From NCBI RefSeq assembly GCF_004360155.1, contig NZ_SAIS01000017.1:1-64000 (forward strand): 64,000 bases of DNA, read 5' to 3'. The position numbers were made by a program, and so were the translations under genes. The notes below the pieces were generated by a model. The model had not been told where the DNA came from. It searched no databases and saw only the letters and a program-made list of their open reading frames with translations. Numbering within the stretch: position 1 is the stretch's first letter; each line of letters opens with the position of its first letter. This DNA is from Paraglaciecola marina (GTDB taxonomy: Bacteria; Pseudomonadota; Gammaproteobacteria; Enterobacterales; Alteromonadaceae). This document shows, in pieces, positions 1 through 64,000 of this stretch.

Positions 1-72
1 CAAACAACTATTGAGAGCGGCTTAAAGAATTTCTACGAATATCTGCTGCTTAAAATGGGGAGATTACACTAA
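1..72 (+). CDS. C-terminal end of an unidentified protein (partial)
   Basis: The window opens inside a reading frame that runs from base 1 to a TAA at 70-72 and encodes about 23 residues ending in YLLLKMGRLH. The composition is protein-like and the next gene starts 25 bases later on the same strand, so this is probably the 3' end of a gene cut by the window edge. The fragment is too short to name a family, and a chance open frame cannot be excluded. Confidence 0.4.
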   Translation, partial: QTTIESGLKNFYEYLLLKMGRLH

Positions 73-97
73 CGCTCAGCAGTAAAGGTTGAATTGT

Positions 98-769
98 ATG
101 AAAATAATGACGATATTATTTGATATTAATGAAACTGTTCTGAACGTAAGTTCATTACATCCAAACTTTACGTCTGCTTTTGATGATGATAATGCTTTAT
201 CGTTATGGTTTTATCAGTTATTACATGCATCTACCGTATGTGTTGCCACTAAAGTTAAAACCGATTTTTCTACTTTGGCCAGCACTATGTTAGATGTGGT
301 AGCGGGGCGTTTGGGTGTTTCTTTAACTGCTGAGGTAAAGGCAAATTTACTTTCTGACTTTGGCTGTTTACCGCCATATGAAGATATAAAGCCCGCACTT
401 ACAAATTTAAGACAAAAAGGATTTCGACTGGTAGCTTTTTCGAACTCCTCAAATGAACTTATTGCAACGCAAATCAAAAACTCTGGCTTATCTGATTTTT
501 TTGATGAAATTGTGTCTGTAGAGAGTACAGGTAGTTTTAAGCCAGATTTAAGAGTTTATGAATTCGTGGCTGACAAATTAAGGCAAAAGGTTGAAAACTT
601 GAGGTTAGTAGCTAGTCATGACTGGGACATACATGGAGCGTTAACTGCTGGATTAAACGGAGCATATGTAGACAGAAGTGGTGCGCCATATAATGCTTTA
701 TATCTTAAACCAGATATTTATGAGAAAAATATGATGGGTATAGCAGAAGCCATTATCCAAAAACGCTAG
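98..769 (+). CDS. HAD-superfamily hydrolase, haloacid dehalogenase type II-like
   Basis: Predicted soluble 223-residue hydrolase of the HAD superfamily. Visible motifs are the nucleophile loop FDINET (Asp9, motif I), FSNSS (motif II), a lysine in FKPD (motif III) and HDWDIHGALTAG (motif IV). The DxNET form of motif I and the HDWDxxGA form of motif IV are typical of the L-2-haloacid dehalogenase-like branch, but many members act on other small substrates, so the substrate is unknown. I chose the ATG at 98 because AAAGG lies 9 bases before it. A TTG at 89 is in frame but overlaps that Shine-Dalgarno region. It converges on cysZ. Confidence 0.85.
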   Translation: MKIMTILFDINETVLNVSSLHPNFTSAFDDDNALSLWFYQLLHASTVCVATKVKTDFSTLASTMLDVVAGRLGVSLTAEVKANLLSDFGCLPPYEDIKPALTNLRQKGFRLVAFSNSSNELIATQIKNSGLSDFFDEIVSVESTGSFKPDLRVYEFVADKLRQKVENLRLVASHDWDIHGALTAGLNGAYVDRSGAPYNALYLKPDIYEKNMMGIAEAIIQKR

Positions 770-780
770 TTTAAGATAAG

Positions 781-810
781 GGTGTAGCTATCTGTAATAA
801 TAGTTACACC
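781..810. terminator. hairpin between convergent genes, possible bidirectional terminator
   Basis: GGTGTA-G-CTAT at 781-791 pairs with ATAG-T-TACACC at 800-810, giving an 11-pair stem with one G-U and an 8-base loop. It lies between the convergent HAD gene and cysZ. There is no strong T tract on either side, so terminator function is only inferred from position. Confidence 0.45.
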
Positions 811-828
811 TTACTACTCTCGACATCT

Positions 829-1551
829 TTAAACTTGGTCCTTTAATTCCTCTACCCACAATGCAGTGGCACCGCATACTGCAACTGGCATCACCAAGAA
901 GTTTACTATAGGTATCAAAGAACACACACTTACTGTAATTCCAAAACTAAAGCTTTGTGATTTATTGTCACCTAGTACATGCTTCATTTTTGTAAATGGA
1001 ACTTTGTGATTATCAAATGGGTAGTCACAATATTGTACTGCCATCATCCAAGCGCTAAACAAGAACCACAATATTTGTCCAAAAACCGGCAAAATGAAAA
1101 ACAATAATAAAAAGCCAATTGCTCGTGGTAGGTAATAGCTTAGCTTGGCTAACTCTCGCCCTAACGTACGAGGGATATCCTTAAATACATCTAATAAACC
1201 TGAGTCATCCATTGCTTGCCCTGTTAGATGCTGTTCTACTTTCTCTGCTAATAGGCCATTAAAGGGCGCTGCTATCCAGTTCGCTAAAGTTCCAAAGATT
1301 AAAGAAAACACCAGTAGTATGCTAATAACGGCAATTGGCCAGATAATATAACTTAAGCCTTGCTTTAACCAGCTTAACCAGTCCCAATCGGGGATCAGGT
1401 CAACCATCCAAACAATACTGGCGCTGATTTCGCCAAATAAATAATAAAATGCAACAGAAAATAAAATAAGATTAATTGCTAGGGGGAAAAACACAAATCG
1501 TTTTAAACCTTTGGTTGTAATTAGACTAAATCCCAAGAAAAAATAATGCAT
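829..1551 (-). CDS. cysZ: CysZ-family sulfate transport membrane protein
   Basis: Inner-membrane protein of 240 residues, close to the E. coli CysZ length, in the family that supports sulfate uptake for cysteine synthesis. Hydrophobic segments lie near residues 14-39, 66-95, 143-170 and 203-232. Family features include a GLKRF(V/I)FFPLAINL-type N-terminus, the NGLLAEKVE stretch after the second segment, and YCDYPFDNHKVPF, which resembles the conserved YxDYPxDNH region. It is divergent from smc across a 207-base gap. Some CysZ-like proteins have unproven sulfate activity, so the transport role rests on homology. Confidence 0.85.
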   Translation of the reverse strand: MHYFFLGFSLITTKGLKRFVFFPLAINLILFSVAFYYLFGEISASIVWMVDLIPDWDWLSWLKQGLSYIIWPIAVISILLVFSLIFGTLANWIAAPFNGLLAEKVEQHLTGQAMDDSGLLDVFKDIPRTLGRELAKLSYYLPRAIGFLLLFFILPVFGQILWFLFSAWMMAVQYCDYPFDNHKVPFTKMKHVLGDNKSQSFSFGITVSVCSLIPIVNFLVMPVAVCGATALWVEELKDQV

Positions 1552-1758
1552 AGTAAACTTTAATAACCTTTTGTTTTGTTTGAATTAACTACAATATTAA
1601 CCAGTACAAACGTCAATTTAATTATAGGAAGTATACGGAACTCGCGCAGATGTTCAAAACGTCAATTGTTACACTTGATGACTTTTGGTACATTCACTTA
1701 CTAATCAATAATAATTATAATATTTTTAGGGAAATTACGACTTCGTGTCTTTCACTCT

Positions 1759-4700
1759 ATGCGCCTGAAAAAAATAAAACTGGCCGGATTTAAATCTTTT
1801 GTAGATCCAACCACTATCCCATTTCCTGATGATATGACCGCTGTCGTAGGCCCTAACGGCTGTGGGAAATCCAATGTAATTGATGCTGTACGCTGGGTTT
1901 TAGGGGAAAGTTCGGCCAAAAATCTTCGTGGCGATGCCATGACAGATGTTATTTTTAATGGGTCAACCGCAAGGAAACCCGTATCTCAATGTAGTGTTGA
2001 GTTGGTGTTTGATAATTCTCTTGGACGTATACAAGGTGAATATGCTGGTTACAATGAGTTATCAGTGAAACGTATCGTCACCAAAGAAGCAAAGTCCAGC
2101 TATTTATTAAATAATGCAAAGTGTCGTCGTAGAGATGTAACTGACCTATTTCTAGGGACAGGTTTAGGCCCTCGAAGTTACGCGATTATCGAGCAAGGCA
2201 TGATTTCTCGATTAATAGAGTCGAAACCTCAAGAATTGAGGGTATTTATAGAAGAAGCTGCTGGCGTTTCAAAATATAAAGAGCGTCGCCGAGAAACAGA
2301 AACCCGTATTCGTCATACTAAAGAAAATCTTGAAAGGCTAGAAGATGTTCGAGGTGAATTAGGACAACAACTTGAAAAACTACAACGTCAAGCGTCTGCA
2401 GCTAAGCGCTACAAAGAATTAAAACAGAGTGAAAGACAATATAAAGTTGAGTTAGCCGCTTTACGTTGGTTAAAACACAGTAAAAAGGTTGAAGTATTAG
2501 AATCGGAGATTGCACAAAAAAATGCTGATATTGAGGCTTATGTTGCTACTCAGCGAAATGAAGAAAAAGACATTACGCTTTATAAAGAACAACAGCATGA
2601 TGTTAAACAACAGTTGTCAGATATGCAGCAACAGTTGTTTAAGGTGAGTACAGACATCACACGTATAGAGCAAATTCAAATTCATACTAAGCAAAGGCAA
2701 CAGCATATTGAGCAGGAGTCACAATCTCTGCGGGATGCTATAACCGACAATAAAATAAGCCAGCAACAGCACCTAGACACTATTAAAGGCTTAGAGCAGC
2801 AGCTTGAGTTAGCGATACCAGAAAAAGAGCTGCTTGATGAGGAGGTTGAACAGGCTCAATTTACGTTACTAGAGTCAGAGGAACAATTCAGTCAAGCACA
2901 GCATCAATGGCGAACTCTGGATCAAGAGTTTAATCAACGTAAACAACAAGCCCAAATTTGTCATGGTAAAATCCAATCGCTAATGTCAATGCAAATGCGT
3001 ACTCAGCAGCGCATTGGAGAGCTAAAAGATGAACTATCAGCTGAGTCTGACCAAGAATTGGATTTAAAGATAGAAGCCCACAAAGAACAAATATTAATCC
3101 AAAAGCAAGCCTTAGAAGAGCTTGCAGAGCTAGCCCACCAAAGGGAACAAGTAGAAAACGAAAAACGTAGTCAGCAGCAGAAAGCCAGTCAGCTGCAACT
3201 AACAATTCAAGGTTCTTTGCAAAGCCTAAATGCCCAAGTAGATGCGTTAACAGTGTTACAACAAACTAGTGACCAGAGAGATAATGGTTTCGAAACATTG
3301 GATCAGCAGCACATAAAATATAAGAAGTGGTGGCAAACTTTAGACATTACACCTGGCTGGGAGCAAGCATTTGAAACTGTTACCCAGCAATGGCAACTGG
3401 CTTTTGAACTCAATGACAATGTAAAACTAGAAACCCTATTAGATTGTGCAGATGGCTCTTGGTTATTTTCGGGAGATTATGTCAGTGACATCGCTTCAAA
3501 GTCTATTGCGTCAAAATTGAATATGACTAAGGTGCCTCTGTGGTTAACTCATATTATGTTTACCGAAAATCTACAGCAAGCCCAAGCATTGTTACCTCAA
3601 TTAAAGTCATATCAAAGTGTGGTAACAAAAGATGGTATTTGGTTGGGCCGAGGCTGGATTGTTTCTGGTAATACAAGTCAAGACTCCGGTTTGCTGGCTC
3701 GTGAAAATCAAATTAAAGAGTTGAGACAACAACAGAGCCAAGTTGCCAAGGAATTGCATCAGGCTGAATCAGTAGCTAAAAGAACTGAACAAGAGTTGCT
3801 AGATTCTATACAAAACTCTAAGAGCGCACAGCTACATTTAGATCAACATAAGCAAGCGTTACAAACAAATCAGAACCAACTGCAATTATTTACTGGACAA
3901 AAACAACAAACCTTAAGTCGACACAGTCGATTAAATGAGGAATTGTTCCGTCAGCAAGAAACCTTCGAAGATGAATGCCAGCAATTGGATGAATTAGCGT
4001 TGCAAGCCGAAGAGTTGGAGCAAGCTGTTGAGGCATTAGAAGAGCAACAGATAACCTCTGAGCAAGGTCGAGAGCAATTTCAGCAAAATATAACGGATAG
4101 TCGCACCCGTTTAGAAAGTGGTAAAACTAAACTGCATCAATTGGCACTTCATTTACAAGGGCTCAAAAATCAATACGATGGGCTTATATCTGGTCAACAA
4201 AGAGAAGACCAATTACTCAATACCATGGAACAAAAGTTAGCTCTTTTACAAGTAGAACTAACTGAAATTTCTATGCCCCTTGAGGAACAGGTTGAAAACC
4301 TACAATTGTATTTAGAACAAAAGGCCACCCTTGAAATCGAACAGAACCACTTGTCAGAAAAGTTGTCAAAAATTGAAGAAAAGTTACTTGAAGCTGAAAA
4401 AGGTCAACAAGGGGTAACTGATAAAATTCAATCCATGTTAACTGAATTACAGAGCGTTAAGTTAGAGTGTGAAGGTTTTCGAGTAAGAGCTAATGCAGTT
4501 CTAGAACAATTAGAAGAAATGCAGCAGCATTTAAAAACAGTGTTAGATGGCTTGAGTGCAAATGCAGAAGAAAACGAATGGCAAAGATTACTCGATAAAA
4601 CAACGGCTTCTGTGAGTCGATTGGGCGCGGTAAACTTAGCTGCTGTTGAAGAATATGAAGTGCAAGCAGAGCGTAAAAAGCATTTAGATGATCAAAATGA

Positions 4701-5235
4701 TGATTTAGTGTCTGCTATGGATATTTTAGAGCAAGCCATTCGTAAAATTGATAAAGAGACCCGTACCCGGTTTAAAGAGACTTTTGATACCGTTAACGAA
4801 GATTTAAAAATGTTGTTTCCTAAGGTATTTGGTGGTGGCTCAGCATATTTAGAGTTAACAGGTGATGATTTGTTGGAAACTGGTGTGAGCATTATGGCTA
4901 GACCACCAGGAAAGAAAAACAGCACAATTCATCTTCTTTCGGGTGGTGAAAAAGCGCTGACCGCTTTATCATTAGTGTTTGCGATATTTAGATTAAATCC
5001 GGCGCCATTTTGTTTGTTGGATGAAGTTGACGCGCCGTTAGATGATGCCAACGTAGGGCGTTTTTGTAAGTTGGTATCTGAAATGTCAAAAAGTGTGCAG
5101 TTTATTTATATTACCCATAATAAAATTGCCATGGAAATGGCCACCCACTTAACAGGGGTCACAATGGCTGAGCCGGGTGTGTCGAGAATGGTCGCTGTTG
5201 ATGTTGAAGAAGCTGTTGCCATTGCAAATGCTTAA
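1759..5235 (+). CDS. smc: chromosome partition protein SMC
   Basis: SMC ATPase of 1158 residues, the expected size, acting in chromosome condensation and segregation with ScpA/ScpB. The N-terminal head carries Walker A GPNGCGKSN at 31-39. Long Gln/Glu-rich coiled coils flank a hinge near 510-650. The C-terminal head has the signature LSGGEKALTA from 1060 and Walker B with FCLLDEVDAPLDD, catalytic Glu about 1089. The ATG at 1759 gives the usual MRLKKIKLAGFKSF start. It heads smc-zipA-ligA, an order known in Pseudomonas and Alteromonadales. Having SMC here suggests the MukBEF system is not the main condensin. Confidence 0.97.
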   Translation: MRLKKIKLAGFKSFVDPTTIPFPDDMTAVVGPNGCGKSNVIDAVRWVLGESSAKNLRGDAMTDVIFNGSTARKPVSQCSVELVFDNSLGRIQGEYAGYNELSVKRIVTKEAKSSYLLNNAKCRRRDVTDLFLGTGLGPRSYAIIEQGMISRLIESKPQELRVFIEEAAGVSKYKERRRETETRIRHTKENLERLEDVRGELGQQLEKLQRQASAAKRYKELKQSERQYKVELAALRWLKHSKKVEVLESEIAQKNADIEAYVATQRNEEKDITLYKEQQHDVKQQLSDMQQQLFKVSTDITRIEQIQIHTKQRQQHIEQESQSLRDAITDNKISQQQHLDTIKGLEQQLELAIPEKELLDEEVEQAQFTLLESEEQFSQAQHQWRTLDQEFNQRKQQAQICHGKIQSLMSMQMRTQQRIGELKDELSAESDQELDLKIEAHKEQILIQKQALEELAELAHQREQVENEKRSQQQKASQLQLTIQGSLQSLNAQVDALTVLQQTSDQRDNGFETLDQQHIKYKKWWQTLDITPGWEQAFETVTQQWQLAFELNDNVKLETLLDCADGSWLFSGDYVSDIASKSIASKLNMTKVPLWLTHIMFTENLQQAQALLPQLKSYQSVVTKDGIWLGRGWIVSGNTSQDSGLLARENQIKELRQQQSQVAKELHQAESVAKRTEQELLDSIQNSKSAQLHLDQHKQALQTNQNQLQLFTGQKQQTLSRHSRLNEELFRQQETFEDECQQLDELALQAEELEQAVEALEEQQITSEQGREQFQQNITDSRTRLESGKTKLHQLALHLQGLKNQYDGLISGQQREDQLLNTMEQKLALLQVELTEISMPLEEQVENLQLYLEQKATLEIEQNHLSEKLSKIEEKLLEAEKGQQGVTDKIQSMLTELQSVKLECEGFRVRANAVLEQLEEMQQHLKTVLDGLSANAEENEWQRLLDKTTASVSRLGAVNLAAVEEYEVQAERKKHLDDQNDDLVSAMDILEQAIRKIDKETRTRFKETFDTVNEDLKMLFPKVFGGGSAYLELTGDDLLETGVSIMARPPGKKNSTIHLLSGGEKALTALSLVFAIFRLNPAPFCLLDEVDAPLDDANVGRFCKLVSEMSKSVQFIYITHNKIAMEMATHLTGVTMAEPGVSRMVAVDVEEAVAIANA

Positions 5236-5285
5236 TTAACGTTAGTCTTAAAAATTATAATAAATAGAAAGTACGAGTGAATTAA

Positions 5286-6701
5286 ATGGAAGATGTGTTA
5301 CGTTGGTCGTTATTGGTAGTGGGTAGTTGCGTCATTATTGGTGTTGCTGTTCATGGCATTTGGGTGTCACGTAAGAATAGTGAACAAAAGTTACAAAAAA
5401 CTAGAACCAGACCAGAATTACAAACAGAAGACCAATACCCAGTTAATGATGTGGCTGAAAAAGACGTAGATGTTTCCATAAACTTTGACAATGATTTTAA
5501 TGAGTCTTCTGTTGAGCTTGAAGATGAGATTACTAGTACATCGACTGTAAGTTCTCCTAAATTCGATGATTTAGGACTAAGTAGTGTTCGAGTGGTGTCG
5601 GGTAATACTACAACAGAGCCCGATGAGGCAACTGAAATTAAACATCAAGGTTTCCCAAGTATCGCCAATACTGAAGTTGAAAATCAAAAAGAGTGTAAAG
5701 CAGAAAAGCAACCTAACGAATCTCCAAGTAAAATTTATGCTTCGGTTGTAACACAGCCTAAGCCTGAGTATACAAAACAAAGTCACGTTTCTAAATCTCA
5801 AAATAGTGACCTTTCACAGCAAACTAAACTAGTGTCTTCTAGCACGACTGGAAACCCAAAACCTTCAGTGAGTAGTGGTACAAGCCAAAGTAGTACTAAT
5901 TCGATTTCTGATGGATATCAAGCGCCAGAGCCTCCACCATTTTTACTTAAAAAAGATGCGTCCCACGAGCTTGAAACTACAAAAGACATACAAAAAGCAA
6001 CATCTAGAGCTGATGACAAACCACTACTTAAAGATACTAAATCCGTTAGCTCAGATAAAAGTGTCAGTGAAAAGCCTAGCCTTAGTGAGCAAGCACGTAA
6101 TTTGGTTAAACGTAAAAAGTCTGAAAATACGCGAAAACGTCGTGAGCCCAAAATAGCCGAAGATCAAATGAAAATTGATTTTGACGAAGAAGACACCAAA
6201 GACGTTACGCAGCCACAGGCAATAGAACCAGAGAAAAAATCAGAAACAAAACCAGCTAAGGTAGAGCAGGAGCAAGAAGTATTAGTGCTTAATGTTAAAA
6301 CTCCGGACGGAGATCCAATTTCAGGTGCGGCATTACTGCCTATGTTGCTTACCTTAGGGTTTAAATTTGGGGATCAAGATATCTTTCACCGCCATGTTAA
6401 TTCTAATGGTAAGGGACCTGTGTTATTTAGTTTAGCAAATATGTTCAAACCTGGTGTATTCGATATTGATAATCTTGAAAATTTTACCACGCAAGGTGTG
6501 TCATTATTTATGATTTTACCGATTGAAGGTGAACCTCATCAGGTTTTCAATATGATGCATAATGCAGCTCGTAAAATTTCTGAAGAGTTTTCAGCGCAAA
6601 TTTATGATGCTAAACGCAGTTTATTAACCAAACAAAGCCTGCAACAGTACGTTGAAAAAATTCGTGAATTCGAGCGCCAACGTATGCTAAAAAACGGATA
6701 A
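5286..6701 (+). CDS. zipA: cell division protein ZipA
   Basis: Division protein that anchors FtsZ to the inner membrane. A single N-terminal membrane segment spans about residues 5-27 (LRWSLLVVGSCVIIGVAVHGIW), followed by charged residues. A Ser/Thr/Lys/Glu-rich linker covers roughly 30-330 with no fold visible. The C-terminal FtsZ-binding domain starts near 335 (EVLVLNVKTPDGDPISGAALL) and includes the FHRH and ANMFKPGVFD regions. At 471 residues it is far longer than E. coli ZipA (about 330), and the extra length is nearly all linker. It starts 50 bases after smc and is followed by a hairpin before ligA. Confidence 0.95.
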   Translation: MEDVLRWSLLVVGSCVIIGVAVHGIWVSRKNSEQKLQKTRTRPELQTEDQYPVNDVAEKDVDVSINFDNDFNESSVELEDEITSTSTVSSPKFDDLGLSSVRVVSGNTTTEPDEATEIKHQGFPSIANTEVENQKECKAEKQPNESPSKIYASVVTQPKPEYTKQSHVSKSQNSDLSQQTKLVSSSTTGNPKPSVSSGTSQSSTNSISDGYQAPEPPPFLLKKDASHELETTKDIQKATSRADDKPLLKDTKSVSSDKSVSEKPSLSEQARNLVKRKKSENTRKRREPKIAEDQMKIDFDEEDTKDVTQPQAIEPEKKSETKPAKVEQEQEVLVLNVKTPDGDPISGAALLPMLLTLGFKFGDQDIFHRHVNSNGKGPVLFSLANMFKPGVFDIDNLENFTTQGVSLFMILPIEGEPHQVFNMMHNAARKISEEFSAQIYDAKRSLLTKQSLQQYVEKIREFERQRMLKNG

Positions 6702-6714
6702 TACTCAACTATTC

Positions 6715-6736
6715 TCCCCTCACGTTTGTGAGGGGA
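6715..6736 (+). terminator. strong hairpin between zipA and ligA, possible attenuator
   Basis: CCCCTCAC-GTTT-GTGAGGGG forms a perfect 8-pair stem at 6716-6735, plus a T-A pair at 6715/6736. The sequence after it (AATGCTTAATCTCTTTT) is T-rich but has no immediate T run. It begins 14 bases after the zipA stop, so it may be a partial terminator or an mRNA-stabilising element that lets ligA be expressed differently from smc-zipA. Confidence 0.5.
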
Positions 6737-6744
6737 ATGCTTAA

Positions 6745-8802
<2,058 letters not shown>

Positions 8803-8875
8803 TTTGACCCTGCTCATGGTTGTAGTGATAACGTTAGGATCATAGTAAATGAGTGTAAAACAAGGAAATAGTTAA

Positions 8876-9829
8876 ATGATTGATGATAAAGCTGCTGGTA
8901 CCCGGCAGCTATTTATTGAGCTGATTGAATCTAAAGAATTGGCAATGAAGGATGTACCTGAGGCTATTGCCATAGCCAAGATATCGCCGTCGGCCGGTCA
9001 ATGGCAAAACTTCATCAATACCCTTTTACTTTGGTTTGGAAGCCTCACCTTAGCATTTGGCGTGATATTTTTTGTTGCAGCAAATTGGCAAGAAGTAGGG
9101 CGTATGGTTAAGTTTGCCATAGTGGAAGGCGCTATCTTAATCGCTATGATCTTAAACATGAAATTTCGTCATAAAGAAGTCATCAGACAAGCTACTTTAT
9201 TGATCGTTATCATATTGGTTGGTGCGTTAATGGCACTGTTTGGACAAACTTACCAAACTGGTGCCGATCCATGGCAATTATTTTTAAATTGGGCATTGTT
9301 AACCACACCTTGGGTGTTAATTAGTCGGTTCAGTGTTATCTGGTTAATTTGGTTGGGTCTACTTAACCTTTCGATTAGTCTTTATTATCAAACCTTTGGT
9401 GGTTACTTCAATATTGCCTGGGTAGCCTTTGGGTTCAATACGGCTGCGCTTGTTATTTGGCAAGGCAGTGTGAGTAAATTTAGTTGGTTAAATATGACTT
9501 GGGCTATTAACTTACTAGGTTTTATCTCTGGTGCATTGGCCCTAAATCTCTTTGTTCGTAGCCTTTTTAATGATGAGCCTTCTGGGCTAATAGTATGGGG
9601 GCTATGGGCGGGTTTTACTTTTTATGTATATCGATATCGAATATTAAACCTATTTATGTTGGCAGTATGGTCTGTTGCTATTTTAGTGGCAGCAAATGCC
9701 CTGCTGATACGTATTCTCCCCGGCTTTTTTGAAGCTGGAACGCTTATGTTGTTAACAATAGTGACAATTGGTTTAGGCACCTATTTTACGGTTTGGTTAA
9801 AATCACTGAATAAGGTAAATCACGCATGA
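8876..9829 (+). CDS. DUF2157 family polytopic membrane protein
   Basis: Predicted inner-membrane protein of 317 residues with a soluble N-terminus of about 45 residues and then 8-9 hydrophobic segments. The N-terminal region followed by WFGSLTLAFGVIFFVAANW matches the DUF2157 pattern. Function is unknown. AAGGAAATAG upstream supports the ATG at 8876. It overlaps the next gene by 4 bases (ATGA). Together with DUF4401 and GDYXXLXY proteins it forms a gene trio seen in many Proteobacteria, which suggests a single membrane complex, but no role is established. Confidence 0.8.
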   Translation: MIDDKAAGTRQLFIELIESKELAMKDVPEAIAIAKISPSAGQWQNFINTLLLWFGSLTLAFGVIFFVAANWQEVGRMVKFAIVEGAILIAMILNMKFRHKEVIRQATLLIVIILVGALMALFGQTYQTGADPWQLFLNWALLTTPWVLISRFSVIWLIWLGLLNLSISLYYQTFGGYFNIAWVAFGFNTAALVIWQGSVSKFSWLNMTWAINLLGFISGALALNLFVRSLFNDEPSGLIVWGLWAGFTFYVYRYRILNLFMLAVWSVAILVAANALLIRILPGFFEAGTLMLLTIVTIGLGTYFTVWLKSLNKVNHA

Positions 9830-10875
9830 TTGCAGCCTCTAATTTGCTTAGGTTACTTAAGCAATCTGATTTAATAACTTTAGGTGCTCGTGATGAACCT
9901 ACAGTGTTTGATTCTCCTTGGTATATAAAAGTATTGATGGCATTTTGTGGTTGGTTAGCGGCTATCTTTATACTGGGTTTTTTCGGGCTTAGTATTGCAG
10001 GCTTGTTTGATAACTCCTATGCATTAAGTATTTTAGGCATTGTTATGATTGGATGCAGTTTAGGTGTGCTTTATTCAAAATCATCAGAGTTCTTTGAACA
10101 TCTTTGTCTCGCGTTTAGTTTTGCAGGACAGGCACTTATAGTATTTGCCTTATTTAACCAAGGGGAATCGAAGGATATTACTAATTGGGTAATGTTAAGC
10201 TTAATGTGCTGTTCTTTAGCCATAGTTATGCCGAGCTATATCCATAGCCTAGTTTCAGCTTGCTTAGGGACTCTTTGCTTTTCATATTTAATGTTTTTAG
10301 TGGGGCTACCTTCGTTTTTTAGTGGTGTGTTTTTGTTCCTAGTGGCTAGCATCTGGTTGTATGAATTTACCCTCAGCTACCAGGTTAAAAAATTACAGGC
10401 AATTGGATACGGAATCGTTATTGGGCTGATGCAATTTAAAACGTCAATTTTGTTTAGCCAGGGTGGTCAAACTTGGGCGCAAGAGATGGTGCCTTATGTA
10501 AACCAATGGCTGGACGAAGGGCTAAATACCTTGGTATTAATTTATATTGTCGTACAAATGCTAAGACATAAAGCGTTACTAATAGAACGAGCTAACCGCT
10601 TAATAGGTATAGCCGTGGTTCTGCTATTTTGTATGGGTAGCTTATATGCGAACGGTATTATTGTTGGCCTTACTTTTGTGCTTTTAGGGTTTGCGAATCA
10701 GAATAAAATTCTATTAGTGTTAGGGGGAATTTGTACTTTAATAAATTTGTCTTCTTATTACTATTTTTTAGACATCACCTTATTAAACAAGTCTTTGATT
10801 TTTGTTGGAATGGGCTCTTTGAGCTTGCTACTTATGTACTTAAATAAGCGTTTACCTGTGGGTAAAGCGTTATGA
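9826..10875 (+). CDS. DUF4401 family polytopic membrane protein
   Basis: Predicted inner-membrane protein of 349 residues with about ten hydrophobic segments starting near residue 30 (WYIKVLMAFCGWLAAIFILG). The DUF4401 assignment rests on this N-terminal pattern and on the position between a DUF2157 gene and a GDYXXLXY gene. It overlaps both neighbours by 4 bases, so the three are almost certainly translationally coupled. Function unknown. Confidence 0.75.
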   Translation: MIAASNLLRLLKQSDLITLGARDEPTVFDSPWYIKVLMAFCGWLAAIFILGFFGLSIAGLFDNSYALSILGIVMIGCSLGVLYSKSSEFFEHLCLAFSFAGQALIVFALFNQGESKDITNWVMLSLMCCSLAIVMPSYIHSLVSACLGTLCFSYLMFLVGLPSFFSGVFLFLVASIWLYEFTLSYQVKKLQAIGYGIVIGLMQFKTSILFSQGGQTWAQEMVPYVNQWLDEGLNTLVLIYIVVQMLRHKALLIERANRLIGIAVVLLFCMGSLYANGIIVGLTFVLLGFANQNKILLVLGGICTLINLSSYYYFLDITLLNKSLIFVGMGSLSLLLMYLNKRLPVGKAL

Positions 10876-11414
10876 AACACAACTTGGTAATGTGGCTTAC
10901 TGGGGGTGTTATTTTAATACTTATTAACTTGTCAATTTGGCAAAAAGAAGTACATCTAGATGAGGGTGAAGTGATTTATCTTGAACTCGCTCCCGTTGAC
11001 CCTCGCTCCTTAATGCAAGGAGATTATATGGCACTAAGGTATAAGTTGGGTAATAAGGTGTATGCCGCGTTAACTGGGGCTACTGACACCGAAGATAATC
11101 AAGAGTGGCAAGATTGGAATAACCAACAGTTGTCGGCTACTGATGGCTATCTTATTGCTGAAAAAGACCAAAATAAAGTCATGAAGTTTGTACGTCTAGA
11201 TAACGCTGAAGCAATGACAGCCTCACAGAGAAAGCTGCAATTTAGATTTAGAGATAAGCGAATTAAATTTGCCACCAATGCATTCTTTTTTAGTGAAGGG
11301 GATAGAGCATTATATGAAGACGCTCGATACGGCGTTTATCGCTTGAATACTCAGGGGGAGGTTCTACTTACGGGTATGTTAGATGAGCAGTTTAATGTGT
11401 TAGGTAATCAGTAA
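10872..11414 (+). CDS. GDYXXLXY-motif membrane-anchored protein
   Basis: Protein of 180 residues with one N-terminal membrane segment (about 5-22) and a periplasmic-type domain carrying the family-defining motif GDYMALRY near residue 52. The domain resembles the GDYXXLXY family encoded next to DUF2157/DUF4401 genes. The start overlaps the DUF4401 stop by 4 bases. The likely role is as a partner of the two polytopic proteins; no enzymatic motif is seen. Confidence 0.8.
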   Translation: MKHNLVMWLTGGVILILINLSIWQKEVHLDEGEVIYLELAPVDPRSLMQGDYMALRYKLGNKVYAALTGATDTEDNQEWQDWNNQQLSATDGYLIAEKDQNKVMKFVRLDNAEAMTASQRKLQFRFRDKRIKFATNAFFFSEGDRALYEDARYGVYRLNTQGEVLLTGMLDEQFNVLGNQ

Positions 11415-11449
11415 AATGTCAAAAATCGAACTATAGAAAAGGAAAGTAT

Positions 11450-11638
11450 ATGTTTGGAATAAGTTCAATACTTGTGTTGTTAATTTGGTTAATACCTATC
11501 ATTTTAGTCGCTAAATCAAATCGTACCCAAGGTAATGAAAAGCTAGTCTGGCTATTATTAATTGTATTTGTTTCTTGGTTCGCATGGGTCTTTTATGTGT
11601 TGTTAGCCCCTCTTAAGAAAATTCCAACAAGTGAATAA
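11450..11638 (+). CDS. small two-segment membrane protein, PLDc_N-like
   Basis: Sixty-two residues with two hydrophobic segments (about 3-20 and 30-51) separated by a short polar loop, and a short Lys-rich tail. This is the shape of PLDc_N-type small membrane proteins, which occur alone in many Proteobacteria with no known function. AAAGGAAAG lies just before the ATG. It follows the DUF2157 trio by 35 bases and may belong to the same transcript. Confidence 0.65.
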   Translation: MFGISSILVLLIWLIPIILVAKSNRTQGNEKLVWLLLIVFVSWFAWVFYVLLAPLKKIPTSE

Positions 11639-11747
11639 TATTCATAGTTAGTCGTTAATATTCACCTTTCTAGTCCTTTAAGAATAGCCAAGACTAGTGG
11701 CGTCTTATCAGCGTTTGGTAAGGCATCAGTACCTTAGGAGGCAAAAA

Positions 11748-12464
11748 ATGACATTGGGTAGAAAATTAAAAAGTTTACGTACAGAGCATGAATTAAGTCA
11801 GCCAGAATTGGCTGATAAAATTGGAATTGAGCAATCCTATTTATCTAAATTAGAAAATGATAAATCATTGCCTTCGAACGAAGTGCTTCGCAAGATTTTA
11901 GACGCTTTTAACTTATCTTTATCTACATTTTTAAAAGATTTTGAGCTAGGTAAAGAGCATGGCGTATTAAGGCAAATCCCAATTGTTGATGAGTATTTTT
12001 CTGAACAAGAAACGGTGAAGTTTGCGCAACAACGAGTGTATTTTATTACCTCAAGCTTCATCATTGTGCTGGCGGTTACTTTATTTTATATGGGTTATAG
12101 TAAGCAGGTGTTTTCAGAAACTCAATTTCAATATGAGTCGCAGGGTGTCATTTTTGAAGGTGAGCCTGATATTATTTTTTCTAGGTGGATGAGTTTATTA
12201 AGTCCAGACGAATCTGCTGACCGTACTTTCATGGCAAATAAAAAACTAGAAATTGCCCTTAGAGTCGACGAACATATGATTTCATTATTTAAATATGCTG
12301 GGCAAAGTTTTAAACAGAAACAGGAAGACGGGCACCGTCATTTTGTACTTAAAAGAGAAAAACAGATTAAGAGGCCCATAAATGCCTGGTTACAGGTGTT
12401 GGGTGTATTTCTATTTAGTCTTGGGATTATGGGGTTTGTGATTGAGAGGCGGTTTTTTAAATAG
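11748..12464 (+). CDS. XRE-family regulator with two C-terminal membrane segments
   Basis: An N-terminal helix-turn-helix of the Cro/C1 (XRE) type covers residues about 5-62 (LRTEHELSQPELADKIGIEQ, then SYLSKLENDKSLPS). It is followed by a membrane segment at about 98-117, an extracytoplasmic-type region of about 95 residues and a second membrane segment near 214-233. The layout suggests a membrane-bound DNA-binding regulator that senses an envelope signal. The ATG at 11748 has an excellent Shine-Dalgarno (TAGGAGG, 11735-11741). A GTG at 11697 would add 17 residues but would place that site inside the gene. Targets may be the upstream membrane operon, by proximity only. Confidence 0.8.
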   Translation: MTLGRKLKSLRTEHELSQPELADKIGIEQSYLSKLENDKSLPSNEVLRKILDAFNLSLSTFLKDFELGKEHGVLRQIPIVDEYFSEQETVKFAQQRVYFITSSFIIVLAVTLFYMGYSKQVFSETQFQYESQGVIFEGEPDIIFSRWMSLLSPDESADRTFMANKKLEIALRVDEHMISLFKYAGQSFKQKQEDGHRHFVLKREKQIKRPINAWLQVLGVFLFSLGIMGFVIERRFFK

Positions 12465-12485
12465 TTTGTTTAAGCTTACTGTAAA

Positions 12486-12504
12486 AGGGGCGGGTGACGC
12501 CCCT
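12486..12504. terminator. bidirectional intrinsic terminator
   Basis: AGGGGCG-GGTGA-CGCCCCT is a 7-pair GC-rich stem with a 5-base loop between convergent genes. On the minus strand it is followed by TTTTAC, a better intrinsic-terminator tail than the plus side (AATTATTATT). Confidence 0.7.
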
Positions 12505-12522
12505 AATTATTATTGAGAGCGA

Positions 12523-13185
12523 CTATTTTCGAGAAATAGTAATTTTAGCTACTACATCTCGCCAGTCATACTCTGAGGCAAGAAGATCACCTTCACCATG
12601 TATTCCTGAACTAATATGCACAAATCCTTCATCAGTGGTGCTTTCTTCAGAAAAGCCTATTCCACCACAAGCAGGCCCAGGAATGTTGTCACATAATTCA
12701 TCGTTATCTTCGGAGCCAGCATCATATGCCTTTGCAAAATACACTTCAGTATCTGTACGTCTAGGTAAATATACTGAATCTAATGCCATAAATGTGTCAT
12801 TAGTGGGAATTAACATGGCAGCTAAGCTTAGCCTAGGAAATCCCCGTGATGTTGTTAGTTCCAGGGTGACTGATTCGCCAGGTCGTAATAGACCATCAGC
12901 TAACATTGGGGCAGAGTTATCAGTATCATGAACTAAGTCAGGTGTTGCTAATAATAACTCTTCTAATGGTGCTGGATTTCCCGATTCAGCTAAGGTTGCT
13001 AACTCTAGGGATGCAGGGGTACCTAATTCAAAATAGCCAATATCGGTACTATGTGTTGCTGCTAAAATAGGTGTAAAAATTTGGTTGCTGGTAATATTGG
13101 TAATGGTTACTTCGTAAGCTCTATCAGAGGCAAGGGCATTTCCCATCATAAGTAAAGTTGCAGTGGTGCAAAGGATCTTTTTCAT
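12523..13185 (-). CDS. exported spondin_N-domain-like protein
   Basis: A 220-residue exported protein with a signal peptide (MKKILCTTATLLMMGNALAS). The mature start RAYEVTITNITSNQIFTPILAATH, followed by an FELGTPASLELATLAESGNPAPLEELL stretch, resembles bacterial spondin_N-domain proteins, which are secreted and of unknown role. The acidic C-terminal half contains two Cys in CDNIPGPACGG. I set the start at the ATG at 13185 (GGAG upstream on the minus strand) because it begins a proper signal peptide. A longer frame to 13266 would precede that signal by 27 residues and is unlikely. Confidence 0.7.
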   Translation of the reverse strand: MKKILCTTATLLMMGNALASDRAYEVTITNITSNQIFTPILAATHSTDIGYFELGTPASLELATLAESGNPAPLEELLLATPDLVHDTDNSAPMLADGLLRPGESVTLELTTSRGFPRLSLAAMLIPTNDTFMALDSVYLPRRTDTEVYFAKAYDAGSEDNDELCDNIPGPACGGIGFSEESTTDEGFVHISSGIHGEGDLLASEYDWRDVVAKITISRK

Positions 13186-13369
13186 TTTGTGTTTCTCCGT
13201 TAAATAAGTTTTATTGAAGTCATACTGCGACTTAATAAAAAGTAACGGCTTAATATCACGCTGCATTCACATATTTATAACAAATTTATTAAGATCCCTT
13301 ATATGTTGTGATTTTTGTGTGATAACTATGATAAGAACAGACCTTATAATTATAAGATCAAAAGAAATT

Positions 13370-13407
13370 TTGAGAATTGAAACAGCTAGTAGTATTTCAA
13401 TTCTCAA
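13370..13407 (-). terminator. intrinsic terminator after glpT and the purine operon
   Basis: A perfect 13-pair inverted repeat, TTGAGAATTGAAA (13370-13382) against TTTCAATTCTCAA (13395-13407), with a 12-base loop. On the minus strand it lies 11 bases past the glpT stop and is followed by a T-rich stretch (AATTTCTTTT). It probably ends leftward transcription. Confidence 0.7.
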
Positions 13408-13417
13408 TTGTGCAGCA

Positions 13418-14764
13418 TTAGGACTGCTGATGACTTTCATGGGCGACTTCGTGTTTTAAGGTCATGGCGATAAGTATGATGGCACAAACGCAACCACCTA
13501 CTAAGAGTATAAAACCACCGTCCCAGCCAAAATGATCAACCGTATACCCTAAGGCTATATTAGCCACAACCGCACCGCCTAAGTAACCAAATAAACCCGT
13601 TAATCCAGCAGCCGTACCCGCTGCTTTTTTAGGGACTAACTCTAATGCAAATAAGCCAATTAACATCACTGGGCCGTAAATTAAGAAACCAATTGCCATT
13701 AACGCTGCAATATCAATGCTAGGGTTACCAGCGGGGTTAAACCAGTAGACCAATACTGCTACCAATACCAATAGCATATAAAGGATGGCAGCGGGGGCTC
13801 TGCGGCCTTTAAACCACGCATCGCTGATATAACCACATAATAGCGTACCTGGAATACCCGCCCATTCGTACAAGAAGTATGCCCAAGAACTTTTATTAAA
13901 TGAGAAGTCTTTAACTTCATGTAAATAGGTTGGTGCCCAATCTAATACCCCATAACGAATGAGATAAACAAAGGCATTCGCAACGGCTATAAACCATAAG
14001 AGTTTGTTGTTAAGTACATATGTAAGAAATATTTCTTTGGCGCTAAATTCTTGTTCGTGCTTTATCTGGTAATCTTTTGGGTAATCCTTTCTGTGCTCTT
14101 CTACGGGCGGCAAGCCGCAAGACTGTGGGGTATCCCGTAACGTTAAGAAGATAAAAACTGCAACAAAGACCGCAGCGGCTGCGGGGACATAAAAGATACT
14201 GTGCCAGTCGTTAAACCATGCCATACCTAATATGGCCAATGGGCCAGTTAAACCGCCACCTACATTGTGGGCTATATTCCAAAAAGAGACGGTTCTCCCC
14301 CTTTCATTACCCGAAAACCAATGCACCATAGTGCGGCCACAGGCGGGCCAGCCCATACCTTGAGCCCAGCCATTTAAAAATAGTAAAATGAAAATTGAGC
14401 TAACGCTTGCAGTGGCCCATGAAGTAAAGCCAAACAAAAACATTACGCCAGCTGATATCAATAACCCTGTGGTGAGAAAATACCTTGGATTACTGCGGTC
14501 AGACACACTGCCCATTAAGAACTTACTTAAACCGTAAGCGATAGACACAGCGGAAAGGGCTAAACCCAGTTCGCCTTTAGTAAAACCCTGCTCTTCAATC
14601 AGAAAGGGCATGGCGAGGGAGAAGTTTTTACGGACGAGATAATAACCAGCATACCCGACAAAAATGCCTATAAACACCTGCCAGCGCAGGTGTTTATAAT
14701 CTTTATCTACTTGGTTGTTTGGTACACGCTCAATATGAAGTGCAGGTTTAAAAATTCCAAACAT
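13418..14764 (-). CDS. glpT: glycerol-3-phosphate:phosphate antiporter GlpT
   Basis: MFS transporter of the organophosphate:Pi antiporter group, 448 residues with 12 expected membrane segments. Sequence patterns agree closely with E. coli Glp[13 protein letters not shown] holds Arg45, [10 protein letters not shown] holds Arg270 (Arg269 in E. coli), NIAHNVGGG holds the substrate-site His, and [11 protein letters not shown] lies in the central loop. These residues support glycerol-3-phosphate exchange. It sits 66 bases after puuD in the same direction with no obvious terminator, so it could be co-transcribed with purine genes, an odd pairing. No glp enzymes are nearby. Confidence 0.88.
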
Positions 14765-14830
14765 AATAGTTTGACCTAATTGGTTTTTTCCAATTAAAAC
14801 AAAATATTAACATTAGATATATGACTATTT

Positions 14831-16045
14831 TTATTTGTTAGCAAACCAACGGGCAATTATTTGTCTTTCTTCTTCAGTCATACCTGTTCTATTCATCATA
14901 GGCATATCTTTAGTGATTACCGTGCGGTGATGGATAAGTGCTGCTTTAGCTTCAATCTCCGCCCATGAGTCATACTTCACACCAAGAGGTGCTACCACAA
15001 AGATGTCGTCTGTAGGTGCAGCTGAATGGCAATTAGCACAATGAACTTGCATAACATCAAATACCGCTTGTTGCTCAGGGCTTAAAGCCGCAGGTTTAGC
15101 TTCTACCACTTGTGTAGTTGAAGAAGTTACCGTTGCAACAGGTGCTGGGGTTGGCATAGAAACCCAATAAGCTATGGCGAACATGCCAATGAAGCCCGTG
15201 ATTAAAATTGAAGGTCGTGAAATACCAATATGTTTTAAGTTAAAATAGTGACGTATCCAAGCAGAAACGATACCGATAGCCATTAACACCAACCACGCTT
15301 GTTCATGCTGGTAAGTCATAGCATAGTGATTGCTTATCATAATAAATAACAGGGGTAGGGTAAGGTAATTATTATGAACTGAGCGTAGTTTCGCTCCTAA
15401 TCCCCAACTAGGGTCAATCTCTGTTTTATTGGTTACCGCATCTACCATTAAGCGTTGTGCTGGCATTATTTTGAAAAATACATTTCCGGCCATAATCGTA
15501 CCGATTAACGCCCCTACATGGATAAACGCACCGCGGCCACTAAACCAGTGTGTAGCAAGAAAGCTAGCTGCAGCCAATAGAATTAAAAACATGATCCCGA
15601 ATGCTTTGGGGTAACGGCCTAATGGACTGCGACATGCTGCTTCATAAATGAATAAGCCACCAAAAATAATGCCTAGGCCACGAGCAATTGCTTCGCCAGG
15701 CGTTAAGTCCATCACAGAGGTATCAATTAAATAGATAGCTGCGCCATGATAGTAGACTAGACCTAATAGTAAGAAGCCACTGATCCAAGTCGTATAAGCT
15801 TCCCATTTAAACCAATGGAGTTTCTCTGGGATAACTTCTGGCCCATATTCATACTTGGCAACTTCGTAGAATCCCCCGCCATGAACTGCCCACAAGTCGC
15901 CTTTGATTCCCTTTTTCTTTTTCCAGTCAGGGGGCGTGTCTAGATTGTTGTCGAGCCAAACAAAGTAAAACGATGCACCTATCCATGCGACGCCAGCAAT
16001 AACGTGAAACCAGCGAATAAATAGTGAAATCCAATCAAGCAACAT
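14831..16045 (-). CDS. puuD: membrane urate hydroxylase PuuD with C-terminal cytochrome c domain
   Basis: Oxidises urate to 5-hydroxyisourate at the inner membrane, passing electrons to its own cytochrome c domain. The first ~300 residues hold about eight hydrophobic segments (FIRWFHVIAGVAWIGASFYFVWLD at the start), conserved membrane histidines and the PuuD-typical WAVHGGGFYE and LHWFKWEAYTTW. A Pro/Thr/Val linker then leads to a haem c domain with CANCH and a distal Met. Length is 404 residues. It overlaps guaD by 11 bases. It supplies the urate step missing from operons without soluble uricase. Confidence 0.92.
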   Translation of the reverse strand: MLLDWISLFIRWFHVIAGVAWIGASFYFVWLDNNLDTPPDWKKKKGIKGDLWAVHGGGFYEVAKYEYGPEVIPEKLHWFKWEAYTTWISGFLLLGLVYYHGAAIYLIDTSVMDLTPGEAIARGLGIIFGGLFIYEAACRSPLGRYPKAFGIMFLILLAAASFLATHWFSGRGAFIHVGALIGTIMAGNVFFKIMPAQRLMVDAVTNKTEIDPSWGLGAKLRSVHNNYLTLPLLFIMISNHYAMTYQHEQAWLVLMAIGIVSAWIRHYFNLKHIGISRPSILITGFIGMFAIAYWVSMPTPAPVATVTSSTTQVVEAKPAALSPEQQAVFDVMQVHCANCHSAAPTDDIFVVAPLGVKYDSWAEIEAKAALIHHRTVITKDMPMMNRTGMTEEERQIIARWFANK

Positions 16046-17360
16046 TATGTACTTCCTCTTGTGTATTGTTTTGGGCTTGGTAAACCGGCTTGCCGGCTAT
16101 GTAGGTTGCAAATACTGCTCTGTCATCTGCCAACATACTTAGTGCAAAAATTAAATCTTGTGGGGTTCTGTGGTGCTCAAAACGTAGCGCAGTTAACTCA
16201 TCAAACTCTGGGTCAAGCACAACAAAATCAGCATCTGTACCTGGGTTGAGGTTACCAATTTTATCATCAAGATCTAAGGTGACAGCGGAGCCTTGAGTCA
16301 TTAGGTAAAGGCCTTGCATAGGATCTATCTGATTACCTTTTAATTGGCATATCTTGTAAGCCTCACTCATGGTTTTCAACATGCTAAAACTGGTTCCACC
16401 GCCCACATCAGTGGCTAAGGTGACGGGGACGTTTTCCTGTTGCGCCTTGGCTAAATCAAACAAGCCGCTGCCTAAAAACAAATTAGACGTGGGGCAAAAG
16501 GCAATGGCAGCCTCTGTTTCTCTTAACCTTTGCCATTCTGATTGTTCTAAATGAATACCATGACCAAATACCGCTCCTTTGCGAAGTAAATTGTAATGGT
16601 CGTATACGTCTAGATAATTCTTTCGCTCGGGAAACAACTCTTTAACCCAAGCTATCTCATTGTGATTTTCAGATAAGTGAGTTTGAATATAAACATCGGG
16701 GTATTGCTGGGCAAGCTCCCCTAAAGCATGGAGTTGCTCTGGGGTGCTCGTTGGTGCAAACCTTGGGGTAATGGCATATTTCAATCTGCCATTGTTGTGC
16801 CAAGTTTCAATTAACTGTGCTGTATCCTGCTGCGCACTTGCAGCAGTATCTTGTAGCCAATCTGGGCAATGTCTATCCATGCAGACTTTACCTGCAATCA
16901 ATAACATTTCATTATTTTGAGCTTCTTCAAACAGGGCATCAGCCGCTTGTTTATGGACCGATGAATACACCATGCCTGTTGTGGTGCCATGGCGATAAAG
17001 TTGCTTTAAAAATACTTTAGCTATTCGGCTCGCATATTCTTTGTTTTCGAACTTACGTTCAACAGGAAATGTGTAGTCAGTTAACCAATCTAGTAATTGC
17101 TCACCAAAGCTTGCTAGCATTTCTGTTTGTGGAAAGTGTAAATGGCTGTCTATAAAACCCGGCAATATCAACTTACCTGAATAATCATGATGCTTTGCAT
17201 CAAGATATTGATGTATATTGTCTTTATACTCACCAATGAACTCTATTTTTCCGTTACGCGTTACCAACAAGCCATCTGCGATGTACACATAGTCTTCTTT
17301 TGGCGATTGGGTTGGCGCTGCAAAGTGCAACAAAGAGGCGCGATATGTTTGAATGCTCAT
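16035..17360 (-). CDS. guaD: guanine deaminase
   Basis: Zinc amidohydrolase of 441 residues converting guanine to xanthine. Metal and catalytic motifs: PGFIDSHLHFPQTE, QTHLSEN, GHGIHL and ATDVGGGTSFSML, with AFCPTSNLFLGSG typical of the guanine deaminase branch and a C-terminal LDPEF region. It lies between uraH and puuD in the purine operon (17 bases after uraH, 11-base overlap with puuD), feeding xanthine to XdhAB. The related enzyme at 32322 belongs to a different (8-oxoguanine deaminase) branch. Confidence 0.93.
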   Translation of the reverse strand: MSIQTYRASLLHFAAPTQSPKEDYVYIADGLLVTRNGKIEFIGEYKDNIHQYLDAKHHDYSGKLILPGFIDSHLHFPQTEMLASFGEQLLDWLTDYTFPVERKFENKEYASRIAKVFLKQLYRHGTTTGMVYSSVHKQAADALFEEAQNNEMLLIAGKVCMDRHCPDWLQDTAASAQQDTAQLIETWHNNGRLKYAITPRFAPTSTPEQLHALGELAQQYPDVYIQTHLSENHNEIAWVKELFPERKNYLDVYDHYNLLRKGAVFGHGIHLEQSEWQRLRETEAAIAFCPTSNLFLGSGLFDLAKAQQENVPVTLATDVGGGTSFSMLKTMSEAYKICQLKGNQIDPMQGLYLMTQGSAVTLDLDDKIGNLNPGTDADFVVLDPEFDELTALRFEHHRTPQDLIFALSMLADDRAVFATYIAGKPVYQAQNNTQEEVHNVA

Positions 17361-17376
17361 AATCTCTATTTACTCA

Positions 17377-17703
17377 CTAGCTACCGCGATAACTGCTAAA
17401 GCCATAAGGCGAAATTAACAAGGGAACGTGGTAATGACCACCGTTTTTTACTAGTTCAAAATGCACATCTACAAAAGGGTAAAAGGCTTCTTTATGGTGG
17501 GCTAAAAGGTAGTCCTTAGTGTAAAAGCGTAAGCAATATTCGCCTGCTGCAAATTCAAAGTCTTGCCACTCTTTACATCTCCCATCAACATCTGTTGTAC
17601 CTGTGATAGTTTTGCCGTCGTAGGTAGTTAATTCAAGCTGCATATGTGCAGCTGGTTTACCTAAAGTGGTGTCCAGTACATGGCTAGATAAACTAATGCT
17701 CAT
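17377..17703 (-). CDS. uraH: 5-hydroxyisourate hydrolase (transthyretin-like)
   Basis: Converts 5-hydroxyisourate to OHCU, the second step of urate breakdown. The 108-residue length is typical. Visible features are SSHVLDTTLGKPAAHM with the active-site His, and the defining C-terminal tetrapeptide YRGS. The transthyretin-like fold forms a tetramer in known members. No signal peptide is present, so it is cytoplasmic. Its ATG overlaps the uraD stop by one base. Confidence 0.95.
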   Translation of the reverse strand: MSISLSSHVLDTTLGKPAAHMQLELTTYDGKTITGTTDVDGRCKEWQDFEFAAGEYCLRFYTKDYLLAHHKEAFYPFVDVHFELVKNGGHYHVPLLISPYGFSSYRGS

Positions 17704-18239
17704 TAATATGTCGCTCCTTTTTCTAAGCCCTTTTCTAATCGCAAAAGGGTGATTTTAATTTGTTCTGCAGCAGCGAGAGTAATCTCTGTTGTTGTGTCAT
17801 TCTCTAAGCGTTCAGTTAATGCATCTAGCATGGTTTTAGCGCTTAAACCACTTGCACAGATAATGAAAATAAACCCATTTTTTTCTAAATATGTTTTATT
17901 AGCACCAGCTAATGACTCCAACACCTGTTCGTCTGCTTCAGATGCACCTTGTTGTTCGTTACTGGCCATGGATTTTGTTGAGGCGTATTTTGCTCTGAGA
18001 CTATTTACGTCACCAATCATTGGGTGTGCTTCAAACGCTTGCAAAAAGTCTGTGGTGCTACAATCTTGCCAGACTTTCTCTGAATAGCGTTTGACTGCAT
18101 CAATTGAGCTAAAAGGACGGCCAGCGGTCATGGCTTTAAACCATGATTCAGAAGCACAACACTGGCTAAACCAATTTTCTGCCTCGTGTGTTGATAGGTT
18201 GTTTAATGCTGATAAAGATAAGGTCATTGAGGCACTCAT
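17703..18239 (-). CDS. uraD: OHCU decarboxylase
   Basis: Decarboxylates 2-oxo-4-hydroxy-4-carboxy-5-ureidoimidazoline to S-allantoin. The 178-residue protein shows the family pattern: FSSIDAVKRYSEKVW, the catalytic FEAHPMIGDV with His, and FIFIICASGLSAKTML followed by RLENDTTTEI. It overlaps xdhC by 4 bases upstream and uraH by 1 base downstream, consistent with coupled translation of consecutive enzymes. Confidence 0.94.
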   Translation of the reverse strand: MSASMTLSLSALNNLSTHEAENWFSQCCASESWFKAMTAGRPFSSIDAVKRYSEKVWQDCSTTDFLQAFEAHPMIGDVNSLRAKYASTKSMASNEQQGASEADEQVLESLAGANKTYLEKNGFIFIICASGLSAKTMLDALTERLENDTTTEITLAAAEQIKITLLRLEKGLEKGATY

Positions 18240-19102
18240 TTTAATGGTTCAACTACTAAGGATTTAAATAGTAGTTTGTTGTCACGCCACGCTTGCTTAT
18301 CGGCATCTTCGTTCGGTGATTTTATGTTTAATTTTTGGATGATTTGGGCCGCCATAGAAACCGCTACCTCAATAGGTTTTTTACCTGGGATATCATGCAA
18401 TCCTACTGGGCTCACGAGTCGTTTAATATCTGTCGATGACCAGTCCCTATGGGCGAGCCGGGTAACGAACCTTCGTGCTTTTGTTTCTGAGCCTATCATG
18501 CCCACAAACGAAATTGCTTGATTGCTAAGGGCGGCTTCAACTATGTCAAAATCTAACTGATGGTTGTGGGTCATGACCATCACCCATGATGAGGCAGGCA
18601 GACTACTTAAGGTGTCTTCTGGGTGTTCAGCATGGTGTAACTTAACGTTAGAGGCGAGAGTTTGCTGATCAATCTCATCAAGTAGTTCTTGGCGATTATC
18701 AATCCAGCGAATTTGTAATGGTAGCTGAGCCAAAATCGGGACTAACGCCTTAGATACATGGCCAGCGCCATAAATGGCAATATGCTGAGTATGTTGGGTA
18801 AATACTTCAAACAACACATTGGTTGCTCCGCCACAGCATTGCCCTAATTTACTCGATAGAGGATAGTGCTCTACTTTTTGCGTGGCGCTATTCTCTAGTA
18901 GTAAGGCTCTAGCTTGCTTAGTGACTTCAAACTCTAAGTGACCGCCGCCAATAGTGTCAAAGGTAGAGTCGTCACATACTAGCATTTTGGTACCGCCATC
19001 TCTTGGTGTAGAGCCTGCCGTTGCTAACAAAGTAACGAGTACAAAGCTTTTACCCTGTTGCTGACATTGGTAGACAGCGTCAAACCAAGTGTTAGCTTTC
19101 AT
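18236..19102 (-). CDS. xdhC: xanthine dehydrogenase accessory protein XdhC
   Basis: Binds molybdenum cofactor and promotes its sulfuration and insertion into XdhB. Residues 1-110 form the XdhC/CoxI domain (LVTLLATAGSTPRDGGTKMLV, DTIGGGHLEF, GQCCGGATNVLFE). Residues 120-280 form a Rossmann domain with IAIYGAGHVSKALV. I set the start at the ATG at 19102, giving 288 residues and an 11-base overlap with xdhB. An upstream extension to 19216 would lie deep inside xdhB and looks like read-through of the other frame. Confidence 0.93.
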   Translation of the reverse strand: MKANTWFDAVYQCQQQGKSFVLVTLLATAGSTPRDGGTKMLVCDDSTFDTIGGGHLEFEVTKQARALLLENSATQKVEHYPLSSKLGQCCGGATNVLFEVFTQHTQHIAIYGAGHVSKALVPILAQLPLQIRWIDNRQELLDEIDQQTLASNVKLHHAEHPEDTLSSLPASSWVMVMTHNHQLDFDIVEAALSNQAISFVGMIGSETKARRFVTRLAHRDWSSTDIKRLVSPVGLHDIPGKKPIEVAVSMAAQIIQKLNIKSPNEDADKQAWRDNKLLFKSLVVEPLK

Positions 19103-21440
19103 AGCTATTGTCCTTCCAAGCTTGAGCTCGCTCAATGGCGTTGTAGACTTTCTCTGGTGTAGCTGGCGTATGTAGTACAGGGTCAGTTTTATAGTCGGTA
19201 ATACTCGAAATGGCATCTTTTAATGCACACCAAACTGAGTTTGCCAACATAAAAGGAGGCTCACCCACGGCTTTAGAATGATAGATACTATCTTCATCGT
19301 TTGCTCTAGGGTAGAGGTCTACGTTGAATATTTCAGGTGTATCACCAATAGCCGGTATTTTATAAGTTGCAGGGTTATTACTAACTAATTTACCTGAGTC
19401 ATCCCATAACAATTCTTCGCTGGTTAACCAGCCCATCCCCTGAATAAAACCACCTTCAATTTGCCCGATGTCGATAGAAGGGTTAATACTTTTGCCCACA
19501 TCGTGCAATATATCAACACGATTTACCTTGTACTCACCTGTCAGTGTATCAACAGACACCTCTGAACAACTTGCGCCATAGGCAAAGTAGAAAAATGGGC
19601 GACCTTTACCTGTTTCTCTATTGTAATGAATTTTTGGGGTTTTATAGAATCCAGATGCAGACAAAGAAATACGATTCATATAGGCCTGTTGTACGAGTTC
19701 CACAAAGGTTATTTTATGTTCGTTTAGGGTGACGGATTGTTCAGTAAACTCAACAAGTTGCGGATTACCTTCGACCTGCTCGGCAAAGAAGGTTGCCAGC
19801 CTTTCTTTTATCGCGATACAAGCATTCTGTGCTGCTTTACCATTTAAATCGGTACCGCTTGATGCCGCGGTAGGCGAGGTGTTGGGCACTTTGTCGGTAC
19901 GGGTTGAAGTGACTTCAATATGGGATAAGGGTAATCCAAACTCATTTGCAACAATCTGCCCAATTTTAGTATGTAAGCCTTGGCCCATTTCGGTGCCACC
20001 ATGACTTACTTGTATACTGCCATCAGTATATATGTGTAATAGTGCGCCTGCTTGATTTAAGTGTTTTGCCGTAAAAGAGATGCCAAATTTTATCGGCGTT
20101 AACGCTAGGCCCTTTTTAATGATTGGACTGGTTTCATTAAACTGCCTAATTTGGTCTCTTCTGGCCCAATAATCGCTAGATTTTTCTAACCGTTGAATGA
20201 GATCTTCAAGTAGGTTGTGCTCAACCGGCATACCATATTGGGTAGTATTGCGGCTGTCTTTTTGATAAAGATTGAGTTTTCGTATGGTTAGCGGATCTTT
20301 ACCCACTTTACGAGCAATCGCATCCATGATGGCTTCAGCCATAATCATACCTTGGGGACCGCCAAAACCTCGGTAAGCGGTATGTGAGACCTGATTGGTA
20401 CGACACCTATGACCTTCTATGTAACAATCTGCTAAATAATATCCGTTGTCAGCATGGAACATAGCTCGGTCAACAATGGCGTCTGATAGATCAGGAGAGT
20501 GGCCGCAGTTGCCATTAATTTCTACATGGGTTGCTTGCAATAAACCTTGCTCATCAGCTCCAATACTAAAGCGGTTCTCAAATGGATGCCTTTTGCCTGT
20601 CGCTGCCATGTCTAGCATTCTTGGAACACGTATTTTTACTGCTACATTATTTCGAGTTGCAAGTAATGATGCCAAGCACGCCCACTGTGCGGCTTGGGTT
20701 TCTTTGCCACCAAACCCACCGCCCATGCGGCGCATATCTACTACGACTTTATGTAATCTAATATTTAACACTTCTGCGATAAGCTTTTGTACTTCGCTTG
20801 GATGTTGGCTAGAGGTATACACAGTCACTCTGTCTTCTTCTTCAGGGATCGCCATTGAGATTTGGCCTTCAAGATACATATGCTCCTGACCGCCTATAAA
20901 TAATTCACCACTTATTTTTACAGGGCTGTTGTCATAGCTTCCCTGAAAGTCTCCATGACGCATAAAGTGGGGAGGGCGGACAAAATTACTAGCCTCTTTG
21001 GCCTGAGCAACTGATAAACATGCTTCGTCAGGCGTGATCTCTATTTTGGCTTTTAGTGCAGCTTTTCTAGCCAAAGTTGTGGATGTCGCAAGCACAGCAA
21101 AAATAGGTTGGCTGTGATAAAAAATTTTTGAATCAGCGAGTAACGGATCACCCGAAAAGACCGGCCCAATATCTTTATGCCCAGGAATATCGTCAACGGT
21201 AATAACGTCAATCACACCTTCACTGGCTTTTACTGCCTCTAAATCCATAGACGTAATGACACCAGACGCTACTGGGCTAACCCCTACCGCTCCATGATGA
21301 ATGTTGGCTGCCTCAGGAATATCGTCAACATAGCGAGCTAGTCCGCCCACTTGGCGCTGCGCACTTTCATGTTTATGTGATTTGCCTGCTACGCCTTGGG
21401 CTTGATTGTCAAAACCGGGCTGTGTAATGAGTTTACGCAT
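19092..21440 (-). CDS. xdhB: xanthine dehydrogenase molybdopterin subunit XdhB
   Basis: Large subunit of 782 residues that hydroxylates hypoxanthine and xanthine at the Mo centre. Visible motifs: an N-terminal GLARYVDDIP region, GGQEHMYLE, GGGFGGKETQ, AYRGFGGPQG, SHGGTEMGQGLHTK, GQIEGGFIQGMGW, and KAVGEPPFML containing the catalytic Glu. These match XDH rather than aldehyde oxidases. The ATG at 21440 gives MRKLITQPGFDN and an 8-base overlap with xdhA. A 25-residue longer frame (21515) lies inside xdhA and is rejected. Confidence 0.95.
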   Translation of the reverse strand: MRKLITQPGFDNQAQGVAGKSHKHESAQRQVGGLARYVDDIPEAANIHHGAVGVSPVASGVITSMDLEAVKASEGVIDVITVDDIPGHKDIGPVFSGDPLLADSKIFYHSQPIFAVLATSTTLARKAALKAKIEITPDEACLSVAQAKEASNFVRPPHFMRHGDFQGSYDNSPVKISGELFIGGQEHMYLEGQISMAIPEEEDRVTVYTSSQHPSEVQKLIAEVLNIRLHKVVVDMRRMGGGFGGKETQAAQWACLASLLATRNNVAVKIRVPRMLDMAATGKRHPFENRFSIGADEQGLLQATHVEINGNCGHSPDLSDAIVDRAMFHADNGYYLADCYIEGHRCRTNQVSHTAYRGFGGPQGMIMAEAIMDAIARKVGKDPLTIRKLNLYQKDSRNTTQYGMPVEHNLLEDLIQRLEKSSDYWARRDQIRQFNETSPIIKKGLALTPIKFGISFTAKHLNQAGALLHIYTDGSIQVSHGGTEMGQGLHTKIGQIVANEFGLPLSHIEVTSTRTDKVPNTSPTAASSGTDLNGKAAQNACIAIKERLATFFAEQVEGNPQLVEFTEQSVTLNEHKITFVELVQQAYMNRISLSASGFYKTPKIHYNRETGKGRPFFYFAYGASCSEVSVDTLTGEYKVNRVDILHDVGKSINPSIDIGQIEGGFIQGMGWLTSEELLWDDSGKLVSNNPATYKIPAIGDTPEIFNVDLYPRANDEDSIYHSKAVGEPPFMLANSVWCALKDAISSITDYKTDPVLHTPATPEKVYNAIERAQAWKDNSYES

Positions 21441-22902
21441 GGCTAGTGACTCCAGTGCTATGGGGTACATGAACAACACGAGTTGCAATAGTGTTGGCTT
21501 GATGGTTACTCTCAAGCCAAAAGCGTTTCCATAAATTTGCCAACATAATCACTCTGTATTCTTTTGTTGCTCTAACATCATCCAAAGGAGTGAATGCTTT
21601 AGATAAAATATCTTTGCCGACTTCGAAGGTGAGCGAACTTGACCAATCTTTACCTATAAGAGCAGTATTCAGTTCTTCTACTATCGCAGGAATAGCCGCA
21701 ACGCCACCAAATCCGGCGCTTAGGCCAACTACTTTTTTGTCTTCGAGGGCAATATTAAAGACTGCACATACCGCAGATATATCATCTTCGTAACGCTTTG
21801 ATATTTTATACGCTCTAATGCTTTGATTGGGTTGTAAAAAAGGGATGAAAATAGCGGCAACCCATTCTCCCTGTTGTAGCACTGTTTTTCGATACCCTAA
21901 GAAAAATTCATTTGCCGCAACTGTGCGTTGTTCATAGCCATTATCAATATGTATTTCTGCATTTAGGGCTAATAATACGGGTGGCATATCACCTATTGGA
22001 GACGCATTTGCTACATTGCCACCTAGTGTCGCTTGGTTACGTATTGGCGTCGCTGCAAAGCGCCAAAGTAACTCTGATAAATCAGGGAAATGCTTTAATA
22101 GTTCAGGTTCGATTTCATTAAAGGGTAGGGCTGCACCTATTAGTAAACCCTTCTCTTGGGTATTAATGGTAGTTAATTCAGGTACTAAACTCAGTGATAT
22201 TAACTTGTCAAAGGTGTGCAGTTGCTGGGTAACTTGCAAGGCTAAGTCTGTACTACCAGCAAACATCTTTGCTGTTGGGTGGCTTTGTATAGCTTGGCTC
22301 AGCGCCTCTCTAGACGTTGGGATAATCAAATTGTCAGTATCTACCGAAGTTTTGTCGATAGATTTTAGTGTAGTAATAGTTTGTGCTTCCGCTCGGCTAA
22401 ATCTATCCTCAATTTTATCGCCACATATTTTTAGAGCGGCATCAATAATGGGACGATATCCAGTGCAACGACATAAATTACCTGATAAACCATTAATAAC
22501 GGCTTCTCTGTCTATTTCTGAGGGTTGATGATAAAGCGCAAACATAGACATAATAAAACCAGGTGTACAAAAGCCACACTGGGAGCCATGTTCTTCAACC
22601 ATACTTTGTTGCACAGGGTGTAAGGTGTTGCCGTCACTTAAATGCTCAACGGTTATTAATTGCTTGCCATGTAGCGCAGATAAAAATGTGACACAGCTAT
22701 TGATAGCTTTGTATTGAAGAGAATGGTCTGTTGCCTTTGATATTTCAGCCACAACCACAGTGCACGCTCCGCAGTCACCAGAAGCGCACCCTTCTTTTGT
22801 GCCTGTTAACTTTTTATTCTCACGAAGATATTCTAGTAAGGTTAGGTCCGCCTTTTCTTCCTGAATATGGTTCATCTGACTATTTAACAAAAAGCTGACC
22901 AT
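21433..22902 (-). CDS. xdhA: xanthine dehydrogenase small subunit XdhA (2x[2Fe-2S], FAD)
   Basis: Electron-transfer subunit of 489 residues. The N-terminal plant-type ferredoxin domain has CASGDCGAC plus a later Cys. The second [2Fe-2S] domain has CGFCTPGF and CRCTGY. From about residue 190 comes an FAD domain with AGSTDLALQV, LGGNVANASPIGD and FFLGYRKT, followed by the CO-dehydrogenase flavoprotein C-terminal domain. It heads the leftward purine operon; a GGAG ribosome site precedes the ATG at 22902, and a promoter and RutR-like operator lie just upstream. Confidence 0.95.
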   Translation of the reverse strand: MVSFLLNSQMNHIQEEKADLTLLEYLRENKKLTGTKEGCASGDCGACTVVVAEISKATDHSLQYKAINSCVTFLSALHGKQLITVEHLSDGNTLHPVQQSMVEEHGSQCGFCTPGFIMSMFALYHQPSEIDREAVINGLSGNLCRCTGYRPIIDAALKICGDKIEDRFSRAEAQTITTLKSIDKTSVDTDNLIIPTSREALSQAIQSHPTAKMFAGSTDLALQVTQQLHTFDKLISLSLVPELTTINTQEKGLLIGAALPFNEIEPELLKHFPDLSELLWRFAATPIRNQATLGGNVANASPIGDMPPVLLALNAEIHIDNGYEQRTVAANEFFLGYRKTVLQQGEWVAAIFIPFLQPNQSIRAYKISKRYEDDISAVCAVFNIALEDKKVVGLSAGFGGVAAIPAIVEELNTALIGKDWSSSLTFEVGKDILSKAFTPLDDVRATKEYRVIMLANLWKRFWLESNHQANTIATRVVHVPHSTGVTSHA

Positions 22903-22938
22903 TTTTTTAGCTCCAGCGAATAATTTAATAAATGGGAC

Positions 22939-22966
22939 ATTATCCTTAAAGACTGGCGAATTACAA
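22939..22966 (-). promoter_or_regulatory. predicted sigma-70 promoter of the xdhA operon
   Basis: On the minus strand TTGTAA (22961-22966) and GATAAT (22939-22944) are separated by 16 bases. The -10 ends about 36 bases before the xdhA start. The palindromic operator ends 3-5 bases upstream of the -35 box. This is read by eye; no start site has been measured. Confidence 0.5.
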
Positions 22967-22969
22967 TAA

Positions 22970-22993
22970 AAACCTGACTAGTTGGTCAGGTTT
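22970..22993. promoter_or_regulatory. RutR-like operator between xdhA and its regulator
   Basis: The core ACCTGACTAGTTGGTCAGGT (22972-22991) lies in a 24-base inverted repeat with 9-base perfect arms. The centre TGACTANTTGGTCA fits the established E. coli RutR site (TGACCANNTGGTCA) with one mismatch. It sits in the divergent region between xdhA and the RutR-like gene, so it could control both. Confidence 0.78.
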
Positions 22994-23190
22994 GATTCGC
23001 AAGGATACAACAAAAAGTAGAAAATTCTACAATTAGTAAATTGAAAAGCAATTTAAATGCCGTTTACTGGCTCATTAGTACGATAGCTTTAGTTTGCTAA
23101 AGATTATTCCCAAAAAAGTGTTAAAGTATTAACTTATAAGAATAAAAGTACTTTGGTTAATTAGATGATTATAGGAATTAAAAACCGTTA

Positions 23191-23835
23191 ATGACTGCAA
23201 GTAGAAACGAAAAAGACGTCACTATTGGTGAGTTAAATAGAAGCAAAATCCTTCGCGCTGCCGAAGAAGAGTTTGCATCCCACGGATACAAAGGGGCAAG
23301 GGTACAGCAAATTGCTGATAGGGCAGGCTTACCTAAAACCAATGTTTTATATTACTTTAAAAGCAAAGAGAGCCTATATCTCGCTATTTTAGAAAATATA
23401 ATGCGGTTATGGAACAGTCGGTTTGATGAAGCAACTGTTCATGATGATCCTGCCAGAGTATTAGCGCAATATATTACTGATAAAATGGAAATATCGCGGT
23501 CTCATGCCAATTCTTCAAAAATATTCGCACTGGAAATTATCAATGGTGCACCAAACTTGAACGACTTTTTTAAAGATCAGCACTCAAAATGGATGGCAGG
23601 TAGAGTCGCTGTAATTAACGAGTGGATAAAAGCAGGAAAATTAAAAGAAACCAACCCCTATTACTTGCTATACAACATTTGGGGAACTTCTCAGCATTAC
23701 GCAGATTTTTCTACGCAAATTACGGAACTTCAAGGTAGTTCAATGGGTCAAAAAGATTTTGAAAATGCGACGAAAAATCTTATACATTTGATTTTAACGG
23801 GCTGCGATTTAACTGTCCCAGCTGAATTTAGGTAA
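23191..23835 (+). CDS. RutR-like TetR-family transcriptional regulator
   Basis: Regulator of 214 residues. The N-terminal TetR helix-turn-helix spans about 18-63 (RSKILRAAEEEFASHGYKGA, QQIADRAGLPKTNVLYYFKSKESLY). The C-terminal ligand domain resembles E. coli RutR, with KMEISRSHANSSKIFALEIINGAP, INEWIKAGKLKETNPYYL and IWGTSQHYADF. RutR senses uracil/thymine; here the neighbours are purine genes, so a purine-derived ligand is plausible but unproven. It is divergent from xdhA and co-directional with puuE (3-base gap). Four RutR-type palindromes in the purine island are its likely targets. Confidence 0.88.
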   Translation: MTASRNEKDVTIGELNRSKILRAAEEEFASHGYKGARVQQIADRAGLPKTNVLYYFKSKESLYLAILENIMRLWNSRFDEATVHDDPARVLAQYITDKMEISRSHANSSKIFALEIINGAPNLNDFFKDQHSKWMAGRVAVINEWIKAGKLKETNPYYLLYNIWGTSQHYADFSTQITELQGSSMGQKDFENATKNLIHLILTGCDLTVPAEFR

Positions 23836-23838
23836 TTT

Positions 23839-24741
23839 ATGAAACACGCATACCCAAGGGATTTAATAGGGTACGGTCAAAATCCCCCCAATCCACATTG
23901 GCCAAATAATGCCAAGATAGCCGTACAGTTTGTGCTGAATTATGAAGAAGGTGGAGAAAACAACGTTCTTCATGGAGATGAGCATTCTGAGATATTCTTA
24001 TCTGAAATTGTCGGAGCTCAAGCATATAAAGATCGCCACTTAAGCATGGAGTCTATGTATGAATACGGCAGTAGAGCGGGATTTTGGCGTTTATATAACT
24101 TATTTGTAAAGTATGACCTACCCATTACTGTATTTGGTGTCACTATGGCGTTACAACGCAATCCAGAGGCGGTTGCTGCTATGCAAGATGCTAATTGGGA
24201 AATCGCTAGTCATGCCATGCGTTGGATACATTTTCAGGATATGCCTGAAGAGCAAGAAAAGAAAATGATAGATGCGGCTATACAATTACATCAGGCTATT
24301 ACCGGCAGTAAACCCGTAGGGTGGTACACAGGGAGAACTAGCCCTAATACCTTAAAGTTGATTGCCAATAGAAATGATATTCTATATTGCGCTGATTCTT
24401 ACGCAGATGACTTACCCTATTACGACGAGCAATACGCCAAACCTTTATTGATGGTACCCTATACTCTAGACACCAACGATATGCGATTTGCGACCCCACA
24501 AGGGTTTAATAGTGGTGAGCAGTTTTATCAATACCTAAAAGATGCCTTTGATGTACTGTACGCTGAAGGTGAAACCGCCCCCAAAATGTTATCAATTGGT
24601 TTGCATTGCAGAATAATAGGGCGCCCAGCTAGAATGGCAGCCTTGCAAAGATTTATAGAGTACGTTCAGAGTCATGATAGGGTTTGGTGCTGTACTCGAG
24701 AGCAAATCGCGGTTCACTGGAAACAGAATTTCCCAGCTTAA
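23839..24741 (+). CDS. puuE: allantoinase PuuE (polysaccharide-deacetylase family)
   Basis: Metal-independent allantoinase that hydrolyses allantoin to allantoate. The 300-residue length and family patterns are typical: YPRDLIGYGQNPPNPHWPN, QFVLNYEEGGENNVLHGD, YEYGSRAGFWRLY, EIASHAMRWI and LHCRIIGRPARM. The fold is that of NodB-type polysaccharide deacetylases. It starts 3 bases after the regulator stop, so the two are probably one transcript. The pathway continues from UraD; no allantoicase or allantoate amidohydrolase gene is seen in this window. Confidence 0.94.
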   Translation: MKHAYPRDLIGYGQNPPNPHWPNNAKIAVQFVLNYEEGGENNVLHGDEHSEIFLSEIVGAQAYKDRHLSMESMYEYGSRAGFWRLYNLFVKYDLPITVFGVTMALQRNPEAVAAMQDANWEIASHAMRWIHFQDMPEEQEKKMIDAAIQLHQAITGSKPVGWYTGRTSPNTLKLIANRNDILYCADSYADDLPYYDEQYAKPLLMVPYTLDTNDMRFATPQGFNSGEQFYQYLKDAFDVLYAEGETAPKMLSIGLHCRIIGRPARMAALQRFIEYVQSHDRVWCCTREQIAVHWKQNFPA

Positions 24742-24765
24742 GTTAAATCACAAAAGTAACCCATA

Positions 24766-24804
24766 AAAAAACCGACTAAATTCAGATTGAATGAGTCGGT
24801 TTTT
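24766..24804. terminator. bidirectional intrinsic terminator between puuE and the purine permease
   Basis: ACCGACT (24771-24777) pairs with AGTCGGT (24794-24800), with an inner TTCA-GAT-TGAA stem. It is flanked by A5 on the left and TTTT on the right, giving U tails on both strands between convergent genes. Confidence 0.85.
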
Positions 24805-24854
24805 GTTTATTTAAAATGGATTGGTTTTGTAATAACAGCGGGTATTCCATAACC

Positions 24855-26183
24855 CTACTTTAAGTCTAAAACATACCTTAATACAAAAACTGCCGCCATG
24901 GCGTATGTGATCAAGGTTACTTGTTTGTAACGCCCTGTACCCATCATGATCCCCACATAAGTGATAAAGCCTAATGCTATACCTTCACTAATGCTAAACG
25001 TTAATGGCATGGCAAGTAACGCCACTGTTGCAGTGGCTAAGGCTGTTAAATCATCGAAATCAAGTTGTCTGAATGAATCCATCATTAAAATGCCAACCAT
25101 TATCAAAGCGGGAGTAGTAGCCATCAAAGGAATGACTTTCATGACGGGTGTTAGAAATAAAGCTAATAAAAAACATAAGGCGACAAATATTGTCGTTAAG
25201 CCGGTTCTACCACCTGAAGAGACCCCAGCGGCCGACTCTACATAAGAGGTAACAGGAGAGGTACCCACGGCAGCCCCCATAACACTTGCCACTGCGTCAG
25301 CTGTCATGGCTTTGCCTAGTTTCGGTAACTCACCTTGTTTATTGAGTAAGTTCGCGCGACGAGACACACCAATAAGCGTGCCGATAGTGTCGAACATGTT
25401 GACGAATAATAGTGCAAATATCAGATCCCATGTCTCTGCTAGGTGTTCAATTGGGTACATGATATCCATAGCAAAGAAGGTGTTTGAAATATCATCCGGT
25501 AAGCCGATAAATTGATCGGTATGTTGTGTTAAGTAGCCATCACCAACAGGTATAAATGCGCCTATGACACTTAAGGTAATAACGGATATTAAAATCGCCC
25601 CCGTCACTTTTCTAATGACCAATACTATTGTTAATATAATGCCGGCTAAGGCTAATAAAGTAGCTGGTTCAGATAGATCACCTATGGATACAAAGGTAGC
25701 GGGGTTATCGACAACCAGGCCTGCATTTTTTAATCCGATAAAGGCGATAAACATACCAATACCACATTGCACACCAATTTTTAGTGCCGCTGGAATCGCC
25801 TCTGCTATCTTGGTTCTTACCCCTGTAACAGATAACAGTAAAAACAATATGCCATTCCAAAAAACAATCCCTAAAGCGGCATCCCAAGGCACTTCTCTTG
25901 TTAAACAAATAGTAAATGCAAAGAATGCATTTAACCCCATACCGGGTGCCATAGCGATAGGATAATTGGTTATAAACGCCATAAGTAAACAACCTATACA
26001 TGCAGCTAATGCCGTAACGGTTATTAAGCCTTCAATGGGCATTCCACTGGCCCCTAATATGCTAGGGTTTACAACTAAAACGTAAGACATAGCAGCAAAG
26101 GTTGTCAGGCCCGCAATAAACTCAGTTTTTAGATTGGTGCCTTTTTGTTTTAATTGGAAATAATGCTCGAGTAGTTTAGACAT
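24855..26183 (-). CDS. NCS2-family purine permease (AzgA/GhxP-like)
   Basis: Proton-coupled nucleobase importer of 442 residues with about 12-14 membrane segments. The AzgA-like branch shows TNLKTEFIAGLTTFAAMSYVLVVNPSIL, MAPGMGLNAFFAF, FVNMFDTIGTLIGVSRRA and GTSPVTSYVESAAGVSSGGRTGLT. Members of this branch (E. coli GhxP/GhxQ, AdeP/AdeQ) carry adenine, guanine or hypoxanthine. Exact specificity cannot be read, but the divergent adenine deaminase gene suggests adenine or hypoxanthine. A RutR-like operator lies 71 bases upstream. Confidence 0.9.
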   Translation of the reverse strand: MSKLLEHYFQLKQKGTNLKTEFIAGLTTFAAMSYVLVVNPSILGASGMPIEGLITVTALAACIGCLLMAFITNYPIAMAPGMGLNAFFAFTICLTREVPWDAALGIVFWNGILFLLLSVTGVRTKIAEAIPAALKIGVQCGIGMFIAFIGLKNAGLVVDNPATFVSIGDLSEPATLLALAGIILTIVLVIRKVTGAILISVITLSVIGAFIPVGDGYLTQHTDQFIGLPDDISNTFFAMDIMYPIEHLAETWDLIFALLFVNMFDTIGTLIGVSRRANLLNKQGELPKLGKAMTADAVASVMGAAVGTSPVTSYVESAAGVSSGGRTGLTTIFVALCFLLALFLTPVMKVIPLMATTPALIMVGILMMDSFRQLDFDDLTALATATVALLAMPLTFSISEGIALGFITYVGIMMGTGRYKQVTLITYAMAAVFVLRYVLDLK

Positions 26184-26253
26184 CTGATTTCACTCTTGTT
26201 ATGGCTGATTTAATGATCATTTATTGAAAGCTAACGGAACACCCTGCAAAAAG

Positions 26254-26269
26254 CTGACCAATTAGTCTG
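26254..26269. promoter_or_regulatory. RutR-like operator between purine permease and adenine deaminase
   Basis: CTGACCAATTAGTCTG keeps TGACCA in the left arm and T-GTC in the right arm of TGACCANNTGGTCA. It lies in the 292-base divergent region, 71 bases before the permease start and 207 before the deaminase. It is the weakest of the four sites. Confidence 0.6.
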
Positions 26270-26475
26270 GTAATGCTGGGCTTTATGCTGTAAATAATAT
26301 CAAGGACTTACGACTAGGTCTGTAAACTTTTCAGAAATTAAAAACTCTTAAAGAGTTAGTAGTAGAAATATTGCGTTGTAAAAGAAAACTGTGCACCATT
26401 AATTAACGAAAAGAAATAATATGGTGCAAATTATCAAGTGCAGCGTTAAACATATGCTGAGTGACTAGGTGAGTA

Positions 26476-27486
26476 ATGAATAAAGAAGAATTAAAAAAAT
26501 GGGTATCGGTACAACCGAAAGTAGAACTGCATCTACATATTGAAGGCAGTCTTGAGCCTGAACTAATGATGGAGTTAGCCAAAAAGCACAGTGTTGAATT
26601 ACCCTATCAGTCAATTGCAGAAGTTCGTGAGGCATATGATTTTCAAGACTTACAGAGTTTTCTAGAGTTATATTATCTGGGGGCATCTGTGCTCATAGAT
26701 GAAGATGATTTTTATCACTTAATGTGGCGCTATTTATGTCACTGTAAGACCGATAATGTCGTCCATGCTGAAATTATGTTTGATCCGCAAACCCATACCG
26801 AAAGAGGTATTGATTTTTCAGTATTTATGGCGGGATTCAATCGCGCTATGAATCAAGCCAAACAAGAGTGGGGGCAATCCTGTTTGCTCATTATGTCCTT
26901 TTTACGGCATTTAAGTGAAGAAAGTGCCATCGAAACACTTAAGGCAGCCACACCATATTTGCCAAATATCACTGCGGTAGGCTTAGATAGTAGTGAAATG
27001 GGAAATCCTCCAGAAAAGTTTACTGAGGTTTTCAAAATGGCAAAAGCATTAGGATTAAAGCGCGTTGCCCACGCTGGTGAAGAGGGGCCGCCTGCATACA
27101 TTTGGGGGGCACTTAAGACTCTAGATGTTCATAGAATTGATCATGGTGTGCGTAGTATTGAAGATCCAGTTTTAATTGAGTTTTTAGTAGACTCTCAACA
27201 TCCATTAACGGTTTGTCCTTTATCTAATACTAAACTTAAAGTGTTTGAGCATATGCAGCAGCATAATATTTTAAAGTTGTTAGATTTAGGCTTACTGGTA
27301 ACAGTTAATGCTGATGACCCTAGTTATTTTGGTGGCTATTTAAATGACAACTACCATGCGCTAATTGATCATTTACCTATAAACAAAGAACAGTTATTGG
27401 TACTACTTAAAAATGGTTTTAATGCTAGCTTTCTACCTGAAGAAGATATCAAGAGTTGGTTGCTTAAGTTAGATATACCCGAATAA
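26476..27486 (+). CDS. adenine deaminase (adenosine-deaminase superfamily, Aah1/PA0148-like)
   Basis: Zinc deaminase of 336 residues. Metal and active-site motifs are KVELHLHIEGS, HAGEEGPP, RIDHGVRS and NADDPSYFGGY. The segment GLDSSEMGNPPEKF replaces the GLAGDE typical of adenosine deaminases and is characteristic of the adenine deaminase branch, so adenine to hypoxanthine is the more likely reaction. It is divergent from the AzgA-like permease, and its product feeds XdhAB. A strong terminator follows. Confidence 0.88.
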   Translation: MNKEELKKWVSVQPKVELHLHIEGSLEPELMMELAKKHSVELPYQSIAEVREAYDFQDLQSFLELYYLGASVLIDEDDFYHLMWRYLCHCKTDNVVHAEIMFDPQTHTERGIDFSVFMAGFNRAMNQAKQEWGQSCLLIMSFLRHLSEESAIETLKAATPYLPNITAVGLDSSEMGNPPEKFTEVFKMAKALGLKRVAHAGEEGPPAYIWGALKTLDVHRIDHGVRSIEDPVLIEFLVDSQHPLTVCPLSNTKLKVFEHMQQHNILKLLDLGLLVTVNADDPSYFGGYLNDNYHALIDHLPINKEQLLVLLKNGFNASFLPEEDIKSWLLKLDIPE

Positions 27487-27504
27487 GGATTTCTAAGCTC
27501 ATAG

Positions 27505-27531
27505 AAAAACGGCTCTTAATGAGCCGTTTTT
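27505..27531. terminator. bidirectional intrinsic terminator
   Basis: AAAAACGGCTC-TTAAT-GAGCCGTTTTT is an 11-pair perfect stem with a 5-base loop and A/T flanks that give U tails both ways. It separates the adenine deaminase from the convergent small exported-protein gene. Confidence 0.9.
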
Positions 27532-27555
27532 AGGTTGAGATTTTAGGAGCTTTAA

Positions 27556-27822
27556 CTATCTTTCTTTACCGGCCTTAGCTACAACTATTTGCAAAGCTTC
27601 TGATTTGCTGAAGCCAGCTTCAATTAGTGCCAAATAGTGTTTCCTTAATAACGTAGCTTGAGCATTAACCAATCGATCATTACTAAAAGCTTGAGTTTCG
27701 TTTAGTAATTGTTCAGATAGCTGAGCAGTCATAAAGTTATCAGGACGTTTATGTTCTTGGGCCTCTGTAGCGCCAATATATAGTGTTATTAGTGCTGGTA
27801 TAACAAGGGTTTTCTTAAACAT
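27556..27822 (-). CDS. small exported protein of unknown function
   Basis: Eighty-eight residues with a probable signal peptide (KKTLVIPALITLYIGATEAQ). The mature part is helical and charged, ending FSKSEALQIVVAKAGKER. No family is recognised. It follows the NUP-cupin gene by 65 bases on the same strand and may be its downstream partner; the SKSEALQIV helix looks like a small interaction domain. The convergent terminator at 27505 would end its transcript. Confidence 0.6.
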   Translation of the reverse strand: MFKKTLVIPALITLYIGATEAQEHKRPDNFMTAQLSEQLLNETQAFSNDRLVNAQATLLRKHYLALIEAGFSKSEALQIVVAKAGKER

Positions 27823-27887
27823 GTTATTGGAACCTTATTTTGTATCAGTTAATAATTGATTCTAAAAACATACGTTAGTTCATCTTA

Positions 27888-29537
27888 TCATCGGCTTAAC
27901 ATTTTTATTAGTTCTGCATGCTTTGGAAATTTGGCCAGTAATTTTTGTGTTTCTCCTAATTGCATATCTTCATATTCAAACCCAGGAGCAACCGCTTCAC
28001 CAATTAGCCCATAGCCGTATTCTTCATCTGTAGGTATTATGGACGCCTTCCAAATACCGCCTTTCACCATCATTTGCATTTTATGACCTTTAGTAGGATC
28101 AGGCCCCATTATGACGGTTTCTAGAGCGCCATCGGGATGTAGCAAATAATAGGTTATAGGGTCACCCGCATGGAAGTAATGCATAATATCTGATTGATTC
28201 ATATGAAAATGGCCGATAGGGGACTCTGCACTCAATAAATAAAAAATGCTAGTCATTAAGCTTCGTAACCCACTGTCAGTTGAAATTTTAGGCCTGTGGG
28301 AAGCTTTAAAAGTTTGTTTAAAATAACCTCCTTCGACATGCCCCTCTAACCCAAGCGCTTTTACTAATTGCTCAGTTGTTAGATGTGTAGATTTCAAAGT
28401 TGTTGTCTCAGGCTGTGGCGGTAGATTTCTGGTTCCTACCTTCTGACTAGGCGTTAAGGCAGTATAGGGTAACGCAGACTTATATTGGTCCCAGTTGGCA
28501 ACTATGGTATCGACGACTTTACTCCCCACTAGATAAGCTGACTCTAATGATGAACGCATGCCTGCAAAACCCGCTTCACCACTTTCATTTGTTAAGTTTT
28601 GTGAAGCACTAATTCCAGTGGGAGGCGTAGCGTAATTACTCGCGGTTCTTAGCACTAAAAAACGTTGCTTATCAGCCTTGTTGGCCTTGTCAAGGTAAGT
28701 TATGGCTTGGTAACTTCCTGTGTCTTCCATCCCTGACGTAACAAAATTACCTTTACCTTGAGTCCAATAGTGAGTCCAATCGTTAGCCCACTGGTTAAGT
28801 TTGTCACCATGCCAAAAGGTAGATGCTGCCATTTGGTCACCTTTTAATACGAAAGGGGGCTTTTGGGCGTTAGGATATTGGGTATATTGGCTTCTAAGCT
28901 CATGCATAGATGCATAATCATTTAACGGTATATCCTTTGTTAATTCGTAGGCCCAATCAACAAGATGCTCATCTAACTTATATACTTCACCATTTTTAGA
29001 TAGTGAACCTTCTGGCGCCGTTGTTCCATTTGAGACTGGCGCGTTAGCAAACAAAGGAAAATAACCACTGGCCCAGTTTTTTGGGATCTCTCTAGCGTCT
29101 ATTTCATGGGCTAAGTCACCATCTACCAGGTAGGTGGCCCATACAGCAGAACCTATTGAAGCGTCAGCTGGATCAACCCCAGCAATGCCCGCGACTAACC
29201 AATAAGCATGGGTAAGGTCAAACCTTGGATCTAAGCCCAATGCCATGATAGCTGCGGTGGCCCTAGCGGTCCCCATTCCAGTTACTATCCCCATCACCCC
29301 AGTTTTAGGATTGATACAAATCTCATGAAATGACGTGTCAAAGGGTAGGCAGGTGTTGAGTTCTTGTCCGGCTTTCCAAAGTTGAAACTCTCCAGGTTTA
29401 TCCCCTTGGTCTTCACCAATTTCAAACATATTCACGACAACGACTTTTATTTCTATCTTTGTGTTTATCTGTTCTGGCTTTTCACTACACCCCCAAAAAA
29501 ATAGTAAGCAAAGGGGTATCAATAGTTTAGCGTTCAT
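27888..29537 (-). CDS. predicted lipoprotein with fused NUP (purine nucleoside permease) and cupin_5 domains
   Basis: Two-domain protein of 549 residues. A signal peptide with Cys17 in FFWGC resembles a lipobox, though Trp and Phe before the Gly are unusual. Residues about 28-365 match the NUP family (IKVVVVNMFEIGEDQGDKPG, MGIVTGMGTARATAAIMALG, YWLVAGIAGVDP, SGMEDTGSY), which is related in fold to nucleoside phosphorylases. Residues about 384-549 match the cupin_5/DUF985 family (LEGHVEGGYFKQTF, GHFHMNQSDIMHYFHAGDP, VAPGFEYEDMQLG). Its place beside a TonB receptor and purine permeases suggests a periplasmic step on nucleosides. The activity of either domain here is unproven. Confidence 0.78.
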   Translation of the reverse strand: MNAKLLIPLCLLFFWGCSEKPEQINTKIEIKVVVVNMFEIGEDQGDKPGEFQLWKAGQELNTCLPFDTSFHEICINPKTGVMGIVTGMGTARATAAIMALGLDPRFDLTHAYWLVAGIAGVDPADASIGSAVWATYLVDGDLAHEIDAREIPKNWASGYFPLFANAPVSNGTTAPEGSLSKNGEVYKLDEHLVDWAYELTKDIPLNDYASMHELRSQYTQYPNAQKPPFVLKGDQMAASTFWHGDKLNQWANDWTHYWTQGKGNFVTSGMEDTGSYQAITYLDKANKADKQRFLVLRTASNYATPPTGISASQNLTNESGEAGFAGMRSSLESAYLVGSKVVDTIVANWDQYKSALPYTALTPSQKVGTRNLPPQPETTTLKSTHLTTEQLVKALGLEGHVEGGYFKQTFKASHRPKISTDSGLRSLMTSIFYLLSAESPIGHFHMNQSDIMHYFHAGDPITYYLLHPDGALETVIMGPDPTKGHKMQMMVKGGIWKASIIPTDEEYGYGLIGEAVAPGFEYEDMQLGETQKLLAKFPKHAELIKMLSR

Positions 29538-29576
29538 GACGCATCCTCAATTTAATGTTGTTTTATTAGAAGATAT

Positions 29577-29610
29577 AAAAAAGGGTAAATATGCAGAACA
29601 TATTTACCCT
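29577..29610 (-). terminator. intrinsic terminator after the TonB-dependent receptor gene
   Basis: AGGGTAAATATG (29582-29593) and CATATTTACCCT (29599-29610) form a perfect 12-pair stem with a 5-base loop. On the minus strand it is followed by six T (29577-29582). It lies 24 bases past the receptor stop and only about 40 bases before the NUP-cupin start, so the latter would need read-through or its own short promoter. Confidence 0.85.
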
Positions 29611-29633
29611 CAATACTAATGTAAAGCTAGAAC

Positions 29634-32027
29634 TTAGAACTTATAAGTAAATTTCGCTTGATAATGGCGAGGCAATTCAGGTAACACGATTTGCGCTCCA
29701 AATAAATCAGGGAAGTTCGCTCTGTAGTACTTTTCATCGGTTAAGTTTTTAATATTTAAACTAGCCGTCCAAGACTCAGCTTCGTAAAATACCCCGGCAT
29801 TGATTAGGGTATAAGAAGGTAAAGTGACTACCTGTGAGAAGCTTGAAAAGGTTTCATCCGCTTTTACAACACTTGCGTTGGCAGCAAAACCATTTTGGAA
29901 ATCATAAGTCGCATTTAAGGTATAGATATTTTCAGGAATACCGGCTTTGCGTGATTCTTCTTTACTACCAACCCAATTTAATCCTATAACATTACCACCA
30001 TACATTAACGAAGGATCGGTTAGTAATGTTAAGTCTTCAGCACCTAAGAAGCCAAACTGACTTCCATTTTCAAGCGCCGTTAAGTTGTAGACTTTAATAT
30101 TGGTATAACCAGCACCAATTACTAAGTTATCGTTGATAACCCAGCGTAATTCAAACTCAGTACCTTTGTTTTCTGTAGTAGAATTGGTAACAATAGCTTG
30201 AGCATTAAAGTCAGAACGTTCTTGCTCATAGACTGATAACGCAAAATAAAGACTGTCGTCTAAGAACGAACCTTTAATACCATATTCAAATAGTTCTGAG
30301 GTATCAAAAGCGCCGTCTTCTAATTGGCCTACACCTATTTCAGCACCTTGACCTGCAACTAAAGTAGCTTGTTCAGCTGCTGTAATGTATGGGATAAGAC
30401 CAATAGGAGTCTTGAATGAAATACTAGTATTCCAAGAAACACCACTTTCAGTGCCACTAGCTGATTCTACTTCACCACCACCTAATAATAGGTCGCCTCG
30501 GCTGGTTGTTTCGATATCAATTGAGTCATAACGTAAACCTAACACAATATTTAAACCGAAGTCCCATGTTAGGTCTGTCATTGCCGCTATACCTAAATCA
30601 GTATAATTACCTTTGTCGTAATTATCGTAGTTAGCATTAATTGACGTGGCTAACTGTCTTTTATCAAGGGCAGTAGACGGACCGGTTAAGTCTCGGCGGT
30701 TAAAGTATTCATAAGTAAAGTCATCACCGTGTAAAAACTGAGTATGACGAATTGATGGCGATACTTGTAATTGTGCCAAAAATGAATCTGTTTCCCACTC
30801 GTTTGAGAAAATTAATTTATTTTCAATAACAGAGCTGTCATGGAACTGAGAGAAGCCATAGGCGTTCTCATTTAGGTTGTCATATGCTTCATAAAACAAC
30901 TGGTTTTTAATTTCCCAGCCGTTTTCTGAGAAATAAGTGATATCAAAGTACAGGGTTTCAACTTCATTTTGTAATACATCTTCAGGCGCAACTAATACTT
31001 GGTTGCCTTTAAGTTTGGCCGTTCCAACATTTTCAAGCTGCATTAAATCAGTTGCTTCATCATCAGTGAAATCAACAATACCCGGCAAATAGAAAAAACT
31101 ATTACCCCCTATGTTAACTGCACCATACTCGTCATGTGAAATTAAGCCGTCACCACTTGTATCTAGTGGTTTTGCAGTGCCAGTAACATAGGTGCCGTTA
31201 TCAACTAAATCTTGAGTTAGACGGTTCCAACCCGCTACTTGGTTACCATCATAATCATGGTACATCGCACCGAATTCAACTAAAACGTTATCGGTTACAT
31301 CAATATTAAAAGATGCTTGTAAAACAGTCTGATCTGTATCTGTATTGTCGTAATAGCTTCCTGAATTTTCTACCTCACCATAAAGGTAAAAACCCATTTC
31401 CTTATCGCCAATCTTACCAGGACCACCTACTTCTGCAGTCATAATGCTCTTGTCCCAAGAGCCTAATGTGTAAGAAAACGCACCTTCATTTTCATCTAAA
31501 TATTGACCGCCACTTGCACGGGCCGACTTAGGGTTAAAGTTAAGGTATCCACCAATTTTAGCTGGACCATAAATAGGAGATGCGGGGCCACGCACAATAT
31601 CAATACGGCTAGATGCGCCGATTGGAGTAGGGTAGTTACCTGGATTATCTAGGCGCTTAACCCCTCGGAAATAGGTTTCACCTGGCGTACCACGTACATC
31701 TAATGAGCCGGCAACACCAAAGAAAGACTGGGTAAACGTACCCGGCGCAAACGCTACTAATTCATCAATATCGCTTACACTAAAACGTTCCAATTGTTCT
31801 TGACTGATGGTAGATGCAGAACGTGGTGTTTCAAGAATAGATTTACCAAAGCCAAATACAGCTTCAACATCTTGACCTGGAAGACTGCCCAAGGAGCCAG
31901 TTACCTGTATACGCTCTACTGATTCTTCTTCACTTTCTTGAGCTAACACTTGGCTAGGCAAAAATACTGCTAACCCAATTGCTACAGCAGTAGCAACAGA
32001 GCTTGATTTGAACGTTTTGTTTTTCAT
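29634..32027 (-). CDS. TonB-dependent outer-membrane receptor, probably for purines or nucleosides
   Basis: Outer-membrane receptor of 797 residues. A signal peptide ends near VLAQ at about 29; the plug domain follows (ILETPRSASTISQEQLERFS, DVRGTPGETYFRGVKRL, RIDIVRGPASPIYGPAKIGG), then a 22-strand-type beta barrel with Tyr/Asp-rich loops and a terminal Phe (YQAKFTYKF). Substrate cannot be read from sequence. The purine-gene context and a RutR-like operator in its promoter suggest purine or nucleoside uptake. It ends at a strong terminator. Confidence 0.92.
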   Translation of the reverse strand: MKNKTFKSSSVATAVAIGLAVFLPSQVLAQESEEESVERIQVTGSLGSLPGQDVEAVFGFGKSILETPRSASTISQEQLERFSVSDIDELVAFAPGTFTQSFFGVAGSLDVRGTPGETYFRGVKRLDNPGNYPTPIGASSRIDIVRGPASPIYGPAKIGGYLNFNPKSARASGGQYLDENEGAFSYTLGSWDKSIMTAEVGGPGKIGDKEMGFYLYGEVENSGSYYDNTDTDQTVLQASFNIDVTDNVLVEFGAMYHDYDGNQVAGWNRLTQDLVDNGTYVTGTAKPLDTSGDGLISHDEYGAVNIGGNSFFYLPGIVDFTDDEATDLMQLENVGTAKLKGNQVLVAPEDVLQNEVETLYFDITYFSENGWEIKNQLFYEAYDNLNENAYGFSQFHDSSVIENKLIFSNEWETDSFLAQLQVSPSIRHTQFLHGDDFTYEYFNRRDLTGPSTALDKRQLATSINANYDNYDKGNYTDLGIAAMTDLTWDFGLNIVLGLRYDSIDIETTSRGDLLLGGGEVESASGTESGVSWNTSISFKTPIGLIPYITAAEQATLVAGQGAEIGVGQLEDGAFDTSELFEYGIKGSFLDDSLYFALSVYEQERSDFNAQAIVTNSTTENKGTEFELRWVINDNLVIGAGYTNIKVYNLTALENGSQFGFLGAEDLTLLTDPSLMYGGNVIGLNWVGSKEESRKAGIPENIYTLNATYDFQNGFAANASVVKADETFSSFSQVVTLPSYTLINAGVFYEAESWTASLNIKNLTDEKYYRANFPDLFGAQIVLPELPRHYQAKFTYKF

Positions 32028-32129
32028 TGTGGTTTTCCCGAATATTATAATTTACTTCTACGCACCGGATATGGTCAATCGGCCGCTTTTTTATGTGTCT
32101 TTAGATGGGTTGCACAATTAATGCCAATG

Positions 32130-32149
32130 ACCTGTCCATTTGGTCAGGT
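32130..32149. promoter_or_regulatory. RutR-like operator upstream of the TonB-dependent receptor
   Basis: ACCTGTCCATTTGGTCAGGT is a 20-base palindrome with one mismatched pair, and shares ACCTG...CAGGT with the xdhA operator. It lies 103 bases before the receptor start. On the minus strand a possible -35 (TTGGCA) follows directly. A half-site TGGTCAA also occurs at 32072-32078. Confidence 0.72.
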
Positions 32150-32235
32150 TGTGGGCTGGTAATGTAATCAGTTGATTTTAATTAAAATTTTTGAACTAAT
32201 TGAATGTATATATATCTCACTACGAAAATATGAAC

Positions 32236-32286
32236 CATATAACACTATATAATGCCCCTTTTTGGGGCATTATATAGTGTTATATG
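32236..32286. repeat. 23-bp perfect inverted repeat (long hairpin)
   Basis: Arms at 32236-32258 and 32264-32286 are exactly complementary over 23 bases, with a TTTTT loop. The loop-proximal end is GC-rich (GCCCC/GGGGC) and the outer part is AT-rich (ATATAACACTATATAAT). It lies 35 bases beyond the oxoguanine-deaminase stop on that gene's downstream side, so it may end or stabilise that transcript. No T tract follows on the minus strand, and the perfect pairing resembles a small mobile or REP-type repeat. Confidence 0.85.
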
Positions 32287-32321
32287 CACTTTCATGGATG
32301 GGTACTTTGACTTTTACTATT

Positions 32322-33686
32322 TTAATTAACGGCTCTGCTCTGTAGCTTTCTTGCCAAAATTTGATGTTCAGACATCAATTTTGCAGTGTCAATATCAAGG
32401 TGTTGTTCATCTTCAACAACCCACTTGCCGGCAATCATGAGTTTTTCAACTTTATAAGCACCACAGGTCACAAGTGCATCTAATGGGCTACCTACACCAG
32501 AAAACCGTAATTCATTTAGTGAAAACATGGCAATATCTGCTTGTTGACCTGGTTTAAATTCACCTAAACTAGGACGTTGCAATACTGCAGCTGAGCCCTT
32601 AGTCGCAAAACTTAATACTTTTTCTGCAGTGATAACTTCAGCACCATAGCGTAATCTTTGTTGTAACAAGGATTGCCTTGCTTCTTGGATCATATTTGAA
32701 CAGTCATTAGATGCTGAGCCATCAACGGCTAAGCCAATGTTACAGCCGGCATTTTCAAGATCGACCGTGGGGCAGATACCAGAAGCTAGTAACATGTTTG
32801 AACTAGGACAATGTGCTATTCCTACTTTTGCCTTGCCTAAACGCTGTATCTCATCTGGTGTAAAGTGAATACCATGGGCCAGCCATGTTTTGCTATTTAG
32901 CCAATCACAGGACTCTAAATAATCTAATGGGCGCATACCATACTCCCTAAGACAAAAGTTATTTTCATCTTCAGTTTCCGCTAAGTGAGTATGTAATAAC
33001 ACCTTATTTTGACTAGCAAGTGTAGCCGTGTCTTTCATTAATTCAGTCGAAACCGAAAAAGGAGAACAAGGTGCCAATGCTATTTGGATAAAAGCGTCAT
33101 CGGCTCTGTCGTGATATTGGCTTATCAACCTTTGGCTATCTTCGAGTATGGTATCTTCAGTTTGAATAACACTGTCTGGAGGGAGACCTCCGGCGCTTTC
33201 TCCAAGGCTCATAGAGCCCCGTGTCAACGTGGCCCTGCATCCTAAGGATTTTATAGCGTCTACTTGAATATCTATTGCATTTTCTAAGCCTTTTGGGAAC
33301 ACGTAGTGATGATCTGCAATGCATGTAGCACCGGATAACATTAACTCCAAGCCCGCTAATTGGGTGGCACTATAAATCATATCTTCATCTAAATGCGCCC
33401 ATACCTTGTATAGAAATTTTAACCAAGGAAACAAAGGCTTATTTATAGCCCCAGGTACACAACGAGTCAGTGTTTGGTAAAAGTGGTGATGGGTATTGAT
33501 GAGCCCTGGAGTAATAACCATATTGCTACAATCAATGTAGCTATCTACTGTGTTTTTGGGGTTTTGGCCGCTTGGGACTAACTCAATAATTTTATTCCCT
33601 TTTACAACCACTCCATTACCCGCATTGAATTCATTACCGGTAAATACAGCAGCGGGAGATTTTAACCACATGGCTTTATCTGACAT
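32322..33686 (-). CDS. 8-oxoguanine deaminase-like amidohydrolase
   Basis: Zinc amidohydrolase of 454 residues in the branch that includes Pseudomonas PA0142 (8-oxoguanine deaminase) and hydroxydechloroatrazine ethylaminohydrolase-like annotations. Motifs: GLINTHHHFYQTLTR, HTHLAETEDEN, AHGIHF, HCPSSNMLLASG and the branch-typical LAVDGSASNDCSNM. Likely reaction: 8-oxoguanine to urate, and possibly other oxidised or substituted purines; the product urate would enter the PuuD pathway. It begins 9 bases after the permease gene on the same strand, so the two form an operon. Confidence 0.85.
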   Translation of the reverse strand: MSDKAMWLKSPAAVFTGNEFNAGNGVVVKGNKIIELVPSGQNPKNTVDSYIDCSNMVITPGLINTHHHFYQTLTRCVPGAINKPLFPWLKFLYKVWAHLDEDMIYSATQLAGLELMLSGATCIADHHYVFPKGLENAIDIQVDAIKSLGCRATLTRGSMSLGESAGGLPPDSVIQTEDTILEDSQRLISQYHDRADDAFIQIALAPCSPFSVSTELMKDTATLASQNKVLLHTHLAETEDENNFCLREYGMRPLDYLESCDWLNSKTWLAHGIHFTPDEIQRLGKAKVGIAHCPSSNMLLASGICPTVDLENAGCNIGLAVDGSASNDCSNMIQEARQSLLQQRLRYGAEVITAEKVLSFATKGSAAVLQRPSLGEFKPGQQADIAMFSLNELRFSGVGSPLDALVTCGAYKVEKLMIAGKWVVEDEQHLDIDTAKLMSEHQILARKLQSRAVN

Positions 33687-33695
33687 TCTTAACTC

Positions 33696-35045
33696 TTAAA
33701 CTTTCTCTGCAACAGACTTTGTTGGTTCTGGGATTAATACACTCATAATTATCGCACAAAACCCTGCGGTAGTAACAGATGAAGAAATAATATTCTTCAC
33801 TAAAAGAGGCATTTGCATCAGTACATCTGGCACCATCATCACGCCTAGGCCTAAACCCATTGAGGTGGCGATTATCAGTCCTTTTCTTCTATCTATTGGC
33901 TCACTTGTAAGTATTTTAATACCTGCCGTTGCTATAGTTGCAAACATCACTAACGTTGCTCCACCTACCACAGGTTTTGGCATTAATTGAAGAACTGAAC
34001 CAATGATCGGAAAAAGGCCCAGAATGACTAAAAAGCCAGCAATGTAAAATCCTACATGACGACTAGCAACACCAGTCATTTGTATTACTGCGTTATTCTG
34101 TCCGAAGGTAGTGTTGGGGAAGCTGTTGAATATGGCCGCCAACATTGAATTAACGCCATCCGCTAGAATCCCGCCTTTTATGCGTTTTATGTATAGTGGG
34201 CCACTAATAGGCTGCTTACAGAACAAGCTATTGGCGGTTAAATCTCCCGATGTTTCGATTGCACTAAGCAAATAAACTAAAGCAACAGGTACAAATATAT
34301 CCCACTGAAATGATATGCCATATTTAAACGGCTCTGGAAAACTAAATATAGGAAAGTCGAGCATATCATCGAAGGATAATACACCCTGCCACCAAGAGAT
34401 TACGCAACCTACAAACATACCTATGAAAATAGCTGATAGTCTTAAAATTGGATGTTTAGACAAGTTTAGTACCACAACGATAAACATGACTGTAAACCCT
34501 AAACTGATGTTTTCAACTGACCCTAAGTCTTCCGCACCAAAGCCGCCAGCTAAATCTGTCATACCTACTTTTATGAGGGTTATACCAATAGTTGTAATCA
34601 CTATGCCTGTGGTAAGTGGCGTTATCACTGCTTTTAAATGGTCTATAAAGCGGCTAAGGACTATTTCAATGAAGGCTCCCCAAAAGCATATTCCAAACAT
34701 GACTGCGAGTATTTCCTCGTTACTGCCTCCTTGTCCTTTTACTGCAAAACCCGCAATCAAAAGAGCGCTGATAAAAGTAAAGCTAGTGCCTTGCACGGCA
34801 ATTAATCCACATCCTATGGGCCCAAAGGTTTTGGTTTGAATAAAGGTTGATATGCCTGACATCATTAATGCCATACTGATCAGATAGGGGATTTCTGCTG
34901 TCAATCCTAATGCTGAGCCTATAATTAGTATTGGGGTAATAATTCCTATAAAAGAAGCCATGACATGTTGTAAAGCCGCATTGATACAATGTAATACTTT
35001 AGGTTTGTCGTGTAAGCCGTACATTATTTCGTCATTGTTCTGCAT
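33696..35045 (-). CDS. NCS2/NAT-family xanthine-uracil-urate-type permease
   Basis: Inner-membrane permease of 449 residues with about 14 membrane segments, of the NAT branch distinct from the AzgA-like permease at 24855. It shows GCGLIAVQGTSFTF, SAIETSGDLTAN, and the signature region FPNTTFGQNNAVIQMTGVASRHVG. The usual NAT motif is QNxGxxxxT; here the Gly is Ala (QNNAVIQMTG), a change at a substrate-site motif. Similarity to XanQ/UacT types suggests xanthine, urate or an oxidised purine. It leads an operon with the oxoguanine deaminase; a RutR-like operator lies 57 bases upstream. Confidence 0.9.
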   Translation of the reverse strand: MQNNDEIMYGLHDKPKVLHCINAALQHVMASFIGIITPILIIGSALGLTAEIPYLISMALMMSGISTFIQTKTFGPIGCGLIAVQGTSFTFISALLIAGFAVKGQGGSNEEILAVMFGICFWGAFIEIVLSRFIDHLKAVITPLTTGIVITTIGITLIKVGMTDLAGGFGAEDLGSVENISLGFTVMFIVVVLNLSKHPILRLSAIFIGMFVGCVISWWQGVLSFDDMLDFPIFSFPEPFKYGISFQWDIFVPVALVYLLSAIETSGDLTANSLFCKQPISGPLYIKRIKGGILADGVNSMLAAIFNSFPNTTFGQNNAVIQMTGVASRHVGFYIAGFLVILGLFPIIGSVLQLMPKPVVGGATLVMFATIATAGIKILTSEPIDRRKGLIIATSMGLGLGVMMVPDVLMQMPLLVKNIISSSVTTAGFCAIIMSVLIPEPTKSVAEKV

Positions 35046-35102
35046 AGAGATAAATTACCAATACTTGTTATGTTTCAATATAAAAGTTTACTAGCAATAT
35101 TG

Positions 35103-35116
35103 TGACCACTTGGTCA
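35103..35116. promoter_or_regulatory. RutR-like operator upstream of the xanthine/urate-type permease
   Basis: TGACCACTTGGTCA is an exact match to TGACCANNTGGTCA and a perfect palindrome apart from the two central bases. On the minus strand the TTGACC on its upstream side could serve as a -35 box, so binding would block the promoter. The divergent sulfurtransferase starts 170 bases away. Confidence 0.78.
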
Positions 35117-35286
35117 ATTGCTACCTTATGAGCTAGGTTACTGATAACATTGCTATTATTAAATTTCGTTACAGATAGATCGTGTGAAAAGAGTGACTTA
35201 ATTTTTAATGTTTGCTACATCATGGTGCAGGTTAACCTTACTAAATAAACAATAAGCGCTTAGGTTGGTTTTACTTAGGATAAAAA

Positions 35287-36117
35287 ATGATTAATAAAAA
35301 CTTAGTATCAACTCAATGGTTAAACGAGCATCTTAATGATGAAGATTTAATCGTTTTATATACGCAAATGGATAATCCAGTTACAGGTGTAAAAGACAGC
35401 CCACCAGAGAGCTACATTCCTAATTCGATATTTTTTGATTTTGAGAAAGTATTTTGCGAGCTAGATTCACCGTGGCCCCATACTATGCCAGGTACAAAAC
35501 AGTTTTCTAAACACATCGCAAACTTAGGAGTCAGTTCAGATTGCCTGATTGTAGTGTATGACAATAAAGGCGTGTATAGCTCACCAAGAGTGTGGTGGAT
35601 GCTAAATTCTATGGGCTTTAAACGTGTATATGTATTAGACGGCGGGTTACCAAAATGGTTAAAGGAAGAGCGACAAGGTGATAATAGTCTAACTGTAAAA
35701 CCTCCCATAGAGCAAATTAACCTAAACTTCAGCCCCGCTTTTTTTACAACGGCTGAAAATATATTAGCGTCGCAAGGTACTGTAAACGTTTTAGATGCGA
35801 GAAGTGAAGGGCGTTTTTATGGTACTGCTCCTGAGCCTCGTGAAGGCTTGCGTTCGGGGCATGCACCGGGAGCGATTAACTTGCCATTCACGGAATTGTT
35901 AAATGGAACACAGCTGAAATCTACACCGGAGTTAAACTCTATTTTTGAGTCGTTAAATGTACACCCTCAAGAAAAACTTGTTTTAAGTTGTGGCTCTGGT
36001 GTGACAGCTTGTATTTTAGCTTTAGCTGCCAGCCAATTGGGCTACAAGCATTTAGCGGTTTATGATGGTTCATGGTCGGAGTGGGGAGCTAGATTAGATT
36101 TACCGGTTGAAGTGTAG
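35287..36117 (+). CDS. 3-mercaptopyruvate/thiosulfate sulfurtransferase, two rhodanese domains
   Basis: Cytoplasmic sulfurtransferase of 276 residues with two rhodanese domains, residues about 5-125 (inactive) and 155-275 (active). The active-site loop SCGSGVTACIL carries Cys in CGSGVT, the form linked to 3-mercaptopyruvate preference (SseA-like), while classical thiosulfate enzymes have CRKG(V/I)T. Other family features are YIPNSIFFDFE, RVYVLDGGLPKWL and DARSEGRFYGTAPEPREGLR. AGGAT precedes the ATG at 35287. It could serve cyanide detoxification or sulfur transfer; no direct link to the purine genes is visible. Confidence 0.9.
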   Translation: MINKNLVSTQWLNEHLNDEDLIVLYTQMDNPVTGVKDSPPESYIPNSIFFDFEKVFCELDSPWPHTMPGTKQFSKHIANLGVSSDCLIVVYDNKGVYSSPRVWWMLNSMGFKRVYVLDGGLPKWLKEERQGDNSLTVKPPIEQINLNFSPAFFTTAENILASQGTVNVLDARSEGRFYGTAPEPREGLRSGHAPGAINLPFTELLNGTQLKSTPELNSIFESLNVHPQEKLVLSCGSGVTACILALAASQLGYKHLAVYDGSWSEWGARLDLPVEV

Positions 36118-36133
36118 ACCCGTTAAAATGTTG

Positions 36134-36167
36134 TACCTCTAACCCATAGACAAACAGGTTAGAGGTA
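36134..36167. terminator. hairpin between convergent sulfurtransferase and glucosylglycerate operon
   Basis: TACCTCTAACC (36134-36144) and GGTTAGAGGTA (36157-36167) form a perfect 11-pair stem with a 12-base loop. T-rich flanks are weak on both sides. Its position between two gene ends suggests a shared terminator. Confidence 0.65.
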
Positions 36168-36174
36168 TTGTCAT

Positions 36175-37932
36175 TTATTTTAAACGATTTGAAATCCACA
36201 AAGATTGGTACGGTGCAACTTCGTACTCTAAACCCTCTAAACTTATGGTTTGGCCACTAATTAAATCAATCCAAGAGTCAGTTCCAATTAAGTTTAAGTC
36301 ACTGAGTCTCATCATTTGAGGCTCGTCAGATACATTAAACACACAAAAAATACTTTGACTACGGCCTAAACTCTGTCGCCAAAACCCAAATAATTGCTCA
36401 CCCAATTGTAGAGTGAATTGCGTTGCATTTGGGTGAAAAGCAGGCTGCTCCTTTCGTATATTTAATAATTCAGTAATTCGAGCATGTACTTTTGCGTGTT
36501 GGCTATAGGGCGATGCTAGTTCTTGCTGCAATTGCCCATATTGCCATTTATGACGATTAATAGAGCGATTATGGCTGGTGTTTTTGACTCGCTCATAATC
36601 GTTCGTGGTGCCTAATAAGCTGTGAATGTATAAACCTGGAATACCCTCTAGTGCAAACATCACGCTGTGTGCACAAACAAAACGCTCTAGCCCCCATTTG
36701 TCAGGCCCTTTAGTAGTACCTTGTAACGCGTCATACAAAGCGATGTTAATTTCGTAGGCTTTTTGTTCTCCGGTTTCTGACTTTCTCCATGAGATACGGC
36801 CACCAAAGTTTTGCATGGTATTAACTAGGGTGCCTAGTTCTTCATCGTCTAACAAGCCTTCAGCAGGTCTTAACCCTATGCCGTCATGGGAAGCGATAAA
36901 GTTAAAGAAAAAGGTACCATTTTGCGCTGGAGGCATGCTACACAGCCAAGCTTTCAAATGGGTACATGATCCTGTTACTAAGGAGTTAACGAGTAATGGA
37001 GGCAACGAAAAGTTATAGATCCCATGTGCTTCATTAGCATTACCAAAATAAGTCAAATTTTGACGATTGGGAATGTTAGTTTCTGTGATGATAACTGCAT
37101 CGCTTACTGCATGTTCAATAAGGGTACGTAATAGTCTTATTGCTTCATGGGTTTGCTCTAAGTTGATACAAGTAGTGCCGAGTTTTTTCCATAGAAATGC
37201 CACAGCATCAAGTCGAAATATCCGAATCCCAGTATCTAAATATTGGCGAATAATGGAAACAAAGGTATCGAGTACCGCTGGATTTCTGAAATCAAAATCT
37301 ACTTGATCGTGACTAAAGGTACACCACACATATTTTTCGCCGTTTTGAGTCTCTGTGAGCCTCAATAGGTCAGAAGTACGCGGACGAGTCACTTCAGAAA
37401 TATCATCAATAGGTAAAGCCGTGAAGAAAAAATCACTACCAGGTCCTTCACCTTTAATAAAGTTTTGAAACCAAGCGCTTCTAGAAGAACAGTGATTTAT
37501 TACCACATCAGACATCATGCGATAGTCTTTTGTAATATCTTCAATGTCATCCCAGTTTCCTAATGACTCGTTGACGCTTGAGTAATCTATAACTGAAAAA
37601 CCATCATCAGAACTATAAGGAAAAAAGGGCAAAATATGCACACTATTAATAGAGTCTCCACAGTATTGCTTTAAAAAACTATGAAGAGTTTTAAGTGGCT
37701 TCTCACCTTCTTTTTCAATGCTATCACCATAAGTGATAAGCATGACATCCTTCTGATCCCAATTGTTGTGATGGCGTTTTGGTTCTTCTGTTAACTTATC
37801 TTCAACAATTCCCATTGTGTTGATAAGTGTCCCTGCAAGCTCTTTATGGGACACCGCCAAGTCAACGTCTTGGTATATTACATCTAAGTGATGTTCAACT
37901 CTTTCAGTTAGTTGCTCAAATACCGATAACAT
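36175..37932 (-). CDS. GH13_18 glucosylglycerate phosphorylase (sucrose-phosphorylase-like)
   Basis: Alpha-glucoside phosphorylase of 585 residues. GH13 catalytic residues appear as [17 protein letters not shown] (nucleophile Asp), [10 protein letters not shown] (acid/base Glu) and [13 protein letters not shown] (transition-state Asp). The RLDAxAFLWK-GTxCxxLxQTH pattern is typical of the GH13_18 group, which includes sucrose, sucrose-6-phosphate and glucosylglycerate phosphorylases (E. coli YcjM). The operon also encodes a glucosyl-3-phosphoglycerate synthase-like protein, a phosphatase and a glycerate kinase, so glucosylglycerate + Pi to glucose-1-phosphate + glycerate is the most likely reaction. 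Confidence 0.82.
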
Positions 37933-37942
37933 CTATTGCCCC

Positions 37943-39169
37943 CTATGCTTGGTTAAACTCTAAGTAATCTTTTTCTACTGCATCTTTTAATTCGTCTAAA
38001 ACATCTGGCATTGCACTGACTACACGGTTCCAACTTGGAATGAAAGGCGTTTCCATTGGGTTATCTAGAAAGCTTTCACCGGCTGTCATAATGTTTCGAG
38101 CAAAAAGTTCTACTGCTTTTTCTTCGTTGTGAATATCTAGATTAAGGCCGTTCATAATGGCGTCATTGTGGTAGGTTTCCACAAAATCTAAGGCAATTCG
38201 ATAATAGGTTGCCTTTAATGATCTGAAAGACTCTGTTGTAAAGGTTTCCCCTTGGGTGGCTAATTTTCTAAATAGCGCCTTGGTGATATCTATAGACATC
38301 TTGGATAGGCCACCATTTTCATTATCAGCGGATAAATCTTGATGCTTATGATCATAGGTTTGAGCAATATCCGCTTGGCACAGTCTATTGTGAGAGTAGT
38401 TGCGCTGCATTTCAGATAACACACCTATCTCTAGGCCCCAATCACTTGGAATGCGAATATCATTTAACACATCTCTTCTAAATGAAAACTCTCCCGCTAG
38501 CGGATATCTAAAGCTGTCCATGTATTCTAAATAGTCATTGTGTCCAACAATTTTTTGTAACGCTCTGATTAATGGTGTGACCAATAAACGAGATACACGT
38601 CCATTTATTTTCCCATCTGCAACACGGGCATAATAGCCTTTACAAAATTCATAGTTAAATTGAGGGTTAGCTACTGGGTATATTAACCTAGCCAATAATC
38701 CACGGTCGTAAGTGAGTATGTCACAGTCATGGAGCGCCACAGACTCAGCTTTACCTGTTGCCAGTATATATCCCATGCAATACCAAACGTTACGACCTTT
38801 ACCCAACTCTTTAGGGGCTAAACCTAGTGACTCTAATTTAGCATCCAAAGCTTTTAATCTTGGGCCATCATTCCATAAAACTCTGTGGTCTTGAGGAAGT
38901 TTTCCAAAGAACTTCAAAGCATGTTGATATTGTTCGAGTTCAGCTCTGTCTAGACCAATGACGATTTGAGAAAGATAAGGTACTTTGCTGATGTGGTTAA
39001 TGATATTAGGTAAGGCTTCGCCTTCTAATTCTGAAAATAAAGAAGGAAGAATTAACGCCATGGGGCGTTTTTTAGCGAATCCCATTAATTCTTTTTCAAG
39101 ATCTTCAATAGGGCGCTCTGAGAGGTTATGTAAAGTGGTTACAATACCGTTTTGATAAAAATCAGCCAT
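37943..39169 (-). CDS. glucosyl-3-phosphoglycerate synthase-like glycosyltransferase
   Basis: Predicted retaining GT-A glycosyltransferase of 408 residues. An N-terminal nucleotide-sugar domain has LILPSLFSELEG and GKGRNVWYCMGYILA, followed by the metal-binding DCD in VALHDCDILTYDRGLL; the C-terminal part is helical with GEFSFRRDVL and DWGLEIGVLSEM. These match GpgS-type enzymes that make glucosyl-3-phosphoglycerate from NDP-glucose and 3-phosphoglycerate. Neighbours on both sides fit: the phosphatase 29 bases upstream and the phosphorylase 10 bases downstream. A mannosyl-3-phosphoglycerate role is less likely given the GH13_18 partner. Confidence 0.78.
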   Translation of the reverse strand: MADFYQNGIVTTLHNLSERPIEDLEKELMGFAKKRPMALILPSLFSELEGEALPNIINHISKVPYLSQIVIGLDRAELEQYQHALKFFGKLPQDHRVLWNDGPRLKALDAKLESLGLAPKELGKGRNVWYCMGYILATGKAESVALHDCDILTYDRGLLARLIYPVANPQFNYEFCKGYYARVADGKINGRVSRLLVTPLIRALQKIVGHNDYLEYMDSFRYPLAGEFSFRRDVLNDIRIPSDWGLEIGVLSEMQRNYSHNRLCQADIAQTYDHKHQDLSADNENGGLSKMSIDITKALFRKLATQGETFTTESFRSLKATYYRIALDFVETYHNDAIMNGLNLDIHNEEKAVELFARNIMTAGESFLDNPMETPFIPSWNRVVSAMPDVLDELKDAVEKDYLEFNQA

Positions 39170-39198
39170 TATAGCTCCGTGTTCCGGTTATGAAAAAA

Positions 39199-40020
39199 TT
39201 AACAATTGAAAATAATGTGGTTTAGGCTATCAGCCCATCCCTCTGGTCCGAATCGCTTAGTGGTATGAACATCATTTTCTTTCGTGAGTATTGGTGGTTC
39301 ATTTACAGGTGATAATATTCTTACTGCGATATCAGCCGCATTAAGCATAGCAACGTCATTTTGACCATCACCTAGGGCAATACTGGTGTACTCCTTATTT
39401 GCTTTCGTAGACTGAAATAGCTTTTTTAGCCAAATCAAAGCTTTACCTTTATCACATTCGCCAGATAAGTGTAAAAACCTGCCTCCTTGTAAAGGTTTAG
39501 CGCCTAAATTTTCTAACGCTTTTAAAAACAGAACTTTGGTATCTTGATCGCCTAACCATAATATAGGCTCGCCATATTCTCTTGCACTTGCTAGTTCCGC
39601 TTGGGCTTGAGACAGTCCAGTTGCATCAACTATTTCTGCATTTGTCATATTGGCAAAATGATTAAACTGGCCATCAAATTCACCTTTTAATGTATCTAGT
39701 AATCCACGCCAGTAAGCTACTGGCTTTGAAAACTCCTTAATCCAAAAACCGTTTTTAGCCAAGGTATCTTTTGGCTGCTCATTAAAAAAGCCTTCGGGTA
39801 TAAATATCGCGGCTCCATTTTCAACGATAAAAGGCGTCTGTAGCCCTAAATCACTGCGGATTTGTTTCAATTCAGCGTAGGTTTTACTGGTAGTTGGTAT
39901 AACAGGAATATTTTGTTCAGCTAATTTATCTAGGGTAGGGACGGCTGCTGCAAAACTATAGGTATGGTGATCAAGTAGGGTTCCGTCTAAATCACTAAAA
40001 ACTAATATCTCGTTATTCAT
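39199..40020 (-). CDS. HAD-IIB phosphatase, glucosyl/mannosyl-3-phosphoglycerate phosphatase-like
   Basis: Hydrolase of 273 residues. Motif I is VFSDLDGTLLDHHTYSF, as in mannosyl-3-phosphoglycerate phosphatases. Motif II is PTTSKTYAE, and motifs III/IV include a Lys in SGECDKGKALIWL and ALGDGQNDVAML. In this operon it most likely removes phosphate from glucosyl-3-phosphoglycerate to give glucosylglycerate. The ATG at 40020 is chosen (AAGGAAG upstream); it overlaps the kinase gene by 8 bases. A 9-residue longer frame has no benefit. Confidence 0.82.
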   Translation of the reverse strand: MNNEILVFSDLDGTLLDHHTYSFAAAVPTLDKLAEQNIPVIPTTSKTYAELKQIRSDLGLQTPFIVENGAAIFIPEGFFNEQPKDTLAKNGFWIKEFSKPVAYWRGLLDTLKGEFDGQFNHFANMTNAEIVDATGLSQAQAELASAREYGEPILWLGDQDTKVLFLKALENLGAKPLQGGRFLHLSGECDKGKALIWLKKLFQSTKANKEYTSIALGDGQNDVAMLNAADIAVRILSPVNEPPILTKENDVHTTKRFGPEGWADSLNHIIFNC

Positions 40021-40894
40021 GAACTTCCTTAGTGGTGTGTTCAACAATTTTTCGCTTAGCGTTTAGCTTAAATACATGATCACAGGCAGCAGGTAAAGTT
40101 TTTAATCCATGTTCAGTGAGTCTTTGATAATACTGAATGAAATCTAAAATTTGCTGTTCATTCATCAAACCAGAGTGTGGCTTTGACCCGACTGCTGCAA
40201 TTAATTTTTGCTCTTGCTCTAATCGCCAGCCATAAACATCATTAAACGAAGGCGCGGCTAACATCACCCACTTATCCATAAAACTATATAAAGACGCATA
40301 ATGAAGTGAAAGCTGGGTATTGGCATAGGTACGCCAAACGGCTTCTGGGTCTTGATCTGACTCTAATTTATTCACAGGCTCTTTAAGTTGTTCTGGTGAT
40401 TGAGCTTGAACCCCCCAACACCAGCCTTCGAATATCACTATATCAACAGCTTTAGTAATTGTTGTCCAGTTAGCAACGGGATGTGGGTCGTCTGTCGCTT
40501 TATTAAACCTAGGAATTGTCGCGGGTTGTTGTTGCCTTAAAGCATTTAATACTTCTTTTGCTTGCTCCATATCATGGGTACCTGGTACGCCACGAGTTTG
40601 TAATAGTGGGTGTATGGTTTCTGCAAGGCTATGCCGCTTAGCATGGCTAAAATAGAAGTCATCTAATGACATCACTACTACGTTAAGAGAATGGGTTTCT
40701 GTGAGATAGGCCTTAATAAATTCAGATAAAGTAGACTTACCCGAACCTTGACTGCCATTTATGCCAACAAAATAGGGTGTGTCCGCACTTATTTGGTGCG
40801 TTTTAATTTCTTCCGCTAAGGGCACATAATATTGGTTCGCAATATCAATAAATGCTTCCGATAGCTTATGTTGCTTGATGAATTCACTGATCAT
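40013..40894 (-). CDS. D-glycerate 3-kinase-like P-loop kinase
   Basis: Kinase of 293 residues with Walker A GINGSQGSGKSTLSEF, then VVMSLDDFYFSHAKR, a lid-like LLQTRGVPGTHDM, PRFNKATDDPHP and VIFEGWCWG (Walker B-like). These match the plant/fungal-type D-glycerate 3-kinase (GLYK) family, relatives of uridine kinases and phosphoribulokinases. In the operon it would recycle glycerate, released by the phosphorylase, to 3-phosphoglycerate. It is the first gene of the leftward four-gene operon and is divergent from moaA. Confidence 0.82.
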   Translation of the reverse strand: MISEFIKQHKLSEAFIDIANQYYVPLAEEIKTHQISADTPYFVGINGSQGSGKSTLSEFIKAYLTETHSLNVVVMSLDDFYFSHAKRHSLAETIHPLLQTRGVPGTHDMEQAKEVLNALRQQQPATIPRFNKATDDPHPVANWTTITKAVDIVIFEGWCWGVQAQSPEQLKEPVNKLESDQDPEAVWRTYANTQLSLHYASLYSFMDKWVMLAAPSFNDVYGWRLEQEQKLIAAVGSKPHSGLMNEQQILDFIQYYQRLTEHGLKTLPAACDHVFKLNAKRKIVEHTTKEVHE

Positions 40895-41072
40895 TAATAT
40901 ATTAGTCCTTCATAGTTGCACTTTAAAAGTGCTGTTTTTAAGAACGATTTATTCTTGCTGTTAAATTTATCTTCAACTTGTGTGCCATGTTCAAAATGCC
41001 ATATATTTTTATGTAAACCTAGTGTTTTTATGACAGATATCACTATTTATGATACAAATACTTTGAATCAAG

Positions 41073-41096
41073 TACCGTCAACTTTACGGTATTTTT
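41073..41096 (+). terminator. short terminator-like hairpin upstream of the Moco riboswitch
   Basis: TACCGT (41073-41078) and ACGGTA (41086-41091) form a 6-pair stem with a 7-base loop, followed by TTTTT. It lies just upstream of the riboswitch, so it could insulate moaA from upstream transcription or be part of a leader. The rest of the 342-base gap 40895-41236 holds only the riboswitch; I see no credible gene in it. Confidence 0.4.
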
Positions 41097-41215
41097 ATAA
41101 CTCCGAGCCTCTATACCTAAATCTTAGACAGGGTGTTTTGGCCGCAAACTTTGCGTTTGCCAGGGTTGCAAGAGAAATTGAGCAGCCTCCCGTAAGAGTC
41201 GTTATTCTCTTCATT
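41097..41215 (+). ncRNA. molybdenum cofactor (Moco) riboswitch in the moaA leader
   Basis: The leader shows the sequence blocks I associate with the Moco RNA motif, in order: CTCCGAGCC (41101-41109), CAGGGTG, GGCCGCAAAC with a 6-pair hairpin GCAAAC-TTTGC-GTTTGC (41144-41160), GCCAGGGTTG, then GCAGCCTCCCGTAAG (41182-41196). It ends about 20 bases before the moaA start. Moco riboswitches in gammaproteobacteria precede moaA operons and lower expression when cofactor is present. Boundaries are approximate, and the covariance model has not been run. Confidence 0.85.
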
Positions 41216-41236
41216 TTGGAAAGGTGTTAACAAATT

Positions 41237-42205
41237 ATGTTAGAAGACAAATATGGGCGTCGCTTCCATTACTTGCGGCTGTCTATAACCGATGTATGTA
41301 ACTTCAGTTGTGATTATTGTTTACCAGATGGGTATCAATGTGACAATGATCGAGATTTTTTGAAGGTGTCTGAAATTAAAACTTTAGTTTCGGGCTTTGC
41401 AAAGCTTGGCACCAGTAAGGTACGCATTACCGGTGGTGAACCTGCACTAAGAAAAGACTTATGCGATATCATCAAAGTTTGTGCCTCGACTGCTGGCATT
41501 GAGCATATAGCCATGACGACTAACGGCTTCAAGTTAGAGTCAGATATTCAAGCTTGGGTCGATGCAGGTCTAGATGCCTTAAATATTAGTATTGATAGTC
41601 TAGATCCTAGAATGTTTGCCTCTATTACCGGACACAATAAATTAGAAAGTATATTACGAGGTATTGATAAGGCATTAGCTTTAGGGGTGCGTGTAAAAGT
41701 TAACGCCGTATTAATGAAGCAATATAACGAAAAAGAGCTTGAGCCTTTTTTAGCTTGGTTAAAAACAACGCCTGTTACCTTAAGGCTAATTGAACTGATG
41801 CAAACTGGTGATAACAACGAGTTTTTCCAACAAAACCATGTTTCTGGTATGCCTATTAAAGATAAATTACTGGCTGGCGGTTGGAGTCAACTAATACGCG
41901 ATAAATCATCTGGCCCTGCTCAAGAGTTCTATCATCCTGATTTTGAAGGACGAATGGGATTAATTATGCCTTACAGTAAGGATTTTTGTGCCAGTTGTAA
42001 TAGGTTACGGATATCGTCTCTAGGTAAATTACATTTATGTTTGTTTTCTGAACAAGGGTTAGATATTAGGCCTGCCTTACAAAGTGCCAACGATGAAATG
42101 TTACAGCATCAGTTAACTGCCTTGTTAGGTGATAAAAAAGCGACACATTGGTTGCAAGAAGGTTACACCGGAGCGACTAAACACCTAGCTATGATTGGTG
42201 GGTGA
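41237..42205 (+). CDS. moaA: GTP 3',8-cyclase MoaA
   Basis: Radical-SAM enzyme of 322 residues that starts molybdopterin synthesis from GTP with MoaC. The N-terminal cluster motif is CNFSCDYC (CxxxCxxC), and RITGGEPALRKDL is the SAM-binding GGE. The C-terminal second [4Fe-4S] site is FCASCNRLRISSLGKLHLCLF. The protein ends in the functional Gly-Gly tail (MIGG). GGAAAGG lies 10 bases before the ATG at 41237, after the Moco riboswitch. It leads moaA-mobA-moaB-moaC-moaD-moaE. Confidence 0.97.
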   Translation: MLEDKYGRRFHYLRLSITDVCNFSCDYCLPDGYQCDNDRDFLKVSEIKTLVSGFAKLGTSKVRITGGEPALRKDLCDIIKVCASTAGIEHIAMTTNGFKLESDIQAWVDAGLDALNISIDSLDPRMFASITGHNKLESILRGIDKALALGVRVKVNAVLMKQYNEKELEPFLAWLKTTPVTLRLIELMQTGDNNEFFQQNHVSGMPIKDKLLAGGWSQLIRDKSSGPAQEFYHPDFEGRMGLIMPYSKDFCASCNRLRISSLGKLHLCLFSEQGLDIRPALQSANDEMLQHQLTALLGDKKATHWLQEGYTGATKHLAMIGG

Positions 42206-42801
42206 TGTTAGCAGGACTTGTTCTAGCCGGTGGCCAGTCTAGGCGAATGGGGCTTGATAAGAGTTACCTCAGACTAGCTCACAATAATCTTTCGCTACTT
42301 GAGAATAGCCAACATCTGTTATCACAGGTATGTGAGCCTATTTTAGTCAGTGGCTCGCAGCATCCACAGGGTATTGTCGATCTTTACCCTAAACTAGGTC
42401 CTATGTCTGGTATTCATTCTGGAGTACAATATATCCGGCTGCATTATCCTAATGTCAGAGAGCTTATTGTTGTTCCCATTGATATGCCGAACCTCTCTTT
42501 AAACGAACTAAATCAATTATTAGTACGGGGGAGAGAGTCTGGTGTGCTGGTGGGTTTTGACACCTTTAATTTCCCTTTGTATATCCCAGTTGTAGAAAAT
42601 GTTTTGGATTATCTTGATGGTTTGTTTCCACATACTGACAGCACTGAAAATGTGCAACAAAAAGATAAGCAGTATTCAATTCGAAATTTTATTAATGGTT
42701 TAAATGGACAGAGGTTAGCTCCCCAAGCCACAGAGCCTTTTAATAACATTAATACTCCACAGCAGTGGCAAATACACTGCGAAATGAAAAATGAGAAATA
42801 A
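42205..42801 (+). CDS. mobA: molybdenum cofactor guanylyltransferase MobA
   Basis: Attaches GMP to Mo-molybdopterin. The 198-residue protein opens with GLVLAGGQSRRMGLDKSYL, the nucleotide-binding MobA signature, and has VVPIDMPNLS with the metal-binding Asp. I use the ATG at 42205, which overlaps the moaA stop by one base (TGATG). A GTG three bases earlier is also in frame. Xanthine dehydrogenases usually use cofactor without GMP or with CMP, so MobA probably serves other molybdoenzymes as well. Confidence 0.93.
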   Translation: MLAGLVLAGGQSRRMGLDKSYLRLAHNNLSLLENSQHLLSQVCEPILVSGSQHPQGIVDLYPKLGPMSGIHSGVQYIRLHYPNVRELIVVPIDMPNLSLNELNQLLVRGRESGVLVGFDTFNFPLYIPVVENVLDYLDGLFPHTDSTENVQQKDKQYSIRNFINGLNGQRLAPQATEPFNNINTPQQWQIHCEMKNEK

Positions 42802-42805
42802 AACC

Positions 42806-43351
42806 ATGAAAGCAAACGCCTCTGCCCCAAAAGAGCCCTTAAACATTGCTGTATTGACTGTGTCTGACACTCGCACCGAAGCTAACGATACCTCAGGTGC
42901 TTATTTAGTGAGTGCTGCCGAAGCTGCTGGACATAATGTATTAGATAAACAGATTGTAATAGATGACAAATTTCAAATAAGAGCCTTGGTTTCTAACTGG
43001 ATTGCCTCAAAAAACATACAAGTATTACTAGTGACAGGTGGTACAGGTTTTACCGCAAGAGATACCACGCCAGAAGCTATGCAGCCTTTGTTCGATAAAA
43101 GTATTGAGGGTTTTGGTGAGCTCTTCAGACATATTTCCTATTTAGAAATAGGCACATCAACTGTGCAATCCAGAGCCCTTGCTGGGATGGCAAATGGTAC
43201 TGCCATTTTCTGTATGCCAGGCTCAACCGGAGCATGTAAAACAGCGTGGAATGGCATACTACTAGAGCAATTAGATAATACCCACAGACCCTGTAATTTT
43301 GTGGTTCACCTAAAAAACATTGAAACCCAATGCGCTACTAGAGAGGTTTAA
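42806..43351 (+). CDS. moaB: molybdenum cofactor biosynthesis protein MoaB
   Basis: MoaB/Mog-family protein of 181 residues implicated in adenylylation of molybdopterin. Family motifs: IAVLTVSDTRTEANDTSG, LLVTGGTGFTARDTTPEA, FGELFRHISYLEIGTSTVQSRA and FCMPGSTGACKTAW. The RHISYLEIG stretch favours MoaB over MogA. The ATG at 42806 has GAGAAA about 8 bases upstream. An ATG at 42791 would overlap mobA and has no clear site. It is 4 bases after mobA. Confidence 0.93.
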   Translation: MKANASAPKEPLNIAVLTVSDTRTEANDTSGAYLVSAAEAAGHNVLDKQIVIDDKFQIRALVSNWIASKNIQVLLVTGGTGFTARDTTPEAMQPLFDKSIEGFGELFRHISYLEIGTSTVQSRALAGMANGTAIFCMPGSTGACKTAWNGILLEQLDNTHRPCNFVVHLKNIETQCATREV

Positions 43352-43352
43352 T

Positions 43353-43847
43353 ATGACAAATTTGGATTCCGTTGTGCTAACTCATGTTGATGAGCATGGT
43401 CAAGCAAATATGGTTGACGTGTCAGATAAATCGATCACTCAGCGTCAAGCCATAGCACAAGGCAGTATCCAAATGTCGAAAGTGGCATTTGATATGGTGG
43501 TTAATAATCAGCACGCTAAAGGTGATGTGTTATCTGTAGCAAGAATTGCTGGTATTCAAGCTGCCAAAAAGTGTGGTGATTTAATTCCATTATGCCACCC
43601 TTTAATGCTAACCAAAATACAAGTGGATTTTATTCCTGAGCCCAGTGAAAACACTATAAAAGTTGAGGCTTTATGTAAACTTGCCGGTAAGACTGGCGTT
43701 GAAATGGAAGCCCTTACTGCTGTAAGTGTGGCAACACTGACTTTATTTGATATGTGTAAAGCAGTTGATCCCTTAATGACAATTAACAATATTAAGGTAT
43801 TGCAAAAGCAAGGTGGTAAGAGCGGTGACTGGACAAGGCAAGACTAA
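43353..43847 (+). CDS. moaC: cyclic pyranopterin monophosphate synthase MoaC
   Basis: Completes formation of cyclic pyranopterin monophosphate after MoaA. The 164-residue length is typical. Visible motifs: MVDVSDKSITQRQA, AKKCGDLIPLCHPL (active-site Cys/His loop), and GKTGVEMEALTAVSVATLTLFDMCKAVD. GAGAGG lies just before the ATG at 43353, which starts one base after the moaB stop. A longer frame to 43320 runs inside moaB and is rejected. Confidence 0.96.
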   Translation: MTNLDSVVLTHVDEHGQANMVDVSDKSITQRQAIAQGSIQMSKVAFDMVVNNQHAKGDVLSVARIAGIQAAKKCGDLIPLCHPLMLTKIQVDFIPEPSENTIKVEALCKLAGKTGVEMEALTAVSVATLTLFDMCKAVDPLMTINNIKVLQKQGGKSGDWTRQD

Positions 43848-43850
43848 AAG

Positions 43851-44111
43851 ATGGTAACAATTTTATTTTTTGGACAATTAAAAGAACGTCTAGAGACCTC
43901 CCGTTTGCCCCTTGAGTTAGTTAATGGCTCAGAGGGTTTAGACTCAGTGGCTAAGTTGAGAGACTTTTTACTGGCGAAGGGAGATGTTTGGAAAGAAAAC
44001 CTAGCTTATGGTTCAGCGTTAGTGGCGGTAAATCAACAAATGGCGACTGAAGATACGCCAATCAAAGACTCGGATGAAATCGCATTTTTCCCACCGGTAA
44101 CGGGAGGCTAA
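43851..44111 (+). CDS. moaD: molybdopterin synthase sulfur-carrier subunit MoaD
   Basis: Ubiquitin-fold protein of 86 residues ending in Gly-Gly (FFPPVTGG), the residue pair that carries the thiocarboxylate used in dithiolene formation. It begins MVTILFFGQLKERLETS and has VAVNQQMATEDTPIKDSDEIAFFPP, all typical. It is 3 bases after moaC and 2 bases before moaE, its partner in the synthase. Confidence 0.94.
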   Translation: MVTILFFGQLKERLETSRLPLELVNGSEGLDSVAKLRDFLLAKGDVWKENLAYGSALVAVNQQMATEDTPIKDSDEIAFFPPVTGG

Positions 44112-44113
44112 AA

Positions 44114-44584
44114 TTGGAAGCTGATACATTAACGTATATTCAGGTTCAAGAAGATGATTTTAGCTTAGCCGCTGAATATCAAGCATTAATAGAAGACAAC
44201 AGTCGTGATGGAGCGGTAGTGACCTTCTGTGGTTTAGTGCGAGATATGAATTTAGACAAATCAGTAACAAGTTTATTTCTTGAGCATTACCCTGGCATGA
44301 CCGAAAAATCATTGCTATCGATAATTAACCTTGCAAGGAACAAATGGCCTTTAGGTCGAATAAGAGTCGTTCATCGAGTAGGGCGGTTACAAGTATCAGA
44401 GCAAATTGTATTTGTTGGGGTAACCAGTCAACATAGGCAGGCTGCATTTCAAGGTGCAGAATTTATTATGGATTTCCTTAAGACCCAAGCTCCATTTTGG
44501 AAAAAAGAAACAAGTAACGACGGTCAATATTGGGTTGACGCTAAACAAAGTGATAATCAAAAAGCCAAGTTATGGGGTATTTAA
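44114..44584 (+). CDS. moaE: molybdopterin synthase catalytic subunit MoaE
   Basis: Catalytic subunit of 156 residues that converts cyclic pyranopterin to molybdopterin with MoaD. Motifs: GAVVTFCGLVRDMN, FLEHYPGMTEKSL, VVHRVGRLQVSEQIVFVGVTSQHRQAAF, and a Lys-containing FLKTQAPFWKKE active-site stretch. It starts at a rare TTG (44114), supported by GGGAGG at 44102-44107, 6 bases upstream; no ATG lies nearby. It is the last gene of the moa operon, with a hairpin just beyond. Confidence 0.93.
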   Translation: MEADTLTYIQVQEDDFSLAAEYQALIEDNSRDGAVVTFCGLVRDMNLDKSVTSLFLEHYPGMTEKSLLSIINLARNKWPLGRIRVVHRVGRLQVSEQIVFVGVTSQHRQAAFQGAEFIMDFLKTQAPFWKKETSNDGQYWVDAKQSDNQKAKLWGI

Positions 44585-44625
44585 ACTTATCCACCTAGAG
44601 TCTAAACAACAAAAGGTGAATAAGT
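44585..44625. terminator. imperfect hairpin after moaE
   Basis: ACTTATCCACCT (44585-44596) pairs with AGGTGAATAAGT (44614-44625) with one C-A mismatch and a 17-base loop. It lies at the junction of the convergent moaE and propeller-protein genes. No strong T run follows, so termination is tentative. Confidence 0.4.
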
Positions 44626-44654
44626 AAATTACCTATTAATACTTGTTTAAAGCA

Positions 44655-46763
44655 TTATTCCACTGTAATCATGGTTTTGATCGGGTAGGGGCTAACTCGA
44701 TTAGAAGCGTTATCACGTATCCATATAGATATCTGATAGTTATCTGGACTAACCACATTCCCCCCATCTGCTGTTCCATCCCACGTTAAAGTGACGGTTT
44801 GTTCTCTTTCGTACAATGTTCTATCTAGATCTTTTACCAAGCCGACCCCGTCACTTTGTAAAATATATACGGTAACTAATGAACTTGCTGATACGTCTAG
44901 GCTTATTGTTAAAACACCGTCATCGTCTGGTGAAAAGGGGTCAGGTGTAATTGAAAAATTACTGTATTCGGGAGGAATTGTATCCACAAGAATCTCTGTT
45001 TCGGTCTCTATAATTTGAGAAAATGAATCACTACCCACTAAAGCAATAATGTAAGTGTCATCTTCAACAGTCGCGCCATTATTGTTGGTTCCATCCCATA
45101 TAACCTCTCCTAATGTCCCTGTACCAGAAGTATCAAATATTAGCTCACCTAATTGGTTGGCTACTGTGAAGTTCCAAGTTACTGATTTATTGAACTCAAA
45201 ATCAAAATAGGCTTCTTCCTGACGTCCATCATTATTAGGGGATATTGTATTGGCAGCATTAAACGAAATTAATTCGGGAGCAGCATCTGCAGCAGTTGAA
45301 TTAACTGAAAAAAATGCTTTCTCAACAACTGCATTAACACCTGTTTGAGTACGCCCACTCAAGGTTATTTGGTACGTTCCATCATCAACCAAGCCGCCTC
45401 TTGTACTACGTCCATCCCATTCAGCATATATACTCTTACCCAAGCCTTTTCTAATAAAAACAGGCCTAGTTTCTCCCTCTTCAAAAATTTCAGCAATCCA
45501 AAGCATGTTTTCACTAGAAGTACTACTAAATGAAATCTGATCGTCTTCTAAGTCACCATTTGGACTTAAAACCTCAGCACTTAGTGAGATATCTGTGAAA
45601 GTAGGAATGCCATCTTTGCCCGTGGCAACAACCGCTTCGAAAACACTATCGTACCTATTATCATCAGAAGCGACATGGACATAACCATTTAAGTCAGCTG
45701 CCACTTGTGCCTTTAATGATCCTAATTCACTAGGTGTAATGTTTAGGGGCGGGGAGAAAGTTTGGCCAGCATCGTTTGAGTAACTATACATGGTTTCGTA
45801 ATTACCCGGTGTGGTGTCATTCCACACTATATGAACAGTGTCTAATGCATCAACAAATACATTTGGGAAAACTGAAACCCCTTCATTATTTGAAATATTC
45901 TTAGGCTCACTAAAGCTTAAGCCTTGATCAGTAGATACCGTGAAATATAAATCTGTTTCTTCACCTTCAGTGGGGGTGTCACTCCAAACCACATAAACAT
46001 TGCCGCTGTCACTTACATCTATTGAAGGAGCGCTAATTTTAATGCCATTGGAAATTTGAACTTGCTCCAAAAACGAATTAGCCCCGTCCCTAGAGTGAGT
46101 GTAAAGCACATGCCTTTCACCATCATCATTTGGAGCGGCTAGATAAACTACGTGTATATAGTCATCGCTATCAACAGCTACACCGGGGGAGCCTCCGTTG
46201 CCAAGGTTTTTTACGCTGTTTACATTGGCACCATTATTTACAGCTGCGAAGCTAATTGAAGCATCTTCAATCCAAGTTAGATACAGCCTTTCTCTGGAAT
46301 CCGTTGCTAATTTTACCGAACTAGAGTTTACGTCAGAGTTAGTGACGTTAAGTGCTTCAGAGAAACTTGTGCCATCATCTGTACTAAAACTGATAAAAAT
46401 ATCTGATTTGCCTGAAGTATTATCTGCCCAACTGAGATAAATATTGTCAGAATCCGAAATAGCCATATCGGCAAAACTAGAATTTCCCTCATTTTCGCTT
46501 ATATTCAATTTACCATCATAGGTCTCACCATGATCACTAGACTTTACAAAATAAATATCTTGATTACCTAGGTCATTATCGTGCCAAGCTACAAATACAT
46601 TTCCTGAGCTATTTACATCTATTGTAGGGGCGAATGAATGCCCAGAAGTATAGGAAAGATTTACAGGCTCGTAGAATGCTATTTCTGCGGTTGTAGAAAC
46701 CGAAAACATTGTTAGTGAAGAGGCAAAGGCCATTAGGCTATTACTAAACTTGCGGTTAAGCAT
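44655..46763 (-). CDS. secreted beta-propeller protein with FlgD-like C-terminal repeats
   Basis: Secreted protein of 702 residues with an N-terminal signal (about 1-27). Residues ~30-380 hold at least six repeats of a sialidase/BNR-like blade, with recurring (N/D)VYVVWSD and S(T/N)DxGxxF(S/E) cores. Residues ~390-700 hold three FlgD-like Ig units, each opening with a calcium-loop-like SPNGD, SPNNDG or SPDDDG and a WDG(T/R) turn. No catalytic residues are evident, so a surface-binding or matrix role is possible. The start ATG is at 46763 because AAGGAT is suitably placed; an ATG at 46772 abuts the Shine-Dalgarno. Confidence 0.75.
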   Translation of the reverse strand: MLNRKFSNSLMAFASSLTMFSVSTTAEIAFYEPVNLSYTSGHSFAPTIDVNSSGNVFVAWHDNDLGNQDIYFVKSSDHGETYDGKLNISENEGNSSFADMAISDSDNIYLSWADNTSGKSDIFISFSTDDGTSFSEALNVTNSDVNSSSVKLATDSRERLYLTWIEDASISFAAVNNGANVNSVKNLGNGGSPGVAVDSDDYIHVVYLAAPNDDGERHVLYTHSRDGANSFLEQVQISNGIKISAPSIDVSDSGNVYVVWSDTPTEGEETDLYFTVSTDQGLSFSEPKNISNNEGVSVFPNVFVDALDTVHIVWNDTTPGNYETMYSYSNDAGQTFSPPLNITPSELGSLKAQVAADLNGYVHVASDDNRYDSVFEAVVATGKDGIPTFTDISLSAEVLSPNGDLEDDQISFSSTSSENMLWIAEIFEEGETRPVFIRKGLGKSIYAEWDGRSTRGGLVDDGTYQITLSGRTQTGVNAVVEKAFFSVNSTAADAAPELISFNAANTISPNNDGRQEEAYFDFEFNKSVTWNFTVANQLGELIFDTSGTGTLGEVIWDGTNNNGATVEDDTYIIALVGSDSFSQIIETETEILVDTIPPEYSNFSITPDPFSPDDDGVLTISLDVSASSLVTVYILQSDGVGLVKDLDRTLYEREQTVTLTWDGTADGGNVVSPDNYQISIWIRDNASNRVSPYPIKTMITVE

Positions 46764-47221
46764 AGAGATCATCCTTAATAATTAATACATAAGTGCAAAT
46801 GACTTAATTTGTAAAACGCAATATCAGTGCCAAAGTTTTTTTGTAAATTAATCTTGTTGTATAGATAGGAGTCCGACAAAAATAAAATTTAACTTATTGT
46901 TATTTAATGTATTTCTAATTTTTCAAACTTTTAACTCATTAACAAAGCTTAGAAACTGAGAGGTTATAAAATCACCTATTGAGTGATTTGTGCTAATTTA
47001 GTGCTTAATTGAAAAGCGACAGCCTGCATTTGTTGGGCAAATTTAAGTAAAGTAGCGGGTACTTATCTTCGCGCTCAATTATACTAGCCTATTTAGGACC
47101 TACTATTATTGCAAACAAGGCCTTGAGTGAAAACACAAACAATGCAAAGTTAAATATTCCTTCATGATGAAATACAAATAATTGTGCCTTCCCTGGCAAA
47201 CATCCAAATGCTATAGCACAC
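46764..47221. other. 458-base intergenic region with no recognised gene
   Basis: This AT-rich gap lies between two leftward genes. I see no credible reading frame, RNA gene or long repeat. A 7-pair hairpin AAATCAC-CTATTGA-GTGATTT occurs at 46969-46989 without a T tract. The part next to 46764 must hold the promoter of the propeller protein, and the 47100-47221 part the 3' end of the peptidase transcript. Confidence 0.6.
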
Positions 47222-49075
47222 TTAGATATTCTGGCTCCACCCACAAGATCTATCCTGATTTTGTTCATCTAACCAAGTTTTAAGCGGAGCGAAGTAATCA
47301 AGTATAGCACTGGCATCCATTTCCCCTTTACCAGTCAAACTAGCCAAGGCTTCTTGCCAAGTTTTACTTTTTCCCATTTCTAACATAGCATTTAACGCTT
47401 TGCCAGCTTCTGCACTGCCATAAATTGAACAACGATGAATAGGGTCTGTATTACCTGCTATCTCGCATAATGTTTTATGGAATTGAAATTGCAAAATGTG
47501 CGCTAAAAAATATCGAGTATAAGGAGTATTTCCTGGTACATGGTATTTAGCACCTGGATCAAATGCATCAACAGGGCGCTCAACCGGAGCCATGACTCCT
47601 TGATATTTTTCTCGTAATTCCCACCAAGCTTTGTTGTAGTCTGCTGGCTTTACTTCACCAGAGAATACTTTCCAGCGCCATTGGTCCACCATCAAACCAA
47701 AGGGAACAAAAGCAATTTTGTCTAAGGCAAGTTTAAGTAACATACCTATGTCGTTAGATGCATCAGGGACCGTATCCACTAAACCGATTTCTTTTAGATA
47801 CTTGGGTGTAATAGATAAAGCAATGGTGTCGCCAATTGCCTCATGAAATCCATCGTTAGCAGAGCCTCTGTACAATAAAGGTTGTGTATTGTAAGCACGC
47901 TGATAATAGTTATGACCGAGTTCGTGGTGAATCACAGCAAACTCTTCACCTGTTTTTTGAATACACATTTTAATGCGTAAATCATCAATGTCGTTTAAAT
48001 TCCAAGCTGATGCATGGCATACCACATCTCTATCAGCTGGCTTAGTAAACTGTGAGCGTTCCCAGAAAGTATCAGGTAAAGGCTCAAACCCTAATGATGA
48101 AAAGAATGATTCAGCTTGCTTCACCATTTTTATTTCATCGTAATTGTGTTCAGCAAGAGCCGCTGTCACATCGATCACTTCTAGTTTTTGTTCGGGTTTG
48201 ACAATGTCATAAATGTTACCCCAAGATTGAGCCCACATATTACCTAGTAAATGAGCCGGTATGGGCTGGTCTTGGGGTACTTTATCTTCTCCGTACTCTT
48301 CACCTAATTCCGCTCTTACGTGACAATGTAGGGCATCGTAAAAAGGTTTAACTTGTCCCCATAAACGGTCAAGTTCTACCGAGAAGTCTTGGGCTGGCAT
48401 ATCATAACTACCACGCCAAAGATCACTGATATCTTCAAAACCTAGCTCTCTTGCTCCTTCATTAGCAAGTACGACTTCTTCTTCGTACAAAGGCTTCATT
48501 GGTGGCGACACATTGCGCCATCCTTGCCAAAGTTCTAAAAGTTTTGCTTCGTCACGACTGCTTGCCATAATTGCTGACATTTCAGTCAAACCCATGCAAC
48601 TTTCTTTGTCAGCACAATATTTACCACTTCCATACATGCCCTCTAAATCAGAGGTGATTTGTGATAATTTTTGCGATTTTTTAGGATCAGCTGGTGCGGG
48701 TAAAACTAAGCTATTGCGCATTAAATTCAGTTTACGTCGGGTATCGGCATCAACTTCAACGTTATTAAAATCAGCTGCTTGTTTTGCCAATTTTGTAGAT
48801 AGGCTACCTATCTTTTCATTCATATAGGCTGATAATGCAGCGGTATCTTGATTAATATAAGTTTGATAAGCCCAGGCAGCTTGAGCGGCTGGCCCCATTA
48901 ACTGCTCAACCTCTTGTTGTGCTTGCTCTACAAATTCTTTTGCATCTTGTGCTGTTACGTGAGCGCTTAGCTCTTTGGTTTTCGAGGTTTGGCTTGGGAC
49001 GGAATCATCCCCACAGCCTGAAAATGCGAGTGTTAAAGAAAGCATTATGGCGCTGAACGGGTATCGTATCTGCAT
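47222..49075 (-). CDS. M2-family (ACE-like) dipeptidyl carboxypeptidase lipoprotein
   Basis: Zinc metallopeptidase of 617 residues, related to angiotensin-converting enzyme. A signal peptide leads to the lipobox AFSGC with Cys21. The zinc motif HHELGHNYYQRAY (HExxH) is followed by NDGFHEAIGDTI with the third ligand Glu, and later by FVPFGLMVDQWRWKVFSG and YFLAHILQFQFHKTLC, all typical of the M2 family. It likely trims dipeptides from peptide C-termini in the periplasm or at the outer membrane. It stands alone, with no clear partner genes. Confidence 0.92.
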   Translation of the reverse strand: MQIRYPFSAIMLSLTLAFSGCGDDSVPSQTSKTKELSAHVTAQDAKEFVEQAQQEVEQLMGPAAQAAWAYQTYINQDTAALSAYMNEKIGSLSTKLAKQAADFNNVEVDADTRRKLNLMRNSLVLPAPADPKKSQKLSQITSDLEGMYGSGKYCADKESCMGLTEMSAIMASSRDEAKLLELWQGWRNVSPPMKPLYEEEVVLANEGARELGFEDISDLWRGSYDMPAQDFSVELDRLWGQVKPFYDALHCHVRAELGEEYGEDKVPQDQPIPAHLLGNMWAQSWGNIYDIVKPEQKLEVIDVTAALAEHNYDEIKMVKQAESFFSSLGFEPLPDTFWERSQFTKPADRDVVCHASAWNLNDIDDLRIKMCIQKTGEEFAVIHHELGHNYYQRAYNTQPLLYRGSANDGFHEAIGDTIALSITPKYLKEIGLVDTVPDASNDIGMLLKLALDKIAFVPFGLMVDQWRWKVFSGEVKPADYNKAWWELREKYQGVMAPVERPVDAFDPGAKYHVPGNTPYTRYFLAHILQFQFHKTLCEIAGNTDPIHRCSIYGSAEAGKALNAMLEMGKSKTWQEALASLTGKGEMDASAILDYFAPLKTWLDEQNQDRSCGWSQNI

Positions 49076-49356
49076 CGGTTTACCTTTATTTTGCGTTATT
49101 TAAATTGTTATTCGAAGTTACCTCATTAATTTACCTTAAAAGTGCTCAAATACCATAGGCCCAACTTAATTAAGCTATCAAACCTAGTTCTGTAAGCGTT
49201 ACTAGGATATTCATCATTCTTTATCTGATATTTATAGTAATCCTGTTTGTAGTTACTTGAATTGTTAGATGATTTTGCAAAACTTTACCCATACCAGAGA
49301 ACTAAAATTAACATTTATATAACATAATCAAAGTAATTATTTCTTGATGGGGTGGT

Positions 49357-50541
49357 ATGAAAAATAGAAATCATGTATCAAAAATTGGTTCATCTCATAT
49401 ATTCAAAATAATTGAAAATGCCTTAACTGACATCCCCATGTTTAGCTTGTTACAAGAGAATGGTTGTTTACATGCTGAAGTTAGCGATTGTGAAATAAAC
49501 AAAAATACAGCAGCAAAAATCCTGCAAACGATGCATTACATTAGGATTTTAGATGAGCGTATGGTAGCCGCGCAAAGACAAGGTAGAATTAGCTTTTATT
49601 TGGCTTGTACCGGAGAAGAAGCCGCTATTATTGGTAGTGCCGCGGCACTTCTGCCCCAAGATATGATTATGTCTCAATACAGAGAACAAGGTGCTTTAGC
49701 CTATCGAGGTTTTTCAACTCAGGAGTTTATGGATCAGCTATTTAGTAACCAAAGGGAGCTGAATAAAGGACGTCAGATGCCAATTCATTACGGTTCAAAA
49801 GCGTTAAATTTTATGACTATTTCATCGCCATTAGGTACGCAGATACCACAAGCTAGTGGTTATGCCTATGGTCAAAAAATGGCCGGTGAACCAGCAGTTA
49901 CAATCTGTTATTTCGGTGAAGGTGCCGCGTCAGAAGGTGATTTTCACGGTGGTTTAAATATGGCTGCAGTTCTAAATTGCCCAGTAATATTTTTTTGTCG
50001 TAACAATGGTTATGCTATCTCAACCCCTTCAGAAGAACAATTTGCAGGTGACGGAATCGCTTCTAGAGGCATTGGTTATGGGGTAAAAACCATTCGAGTT
50101 GATGGTAATGATGCCTTGGCTGTTTATGTAGCTACGCTAAAAGCTCGAGAAATTGCATTACAAAAACAATCCCCAGTCCTTATCGAAGCTATGACCTATA
50201 GGTTAGCTGCACACTCTACTTCTGACGACCCTTCAAGCTACCGTCCTAAAGAAGAAGAATCCCTTTGGAAACATAGAGATCCCATAGTGAGATTTAGCAA
50301 CTGGATGAAACAAAAAGGCTGGCTAGACGAGACCGCAATTGCGAATTTTACAGAGCACACTAAAGAACAAGTTTTAGCGGCACTTAAAGAAGCAGAAAAC
50401 GTGGCTATTTCAGGGATTGATGAAATAATTGAAGACGTATATGACACCCCTCCATGGCATTTAAAACAACAATTGTCGGATTTAAAAACACACATTGCTA
50501 AATACCCAAAACATTATCCTAGAACTTCAGGGAGGTTATGA
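49357..50541 (+). CDS. branched-chain 2-oxoacid dehydrogenase E1 alpha subunit
   Basis: Thiamine-diphosphate E1 subunit of 394 residues. The thiamine site shows [21 protein letters not shown] and NNGYAIS, and the phosphorylation-loop region [17 protein letters not shown] is typical of branched-chain E1alpha. The N-terminus of about 60 residues is family-like ([31 protein letters not shown]). GGGGTGG precedes the ATG. It leads E1alpha-E1beta-E2; no E3 (lpd) gene follows, so a shared dihydrolipoamide dehydrogenase is presumably used. Products would include propionyl-CoA precursors, fitting the nearby prp genes. Confidence 0.9.
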
Positions 50542-50543
50542 AA

Positions 50544-51521
50544 ATGGCGGCTATGAATATGCTTCAAGCTGTGAATCATGCCCTGGTTCTTGCTATGGAA
50601 GAAAATGAAAGAGTTATGGTGTTAGGTGAAGATGTTGGCCATTTTGGTGGCGTATTCAGAGCAACGAGTAATCTTCAGCAAACATTTGGAAAGGCCAGGT
50701 GTTTCAACACTCCTATAACTGAACAAGGAATTATAGGGTTTGCCACAGGTTTAGCAGCACAAGGCTCAACCCCAGTCGCGGAAATACAATTTGCCGATTA
50801 TATATTTCCAGCTTTTGATCAAATAATTAATGAAACAGCAAAGTTTCGATATCGCTCCGGTGGGCAATTTAGTTGTGGCTCCTTAACCATTCGAACTCCT
50901 TTTGGGGGAGGTATAGCAGGGGGCCACTATCACTCCCAATCCCCTGAGGCATTCTTTGCTCATATTCCAGGTATAAAAGTGGTAATACCTAGTAATCCAT
51001 ATCAAGCAAAAGGGTTATTACTTGCTTCTATACGGGATGACAACCCTGTTTTATTTATGGAGCCTAAACGTTTGTATCGAGCCTCAGTGGGAGAGGTCCC
51101 TGAAGGTGACTATGAACTTGAACTAGGTAAAGCGAAGATAATTAAAAAAGGGACTGATATCACACTAGTGGCATGGGGCGCACAAGTAGAAATCATAGAA
51201 AAGGCTGCTGTAATGGCCGAAGAGCAAGGCATATCCTGTGAAATTATTGATTTAGTCTGCATTTTGCCTTGGGATGCAGAGAAAGTGTGCAGATCTGTTT
51301 GTAACACTGGCCGTTTGTTAATAAATCATGAAGCACCGGAAACCGCAGGATTTGCTGCTGAAATTACAACAAAAGTACAACAAGAATGCTTTTTAAATTT
51401 AGAGTCTCCAATCTGCCGAGTCTGTGGTCTAGATACGCCTTTTCCTTTCGCTCACGAAAAAGAATATATGCCTGACCATTTAAAAACCTTTGAAGCAATT
51501 ATTCGCACGGTTAACTTTTAA
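50544..51521 (+). CDS. branched-chain 2-oxoacid dehydrogenase E1 beta subunit
   Basis: E1beta transketolase-like subunit of 325 residues: [55 protein letters not shown] and [20 protein letters not shown]. Two ATGs are in frame; GGAGG at 50531-50535 is 8 bases before 50544 but only 2 bases before 50538, so I choose 50544. Using 50538 would overlap the E1alpha stop by 4 bases and add two residues. It pairs with E1alpha in the E1 heterotetramer. Confidence 0.9.
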
Positions 51522-51540
51522 ACCTATTATGGAGACTCAT

Positions 51541-52743
51541 ATGAAAGATTTTATTCTGCCAGATATTGGTGAAGGAATAGTTGAATGCGAGGTAGTTAAG
51601 TGGCTAATTGTTGAAGGACAAAATATTAAAGAAGATGACCCAGTTGTTGAAGTAATGACAGACAAGGCTTTAGTTGAAATACCAGCTAAATACACTGGCA
51701 TAGTAACTAAACTGTATTATGGAGAAGGTGAGATTGCTAAAGTTCATTCTCCATTGTTTTCTATAGATATTGTCAATTCTAATAACCATCAAGTTAATGA
51801 AACCGCTCAACCTAAAGAACAGACTCATACTGTTAATTCCCCATCAAAAGTAGAGTTACAAACTAAAAATGTTGAGAGTACTTCATCAAAGGCACTAGCT
51901 AGTCCAGCGGTTAGGCGTTTGGCTAGAGAGATGGCCATAGACCTAACAAAAGTAATAGGAACAGGTGAAAAAGGTAGGGTACTAAGCGACGACTTGAGTC
52001 AATTTGTAGTTAGCGATAATGATGACACAAATAACAAAGCCGGTCATACAGTTGAACTTATAAAGGGGGTTAAGGCCTCTATGGCTAAAAAGATGACTCA
52101 TGCAGCTTTTACAGTGCCACACTTTAGTGTCAGTGAGGAAATTCAACTAGATAAGCTAATTGAGGTAAAGGCTCAACTACTTGATACCTACATGCAAAAA
52201 CAATTAAAGCTTACTTTTATGCCATTTTTCATAAAAGCAATTTCCTTAGCGTTACACCAATTTCCAATCATAAATGCTCAAGTAAACAATGATTGTTCAG
52301 AAATTACCTACATGGATACTCATAATATTGGGTTCGCAATTGATTCAAAAATAGGATTATTGGTTCCAAATATAAAAGGGGTTGAACGCCTTTCTATAAT
52401 GGATATTACATCTCAGTATAATGAGTTAGTTGACCGAGCTAGATTGGGAAGAGTAAAAAGTGAAGAGTTAAAAGGAGGCACAATCTCGCTTTCCAATATT
52501 GGAGTATTAGGTGGCACAGTTGCTACCCCTATCATAAACACCCCTGAATCAGCTATCCTAGCCCTTGGCAAAATTCAACGCTTACCTAGGTTTAACGAAC
52601 AAGATCAAGTTATAGCAGTTAACATAATGCAAGTTAGTTGGTCTGCAGATCATAGAATTATAGACGGTTCAACCTTGGTGAAATTTAATAACTTATTGAA
52701 ATCCTATATCGAAAATCCAATTAGCTTATTACACCCACTATAA
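51541..52743 (+). CDS. branched-chain 2-oxoacid dehydrogenase E2 (lipoamide acyltransferase)
   Basis: E2 core of 400 residues. A single lipoyl domain (about 1-80) carries the lipoyl Lys in VMTDKALVEIPA. A linker leads to the E3-binding domain (about 118-155, ASPAVRRLAREMAIDLTKV). The acyltransferase domain (about 180-400) ends with SWSADHRIIDGSTLVKF, the HxxxDG catalytic motif. The ATG at 51541 has GGAG 8 bases upstream; a frame from 51490 runs inside E1beta and is rejected. With E1alpha/E1beta it oxidises valine-, leucine- and isoleucine-derived oxoacids. Confidence 0.92.
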   Translation: MKDFILPDIGEGIVECEVVKWLIVEGQNIKEDDPVVEVMTDKALVEIPAKYTGIVTKLYYGEGEIAKVHSPLFSIDIVNSNNHQVNETAQPKEQTHTVNSPSKVELQTKNVESTSSKALASPAVRRLAREMAIDLTKVIGTGEKGRVLSDDLSQFVVSDNDDTNNKAGHTVELIKGVKASMAKKMTHAAFTVPHFSVSEEIQLDKLIEVKAQLLDTYMQKQLKLTFMPFFIKAISLALHQFPIINAQVNNDCSEITYMDTHNIGFAIDSKIGLLVPNIKGVERLSIMDITSQYNELVDRARLGRVKSEELKGGTISLSNIGVLGGTVATPIINTPESAILALGKIQRLPRFNEQDQVIAVNIMQVSWSADHRIIDGSTLVKFNNLLKSYIENPISLLHPL

Positions 52744-52832
52744 TCTAATCGTTATGGCGTAATACAAAGCTGCTAACGACGCCAGTGAATTTGTTTTATC
52801 ATAGATGTTATTAAAAAGAATGGAGTTACATA

Positions 52833-53708
52833 TTGTTTAGTTATCGTCATAGCTTTCACGCGGGAAATCACGGTGATGTTTTAAAGCATATTTGCCAAAT
52901 ATCCCTATTGAATAAACTCAAACTTAAAGATAAAGGTTTTGTGTATTTTGATACCCATAGTGGAGCTGGAGTTTATAATCTAAATTCTGAACAAGCTTTA
53001 AAAACCCAAGAGTTTAAGCAAGGTATTGACTGTTTAGCGGGCCAAAAATTTGAAGAGCCTATTATTAACCAATACCTTGAACTTGTCTCTGCTTACAAGG
53101 CGTTCAAACAGTATCCTGGGTCACCAGAAATTGCTAAATCAATTATGAGACCACAAGATAAATTAACCTTGATGGAATGGAATACTCAAGAAATTAAAAA
53201 CTTGAAACATAACTTAAATGGAAAAAATATCTCAGTACATCACAGAGATGGATTTGAGGGGTTAATTGCAATGACTCCTCCAGAAATAAAGAGAGGGCTA
53301 GTATTAGTAGATCCTCCTTATGAGCTCGCATCTGAATATGAACAAGTCTTAGATACAATATCTAAAGTATACAAACGTTGGTCAACTGGAATATTTGCAA
53401 TTTGGTATCCACTTATCAGCGAACGTAGTGGCAATGAAAGTAACTTTAACAATACAAATAGTAAACTTGGAAAAAGCCAAATGCTTTTGGACTCTTTACG
53501 TCAGCAGCCCTTTAAAAATCTACTTAATATAGAATTATGCGTAACTTCTCCTAGTGAATGTGCAGGCATGTATGGTTCTGGGATCGCAATAATTAATGCG
53601 CCATGGCAACTAGATGAGAATATTAGAAATTGCCTACAAGAAATCACTCCATTATTAGCCCAAGACAGTAGTGCAAGTTTTAATCTTGAATGGTTAATTC
53701 AAGATTAA
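52833..53708 (+). CDS. rlmJ: 23S rRNA A2030 N6-methyltransferase RlmJ
   Basis: SAM-dependent methyltransferase of 291 residues modifying A2030 of 23S rRNA. Its start FSYRHSFHAGNHGDVLKH is nearly identical in pattern to E. coli RlmJ, and the SAM site YFDTHSGAGVYNL and catalytic LVDPPYELASEYE are present. It starts at TTG (52833), supported by GGAG at 52822-52825 and by alignment of the conserved N-terminus; no ATG is available there. The next gene begins 3 bases after its stop. Confidence 0.94.
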   Translation: MFSYRHSFHAGNHGDVLKHICQISLLNKLKLKDKGFVYFDTHSGAGVYNLNSEQALKTQEFKQGIDCLAGQKFEEPIINQYLELVSAYKAFKQYPGSPEIAKSIMRPQDKLTLMEWNTQEIKNLKHNLNGKNISVHHRDGFEGLIAMTPPEIKRGLVLVDPPYELASEYEQVLDTISKVYKRWSTGIFAIWYPLISERSGNESNFNNTNSKLGKSQMLLDSLRQQPFKNLLNIELCVTSPSECAGMYGSGIAIINAPWQLDENIRNCLQEITPLLAQDSSASFNLEWLIQD

Positions 53709-53711
53709 GTT

Positions 53712-55565
53712 TTGTATCAATCTAAGTTAAGACACTTTTATATACCAGACGAGCAATCTGTATATTTGCTTAGTCATCTAGACGCAAAGAAGTTAAAGGA
53801 CTGGGTGACCTTATGTATTAATCAATTACAGCATTTGGGATATGAAGACATCTGTTTAATTGGTAAAGGAGCATTTGGATTTGCATTTTCAGGGGTTATT
53901 CCCGAGCAAAAAACTAATGCTAATTGTCTTCAAAAGAAACAAGTTTTTAAATTCTCTAGAGTTAACTTATCACAACATGTTCAGGATAGGCTTGAAGAAG
54001 AAGCTTACATGTTAAGCCTAATTAACCACCCCTTGGTACCTAAGTTAATAGAGTTTCAAAGGATAAAAAAGCAGGCAATTTTGGCAATGGAACTGGCCAA
54101 AGGCGATGATTTAGAAAAAGTATCCTTAAAATATGGACCTTTACCAGTTAGTTGGATAATAGAGATTGCAGCACAATTAGCAGATATTTTAGTGTACCTT
54201 CGAACTTTTAAAATCCAAGACAACAACAAACCCATAGTCCATGGAGATATTAAACCATCAAATATAGTTTTCAATATGCAAACTTGCAGTATAGGGCTAA
54301 TTGACTGGGGGTCGTCAGTGTTTGCTCAATTAGATGAAAAAGGGCAATTTTTAGGCACTAATATAATGGATCTGATGTCTAGTGATATGCAGCAAACTAA
54401 TGCCCGTCTAGGAGATGTCTATTTTATAGGTAATGATCAATTAAACGGTGCTTTATCATCTGTACGTTTTGATGAGCAAGGTGTTGCCAGTACTCTATAT
54501 GCATTAGCTTCTGGTCAATCTAGCCGATTTGGCTGTAAGGTTATATCTGCTAATGCATTAGGGCTACCTAAGGAATTGGCTAAAACTTTAACAGCTATGA
54601 TGAGTGAAGATCTTGCTCTTAGAGAAAGAGGCGGGGATTATTTTATTACCAATATGAAGCACATGGGAAATATCGTGACTAATGACTTATACAATAATCA
54701 TTGTAAAGTCTTATTGCCATTTTGGATAAGCCCAGAAACTAAAGTTATTGATACAGTTGAATACAGCTCTAGAAAATCTTTTTTAAGGGTGGAGTCAAAC
54801 CAAACAACAGAAAGCTTACACCACATACATGACGTTCAATTTGATCGATATTACAAAAATTATATGCAGGGCATGGGCGATACTGAAAAAGCTTTTATCG
54901 CAGCCGTTGGACGTTTAGCTAAATTTCCTGTTGTTGGCGGAATATCCATACATTGGAAAAATAATGGAGTGCTAATTGACTCTAACTTAACTTTATTCGA
55001 TGCAGACATGAAACCCTCATTTCAATCTTCTTTAAATAATCTAGTTCATTTAGCGCGGGCAATTCACAGAGTTGGTATATTTAAATCCTGTCTATTTAAT
55101 GCAAAGGACACCCTGCATATTGAACGGTTATCAGCAAGTAAGCCGTTTATACCAAATGATAAACTAAAATTTCCTTTTAAGTTAAGTGACATTTCATGGC
55201 CAGAAAATCAAAGTCGTATGCATTCATACTTTGAAGATGGAGATGATCCAGATGAGTATCTGGAACTACCGGATGTCATCATGACTGTTATTAAAAAATT
55301 AAATAACATTCACCACAGTGGATGTATTATTTTTGAAGCATTACCAAGTCACCTTAAAATACATAGTGATTTAACTTTATTGAATCACTCTTTAGCTTTT
55401 GAGTTTAAAGTTCTATTAGAGCAAATGATTAAGTTGATACCTAAAATTTCAGGGGTAGGAATTTCAGGTTTTATGAAATTACCCTATAAAGATTCGAGAT
55501 TCTTTAAGCATCAAAGTCAATTACCTGATAAATTTTACCCAGCGAATCCAAAATTTAAATCTTAG
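53712..55565 (+). CDS. divergent eukaryotic-like protein kinase with an unknown C-terminal domain
   Basis: Protein of 617 residues. The kinase-like domain (about 45-320) has the glycine loop GKGAFG (51-56), the Lys in VFKFSRV (Lys80), a Glu in EEEAYML, and HGDIKPSN (177-184), where Arg of HRD is Gly. The metal motif reads DWG (198-200) in place of DFG. Catalytic Asp, Lys and Asn remain, so activity is plausible. The domain after about 340 has no family I recognise and may be a sensor or substrate-binding part. It starts at TTG 3 bases after rlmJ and is probably co-transcribed. Confidence 0.7.
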   Translation: MYQSKLRHFYIPDEQSVYLLSHLDAKKLKDWVTLCINQLQHLGYEDICLIGKGAFGFAFSGVIPEQKTNANCLQKKQVFKFSRVNLSQHVQDRLEEEAYMLSLINHPLVPKLIEFQRIKKQAILAMELAKGDDLEKVSLKYGPLPVSWIIEIAAQLADILVYLRTFKIQDNNKPIVHGDIKPSNIVFNMQTCSIGLIDWGSSVFAQLDEKGQFLGTNIMDLMSSDMQQTNARLGDVYFIGNDQLNGALSSVRFDEQGVASTLYALASGQSSRFGCKVISANALGLPKELAKTLTAMMSEDLALRERGGDYFITNMKHMGNIVTNDLYNNHCKVLLPFWISPETKVIDTVEYSSRKSFLRVESNQTTESLHHIHDVQFDRYYKNYMQGMGDTEKAFIAAVGRLAKFPVVGGISIHWKNNGVLIDSNLTLFDADMKPSFQSSLNNLVHLARAIHRVGIFKSCLFNAKDTLHIERLSASKPFIPNDKLKFPFKLSDISWPENQSRMHSYFEDGDDPDEYLELPDVIMTVIKKLNNIHHSGCIIFEALPSHLKIHSDLTLLNHSLAFEFKVLLEQMIKLIPKISGVGISGFMKLPYKDSRFFKHQSQLPDKFYPANPKFKS

Positions 55566-55601
55566 CTTCACGCTTAAAGGTTTGTAATAAAAAGAGAAAA
55601 C

Positions 55602-56471
55602 ATGTCAGACGTAAAATTAACCGATTTATTTAATTTAGAAACCTTAGAACAAGGGTTGTTTAGAGGTCAAAGTTGGGATCTTGGATTTAGAGCCTTGTTT
55701 GGAGGCCAAGTTTTAGCCCAAGCCCTAGCTGCTGCTCAATTAACTTTACCTGAGGGTAGGATCGCACACTCTTTTCATAGTTACTTTTTACTGCCAGGTG
55801 ATGCAACTAAGCCAGTGGTGTTCGACGTTGAAAACGTGCGTGACGGTGGCAGCTTTTCTACTCGTCGTATAAAAGCCATACAAAATGGTAAAAGTATTTT
55901 TTATATGACAGCTTCCTTTCAAACGCCTGAAATTGGTTTAGAGCATCAAGCTGCGGTAATGCCAGATGTACCAGCACCTGAAACTATTACACCAGATATT
56001 AAATTAATGGAACAAATAGCAAAAGAGTTAGGAGCCAACTCGTCAAATATTGCTTATCACAAAGTTATTGACATGCGCACCGTGCAAACCATTGATATCA
56101 ATAGCCCTGAAATATTAGAACCTAAGCGTTATATTTGGATGAAGGCCGAAGAAGTTTTGTCGGGTAACATTAACTTAAACCAAGTTATGTTGGCCTATGC
56201 TTCTGATTACAATTTTTTAGCCACAAGTTTGCAGCCACATGGTATTTCAGTGCGTGATAGAGAATTGCGTATAGCTACAATAGATCATTCAATGTGGTTT
56301 CATCATCCTTTCGATTTTGATGAGTGGTTATTATATTGTGCTGAAAGCCCTTTTTCGGGCAGTGCAAGAGGTTTGGTCAGAGGACAGTTTTTCAATCAAG
56401 CAGGTAAACTAGTAGCTTCTACCATGCAAGAAGGGTTAATGCGAAAGGTTAATAACCGCAGTACTAGATAA
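55602..56471 (+). CDS. tesB: acyl-CoA thioesterase II TesB
   Basis: Double hot-dog thioesterase of 289 residues hydrolysing medium- and long-chain acyl-CoA. Typical motifs: LEQGLFRGQSWDLGFRALFGGQVLAQAL, HSFHSYFLLPGD, GGSFSTRRI, and the C-terminal catalytic region ATIDHSMWFHHPFDFDEWLLY with RGLVRGQFFNQAGKLVASTMQEGLMR. AAAGAGAAA precedes the ATG. It is 36 bases after the kinase gene on the same strand. Confidence 0.95.
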   Translation: MSDVKLTDLFNLETLEQGLFRGQSWDLGFRALFGGQVLAQALAAAQLTLPEGRIAHSFHSYFLLPGDATKPVVFDVENVRDGGSFSTRRIKAIQNGKSIFYMTASFQTPEIGLEHQAAVMPDVPAPETITPDIKLMEQIAKELGANSSNIAYHKVIDMRTVQTIDINSPEILEPKRYIWMKAEEVLSGNINLNQVMLAYASDYNFLATSLQPHGISVRDRELRIATIDHSMWFHHPFDFDEWLLYCAESPFSGSARGLVRGQFFNQAGKLVASTMQEGLMRKVNNRSTR

Positions 56472-56598
56472 GGAAACGTTTGCGAGATAGCCCTACTGTT
56501 AAGATATTGATAAGTTTGAATATTAATTTACTTACTGAAATTATCGTAACATTTATCTGATACGACATTTCTTACCAAGAACTGAGGTTACTCAAGTT

Positions 56599-57120
56599 AT
56601 GATGTACACGTTAGGTGAACACCAAGTTGAAAAGGCAAAGGGTGTGTATTTAGCACCTGGCAGCCATGTTATTGGCCAAGTGAAGTTAGCAAAGAATGTT
56701 AGCGTATGGTTTAACGCTGTTATTCGGGGTGATTGCGATCTAATTTCTGTTGGTGAAGACACCAATATCCAAGATGCTTCTATTTTGCACACAGACCATG
56801 GTGTGCCCATGAATATTGGCAAGGGTGTAACGATTGGTCACAAAGTGATGTTACACGGCTGTAGCATTGGTGATTACAGTTTAATTGGTATTAACAGCGT
56901 GGTTTTGAATGGCGCTAAAATTGGTAACTATTGCGTTATTGGTGCTAACAGTTTGGTGACCGAAAACATGGAAATACCCGACGGCTCTTTAGTTATGGGG
57001 TCACCAGCAAAAGTGGTTAAGAGTATCCCAATTGAACAGCAAAAGTTTTTAGAGAAATCAGCGCAGCATTATGTTCAAAATAGTCAATGGTTTGCAAAAG
57101 AGTTAAAACCGCAAATTTAA
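56599..57120 (+). CDS. gamma-carbonic anhydrase-like protein (YrdA family)
   Basis: Left-handed beta-helix protein of 173 residues built from hexapeptide repeats (GSHVIGQVKLAKNVSVWFNAVIRGD, SIGDYSLIGINSVVLNGAKIG). Metal-binding His residues are present in HTDHGVPMNIGKGVTIGHKVMLHGC, matching the YrdA/Cam-type site. E. coli YrdA binds zinc but its reaction is uncertain, so carbonic anhydrase activity is not assured. Two adjacent ATGs (56599, 56602) are possible starts. Confidence 0.88.
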   Translation: MMYTLGEHQVEKAKGVYLAPGSHVIGQVKLAKNVSVWFNAVIRGDCDLISVGEDTNIQDASILHTDHGVPMNIGKGVTIGHKVMLHGCSIGDYSLIGINSVVLNGAKIGNYCVIGANSLVTENMEIPDGSLVMGSPAKVVKSIPIEQQKFLEKSAQHYVQNSQWFAKELKPQI

Positions 57121-57194
57121 TCCGTTTTAATTCACGAATAGTGTGTGCGCTTCTCGCTTAAAGCGAGTTGACTCGTGCTGTTTAATTGTCTTAA

Positions 57195-57230
57195 TCATAA
57201 GCAGCATTCCTTTTATTTATCCTGCTTATG
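57195..57230 (+). promoter_or_regulatory. inverted repeat upstream of the aminotransferase gene
   Basis: CATAAGCAG (57195-57203) and CTGCTTATG (57222-57230) are perfect 9-base inverted arms separated by 18 bases, 75-111 bases before the aminotransferase start. It may be a regulator site or a leader hairpin. A second short palindrome, CTCGCT-TAA-AGCGAG, lies at 57153-57166 (approximately). Confidence 0.4.
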
Positions 57231-57305
57231 CTGAATATACAAGGGTTGTTGATTCGACTAAAGGTTGTCAAACTGCACCCATCACATTTTTATAGGTTAT
57301 GTATT

Positions 57306-58430
57306 ATGTCTACAACATTTTCTTCTTTTATTCCGCCAAATCGAATTCTTATGGGCCCTGGTCCTTCAGATGTTTACCCTCAGGTATTACAAGCACTTGC
57401 AAGACCTACCATAGGACATCTCGACCCTAAATTTGTAGAACTGATGGATGAAGTCAAAGTCTTATTGCAATATGCCTTTCAAACAAAAAATGCGCTAACC
57501 ATGCCGATATCGGCGCCTGGCTCTGCGGGTATGGAAGCGGTATTTGTTAATCTGATTGAGCCCGGTGACAAAGTTATAGTTTGTCAAAACGGAGTCTTTG
57601 GCGGCCGCATGCAACAAAATGTTGAGCGTAGTGGCGGTGTCGCTATTACTGTTCAAGATGAGTGGGGCACGCAAACAGATCTTAATAAACTTAAAGAAGC
57701 CTTAGATGCTAATCCAGATACAAAAGCCGTAGCCTTCGTACATGCAGAAACATCAACAGGTGTATTAAACGATGCCCAAGCTCTATGTCAATTAGCCAAA
57801 GAGTATGGCTGCTTAACGATTGTTGACGCGGTTACGTCCTTAGGTGGCAGTGAGCTCAAGGTAGATAAATGGCAAATAGATGCGATTTATTCAGGAACTC
57901 AAAAATGTTTATCTTGTGTACCTGGCTTATCGCCGGTGTCTTTCAGTGAATTAGCCATAGAAGCCATAAAAGCCAGAAAATCCCCAGTACAAAGTTGGTT
58001 TTTAGATATGGATCTGGTTATGGGGTATTGGGGCAAAGGGGCTAAACGTGCTTACCATCACACCGCGCCAGTAAATAGCCTTTATGCACTGCACGAATCC
58101 TTACTGATACTACAACAAGAGGGCTTAGAGCAATCTTGGGCGAGACATCAAACTAACCACTTATGCCTAAAAGCTGGGTTAGAAAACTTAGGTTTAGAGT
58201 TTGCTGTTGACGAAAAATACCGTTTACCACAATTGAACACTGTACGTATTCCAGAACATGTTGATGACGCAGAAGTCAGAACGAAACTTTTGAATAACTA
58301 TAACCTTGAAATAGGTGCGGGTTTAGGAGCTCTGGCTGGCAAAGTTTGGCGGATTGGCCTAATGGGCTGCGCTTCTAGTCAAAAGAACGTTGATTACTGT
58401 GTTAATGCATTAACTGAAGTACTTAAATAA
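57306..58430 (+). CDS. class V aminotransferase, alanine/serine-glyoxylate type
   Basis: PLP enzyme of 374 residues. It opens NRILMGPGPSDVYPQVLQALARPTIGHLDP, carries the PLP Lys in YSGTQKCLSCVPGLSP, and has KRAYHHTAPVNSLYALHE, as in alanine-glyoxylate and serine-glyoxylate aminotransferases. Ureidoglycine-glyoxylate transaminases (PucG) are close relatives, so a link to purine breakdown is possible but not supported by position. The ATG at 57306 fits the family N-terminus; a 26-residue longer frame from 57228 overlaps an inverted repeat and looks non-coding. Confidence 0.85.
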   Translation: MSTTFSSFIPPNRILMGPGPSDVYPQVLQALARPTIGHLDPKFVELMDEVKVLLQYAFQTKNALTMPISAPGSAGMEAVFVNLIEPGDKVIVCQNGVFGGRMQQNVERSGGVAITVQDEWGTQTDLNKLKEALDANPDTKAVAFVHAETSTGVLNDAQALCQLAKEYGCLTIVDAVTSLGGSELKVDKWQIDAIYSGTQKCLSCVPGLSPVSFSELAIEAIKARKSPVQSWFLDMDLVMGYWGKGAKRAYHHTAPVNSLYALHESLLILQQEGLEQSWARHQTNHLCLKAGLENLGLEFAVDEKYRLPQLNTVRIPEHVDDAEVRTKLLNNYNLEIGAGLGALAGKVWRIGLMGCASSQKNVDYCVNALTEVLK

Positions 58431-58445
58431 CCTAATCTCATGCAT

Positions 58446-58457
58446 ATTGTCGACAAT
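58446..58457. promoter_or_regulatory. GntR-type operator 1 upstream of the prp cluster
   Basis: ATTGTCGACAAT is a perfect 12-base palindrome 67 bases before the GntR gene. The same core recurs at 58508-58517. GntR/FCD regulators commonly bind such short palindromes. Confidence 0.72.
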
Positions 58458-58507
58458 TATCCTTGATATCTGATTAAAGTGAGTTAATATGTCTGTCATT
58501 ACTCAAT

Positions 58508-58517
58508 TTGTCGACAA
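58508..58517. promoter_or_regulatory. GntR-type operator 2 overlapping the regulator leader
   Basis: TTGTCGACAA repeats the core of the site at 58446-58457. It ends 6 bases before the TTG start of the GntR gene, so binding here would probably repress the regulator and the downstream prpB-prpC-acnD genes. Confidence 0.72.
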
Positions 58518-58523
58518 TATATT

Positions 58524-59201
58524 TTGCAACCTAATACATTTACGCCACCACCTAAACTCACCCGAGCCGATACGGTTTTCACTGATCTGCGCCAGCGCAT
58601 AGTTGAGGGCGATATCTTTACTGGCTCTAAGCTTAGTGAGCCAGAACTTGCCAAACATTATGAAATTAGCCGTAGTACCTTGCGGGATGCCTTGTCTCGT
58701 TTAGAAGGATGTGGGTTATTAGAACGTAAAGCCAATATAGGGTACCGAGTCGTAACATTGTCGACAGAGCAACTCTTAGAAATATTCAGAGTAAGGGAGT
58801 CTTTAGAAGGCACAGCCTGTCGTTTAGCTGCTAAAAATATGAGTGCTGAGCAAATAAAACATTTGCGAGAGCTGCTCGTTATTCATAATCAAAGGGAGTC
58901 ATTGCAACAGGGTGAAGCCTATATGCAAGAAGAAGGCGACTTAGATTTTCATTTTCGCATTGTAATGGGAAGTGGCAACAAGTTGTTGATCCGCTTGCTG
59001 TGCGAAGAACTCTACTACCTAGTTCGTATGTATCGATACCAGTTTGGTATGGCAAGCCCCAGAGCTAAAAAAGCCTTTAGAGAACACGAAAATATCATTC
59101 AAGCCATTGAAGACAAAGATGGTGAACTTGCTGAGATCCTAATGCGTAGGCATATCTCAGCATCCCGCATTAACGTTGAAAACCGGATGAACACACTATG
59201 A
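58524..59201 (+). CDS. GntR-family (FCD) regulator of the 2-methylcitrate cluster
   Basis: Regulator of 225 residues. The winged helix-turn-helix lies at about 15-80 ([20 protein letters not shown], then [13 protein letters not shown]), followed by an FCD ligand domain ([51 protein letters not shown]). Its position directly before prpB, overlapping it by 4 bases, matches GntR regulators of propionate catabolism (PrpQ-type) described for Alteromonadales. It starts at a TTG with no strong ribosome site, 6 bases after an operator. The inducer may be methylcitrate or methylisocitrate, by analogy. Confidence 0.85.
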
Positions 59202-60079
59202 ACTCAGCAGGAAAACGCTTTCGCGACGCCCTTAAAGCTAATACTCCCTTACAAATTGTAGGCACTATCAATGCCTACACAGCCATGATGGCAAAGCAAA
59301 TTGGACATCAAGCCATTTACTTATCTGGTGGTGGTGTGGCTAACGCCTCCTATGGATTACCTGACTTAGGTATGACCTCTTTAAATGATGTAACTGTAGA
59401 TGTGCAGCGTATCACTGCCGCGTGTGATTTACCTTTAATGGTAGATATAGATACAGGTTGGGGCGGTGCTTTCAATATTGCTAAAACCATAAGAGACATG
59501 GAAAAGGCCGGTGCTGCAGCGGTACACATGGAAGACCAAGTAGCACAAAAGCGTTGTGGTCATAGACCCAATAAAGAGATTGTTTCTAGCGCTGAAATGG
59601 TCGACAGAATAAAAGCTGCGGTTGATGCCCGTACCGATCCAGACTTTTTTATTATGGCAAGAACCGATTCTTTTGCCCAAGAAGGGCTAGAGGCTGCAAT
59701 TGAAAGAGCTAAAGATTATGTGGCAGCTGGCGCTGACGGAATTTTTGCAGAAGCAGTAAAAACCGAAGCCCACTACCGAGCCTTCGCTGAGGCTTTAGAT
59801 GTGCCAATTTTGGCAAATATTACAGAATTTGGACAAACTGAACTTTGGAATACCAGTGATTTGGCGAAGTGGGGCGCTGATATGGTGTTGTACCCACTGA
59901 GTGCTTTTAGAGCGATGAACAAAGCAGCCGAAAATGTTTACCAGTCTATCCTTGTTAATGGCGATCAAACAGCGGTGGTCGACACAATGCAGACTCGTAT
60001 GGAGTTATATGATTACCTTGGTTATCACGATTATGAACAAAAGCTAGATACCTTGTTTTCTGAAGGAAAAAACAAGTAA
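59198..60079 (+). CDS. prpB: 2-methylisocitrate lyase
   Basis: Cleaves 2-methylisocitrate to pyruvate and succinate. The 293-residue length is typical. Motifs: [25 protein letters not shown] (Mg-binding Asp pair) and the catalytic [11 protein letters not shown] (KRCGH), then [13 protein letters not shown]. It overlaps the regulator stop by 4 bases (ATGA). Residue choices around KRCGH separate it from isocitrate lyases. Confidence 0.95.
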
Positions 60080-60141
60080 ACCCCTTTTTTAACACTGCGT
60101 ACAGATTACGCCTTGATGTAATTAACAAACAGGACAAAATT

Positions 60142-61266
60142 ATGGTGGATAAAAAACTAAGTGGCGCTGGGCTCCGTGGCCAAAGTGCAGGTGAAACTAA
60201 ATTATGTACAGTGGGAAAATCCGGGTCTGGATTAACCTATTGTGGTTACGATGTATCGGATCTTGCTGATAATGCAACCTTTGAAGAAGTGGCCTACTTG
60301 TTATTTAACGGTGAGTTACCTAAACAGCAGCAATTAGATCAATACAAGGCTGAGCTAGCTGAAAAACGGGACCTACCAGACGCTCTAAAAAGCGTATTAA
60401 AGCTAATCCCTGCAGATGCACACCCTATGGATGTGATGCGCACCGGGTGTTCATTTTTAGGTAACCTAGAGCCTGAGTCAGATTTTGCGCAACAGAATCA
60501 AGCGGCTAGTCGCCTATTAGCGGCTTTTCCGGCAATTATGTGTTTTTGGTATCGCTATAGTCATCAGGGTGTAGAAATTGATTGCACTAGTGATGAGCCC
60601 TCACTTGGTGGCCATTTTCTAAAACTATTAACGGGTAAAAGCCCATCAGCTCAGCATCAAAAAGTGATAGATGTATCTCTTATTTTGTATGCCGAGCATG
60701 AATTTAATGCCTCTACTTTTACTGCCCGTGTTTGTGCATCTACTTTATCTGATATGTACTCATGCGTTACAGGCGCAATTGGTTCACTTCGTGGTCCTTT
60801 ACATGGTGGTGCAAACGAAGCGGCTATGGAGATGATTCAGCAATTTACTTCTCCCGCTGATGCAAAAGAAAAAATGGCTGGCATGTTAGCCCGTAAAGAA
60901 AAAATCATGGGATTTGGACACGCTATTTACCGAGAGTCAGACCCTAGGAATGTCATCATAAAAGCTTGGTCAGAAAAGCTTGCAGCAGAATATGGTGATA
61001 GCGATTTATACGATATTTCAGTGGCATGCGAAGAGTTTATGTGGGACACCAAAAAGTTATTTTGTAATGCTGACTTTTTCCATGCTTCTGCTTATTTCTA
61101 TATGGGTATTCCTATAAAATTATTCACACCAATATTTGTTTGCTCTCGATTAACGGGCTGGGCCGCCCATGTAATGGAGCAAAGATCTAATAACCGAATT
61201 ATTCGTCCAAGTGCAGATTACGTGGGTGCAGAGCCTAGAACTGTTACGCCTATATCGCAGCGCTAA
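60142..61266 (+). CDS. prpC: 2-methylcitrate synthase
   Basis: Condenses propionyl-CoA with oxaloacetate. The 374-residue protein shows AGETKLCTVGKSGSGLTYCGYDV, HPMDVMRTGCSFLG, the catalytic His region GSLRGPLHGGANEAAMEM and GFGHAIYRESDPRN, and an Asp-bearing DFFHASAYFYMGIP. The start is an ATG preceded by AGGA. Its length and N-terminus match PrpC rather than GltA. It lies 62 bases after prpB. Confidence 0.95.
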   Translation: MVDKKLSGAGLRGQSAGETKLCTVGKSGSGLTYCGYDVSDLADNATFEEVAYLLFNGELPKQQQLDQYKAELAEKRDLPDALKSVLKLIPADAHPMDVMRTGCSFLGNLEPESDFAQQNQAASRLLAAFPAIMCFWYRYSHQGVEIDCTSDEPSLGGHFLKLLTGKSPSAQHQKVIDVSLILYAEHEFNASTFTARVCASTLSDMYSCVTGAIGSLRGPLHGGANEAAMEMIQQFTSPADAKEKMAGMLARKEKIMGFGHAIYRESDPRNVIIKAWSEKLAAEYGDSDLYDISVACEEFMWDTKKLFCNADFFHASAYFYMGIPIKLFTPIFVCSRLTGWAAHVMEQRSNNRIIRPSADYVGAEPRTVTPISQR

Positions 61267-61277
61267 GTAAATAAGAC

Positions 61278-61303
61278 AGGCCGTTTAAAATATTCGGCCT
61301 TTG
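61278..61303 (+). terminator. weak hairpin between prpC and acnD
   Basis: AGGCCG (61278-61283) and CGGCCT (61295-61300) form a 6-pair GC-rich stem with an 11-base AT loop, followed by TTG. It could attenuate transcription between prpC and acnD. The T tail is short, so full termination is unlikely. Confidence 0.4.
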
Positions 61304-61332
61304 TAACCTAGCTTTCCTTTTTGAGTAATTTT

Positions 61333-63936
61333 ATGAATTATGATTACCGTAAACCTCTACCAAATTTTAAGGTGGGTGGTGCAAGTGTTGACTTCTTTGA
61401 TGCTAGAGAAGCCATAGAAAACATCAGTGAAGGGGCTTATAAAAAGTTACCTTATACCTCACGGGTATTAGCTGAGCAGTTAGTGCGAAAGTGCTCTCCT
61501 GAACTACTAACAGCCTTTCTTGAACAACTTATTTATAGTAAACAAGAGCTTGATTTTCCTTGGTATCCGGCTCGTGTTGTTTGTCATGATATTTTAGGTC
61601 AAACCGCATTGGTTGATTTAGCAGGCTTACGAGATGCCATAGCAGAGCAGGGTGGCGACCCAGCAAAAGTTAACCCTGTTGTGCCGACTCAGCTAATTGT
61701 GGATCATTCATTGGCTGTGGAACACGGTGGCTTTGATGCTGACGCCTTTGAAAAAAATAGAGCCATTGAAGATAGAAGAAACCAAGACCGCTTTCATTTT
61801 ATTGAGTGGACCAAAACCGCGTTTAAAAATGTAGATGTTATCCCAGCTGGTAATGGGATTATGCATCAAATAAATCTTGAGAAAATGTCTCCCGTTATCC
61901 AACTTAGAGATGGCGTAGCCTTTCCTGATACATGTGTCGGTACAGATAGTCATACTCCACACGTTGATGCTTTAGGGGTTATTGCCATAGGGGTAGGTGG
62001 CTTAGAAGCTGAGACCGTTATGCTTGGCAGGCCATCAATGATGCGACTACCCAATATTGTGGGCGTAAAAATAAGGGGTTCTCGACAGCCTGGAATTACC
62101 GCTACAGATATTGTACTGGCGATGACAGAATTCTTACGGGATGCCAAAGTTGTGTCTGCCTATTTAGAGTTTTTTGGAGAAGGCACAGCTGCCTTAACCA
62201 TAGGTGACAGAGCCACCATTTCGAATATGACCCCAGAGTATGGAGCATCGGCTGGGTTATTTTATATTGATAAGCAAACCATTGATTATTTAAAAATTAC
62301 TGGTAGAGAGACAGAGCAAATCGAGTTAGTCGAACACTACGCCAAACAAACTGGCTTATGGGCTGATGACCTAACAGAAGTTGAATATGCAAGGGTTTTA
62401 GAGTTTGATTTATCCAGTGTTGGCCGCAATATGGCTGGGCCATCAAATCCCCATAGGCGGCTTGCCACTTCAGACCTAGCCACAAAAGGTATCGCTAAAG
62501 ATGTGAAAGAAGTTGCGGGAAAAATGCCCGATGGCGCGGTGATCATCGCAGCAATAACCAGTTGTACCAATACTAGTAACCCGCGAAATGTAGTGGCAGC
62601 AGGATTAATTGCTAAAAAAGCCAATGAATTAGGATTAATAAGAAAACCTTGGGTTAAATCCTCATTTGCTCCCGGCTCTAAAGTGGCAAAATACTACTTA
62701 GAAGAGTCTGGATTATTGCCAGAAATGGAAAAACTAGGCTTCGGTATTGTGGCCTACGCCTGCACAACCTGTAATGGCATGAGTGGCGCCCTAGATCCAA
62801 AAATTCAAAAAGAAGTCATAGACAGAGATTTATACAGCACTGCGGTACTGTCAGGTAATCGTAACTTTGACGGACGTATTCATCCCTATGCAAAGCAAGC
62901 GTTTCTAGCTTCTCCTCCTTTGGTGGTAGCTTACGCTATCGCCGGTACCATTCGTTTTGATATTGAAAAAGACGCCCTCGGATTTGATAAAGATGGTAAG
63001 GCTATAACCCTAAAAGATATTTGGCCTGATGATGCAGAGATTGATGCAATAGTTAGTGAATTTGTAAAGCCAGAGCAATTTAAAAAAGTCTATACCCCCA
63101 TGTTTGACCTTGGCTCTTTTGAACCAGCTGAGAGCCCATTGTATGATTGGCGCTCGCAGAGTACCTATATTCGTCGCCCACCATACTGGGAAGGCGCACT
63201 AGCGGGTAAACGCACTATGCAAGGTATGCGAGCATTAGCTGTGTTAGGCGACAATATAACCACAGACCATCTCTCACCTTCAAATGCCATTATGTTAGAC
63301 AGCGCAGCAGGAGAATATTTGCATAAGATGGGCCTGCCTGAGGAAGATTTTAATTCTTACGCTACTCACAGGGGTGACCATTTAACCGCGCAGCGTGCCA
63401 CCTTTGCTAATCCTAAATTATTGAATGAAATGGTGTTAGAAAATGGCCAAGTTAAACAAGGCTCATTTGCGAGATTAGAACCTGAAGGGAAAGTTATGCG
63501 CATGTGGGAAACCATAGAAACTTACATGGAACGAAAACAACCTTTAATTATTGTTGCTGGTGCAGATTATGGACAAGGATCATCAAGAGATTGGGCTGCA
63601 AAAGGAGTTAGGTTAGCCGGAGTTGAGGTGATACTTGCAGAAGGGTTTGAACGTATTCACCGTACAAATTTAGTAGGAATGGGCGTTTTACCTTTAGAGT
63701 TTACCAACAAAGAAGACCGTAAATCCTTAAGGCTTGATGGCACAGAAATCTATGATGTGGTGGGTAAACCTGAAGCTGGTGGGCAACTTAAGGTAAAAAT
63801 TACCCGTAAAGACAGCTCGCACACAGATATATTGGTAACGTGTCGCTTAGATACAGCTGAAGAAGTAAAAGTTTATGATGCCGGTGGCGTGTTGCAGCGT
63901 TTTGCACAAGATTTTCTTGAGTCAAATTTAGCGTAA
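61333..63936 (+). CDS. acnD: Fe/S-dependent 2-methylcitrate dehydratase AcnD
   Basis: Aconitase-family enzyme of 867 residues that dehydrates 2-methylcitrate, working with PrpF. [4Fe-4S] ligands appear in ITSCTNTSNP and YACTTCNG. Substrate-binding arginines and the swivel domain (VAGADYGQGSSRDWAAKG) are present. It starts MNYDYRKPLP, as in other AcnD proteins. The ATG at 61333 is preferred; a TTG at 61321 would add four residues. With PrpF it replaces the PrpD-type dehydratase of E. coli. Confidence 0.95.
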   Translation: MNYDYRKPLPNFKVGGASVDFFDAREAIENISEGAYKKLPYTSRVLAEQLVRKCSPELLTAFLEQLIYSKQELDFPWYPARVVCHDILGQTALVDLAGLRDAIAEQGGDPAKVNPVVPTQLIVDHSLAVEHGGFDADAFEKNRAIEDRRNQDRFHFIEWTKTAFKNVDVIPAGNGIMHQINLEKMSPVIQLRDGVAFPDTCVGTDSHTPHVDALGVIAIGVGGLEAETVMLGRPSMMRLPNIVGVKIRGSRQPGITATDIVLAMTEFLRDAKVVSAYLEFFGEGTAALTIGDRATISNMTPEYGASAGLFYIDKQTIDYLKITGRETEQIELVEHYAKQTGLWADDLTEVEYARVLEFDLSSVGRNMAGPSNPHRRLATSDLATKGIAKDVKEVAGKMPDGAVIIAAITSCTNTSNPRNVVAAGLIAKKANELGLIRKPWVKSSFAPGSKVAKYYLEESGLLPEMEKLGFGIVAYACTTCNGMSGALDPKIQKEVIDRDLYSTAVLSGNRNFDGRIHPYAKQAFLASPPLVVAYAIAGTIRFDIEKDALGFDKDGKAITLKDIWPDDAEIDAIVSEFVKPEQFKKVYTPMFDLGSFEPAESPLYDWRSQSTYIRRPPYWEGALAGKRTMQGMRALAVLGDNITTDHLSPSNAIMLDSAAGEYLHKMGLPEEDFNSYATHRGDHLTAQRATFANPKLLNEMVLENGQVKQGSFARLEPEGKVMRMWETIETYMERKQPLIIVAGADYGQGSSRDWAAKGVRLAGVEVILAEGFERIHRTNLVGMGVLPLEFTNKEDRKSLRLDGTEIYDVVGKPEAGGQLKVKITRKDSSHTDILVTCRLDTAEEVKVYDAGGVLQRFAQDFLESNLA

Positions 63937-63951
63937 CTCTGGAGTGAAATT

Positions 63952-64000
63952 ATGATTTTTAATCCTCAAATTGGCATTCCTGCAACCTATATGCGCGGTG
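63952..64000 (+). CDS. prpF: PrpF (AcnD-accessory isomerase), start of gene cut by window end
   Basis: Sixteen codons are visible from the ATG at 63952, giving MIFNPQIGIPATYMRG. The IPATYMRG stretch is the conserved N-terminus of PrpF, which assists AcnD by isomerising aconitate-type products. GGAG lies 8 bases upstream and the gene starts 15 bases after acnD. The rest lies beyond base 64000. Confidence 0.85.
   Translation, partial: MIFNPQIGIPATYMRG

Follow-up and report, generated by a model that had tools for sequence, protein, structure and literature searches.

What does a RutR-like protein control when its gene is found not beside a rut operon but among genes of purine breakdown? The question is raised by a 64-kb stretch of Paraglaciecola marina DNA (GCF_004360155.1, NZ_SAIS01000017.1, positions 1-64,000; hereafter the window), in which a gene at 23191-23835 (plus strand) for a TetR regulator of 214 amino acids has xdhABC-uraD and puuE as its neighbours. 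RutR (YcdC) of E. coli is a TetR family pyrimidine repressor, and a first-pass annotation, having noticed four similar palindromes in promoter regions of the window, had proposed that its relative here is re-assigned to purines.

A RutR-like paralogue and its neighbours

The likeness to RutR that the first-pass annotation saw in this candidate trans-acting factor is borne out by profile, PDB and AF2/Foldseek comparisons. The best PDB match is E. coli RutR (3loc, E 2.8e-39), and the AF2 model (pLDDT 87.7), with an N-terminal HTH and an all-helical ligand domain of the RutR type, has RutR as its best eight Foldseek chains (E about 1e-11, 36% identity to the E. coli protein). Judged by its sequence, however, the protein is a RutR-like paralogue and not RutR: it misses the cut-offs of both NCBIfam RutR models (TIGR03613, 186 bits against 368; PRK15008, 155 bits against 230) and lies outside the E. 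coli RutR clade (SH-aLRT 100 for RutR, 93 for the window clade) in a tree of 100 proteins from which the recognition-helix columns were left out, two proteins in no named group being omitted from the groups. A rutA-adjacent RutR, in that separate clade, is present on contig C2 of the same genome. The TIGR03613 cut-off alone is not decisive because this C2 paralogue misses it too (314 of 368), while passing PRK15008 with 287 bits. Since the genome carries two further RutR-like paralogues besides the window regulator, and since the recognition helices of RutR and the window clade have K and L in common, cross-binding is possible.

On the xdhA side of the regulator, all on the minus strand, lie xdhA itself, for the small subunit of xanthine dehydrogenase (21433-22902; TIGR02963, 554 bits, cut-off 467), xdhB for the molybdopterin subunit (19092-21515; TIGR02965, 1182.6 bits), xdhC for an accessory protein (18236-19216; TIGR02964, 267.9 bits), uraD for OHCU decarboxylase (17703-18239; NCBIfam PRK13798, 163 bits, cut-off 124), guaD for guanine deaminase (16035-17360; TIGR02967, 583.8 bits), before which no operator of its own was found, and a gene for urate oxidase with a Urate_ox_N and a weak cytochrome c domain (14831-16045; Pfam PF06181, 413 bits). 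Immediately after the regulator gene comes puuE, for allantoinase (23839-24741, plus strand; TIGR03212, 517 bits), followed by a purine permease of the Xan_ur_permease superfamily (24855-26183, minus; Pfam PF00860, 158 bits), an adenosine/adenine deaminase (26476-27486, plus; NCBIfam PRK09358.1-6 'adenosine deaminase', 492.5 bits, cut-off 419), a purine nucleoside permease family (NUP) protein fused to Cupin_5 (27888-29537, minus; PF06516, 377 bits; PF06172, 144 bits), a TonB-dependent receptor (29634-32027, minus; Plug domain, and TIGR01783 at 119 bits, under the cut-off), an 8-oxoguanine deaminase (32322-33686, minus; NCBIfam PRK08203, 647.9 bits, cut-off 532) and a NAT/NCS2 xanthine-type permease (33696-35045, minus; TIGR00801, 348 bits, cut-off 292; TIGR03173, 399.6 bits, cut-off 414).

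Four predicted operators and their conservation

Cores of the TGACCANNTGGTCA type lie at 22975-22988 (one mismatch), 26255-26268 (two), 32133-32146 (one) and 35103-35116 (none), all intergenic. The core would match that of the E. coli RutR operator, as the annotation had held to be directly seen; literature excerpts describe the RutR operator only as 'approximately 16 bp palindromic'. The places themselves were correctly noted: when the window is scanned with a 22-bp weight matrix trained only on the regulator-xdhA operators of 26 relatives, the window excluded, its top four scores in 64 kb are exactly these four palindromes, the fifth-best place scoring 7.4 and the maximum in 20 first-order shuffles being 13.5. 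The highest score, 27.5, belongs to Operator 1 (AACCTGACTAGTTGGTCAGGTT, 22971-22992), which has the xdhA start codon about 73 bp to one side and the regulator about 200 bp to the other. Operator 2 (26251-26272, score 24.0) is likewise flanked by two genes, with the start of the purine permease at about 72 bp and the adenosine/adenine deaminase at about 208 bp; Operator 3 (32129-32150, 20.5) lies about 106 bp upstream of the TonB-dependent receptor start, and Operator 4 (35099-35120, 15.4), with the exact core, about 58 bp upstream of the NAT permease/8-oxoguanine deaminase pair. In a sequence-model search of the same genome, in which 150 of 2,989 candidates were scored, three of the four window sites are among the ten places listed, and the TonB-receptor site is absent from them. 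Rfam at gathering thresholds gave zero riboswitch matches in 12000-41000, and a promoter scan predicted 32 promoters against 37.2 in shuffles.

The whole-genome scan that the annotation had suggested gave a divided answer. Three exact sites were found where 0.21 were expected from window base composition (P 0.0014), namely Operator 4, a site before a PfkB-family kinase and nucleoside hydrolase, and one before ureD, which falls within the 3′-terminal part of the ORF ahead of it. By contrast, mismatch counts of the bare 14-mer are not enriched, either in the genome at up to two mismatches (132 places against 214 for a backwards control) or in the window at up to three (23 seen against 22.1 expected), so the bare pattern was dropped as evidence for the claim.

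By computation, the operators are conserved together with the regulator and enriched in the genomes that bear it, and they form an operator family across Alteromonadaceae. The 26 relatives were chosen for having the regulator beside xdhA, and in all of them it is also next to puuE and divergent from xdhA; counting the window, the regulator-xdhA intergenic region holds a site at up to two mismatches in 27/27 loci. A site is also present in 15 of the 17 permease-deaminase gaps that were compared, that of the window being one of them. Within 400 bp and at up to two mismatches, sites precede the TonB receptor in 15/19 rows from 13 relatives (control 2/19), the nucleoside kinase operon in 16/26 (control 0) and the NAT gene in only 5/14 relatives (control 0/14); the comparison of operator letters left out the site-less rows (TonB receptor 4/19, kinase 10/26, permease regions 2/17). 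The exact palindrome occurs 45 times, against 8 control matches, in the 26 genomes with the regulator; of the 67 genomes that gave no RutR-like match, 54 were counted as well, and there it is not enriched (25 against 22). Among 18 named Alteromonadales loci, which overlap with those of the relatives (L104 = G043, L105 = G015), 12 have a site between xdhA and the regulator or shortly upstream of the latter (at most 420 bp away in 11 of them, more distant in L096), and one with xdhA present (L107) has it only at three mismatches. The other five have no xdhA in view, and four of them carry a site before the permease; L106, also without xdhA in view, has sites before NAT and near 8-oxoguanine deaminase. 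The gene tables compared covered 6 of the 18 and 14 of 62 other loci in one comparison, and 7 of the 18 in another.

The regulon, first described as local, thus keeps its four window sites but is not only local, given the conserved strong site before the nucleoside kinase/hydrolase operon elsewhere in the genome. Exact or near sites also make urease, purH and a nuclease-like gene possible targets (C23:6587, C3:208789, C5:240435), urease and the nuclease-like gene being less certain members than the kinase/hydrolase operon. The urease site is found in none of three ureD-bearing relatives at one mismatch and in one of three at two mismatches in 1000 bp; the purH site scores 10.4 by the matrix in this genome; and the nuclease-like gene has its start in view in only 3 of 22 rows, with a site in one of the three. 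Three other places were rejected as operators, C9:81377 resembling a terminator between convergent genes and C21:7242 and C30:5841 lying inside ORFs. A further motif match is seen at C2:396945.

Proposed repression and effector, and competing readings

In the reading we consider likely, the product of 23191-23835 is a RutR-like TetR repressor that binds as a dimer to TGACCANNTGGTCA-type operators. It would shut purine uptake and upper breakdown (TonB receptor, permeases, deaminases, xanthine dehydrogenase), and probably the nucleoside hydrolase operon too, and would be released by a product of purine breakdown. We infer binding by the window protein, repression (because of the site positions and TetR family membership) and an effector such as xanthine or urate. 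The regulator would leave TGACACTTGTGTCA unbound, unlike the four window 22-mers.

The uracil-contact residues of E. coli RutR named in a figure legend (PMC10891134), W77, Y97, W167, Q171 and Q179, are all kept, as W74, Y94, W164, Q168 and Q176, and are invariant in 27/27 loci and 32/32 window-clade proteins. The effector may therefore share a uracil-like ring; xanthine and urate, whose six-membered ring has uracil's N-H/C=O pattern, could use this pocket. For the same reason the proposed re-assignment to a purine effector stays at plausible. Invariance across the clade also speaks for a regulator that keeps uracil as its effector and makes purine breakdown depend on how much pyrimidine is available, a reading we hold to be unlikely, though the strongest competitor. 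The pocket is largely kept in the allantoicase-operon clade as well (first four residues 18/18, Q176 15/18), so it is no marker of uracil specificity, and at 19 other positions the window clade has a fixed residue that is not the one of RutR, some of these positions being next to W74 in sequence; changes such as N75, F78 and A81, in place of L, L and F, could reshape the pocket.

Rather improbable, in our estimate, is that the true RutR on contig C2 binds the four sites, that the purine genes join a pyrimidine/uracil regulon and that the window protein is minor or redundant. The shared helix residues and pocket would allow it, the rutA-rutR gap of this genome does contain a two-mismatch site, and RutR motifs vary by taxon according to an excerpt of PMC5343134. 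Yet a second match (38-42% identity) is listed in 6 of the 26 regulator-bearing relatives, five of these being RutR beside rutA and one (G015) of another type, and G141 adds only a 29% match with two stops, while the xdhA operator, which the regulator gene adjoins, is kept in all 26. Matrix scores of the rut intergenic regions range from 2.4 to 15.0 (7 loci; 6.4 in this genome), and rut operators in Alteromonadaceae tend to have another outer base.

A hairpin of the xdhA leader, serving as terminator or attenuator, is a very improbable alternative to an operator at 22970-22993. The palindrome there does score as terminator-like when the minus strand is read (9 pairs plus a T tail), and the one at C9:81377, which has the same motif, looks like a terminator. 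What is conserved, however, is the letters and not the pairing: in 15 of 27 loci the outer pair is broken by an A at core position 1, in every case within the half that faces xdhA. None of the three remaining window sites is among the predicted terminators. Chance matches in AT-rich intergenic DNA, which the unenriched 14-mer at two to three mismatches might suggest, are hardly credible against the independent matrix, the 27/27 conservation and the enrichment together with the regulator.

A second palindrome and the recognition helix

The third RutR-like paralogue of the genome (contig C15) lies in an allantoicase/ureidoglycolate lyase/malate synthase operon behind an exact TGACACNNGTGTCA site. 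Alongside the proposed window repressor, this paralogue appears to run the lower steps (allantoate to ureidoglycolate, glyoxylate and malate) through TGACACNNGTGTCA.

The choice between the two palindromes before xdhA largely follows the regulator present. The regulator-xdhA region is TGACCA-type in 27/27 loci and TGACAC-type in 0/27, whereas in 32 family genomes without the window-type regulator (34 have xdhA, and 2 gave no locus) it is TGACAC-type in 21, TGACCA-type in 5 and neither in 6, an association with Fisher 2e-10 on 53 classified loci, kinship ignored. The presence of xdhA itself differs, at 2/67 family genomes without a RutR-like match and 32/53 with only other RutR-like proteins. 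A protein with R,H rather than K,L in the recognition helix occurs in 20/20 of the TGACAC-before-xdhA genomes whose RutR-like proteins were compared, and in 0/5 of those with TGACCA-type xdhA sites. Because helix or pocket residues served to delimit the tree groups 'C15', 'D' and 'E', the residue counts of these groups hold by construction; what is independent is that each group forms one clade on the tree without helix columns, and helix was compared with operator genome by genome. A counter-case is G048 (85% complete), with a TGACAC site before xdhA and no RutR-like match.

A wider reading, to which we give somewhat less than even chances as a whole, would make RutR one branch of a family of 'imide readers' that kept a pocket for the uracil ring and split among nucleobase pathways. 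Two recognition-helix residues would shift operator identity (K49/L53 to TGACCA, R49/H53 to TGACAC), three paralogues would serve three distinct operators (pyrimidine breakdown; upper purine breakdown and uptake; lower purine breakdown), and promoter-specific, orientation-fixed operator defects would set the order of induction. With operator class and two helix residues travelling together in dozens of genomes, the window's genome and its relatives offer a testable case of paralogous repressors that divide one catabolic pathway while avoiding cross-talk. They also provide a candidate regulator, operator and receptor for purine scavenging in Alteromonadaceae, and a way to test directly if the RutR pocket recognises a common ring pattern or uracil alone.

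XdhR of Streptomyces is a TetR repressor of xanthine dehydrogenase. In Pseudomonas aeruginosa, an excerpt of PMC12694930 describes UgmR (PA1520), whose repression of purine/allantoin genes is lifted by uric acid and which is of the GntR family where the window regulator is a TetR protein, and also PA1504, a TetR protein with a YcdC/RutR domain near the allantoin/gcl cluster and a possible regulator under study. PA1504 resembles the window regulator in being a RutR-type protein near purine genes. Pseudomonas-type loci gave no clear operator (21 against 15 control matches), and 13 mostly Pseudomonas relatives, PA1504 itself not among them, have K,H in the helix (13/13), unlike the K,L of the window protein.

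Operators in the window and their conservation

The four palindromes claimed by the first-pass annotation are present where it placed them, and all are intergenic, with cores at 22975 (one mismatch to the TGACCA-type palindrome TGACCANNTGGTCA), 26255 (two mismatches), 32133 (one mismatch) and 35103 (no mismatch). They are surrounded by genes that make up an upper purine pathway, namely guaD, urate oxidase, uraD, xdhABC, allantoinase, a purine permease, an adenosine/adenine deaminase, a purine nucleoside permease-family protein, a TonB receptor, an 8-oxoguanine deaminase and a NAT permease. The protein encoded at 27888-29537 joins a Cupin_5 domain to one of the purine nucleoside permease family (NUP); several relatives show a match only as a short separate piece.

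With mismatches allowed, counts of the 14-mer in the window and the genome show no enrichment, the frequency being as expected or lower; it is comparative evidence, and not pattern counts alone, that decides the operator claim. In all 26 relatives' loci taken from Alteromonadaceae genomes, whose regulators are 46-68% identical to the window protein (23191-23835, plus strand), the regulator gene adjoins puuE and is divergent from xdhA. The regulator-xdhA intergenic region holds a site with at most two mismatches in 27/27 loci, the window counted, and with at most one in 25/27. A 22-bp weight matrix trained on the 26 relatives only, with the window excluded, returned the four window sites as its top four in 64 kb (27.5, 24.0, 20.5 and 15.4); the next place down scored 7.4, and 20 first-order shuffles reached 13.5 at most.

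The picture from named relatives (18 Alteromonadales loci) is mixed yet agreeing. Sites with at most two mismatches lie between the genes or close before the regulator in 12 of the 18 (within 420 bp in 11, farther up in L096), and in L107, where xdhA is present, the site there has three mismatches and an exact site stands at the permease. Five of the 18 have no xdhA in view: four carry a site before the permease (one exact, one with one mismatch, two with two), and the fifth, L106, has one before NAT and near the 8-oxoguanine deaminase. Since sites are kept at uptake genes in these loci, the uptake genes may be steadier targets of the regulator than xdhA. L099 and L106 share the contig CANMKA010000001.1 of one uncultured Paraglaciecola, on which the two regulators of window type (60% and 57%) are separated by about 15 kb; neither is beside xdhA, one being near the permease and the other near NAT, a TonB receptor and 8-oxoguanine deaminase.

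Across relatives and window, deviations from the perfect palindrome differ by promoter: T1A in the xdhA-side half of the xdhA operator (15/27), C5T in the permease/deaminase operator (11 of the 15 with a site) and A3T in the TonB-receptor operator (12 of the 16 with a site, window counted), where some rows are close kin and the counts are hence not independent. These promoter-specific departures in sequence suggest tuned affinities.

Extent of the proposed purine circuit

The exact site occurs three times in the strain's own genome, versus 0.21 expected: before the NAT/8-oxoguanine deaminase genes of the window, at C5:180339 (contig C5) before a PfkB-family kinase and an inosine-uridine nucleoside hydrolase, and at C23:6587 before ureD, where the site falls within the 3' end of the ORF ahead of it. 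Allowing one mismatch adds eight places: the window's xdhA and TonB sites, a site upstream of purH, another upstream of a gene for a nuclease-like protein, a palindrome that looks like a terminator, two sites within ORFs and one unassigned.

In the relatives, a site with at most two mismatches lies within 400 bp upstream of the kinase in 16/26 (none with the reversed pattern, the control), of the TonB receptor in 15/19 rows, two of those without a site being mid-gene pieces (control 2), and of NAT in 5/14 (control 0); a further four genomes (G141, G089, G117 and G068) have an exact site 1.5-1.7 kb before NAT. The exact palindrome gives 45 matches versus 8 for the control in the 26 genomes with the regulator. 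Family genomes lacking any RutR-like hit number 67, and the 54 of them that were counted give 25 versus 22. Within that set of 67, xdhA is found in 2; the figure is 32 for the 53 family genomes having only other RutR-like proteins. The proposed purine circuit is real on comparative grounds; it is not only local, being larger than stated and probably reaching the kinase and hydrolase on contig C5. The TonB-receptor match is split in two pieces in G065 (contig C34; L226, L229), where they adjoin in one open frame, and in G004 (contig C49; L225, L230), where about 14 kb separates them and one piece contains a stop.

Judged by title and start of abstract, none of the papers listed by searches of the PMC library was recognisable as describing this purine regulon. 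For 68 genomes, reconstructed RutR regulons consist of pyrimidine catabolism, with motifs that change from taxon to taxon (PMC5343134), and the words 'xanthine' and 'xdh' are absent from the main text of that paper as available. PA1504 of Pseudomonas aeruginosa, under study, is like the window regulator a RutR-type TetR protein near purine genes, whereas UgmR of that species, a repressor relieved by uric acid, belongs to the GntR family (PMC12694930, in part).

The regulator, its paralogues and a second operator class

The regulator is a RutR-like paralogue rather than RutR itself: NCBIfam places it nearest RutR, well below cut-offs, and its predicted fold best matches E. coli RutR chains. Paraglaciecola arctica is the nearest named relative, at 74% for the regulator. 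On a tree of 100 proteins with the recognition-helix columns excluded, RutR (n=8, support 100), the window clade (n=32, support 93) and the C15 type (n=18, support 93) each form one branch, as do two further Alteromonadaceae types (n=19 and n=8, support 100 each); of 13 Pseudomonas-type proteins, 12 group together and 1 apart. The own genome encodes two other RutR-like proteins, at C2:322375, divergent from rutA and taken as the true RutR, and at C15:17642. Contig C2 also carries three identical TGACACCGGTGTCA palindromes (C2:264212, C2:272097, C2:294502) lying within some 30 kb of one another, with a CG centre unlike the C15 operator.

In 32 family genomes without a window-type regulator, the pre-xdhA palindrome is TGACACNNGTGTCA (TGACAC-type) in 21, TGACCA-type in 5 and neither in 6. 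In the own genome (G000), an exact TGACACTTGTGTCA at C15:22271 precedes allantoicase, ureidoglycolate lyase, malate synthase G and the C15 paralogue, the third RutR-like protein (locus L075, C15:8000-27900; site at local 14272). Three more places, on contig C2, match TGACACTTGTGTCA exactly and have a CG centre in common. Among six same-genus genomes searched, a C15-type hit occurs in the own genome only (0/5 others), and the operon was perhaps acquired here or lost in the others.

The C15 type, chosen by R,H at helix positions 49/53, forms a single clade on the tree built without the helix columns; K49 and L53 occur in 32/32 window-clade and 8/8 RutR proteins. This K is K52 of E. coli RutR, thought to touch guanine by comparison with QacR (PMC10891134, in part). 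An R,H protein accompanies TGACAC before xdhA in 20/20 genomes compared (of 21, the exception, G048, having no RutR-like hit) and TGACCA-type in 0/5; where neither palindrome precedes xdhA (six genomes), three have an R,H protein, one has none and two are outside the comparison. G130 and G069, with an R,H protein and neither palindrome close by, have an exact TGACAC site farther up. We infer that the two helix residues shift the operator from CA to AC; the pairing may be a single clade-level event.

Possible effector pocket and other RutR-like types

The ligand of E. coli RutR is uracil, not thymine (PMC6245113, in part), and all five described uracil contacts (W77, Y97, W167, Q171 and Q179 of the partner chain; PMC10891134) are retained in the window clade. 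Window clade and RutR are fixed for different residues at 19 positions, including four within the DNA-binding domain. The ring edge of uracil recurs in xanthine and in urate, so that the pocket could, on chemical grounds, read either, with changes around the pocket.

One RutR-like type, selected for F or I at position 94 of the pocket, is a single clade of 19 proteins (L086, L082, L088, L265, L267, L271 and others), often near a large TonB receptor, an endonuclease/phosphatase-family protein, alkaline phosphatase and pyrimidine nucleoside phosphorylase; exact TGACCANNTGGTCA sites are frequent at these loci, which look like an extracellular DNA/nucleotide scavenging regulon. Another type, picked by E at position 176, is one clade of eight (L283, L284, L286, L291, L297-L299, L303), whose neighbours are mostly amidase, gamma-glutamyltranspeptidase-like, TauE-like, class V aminotransferase and M20 genes and in some cases xdhA or 8-oxoguanine deaminase, and its sites resemble TGACCTNNTGGTCA or TGACCGNNCGGTCA.
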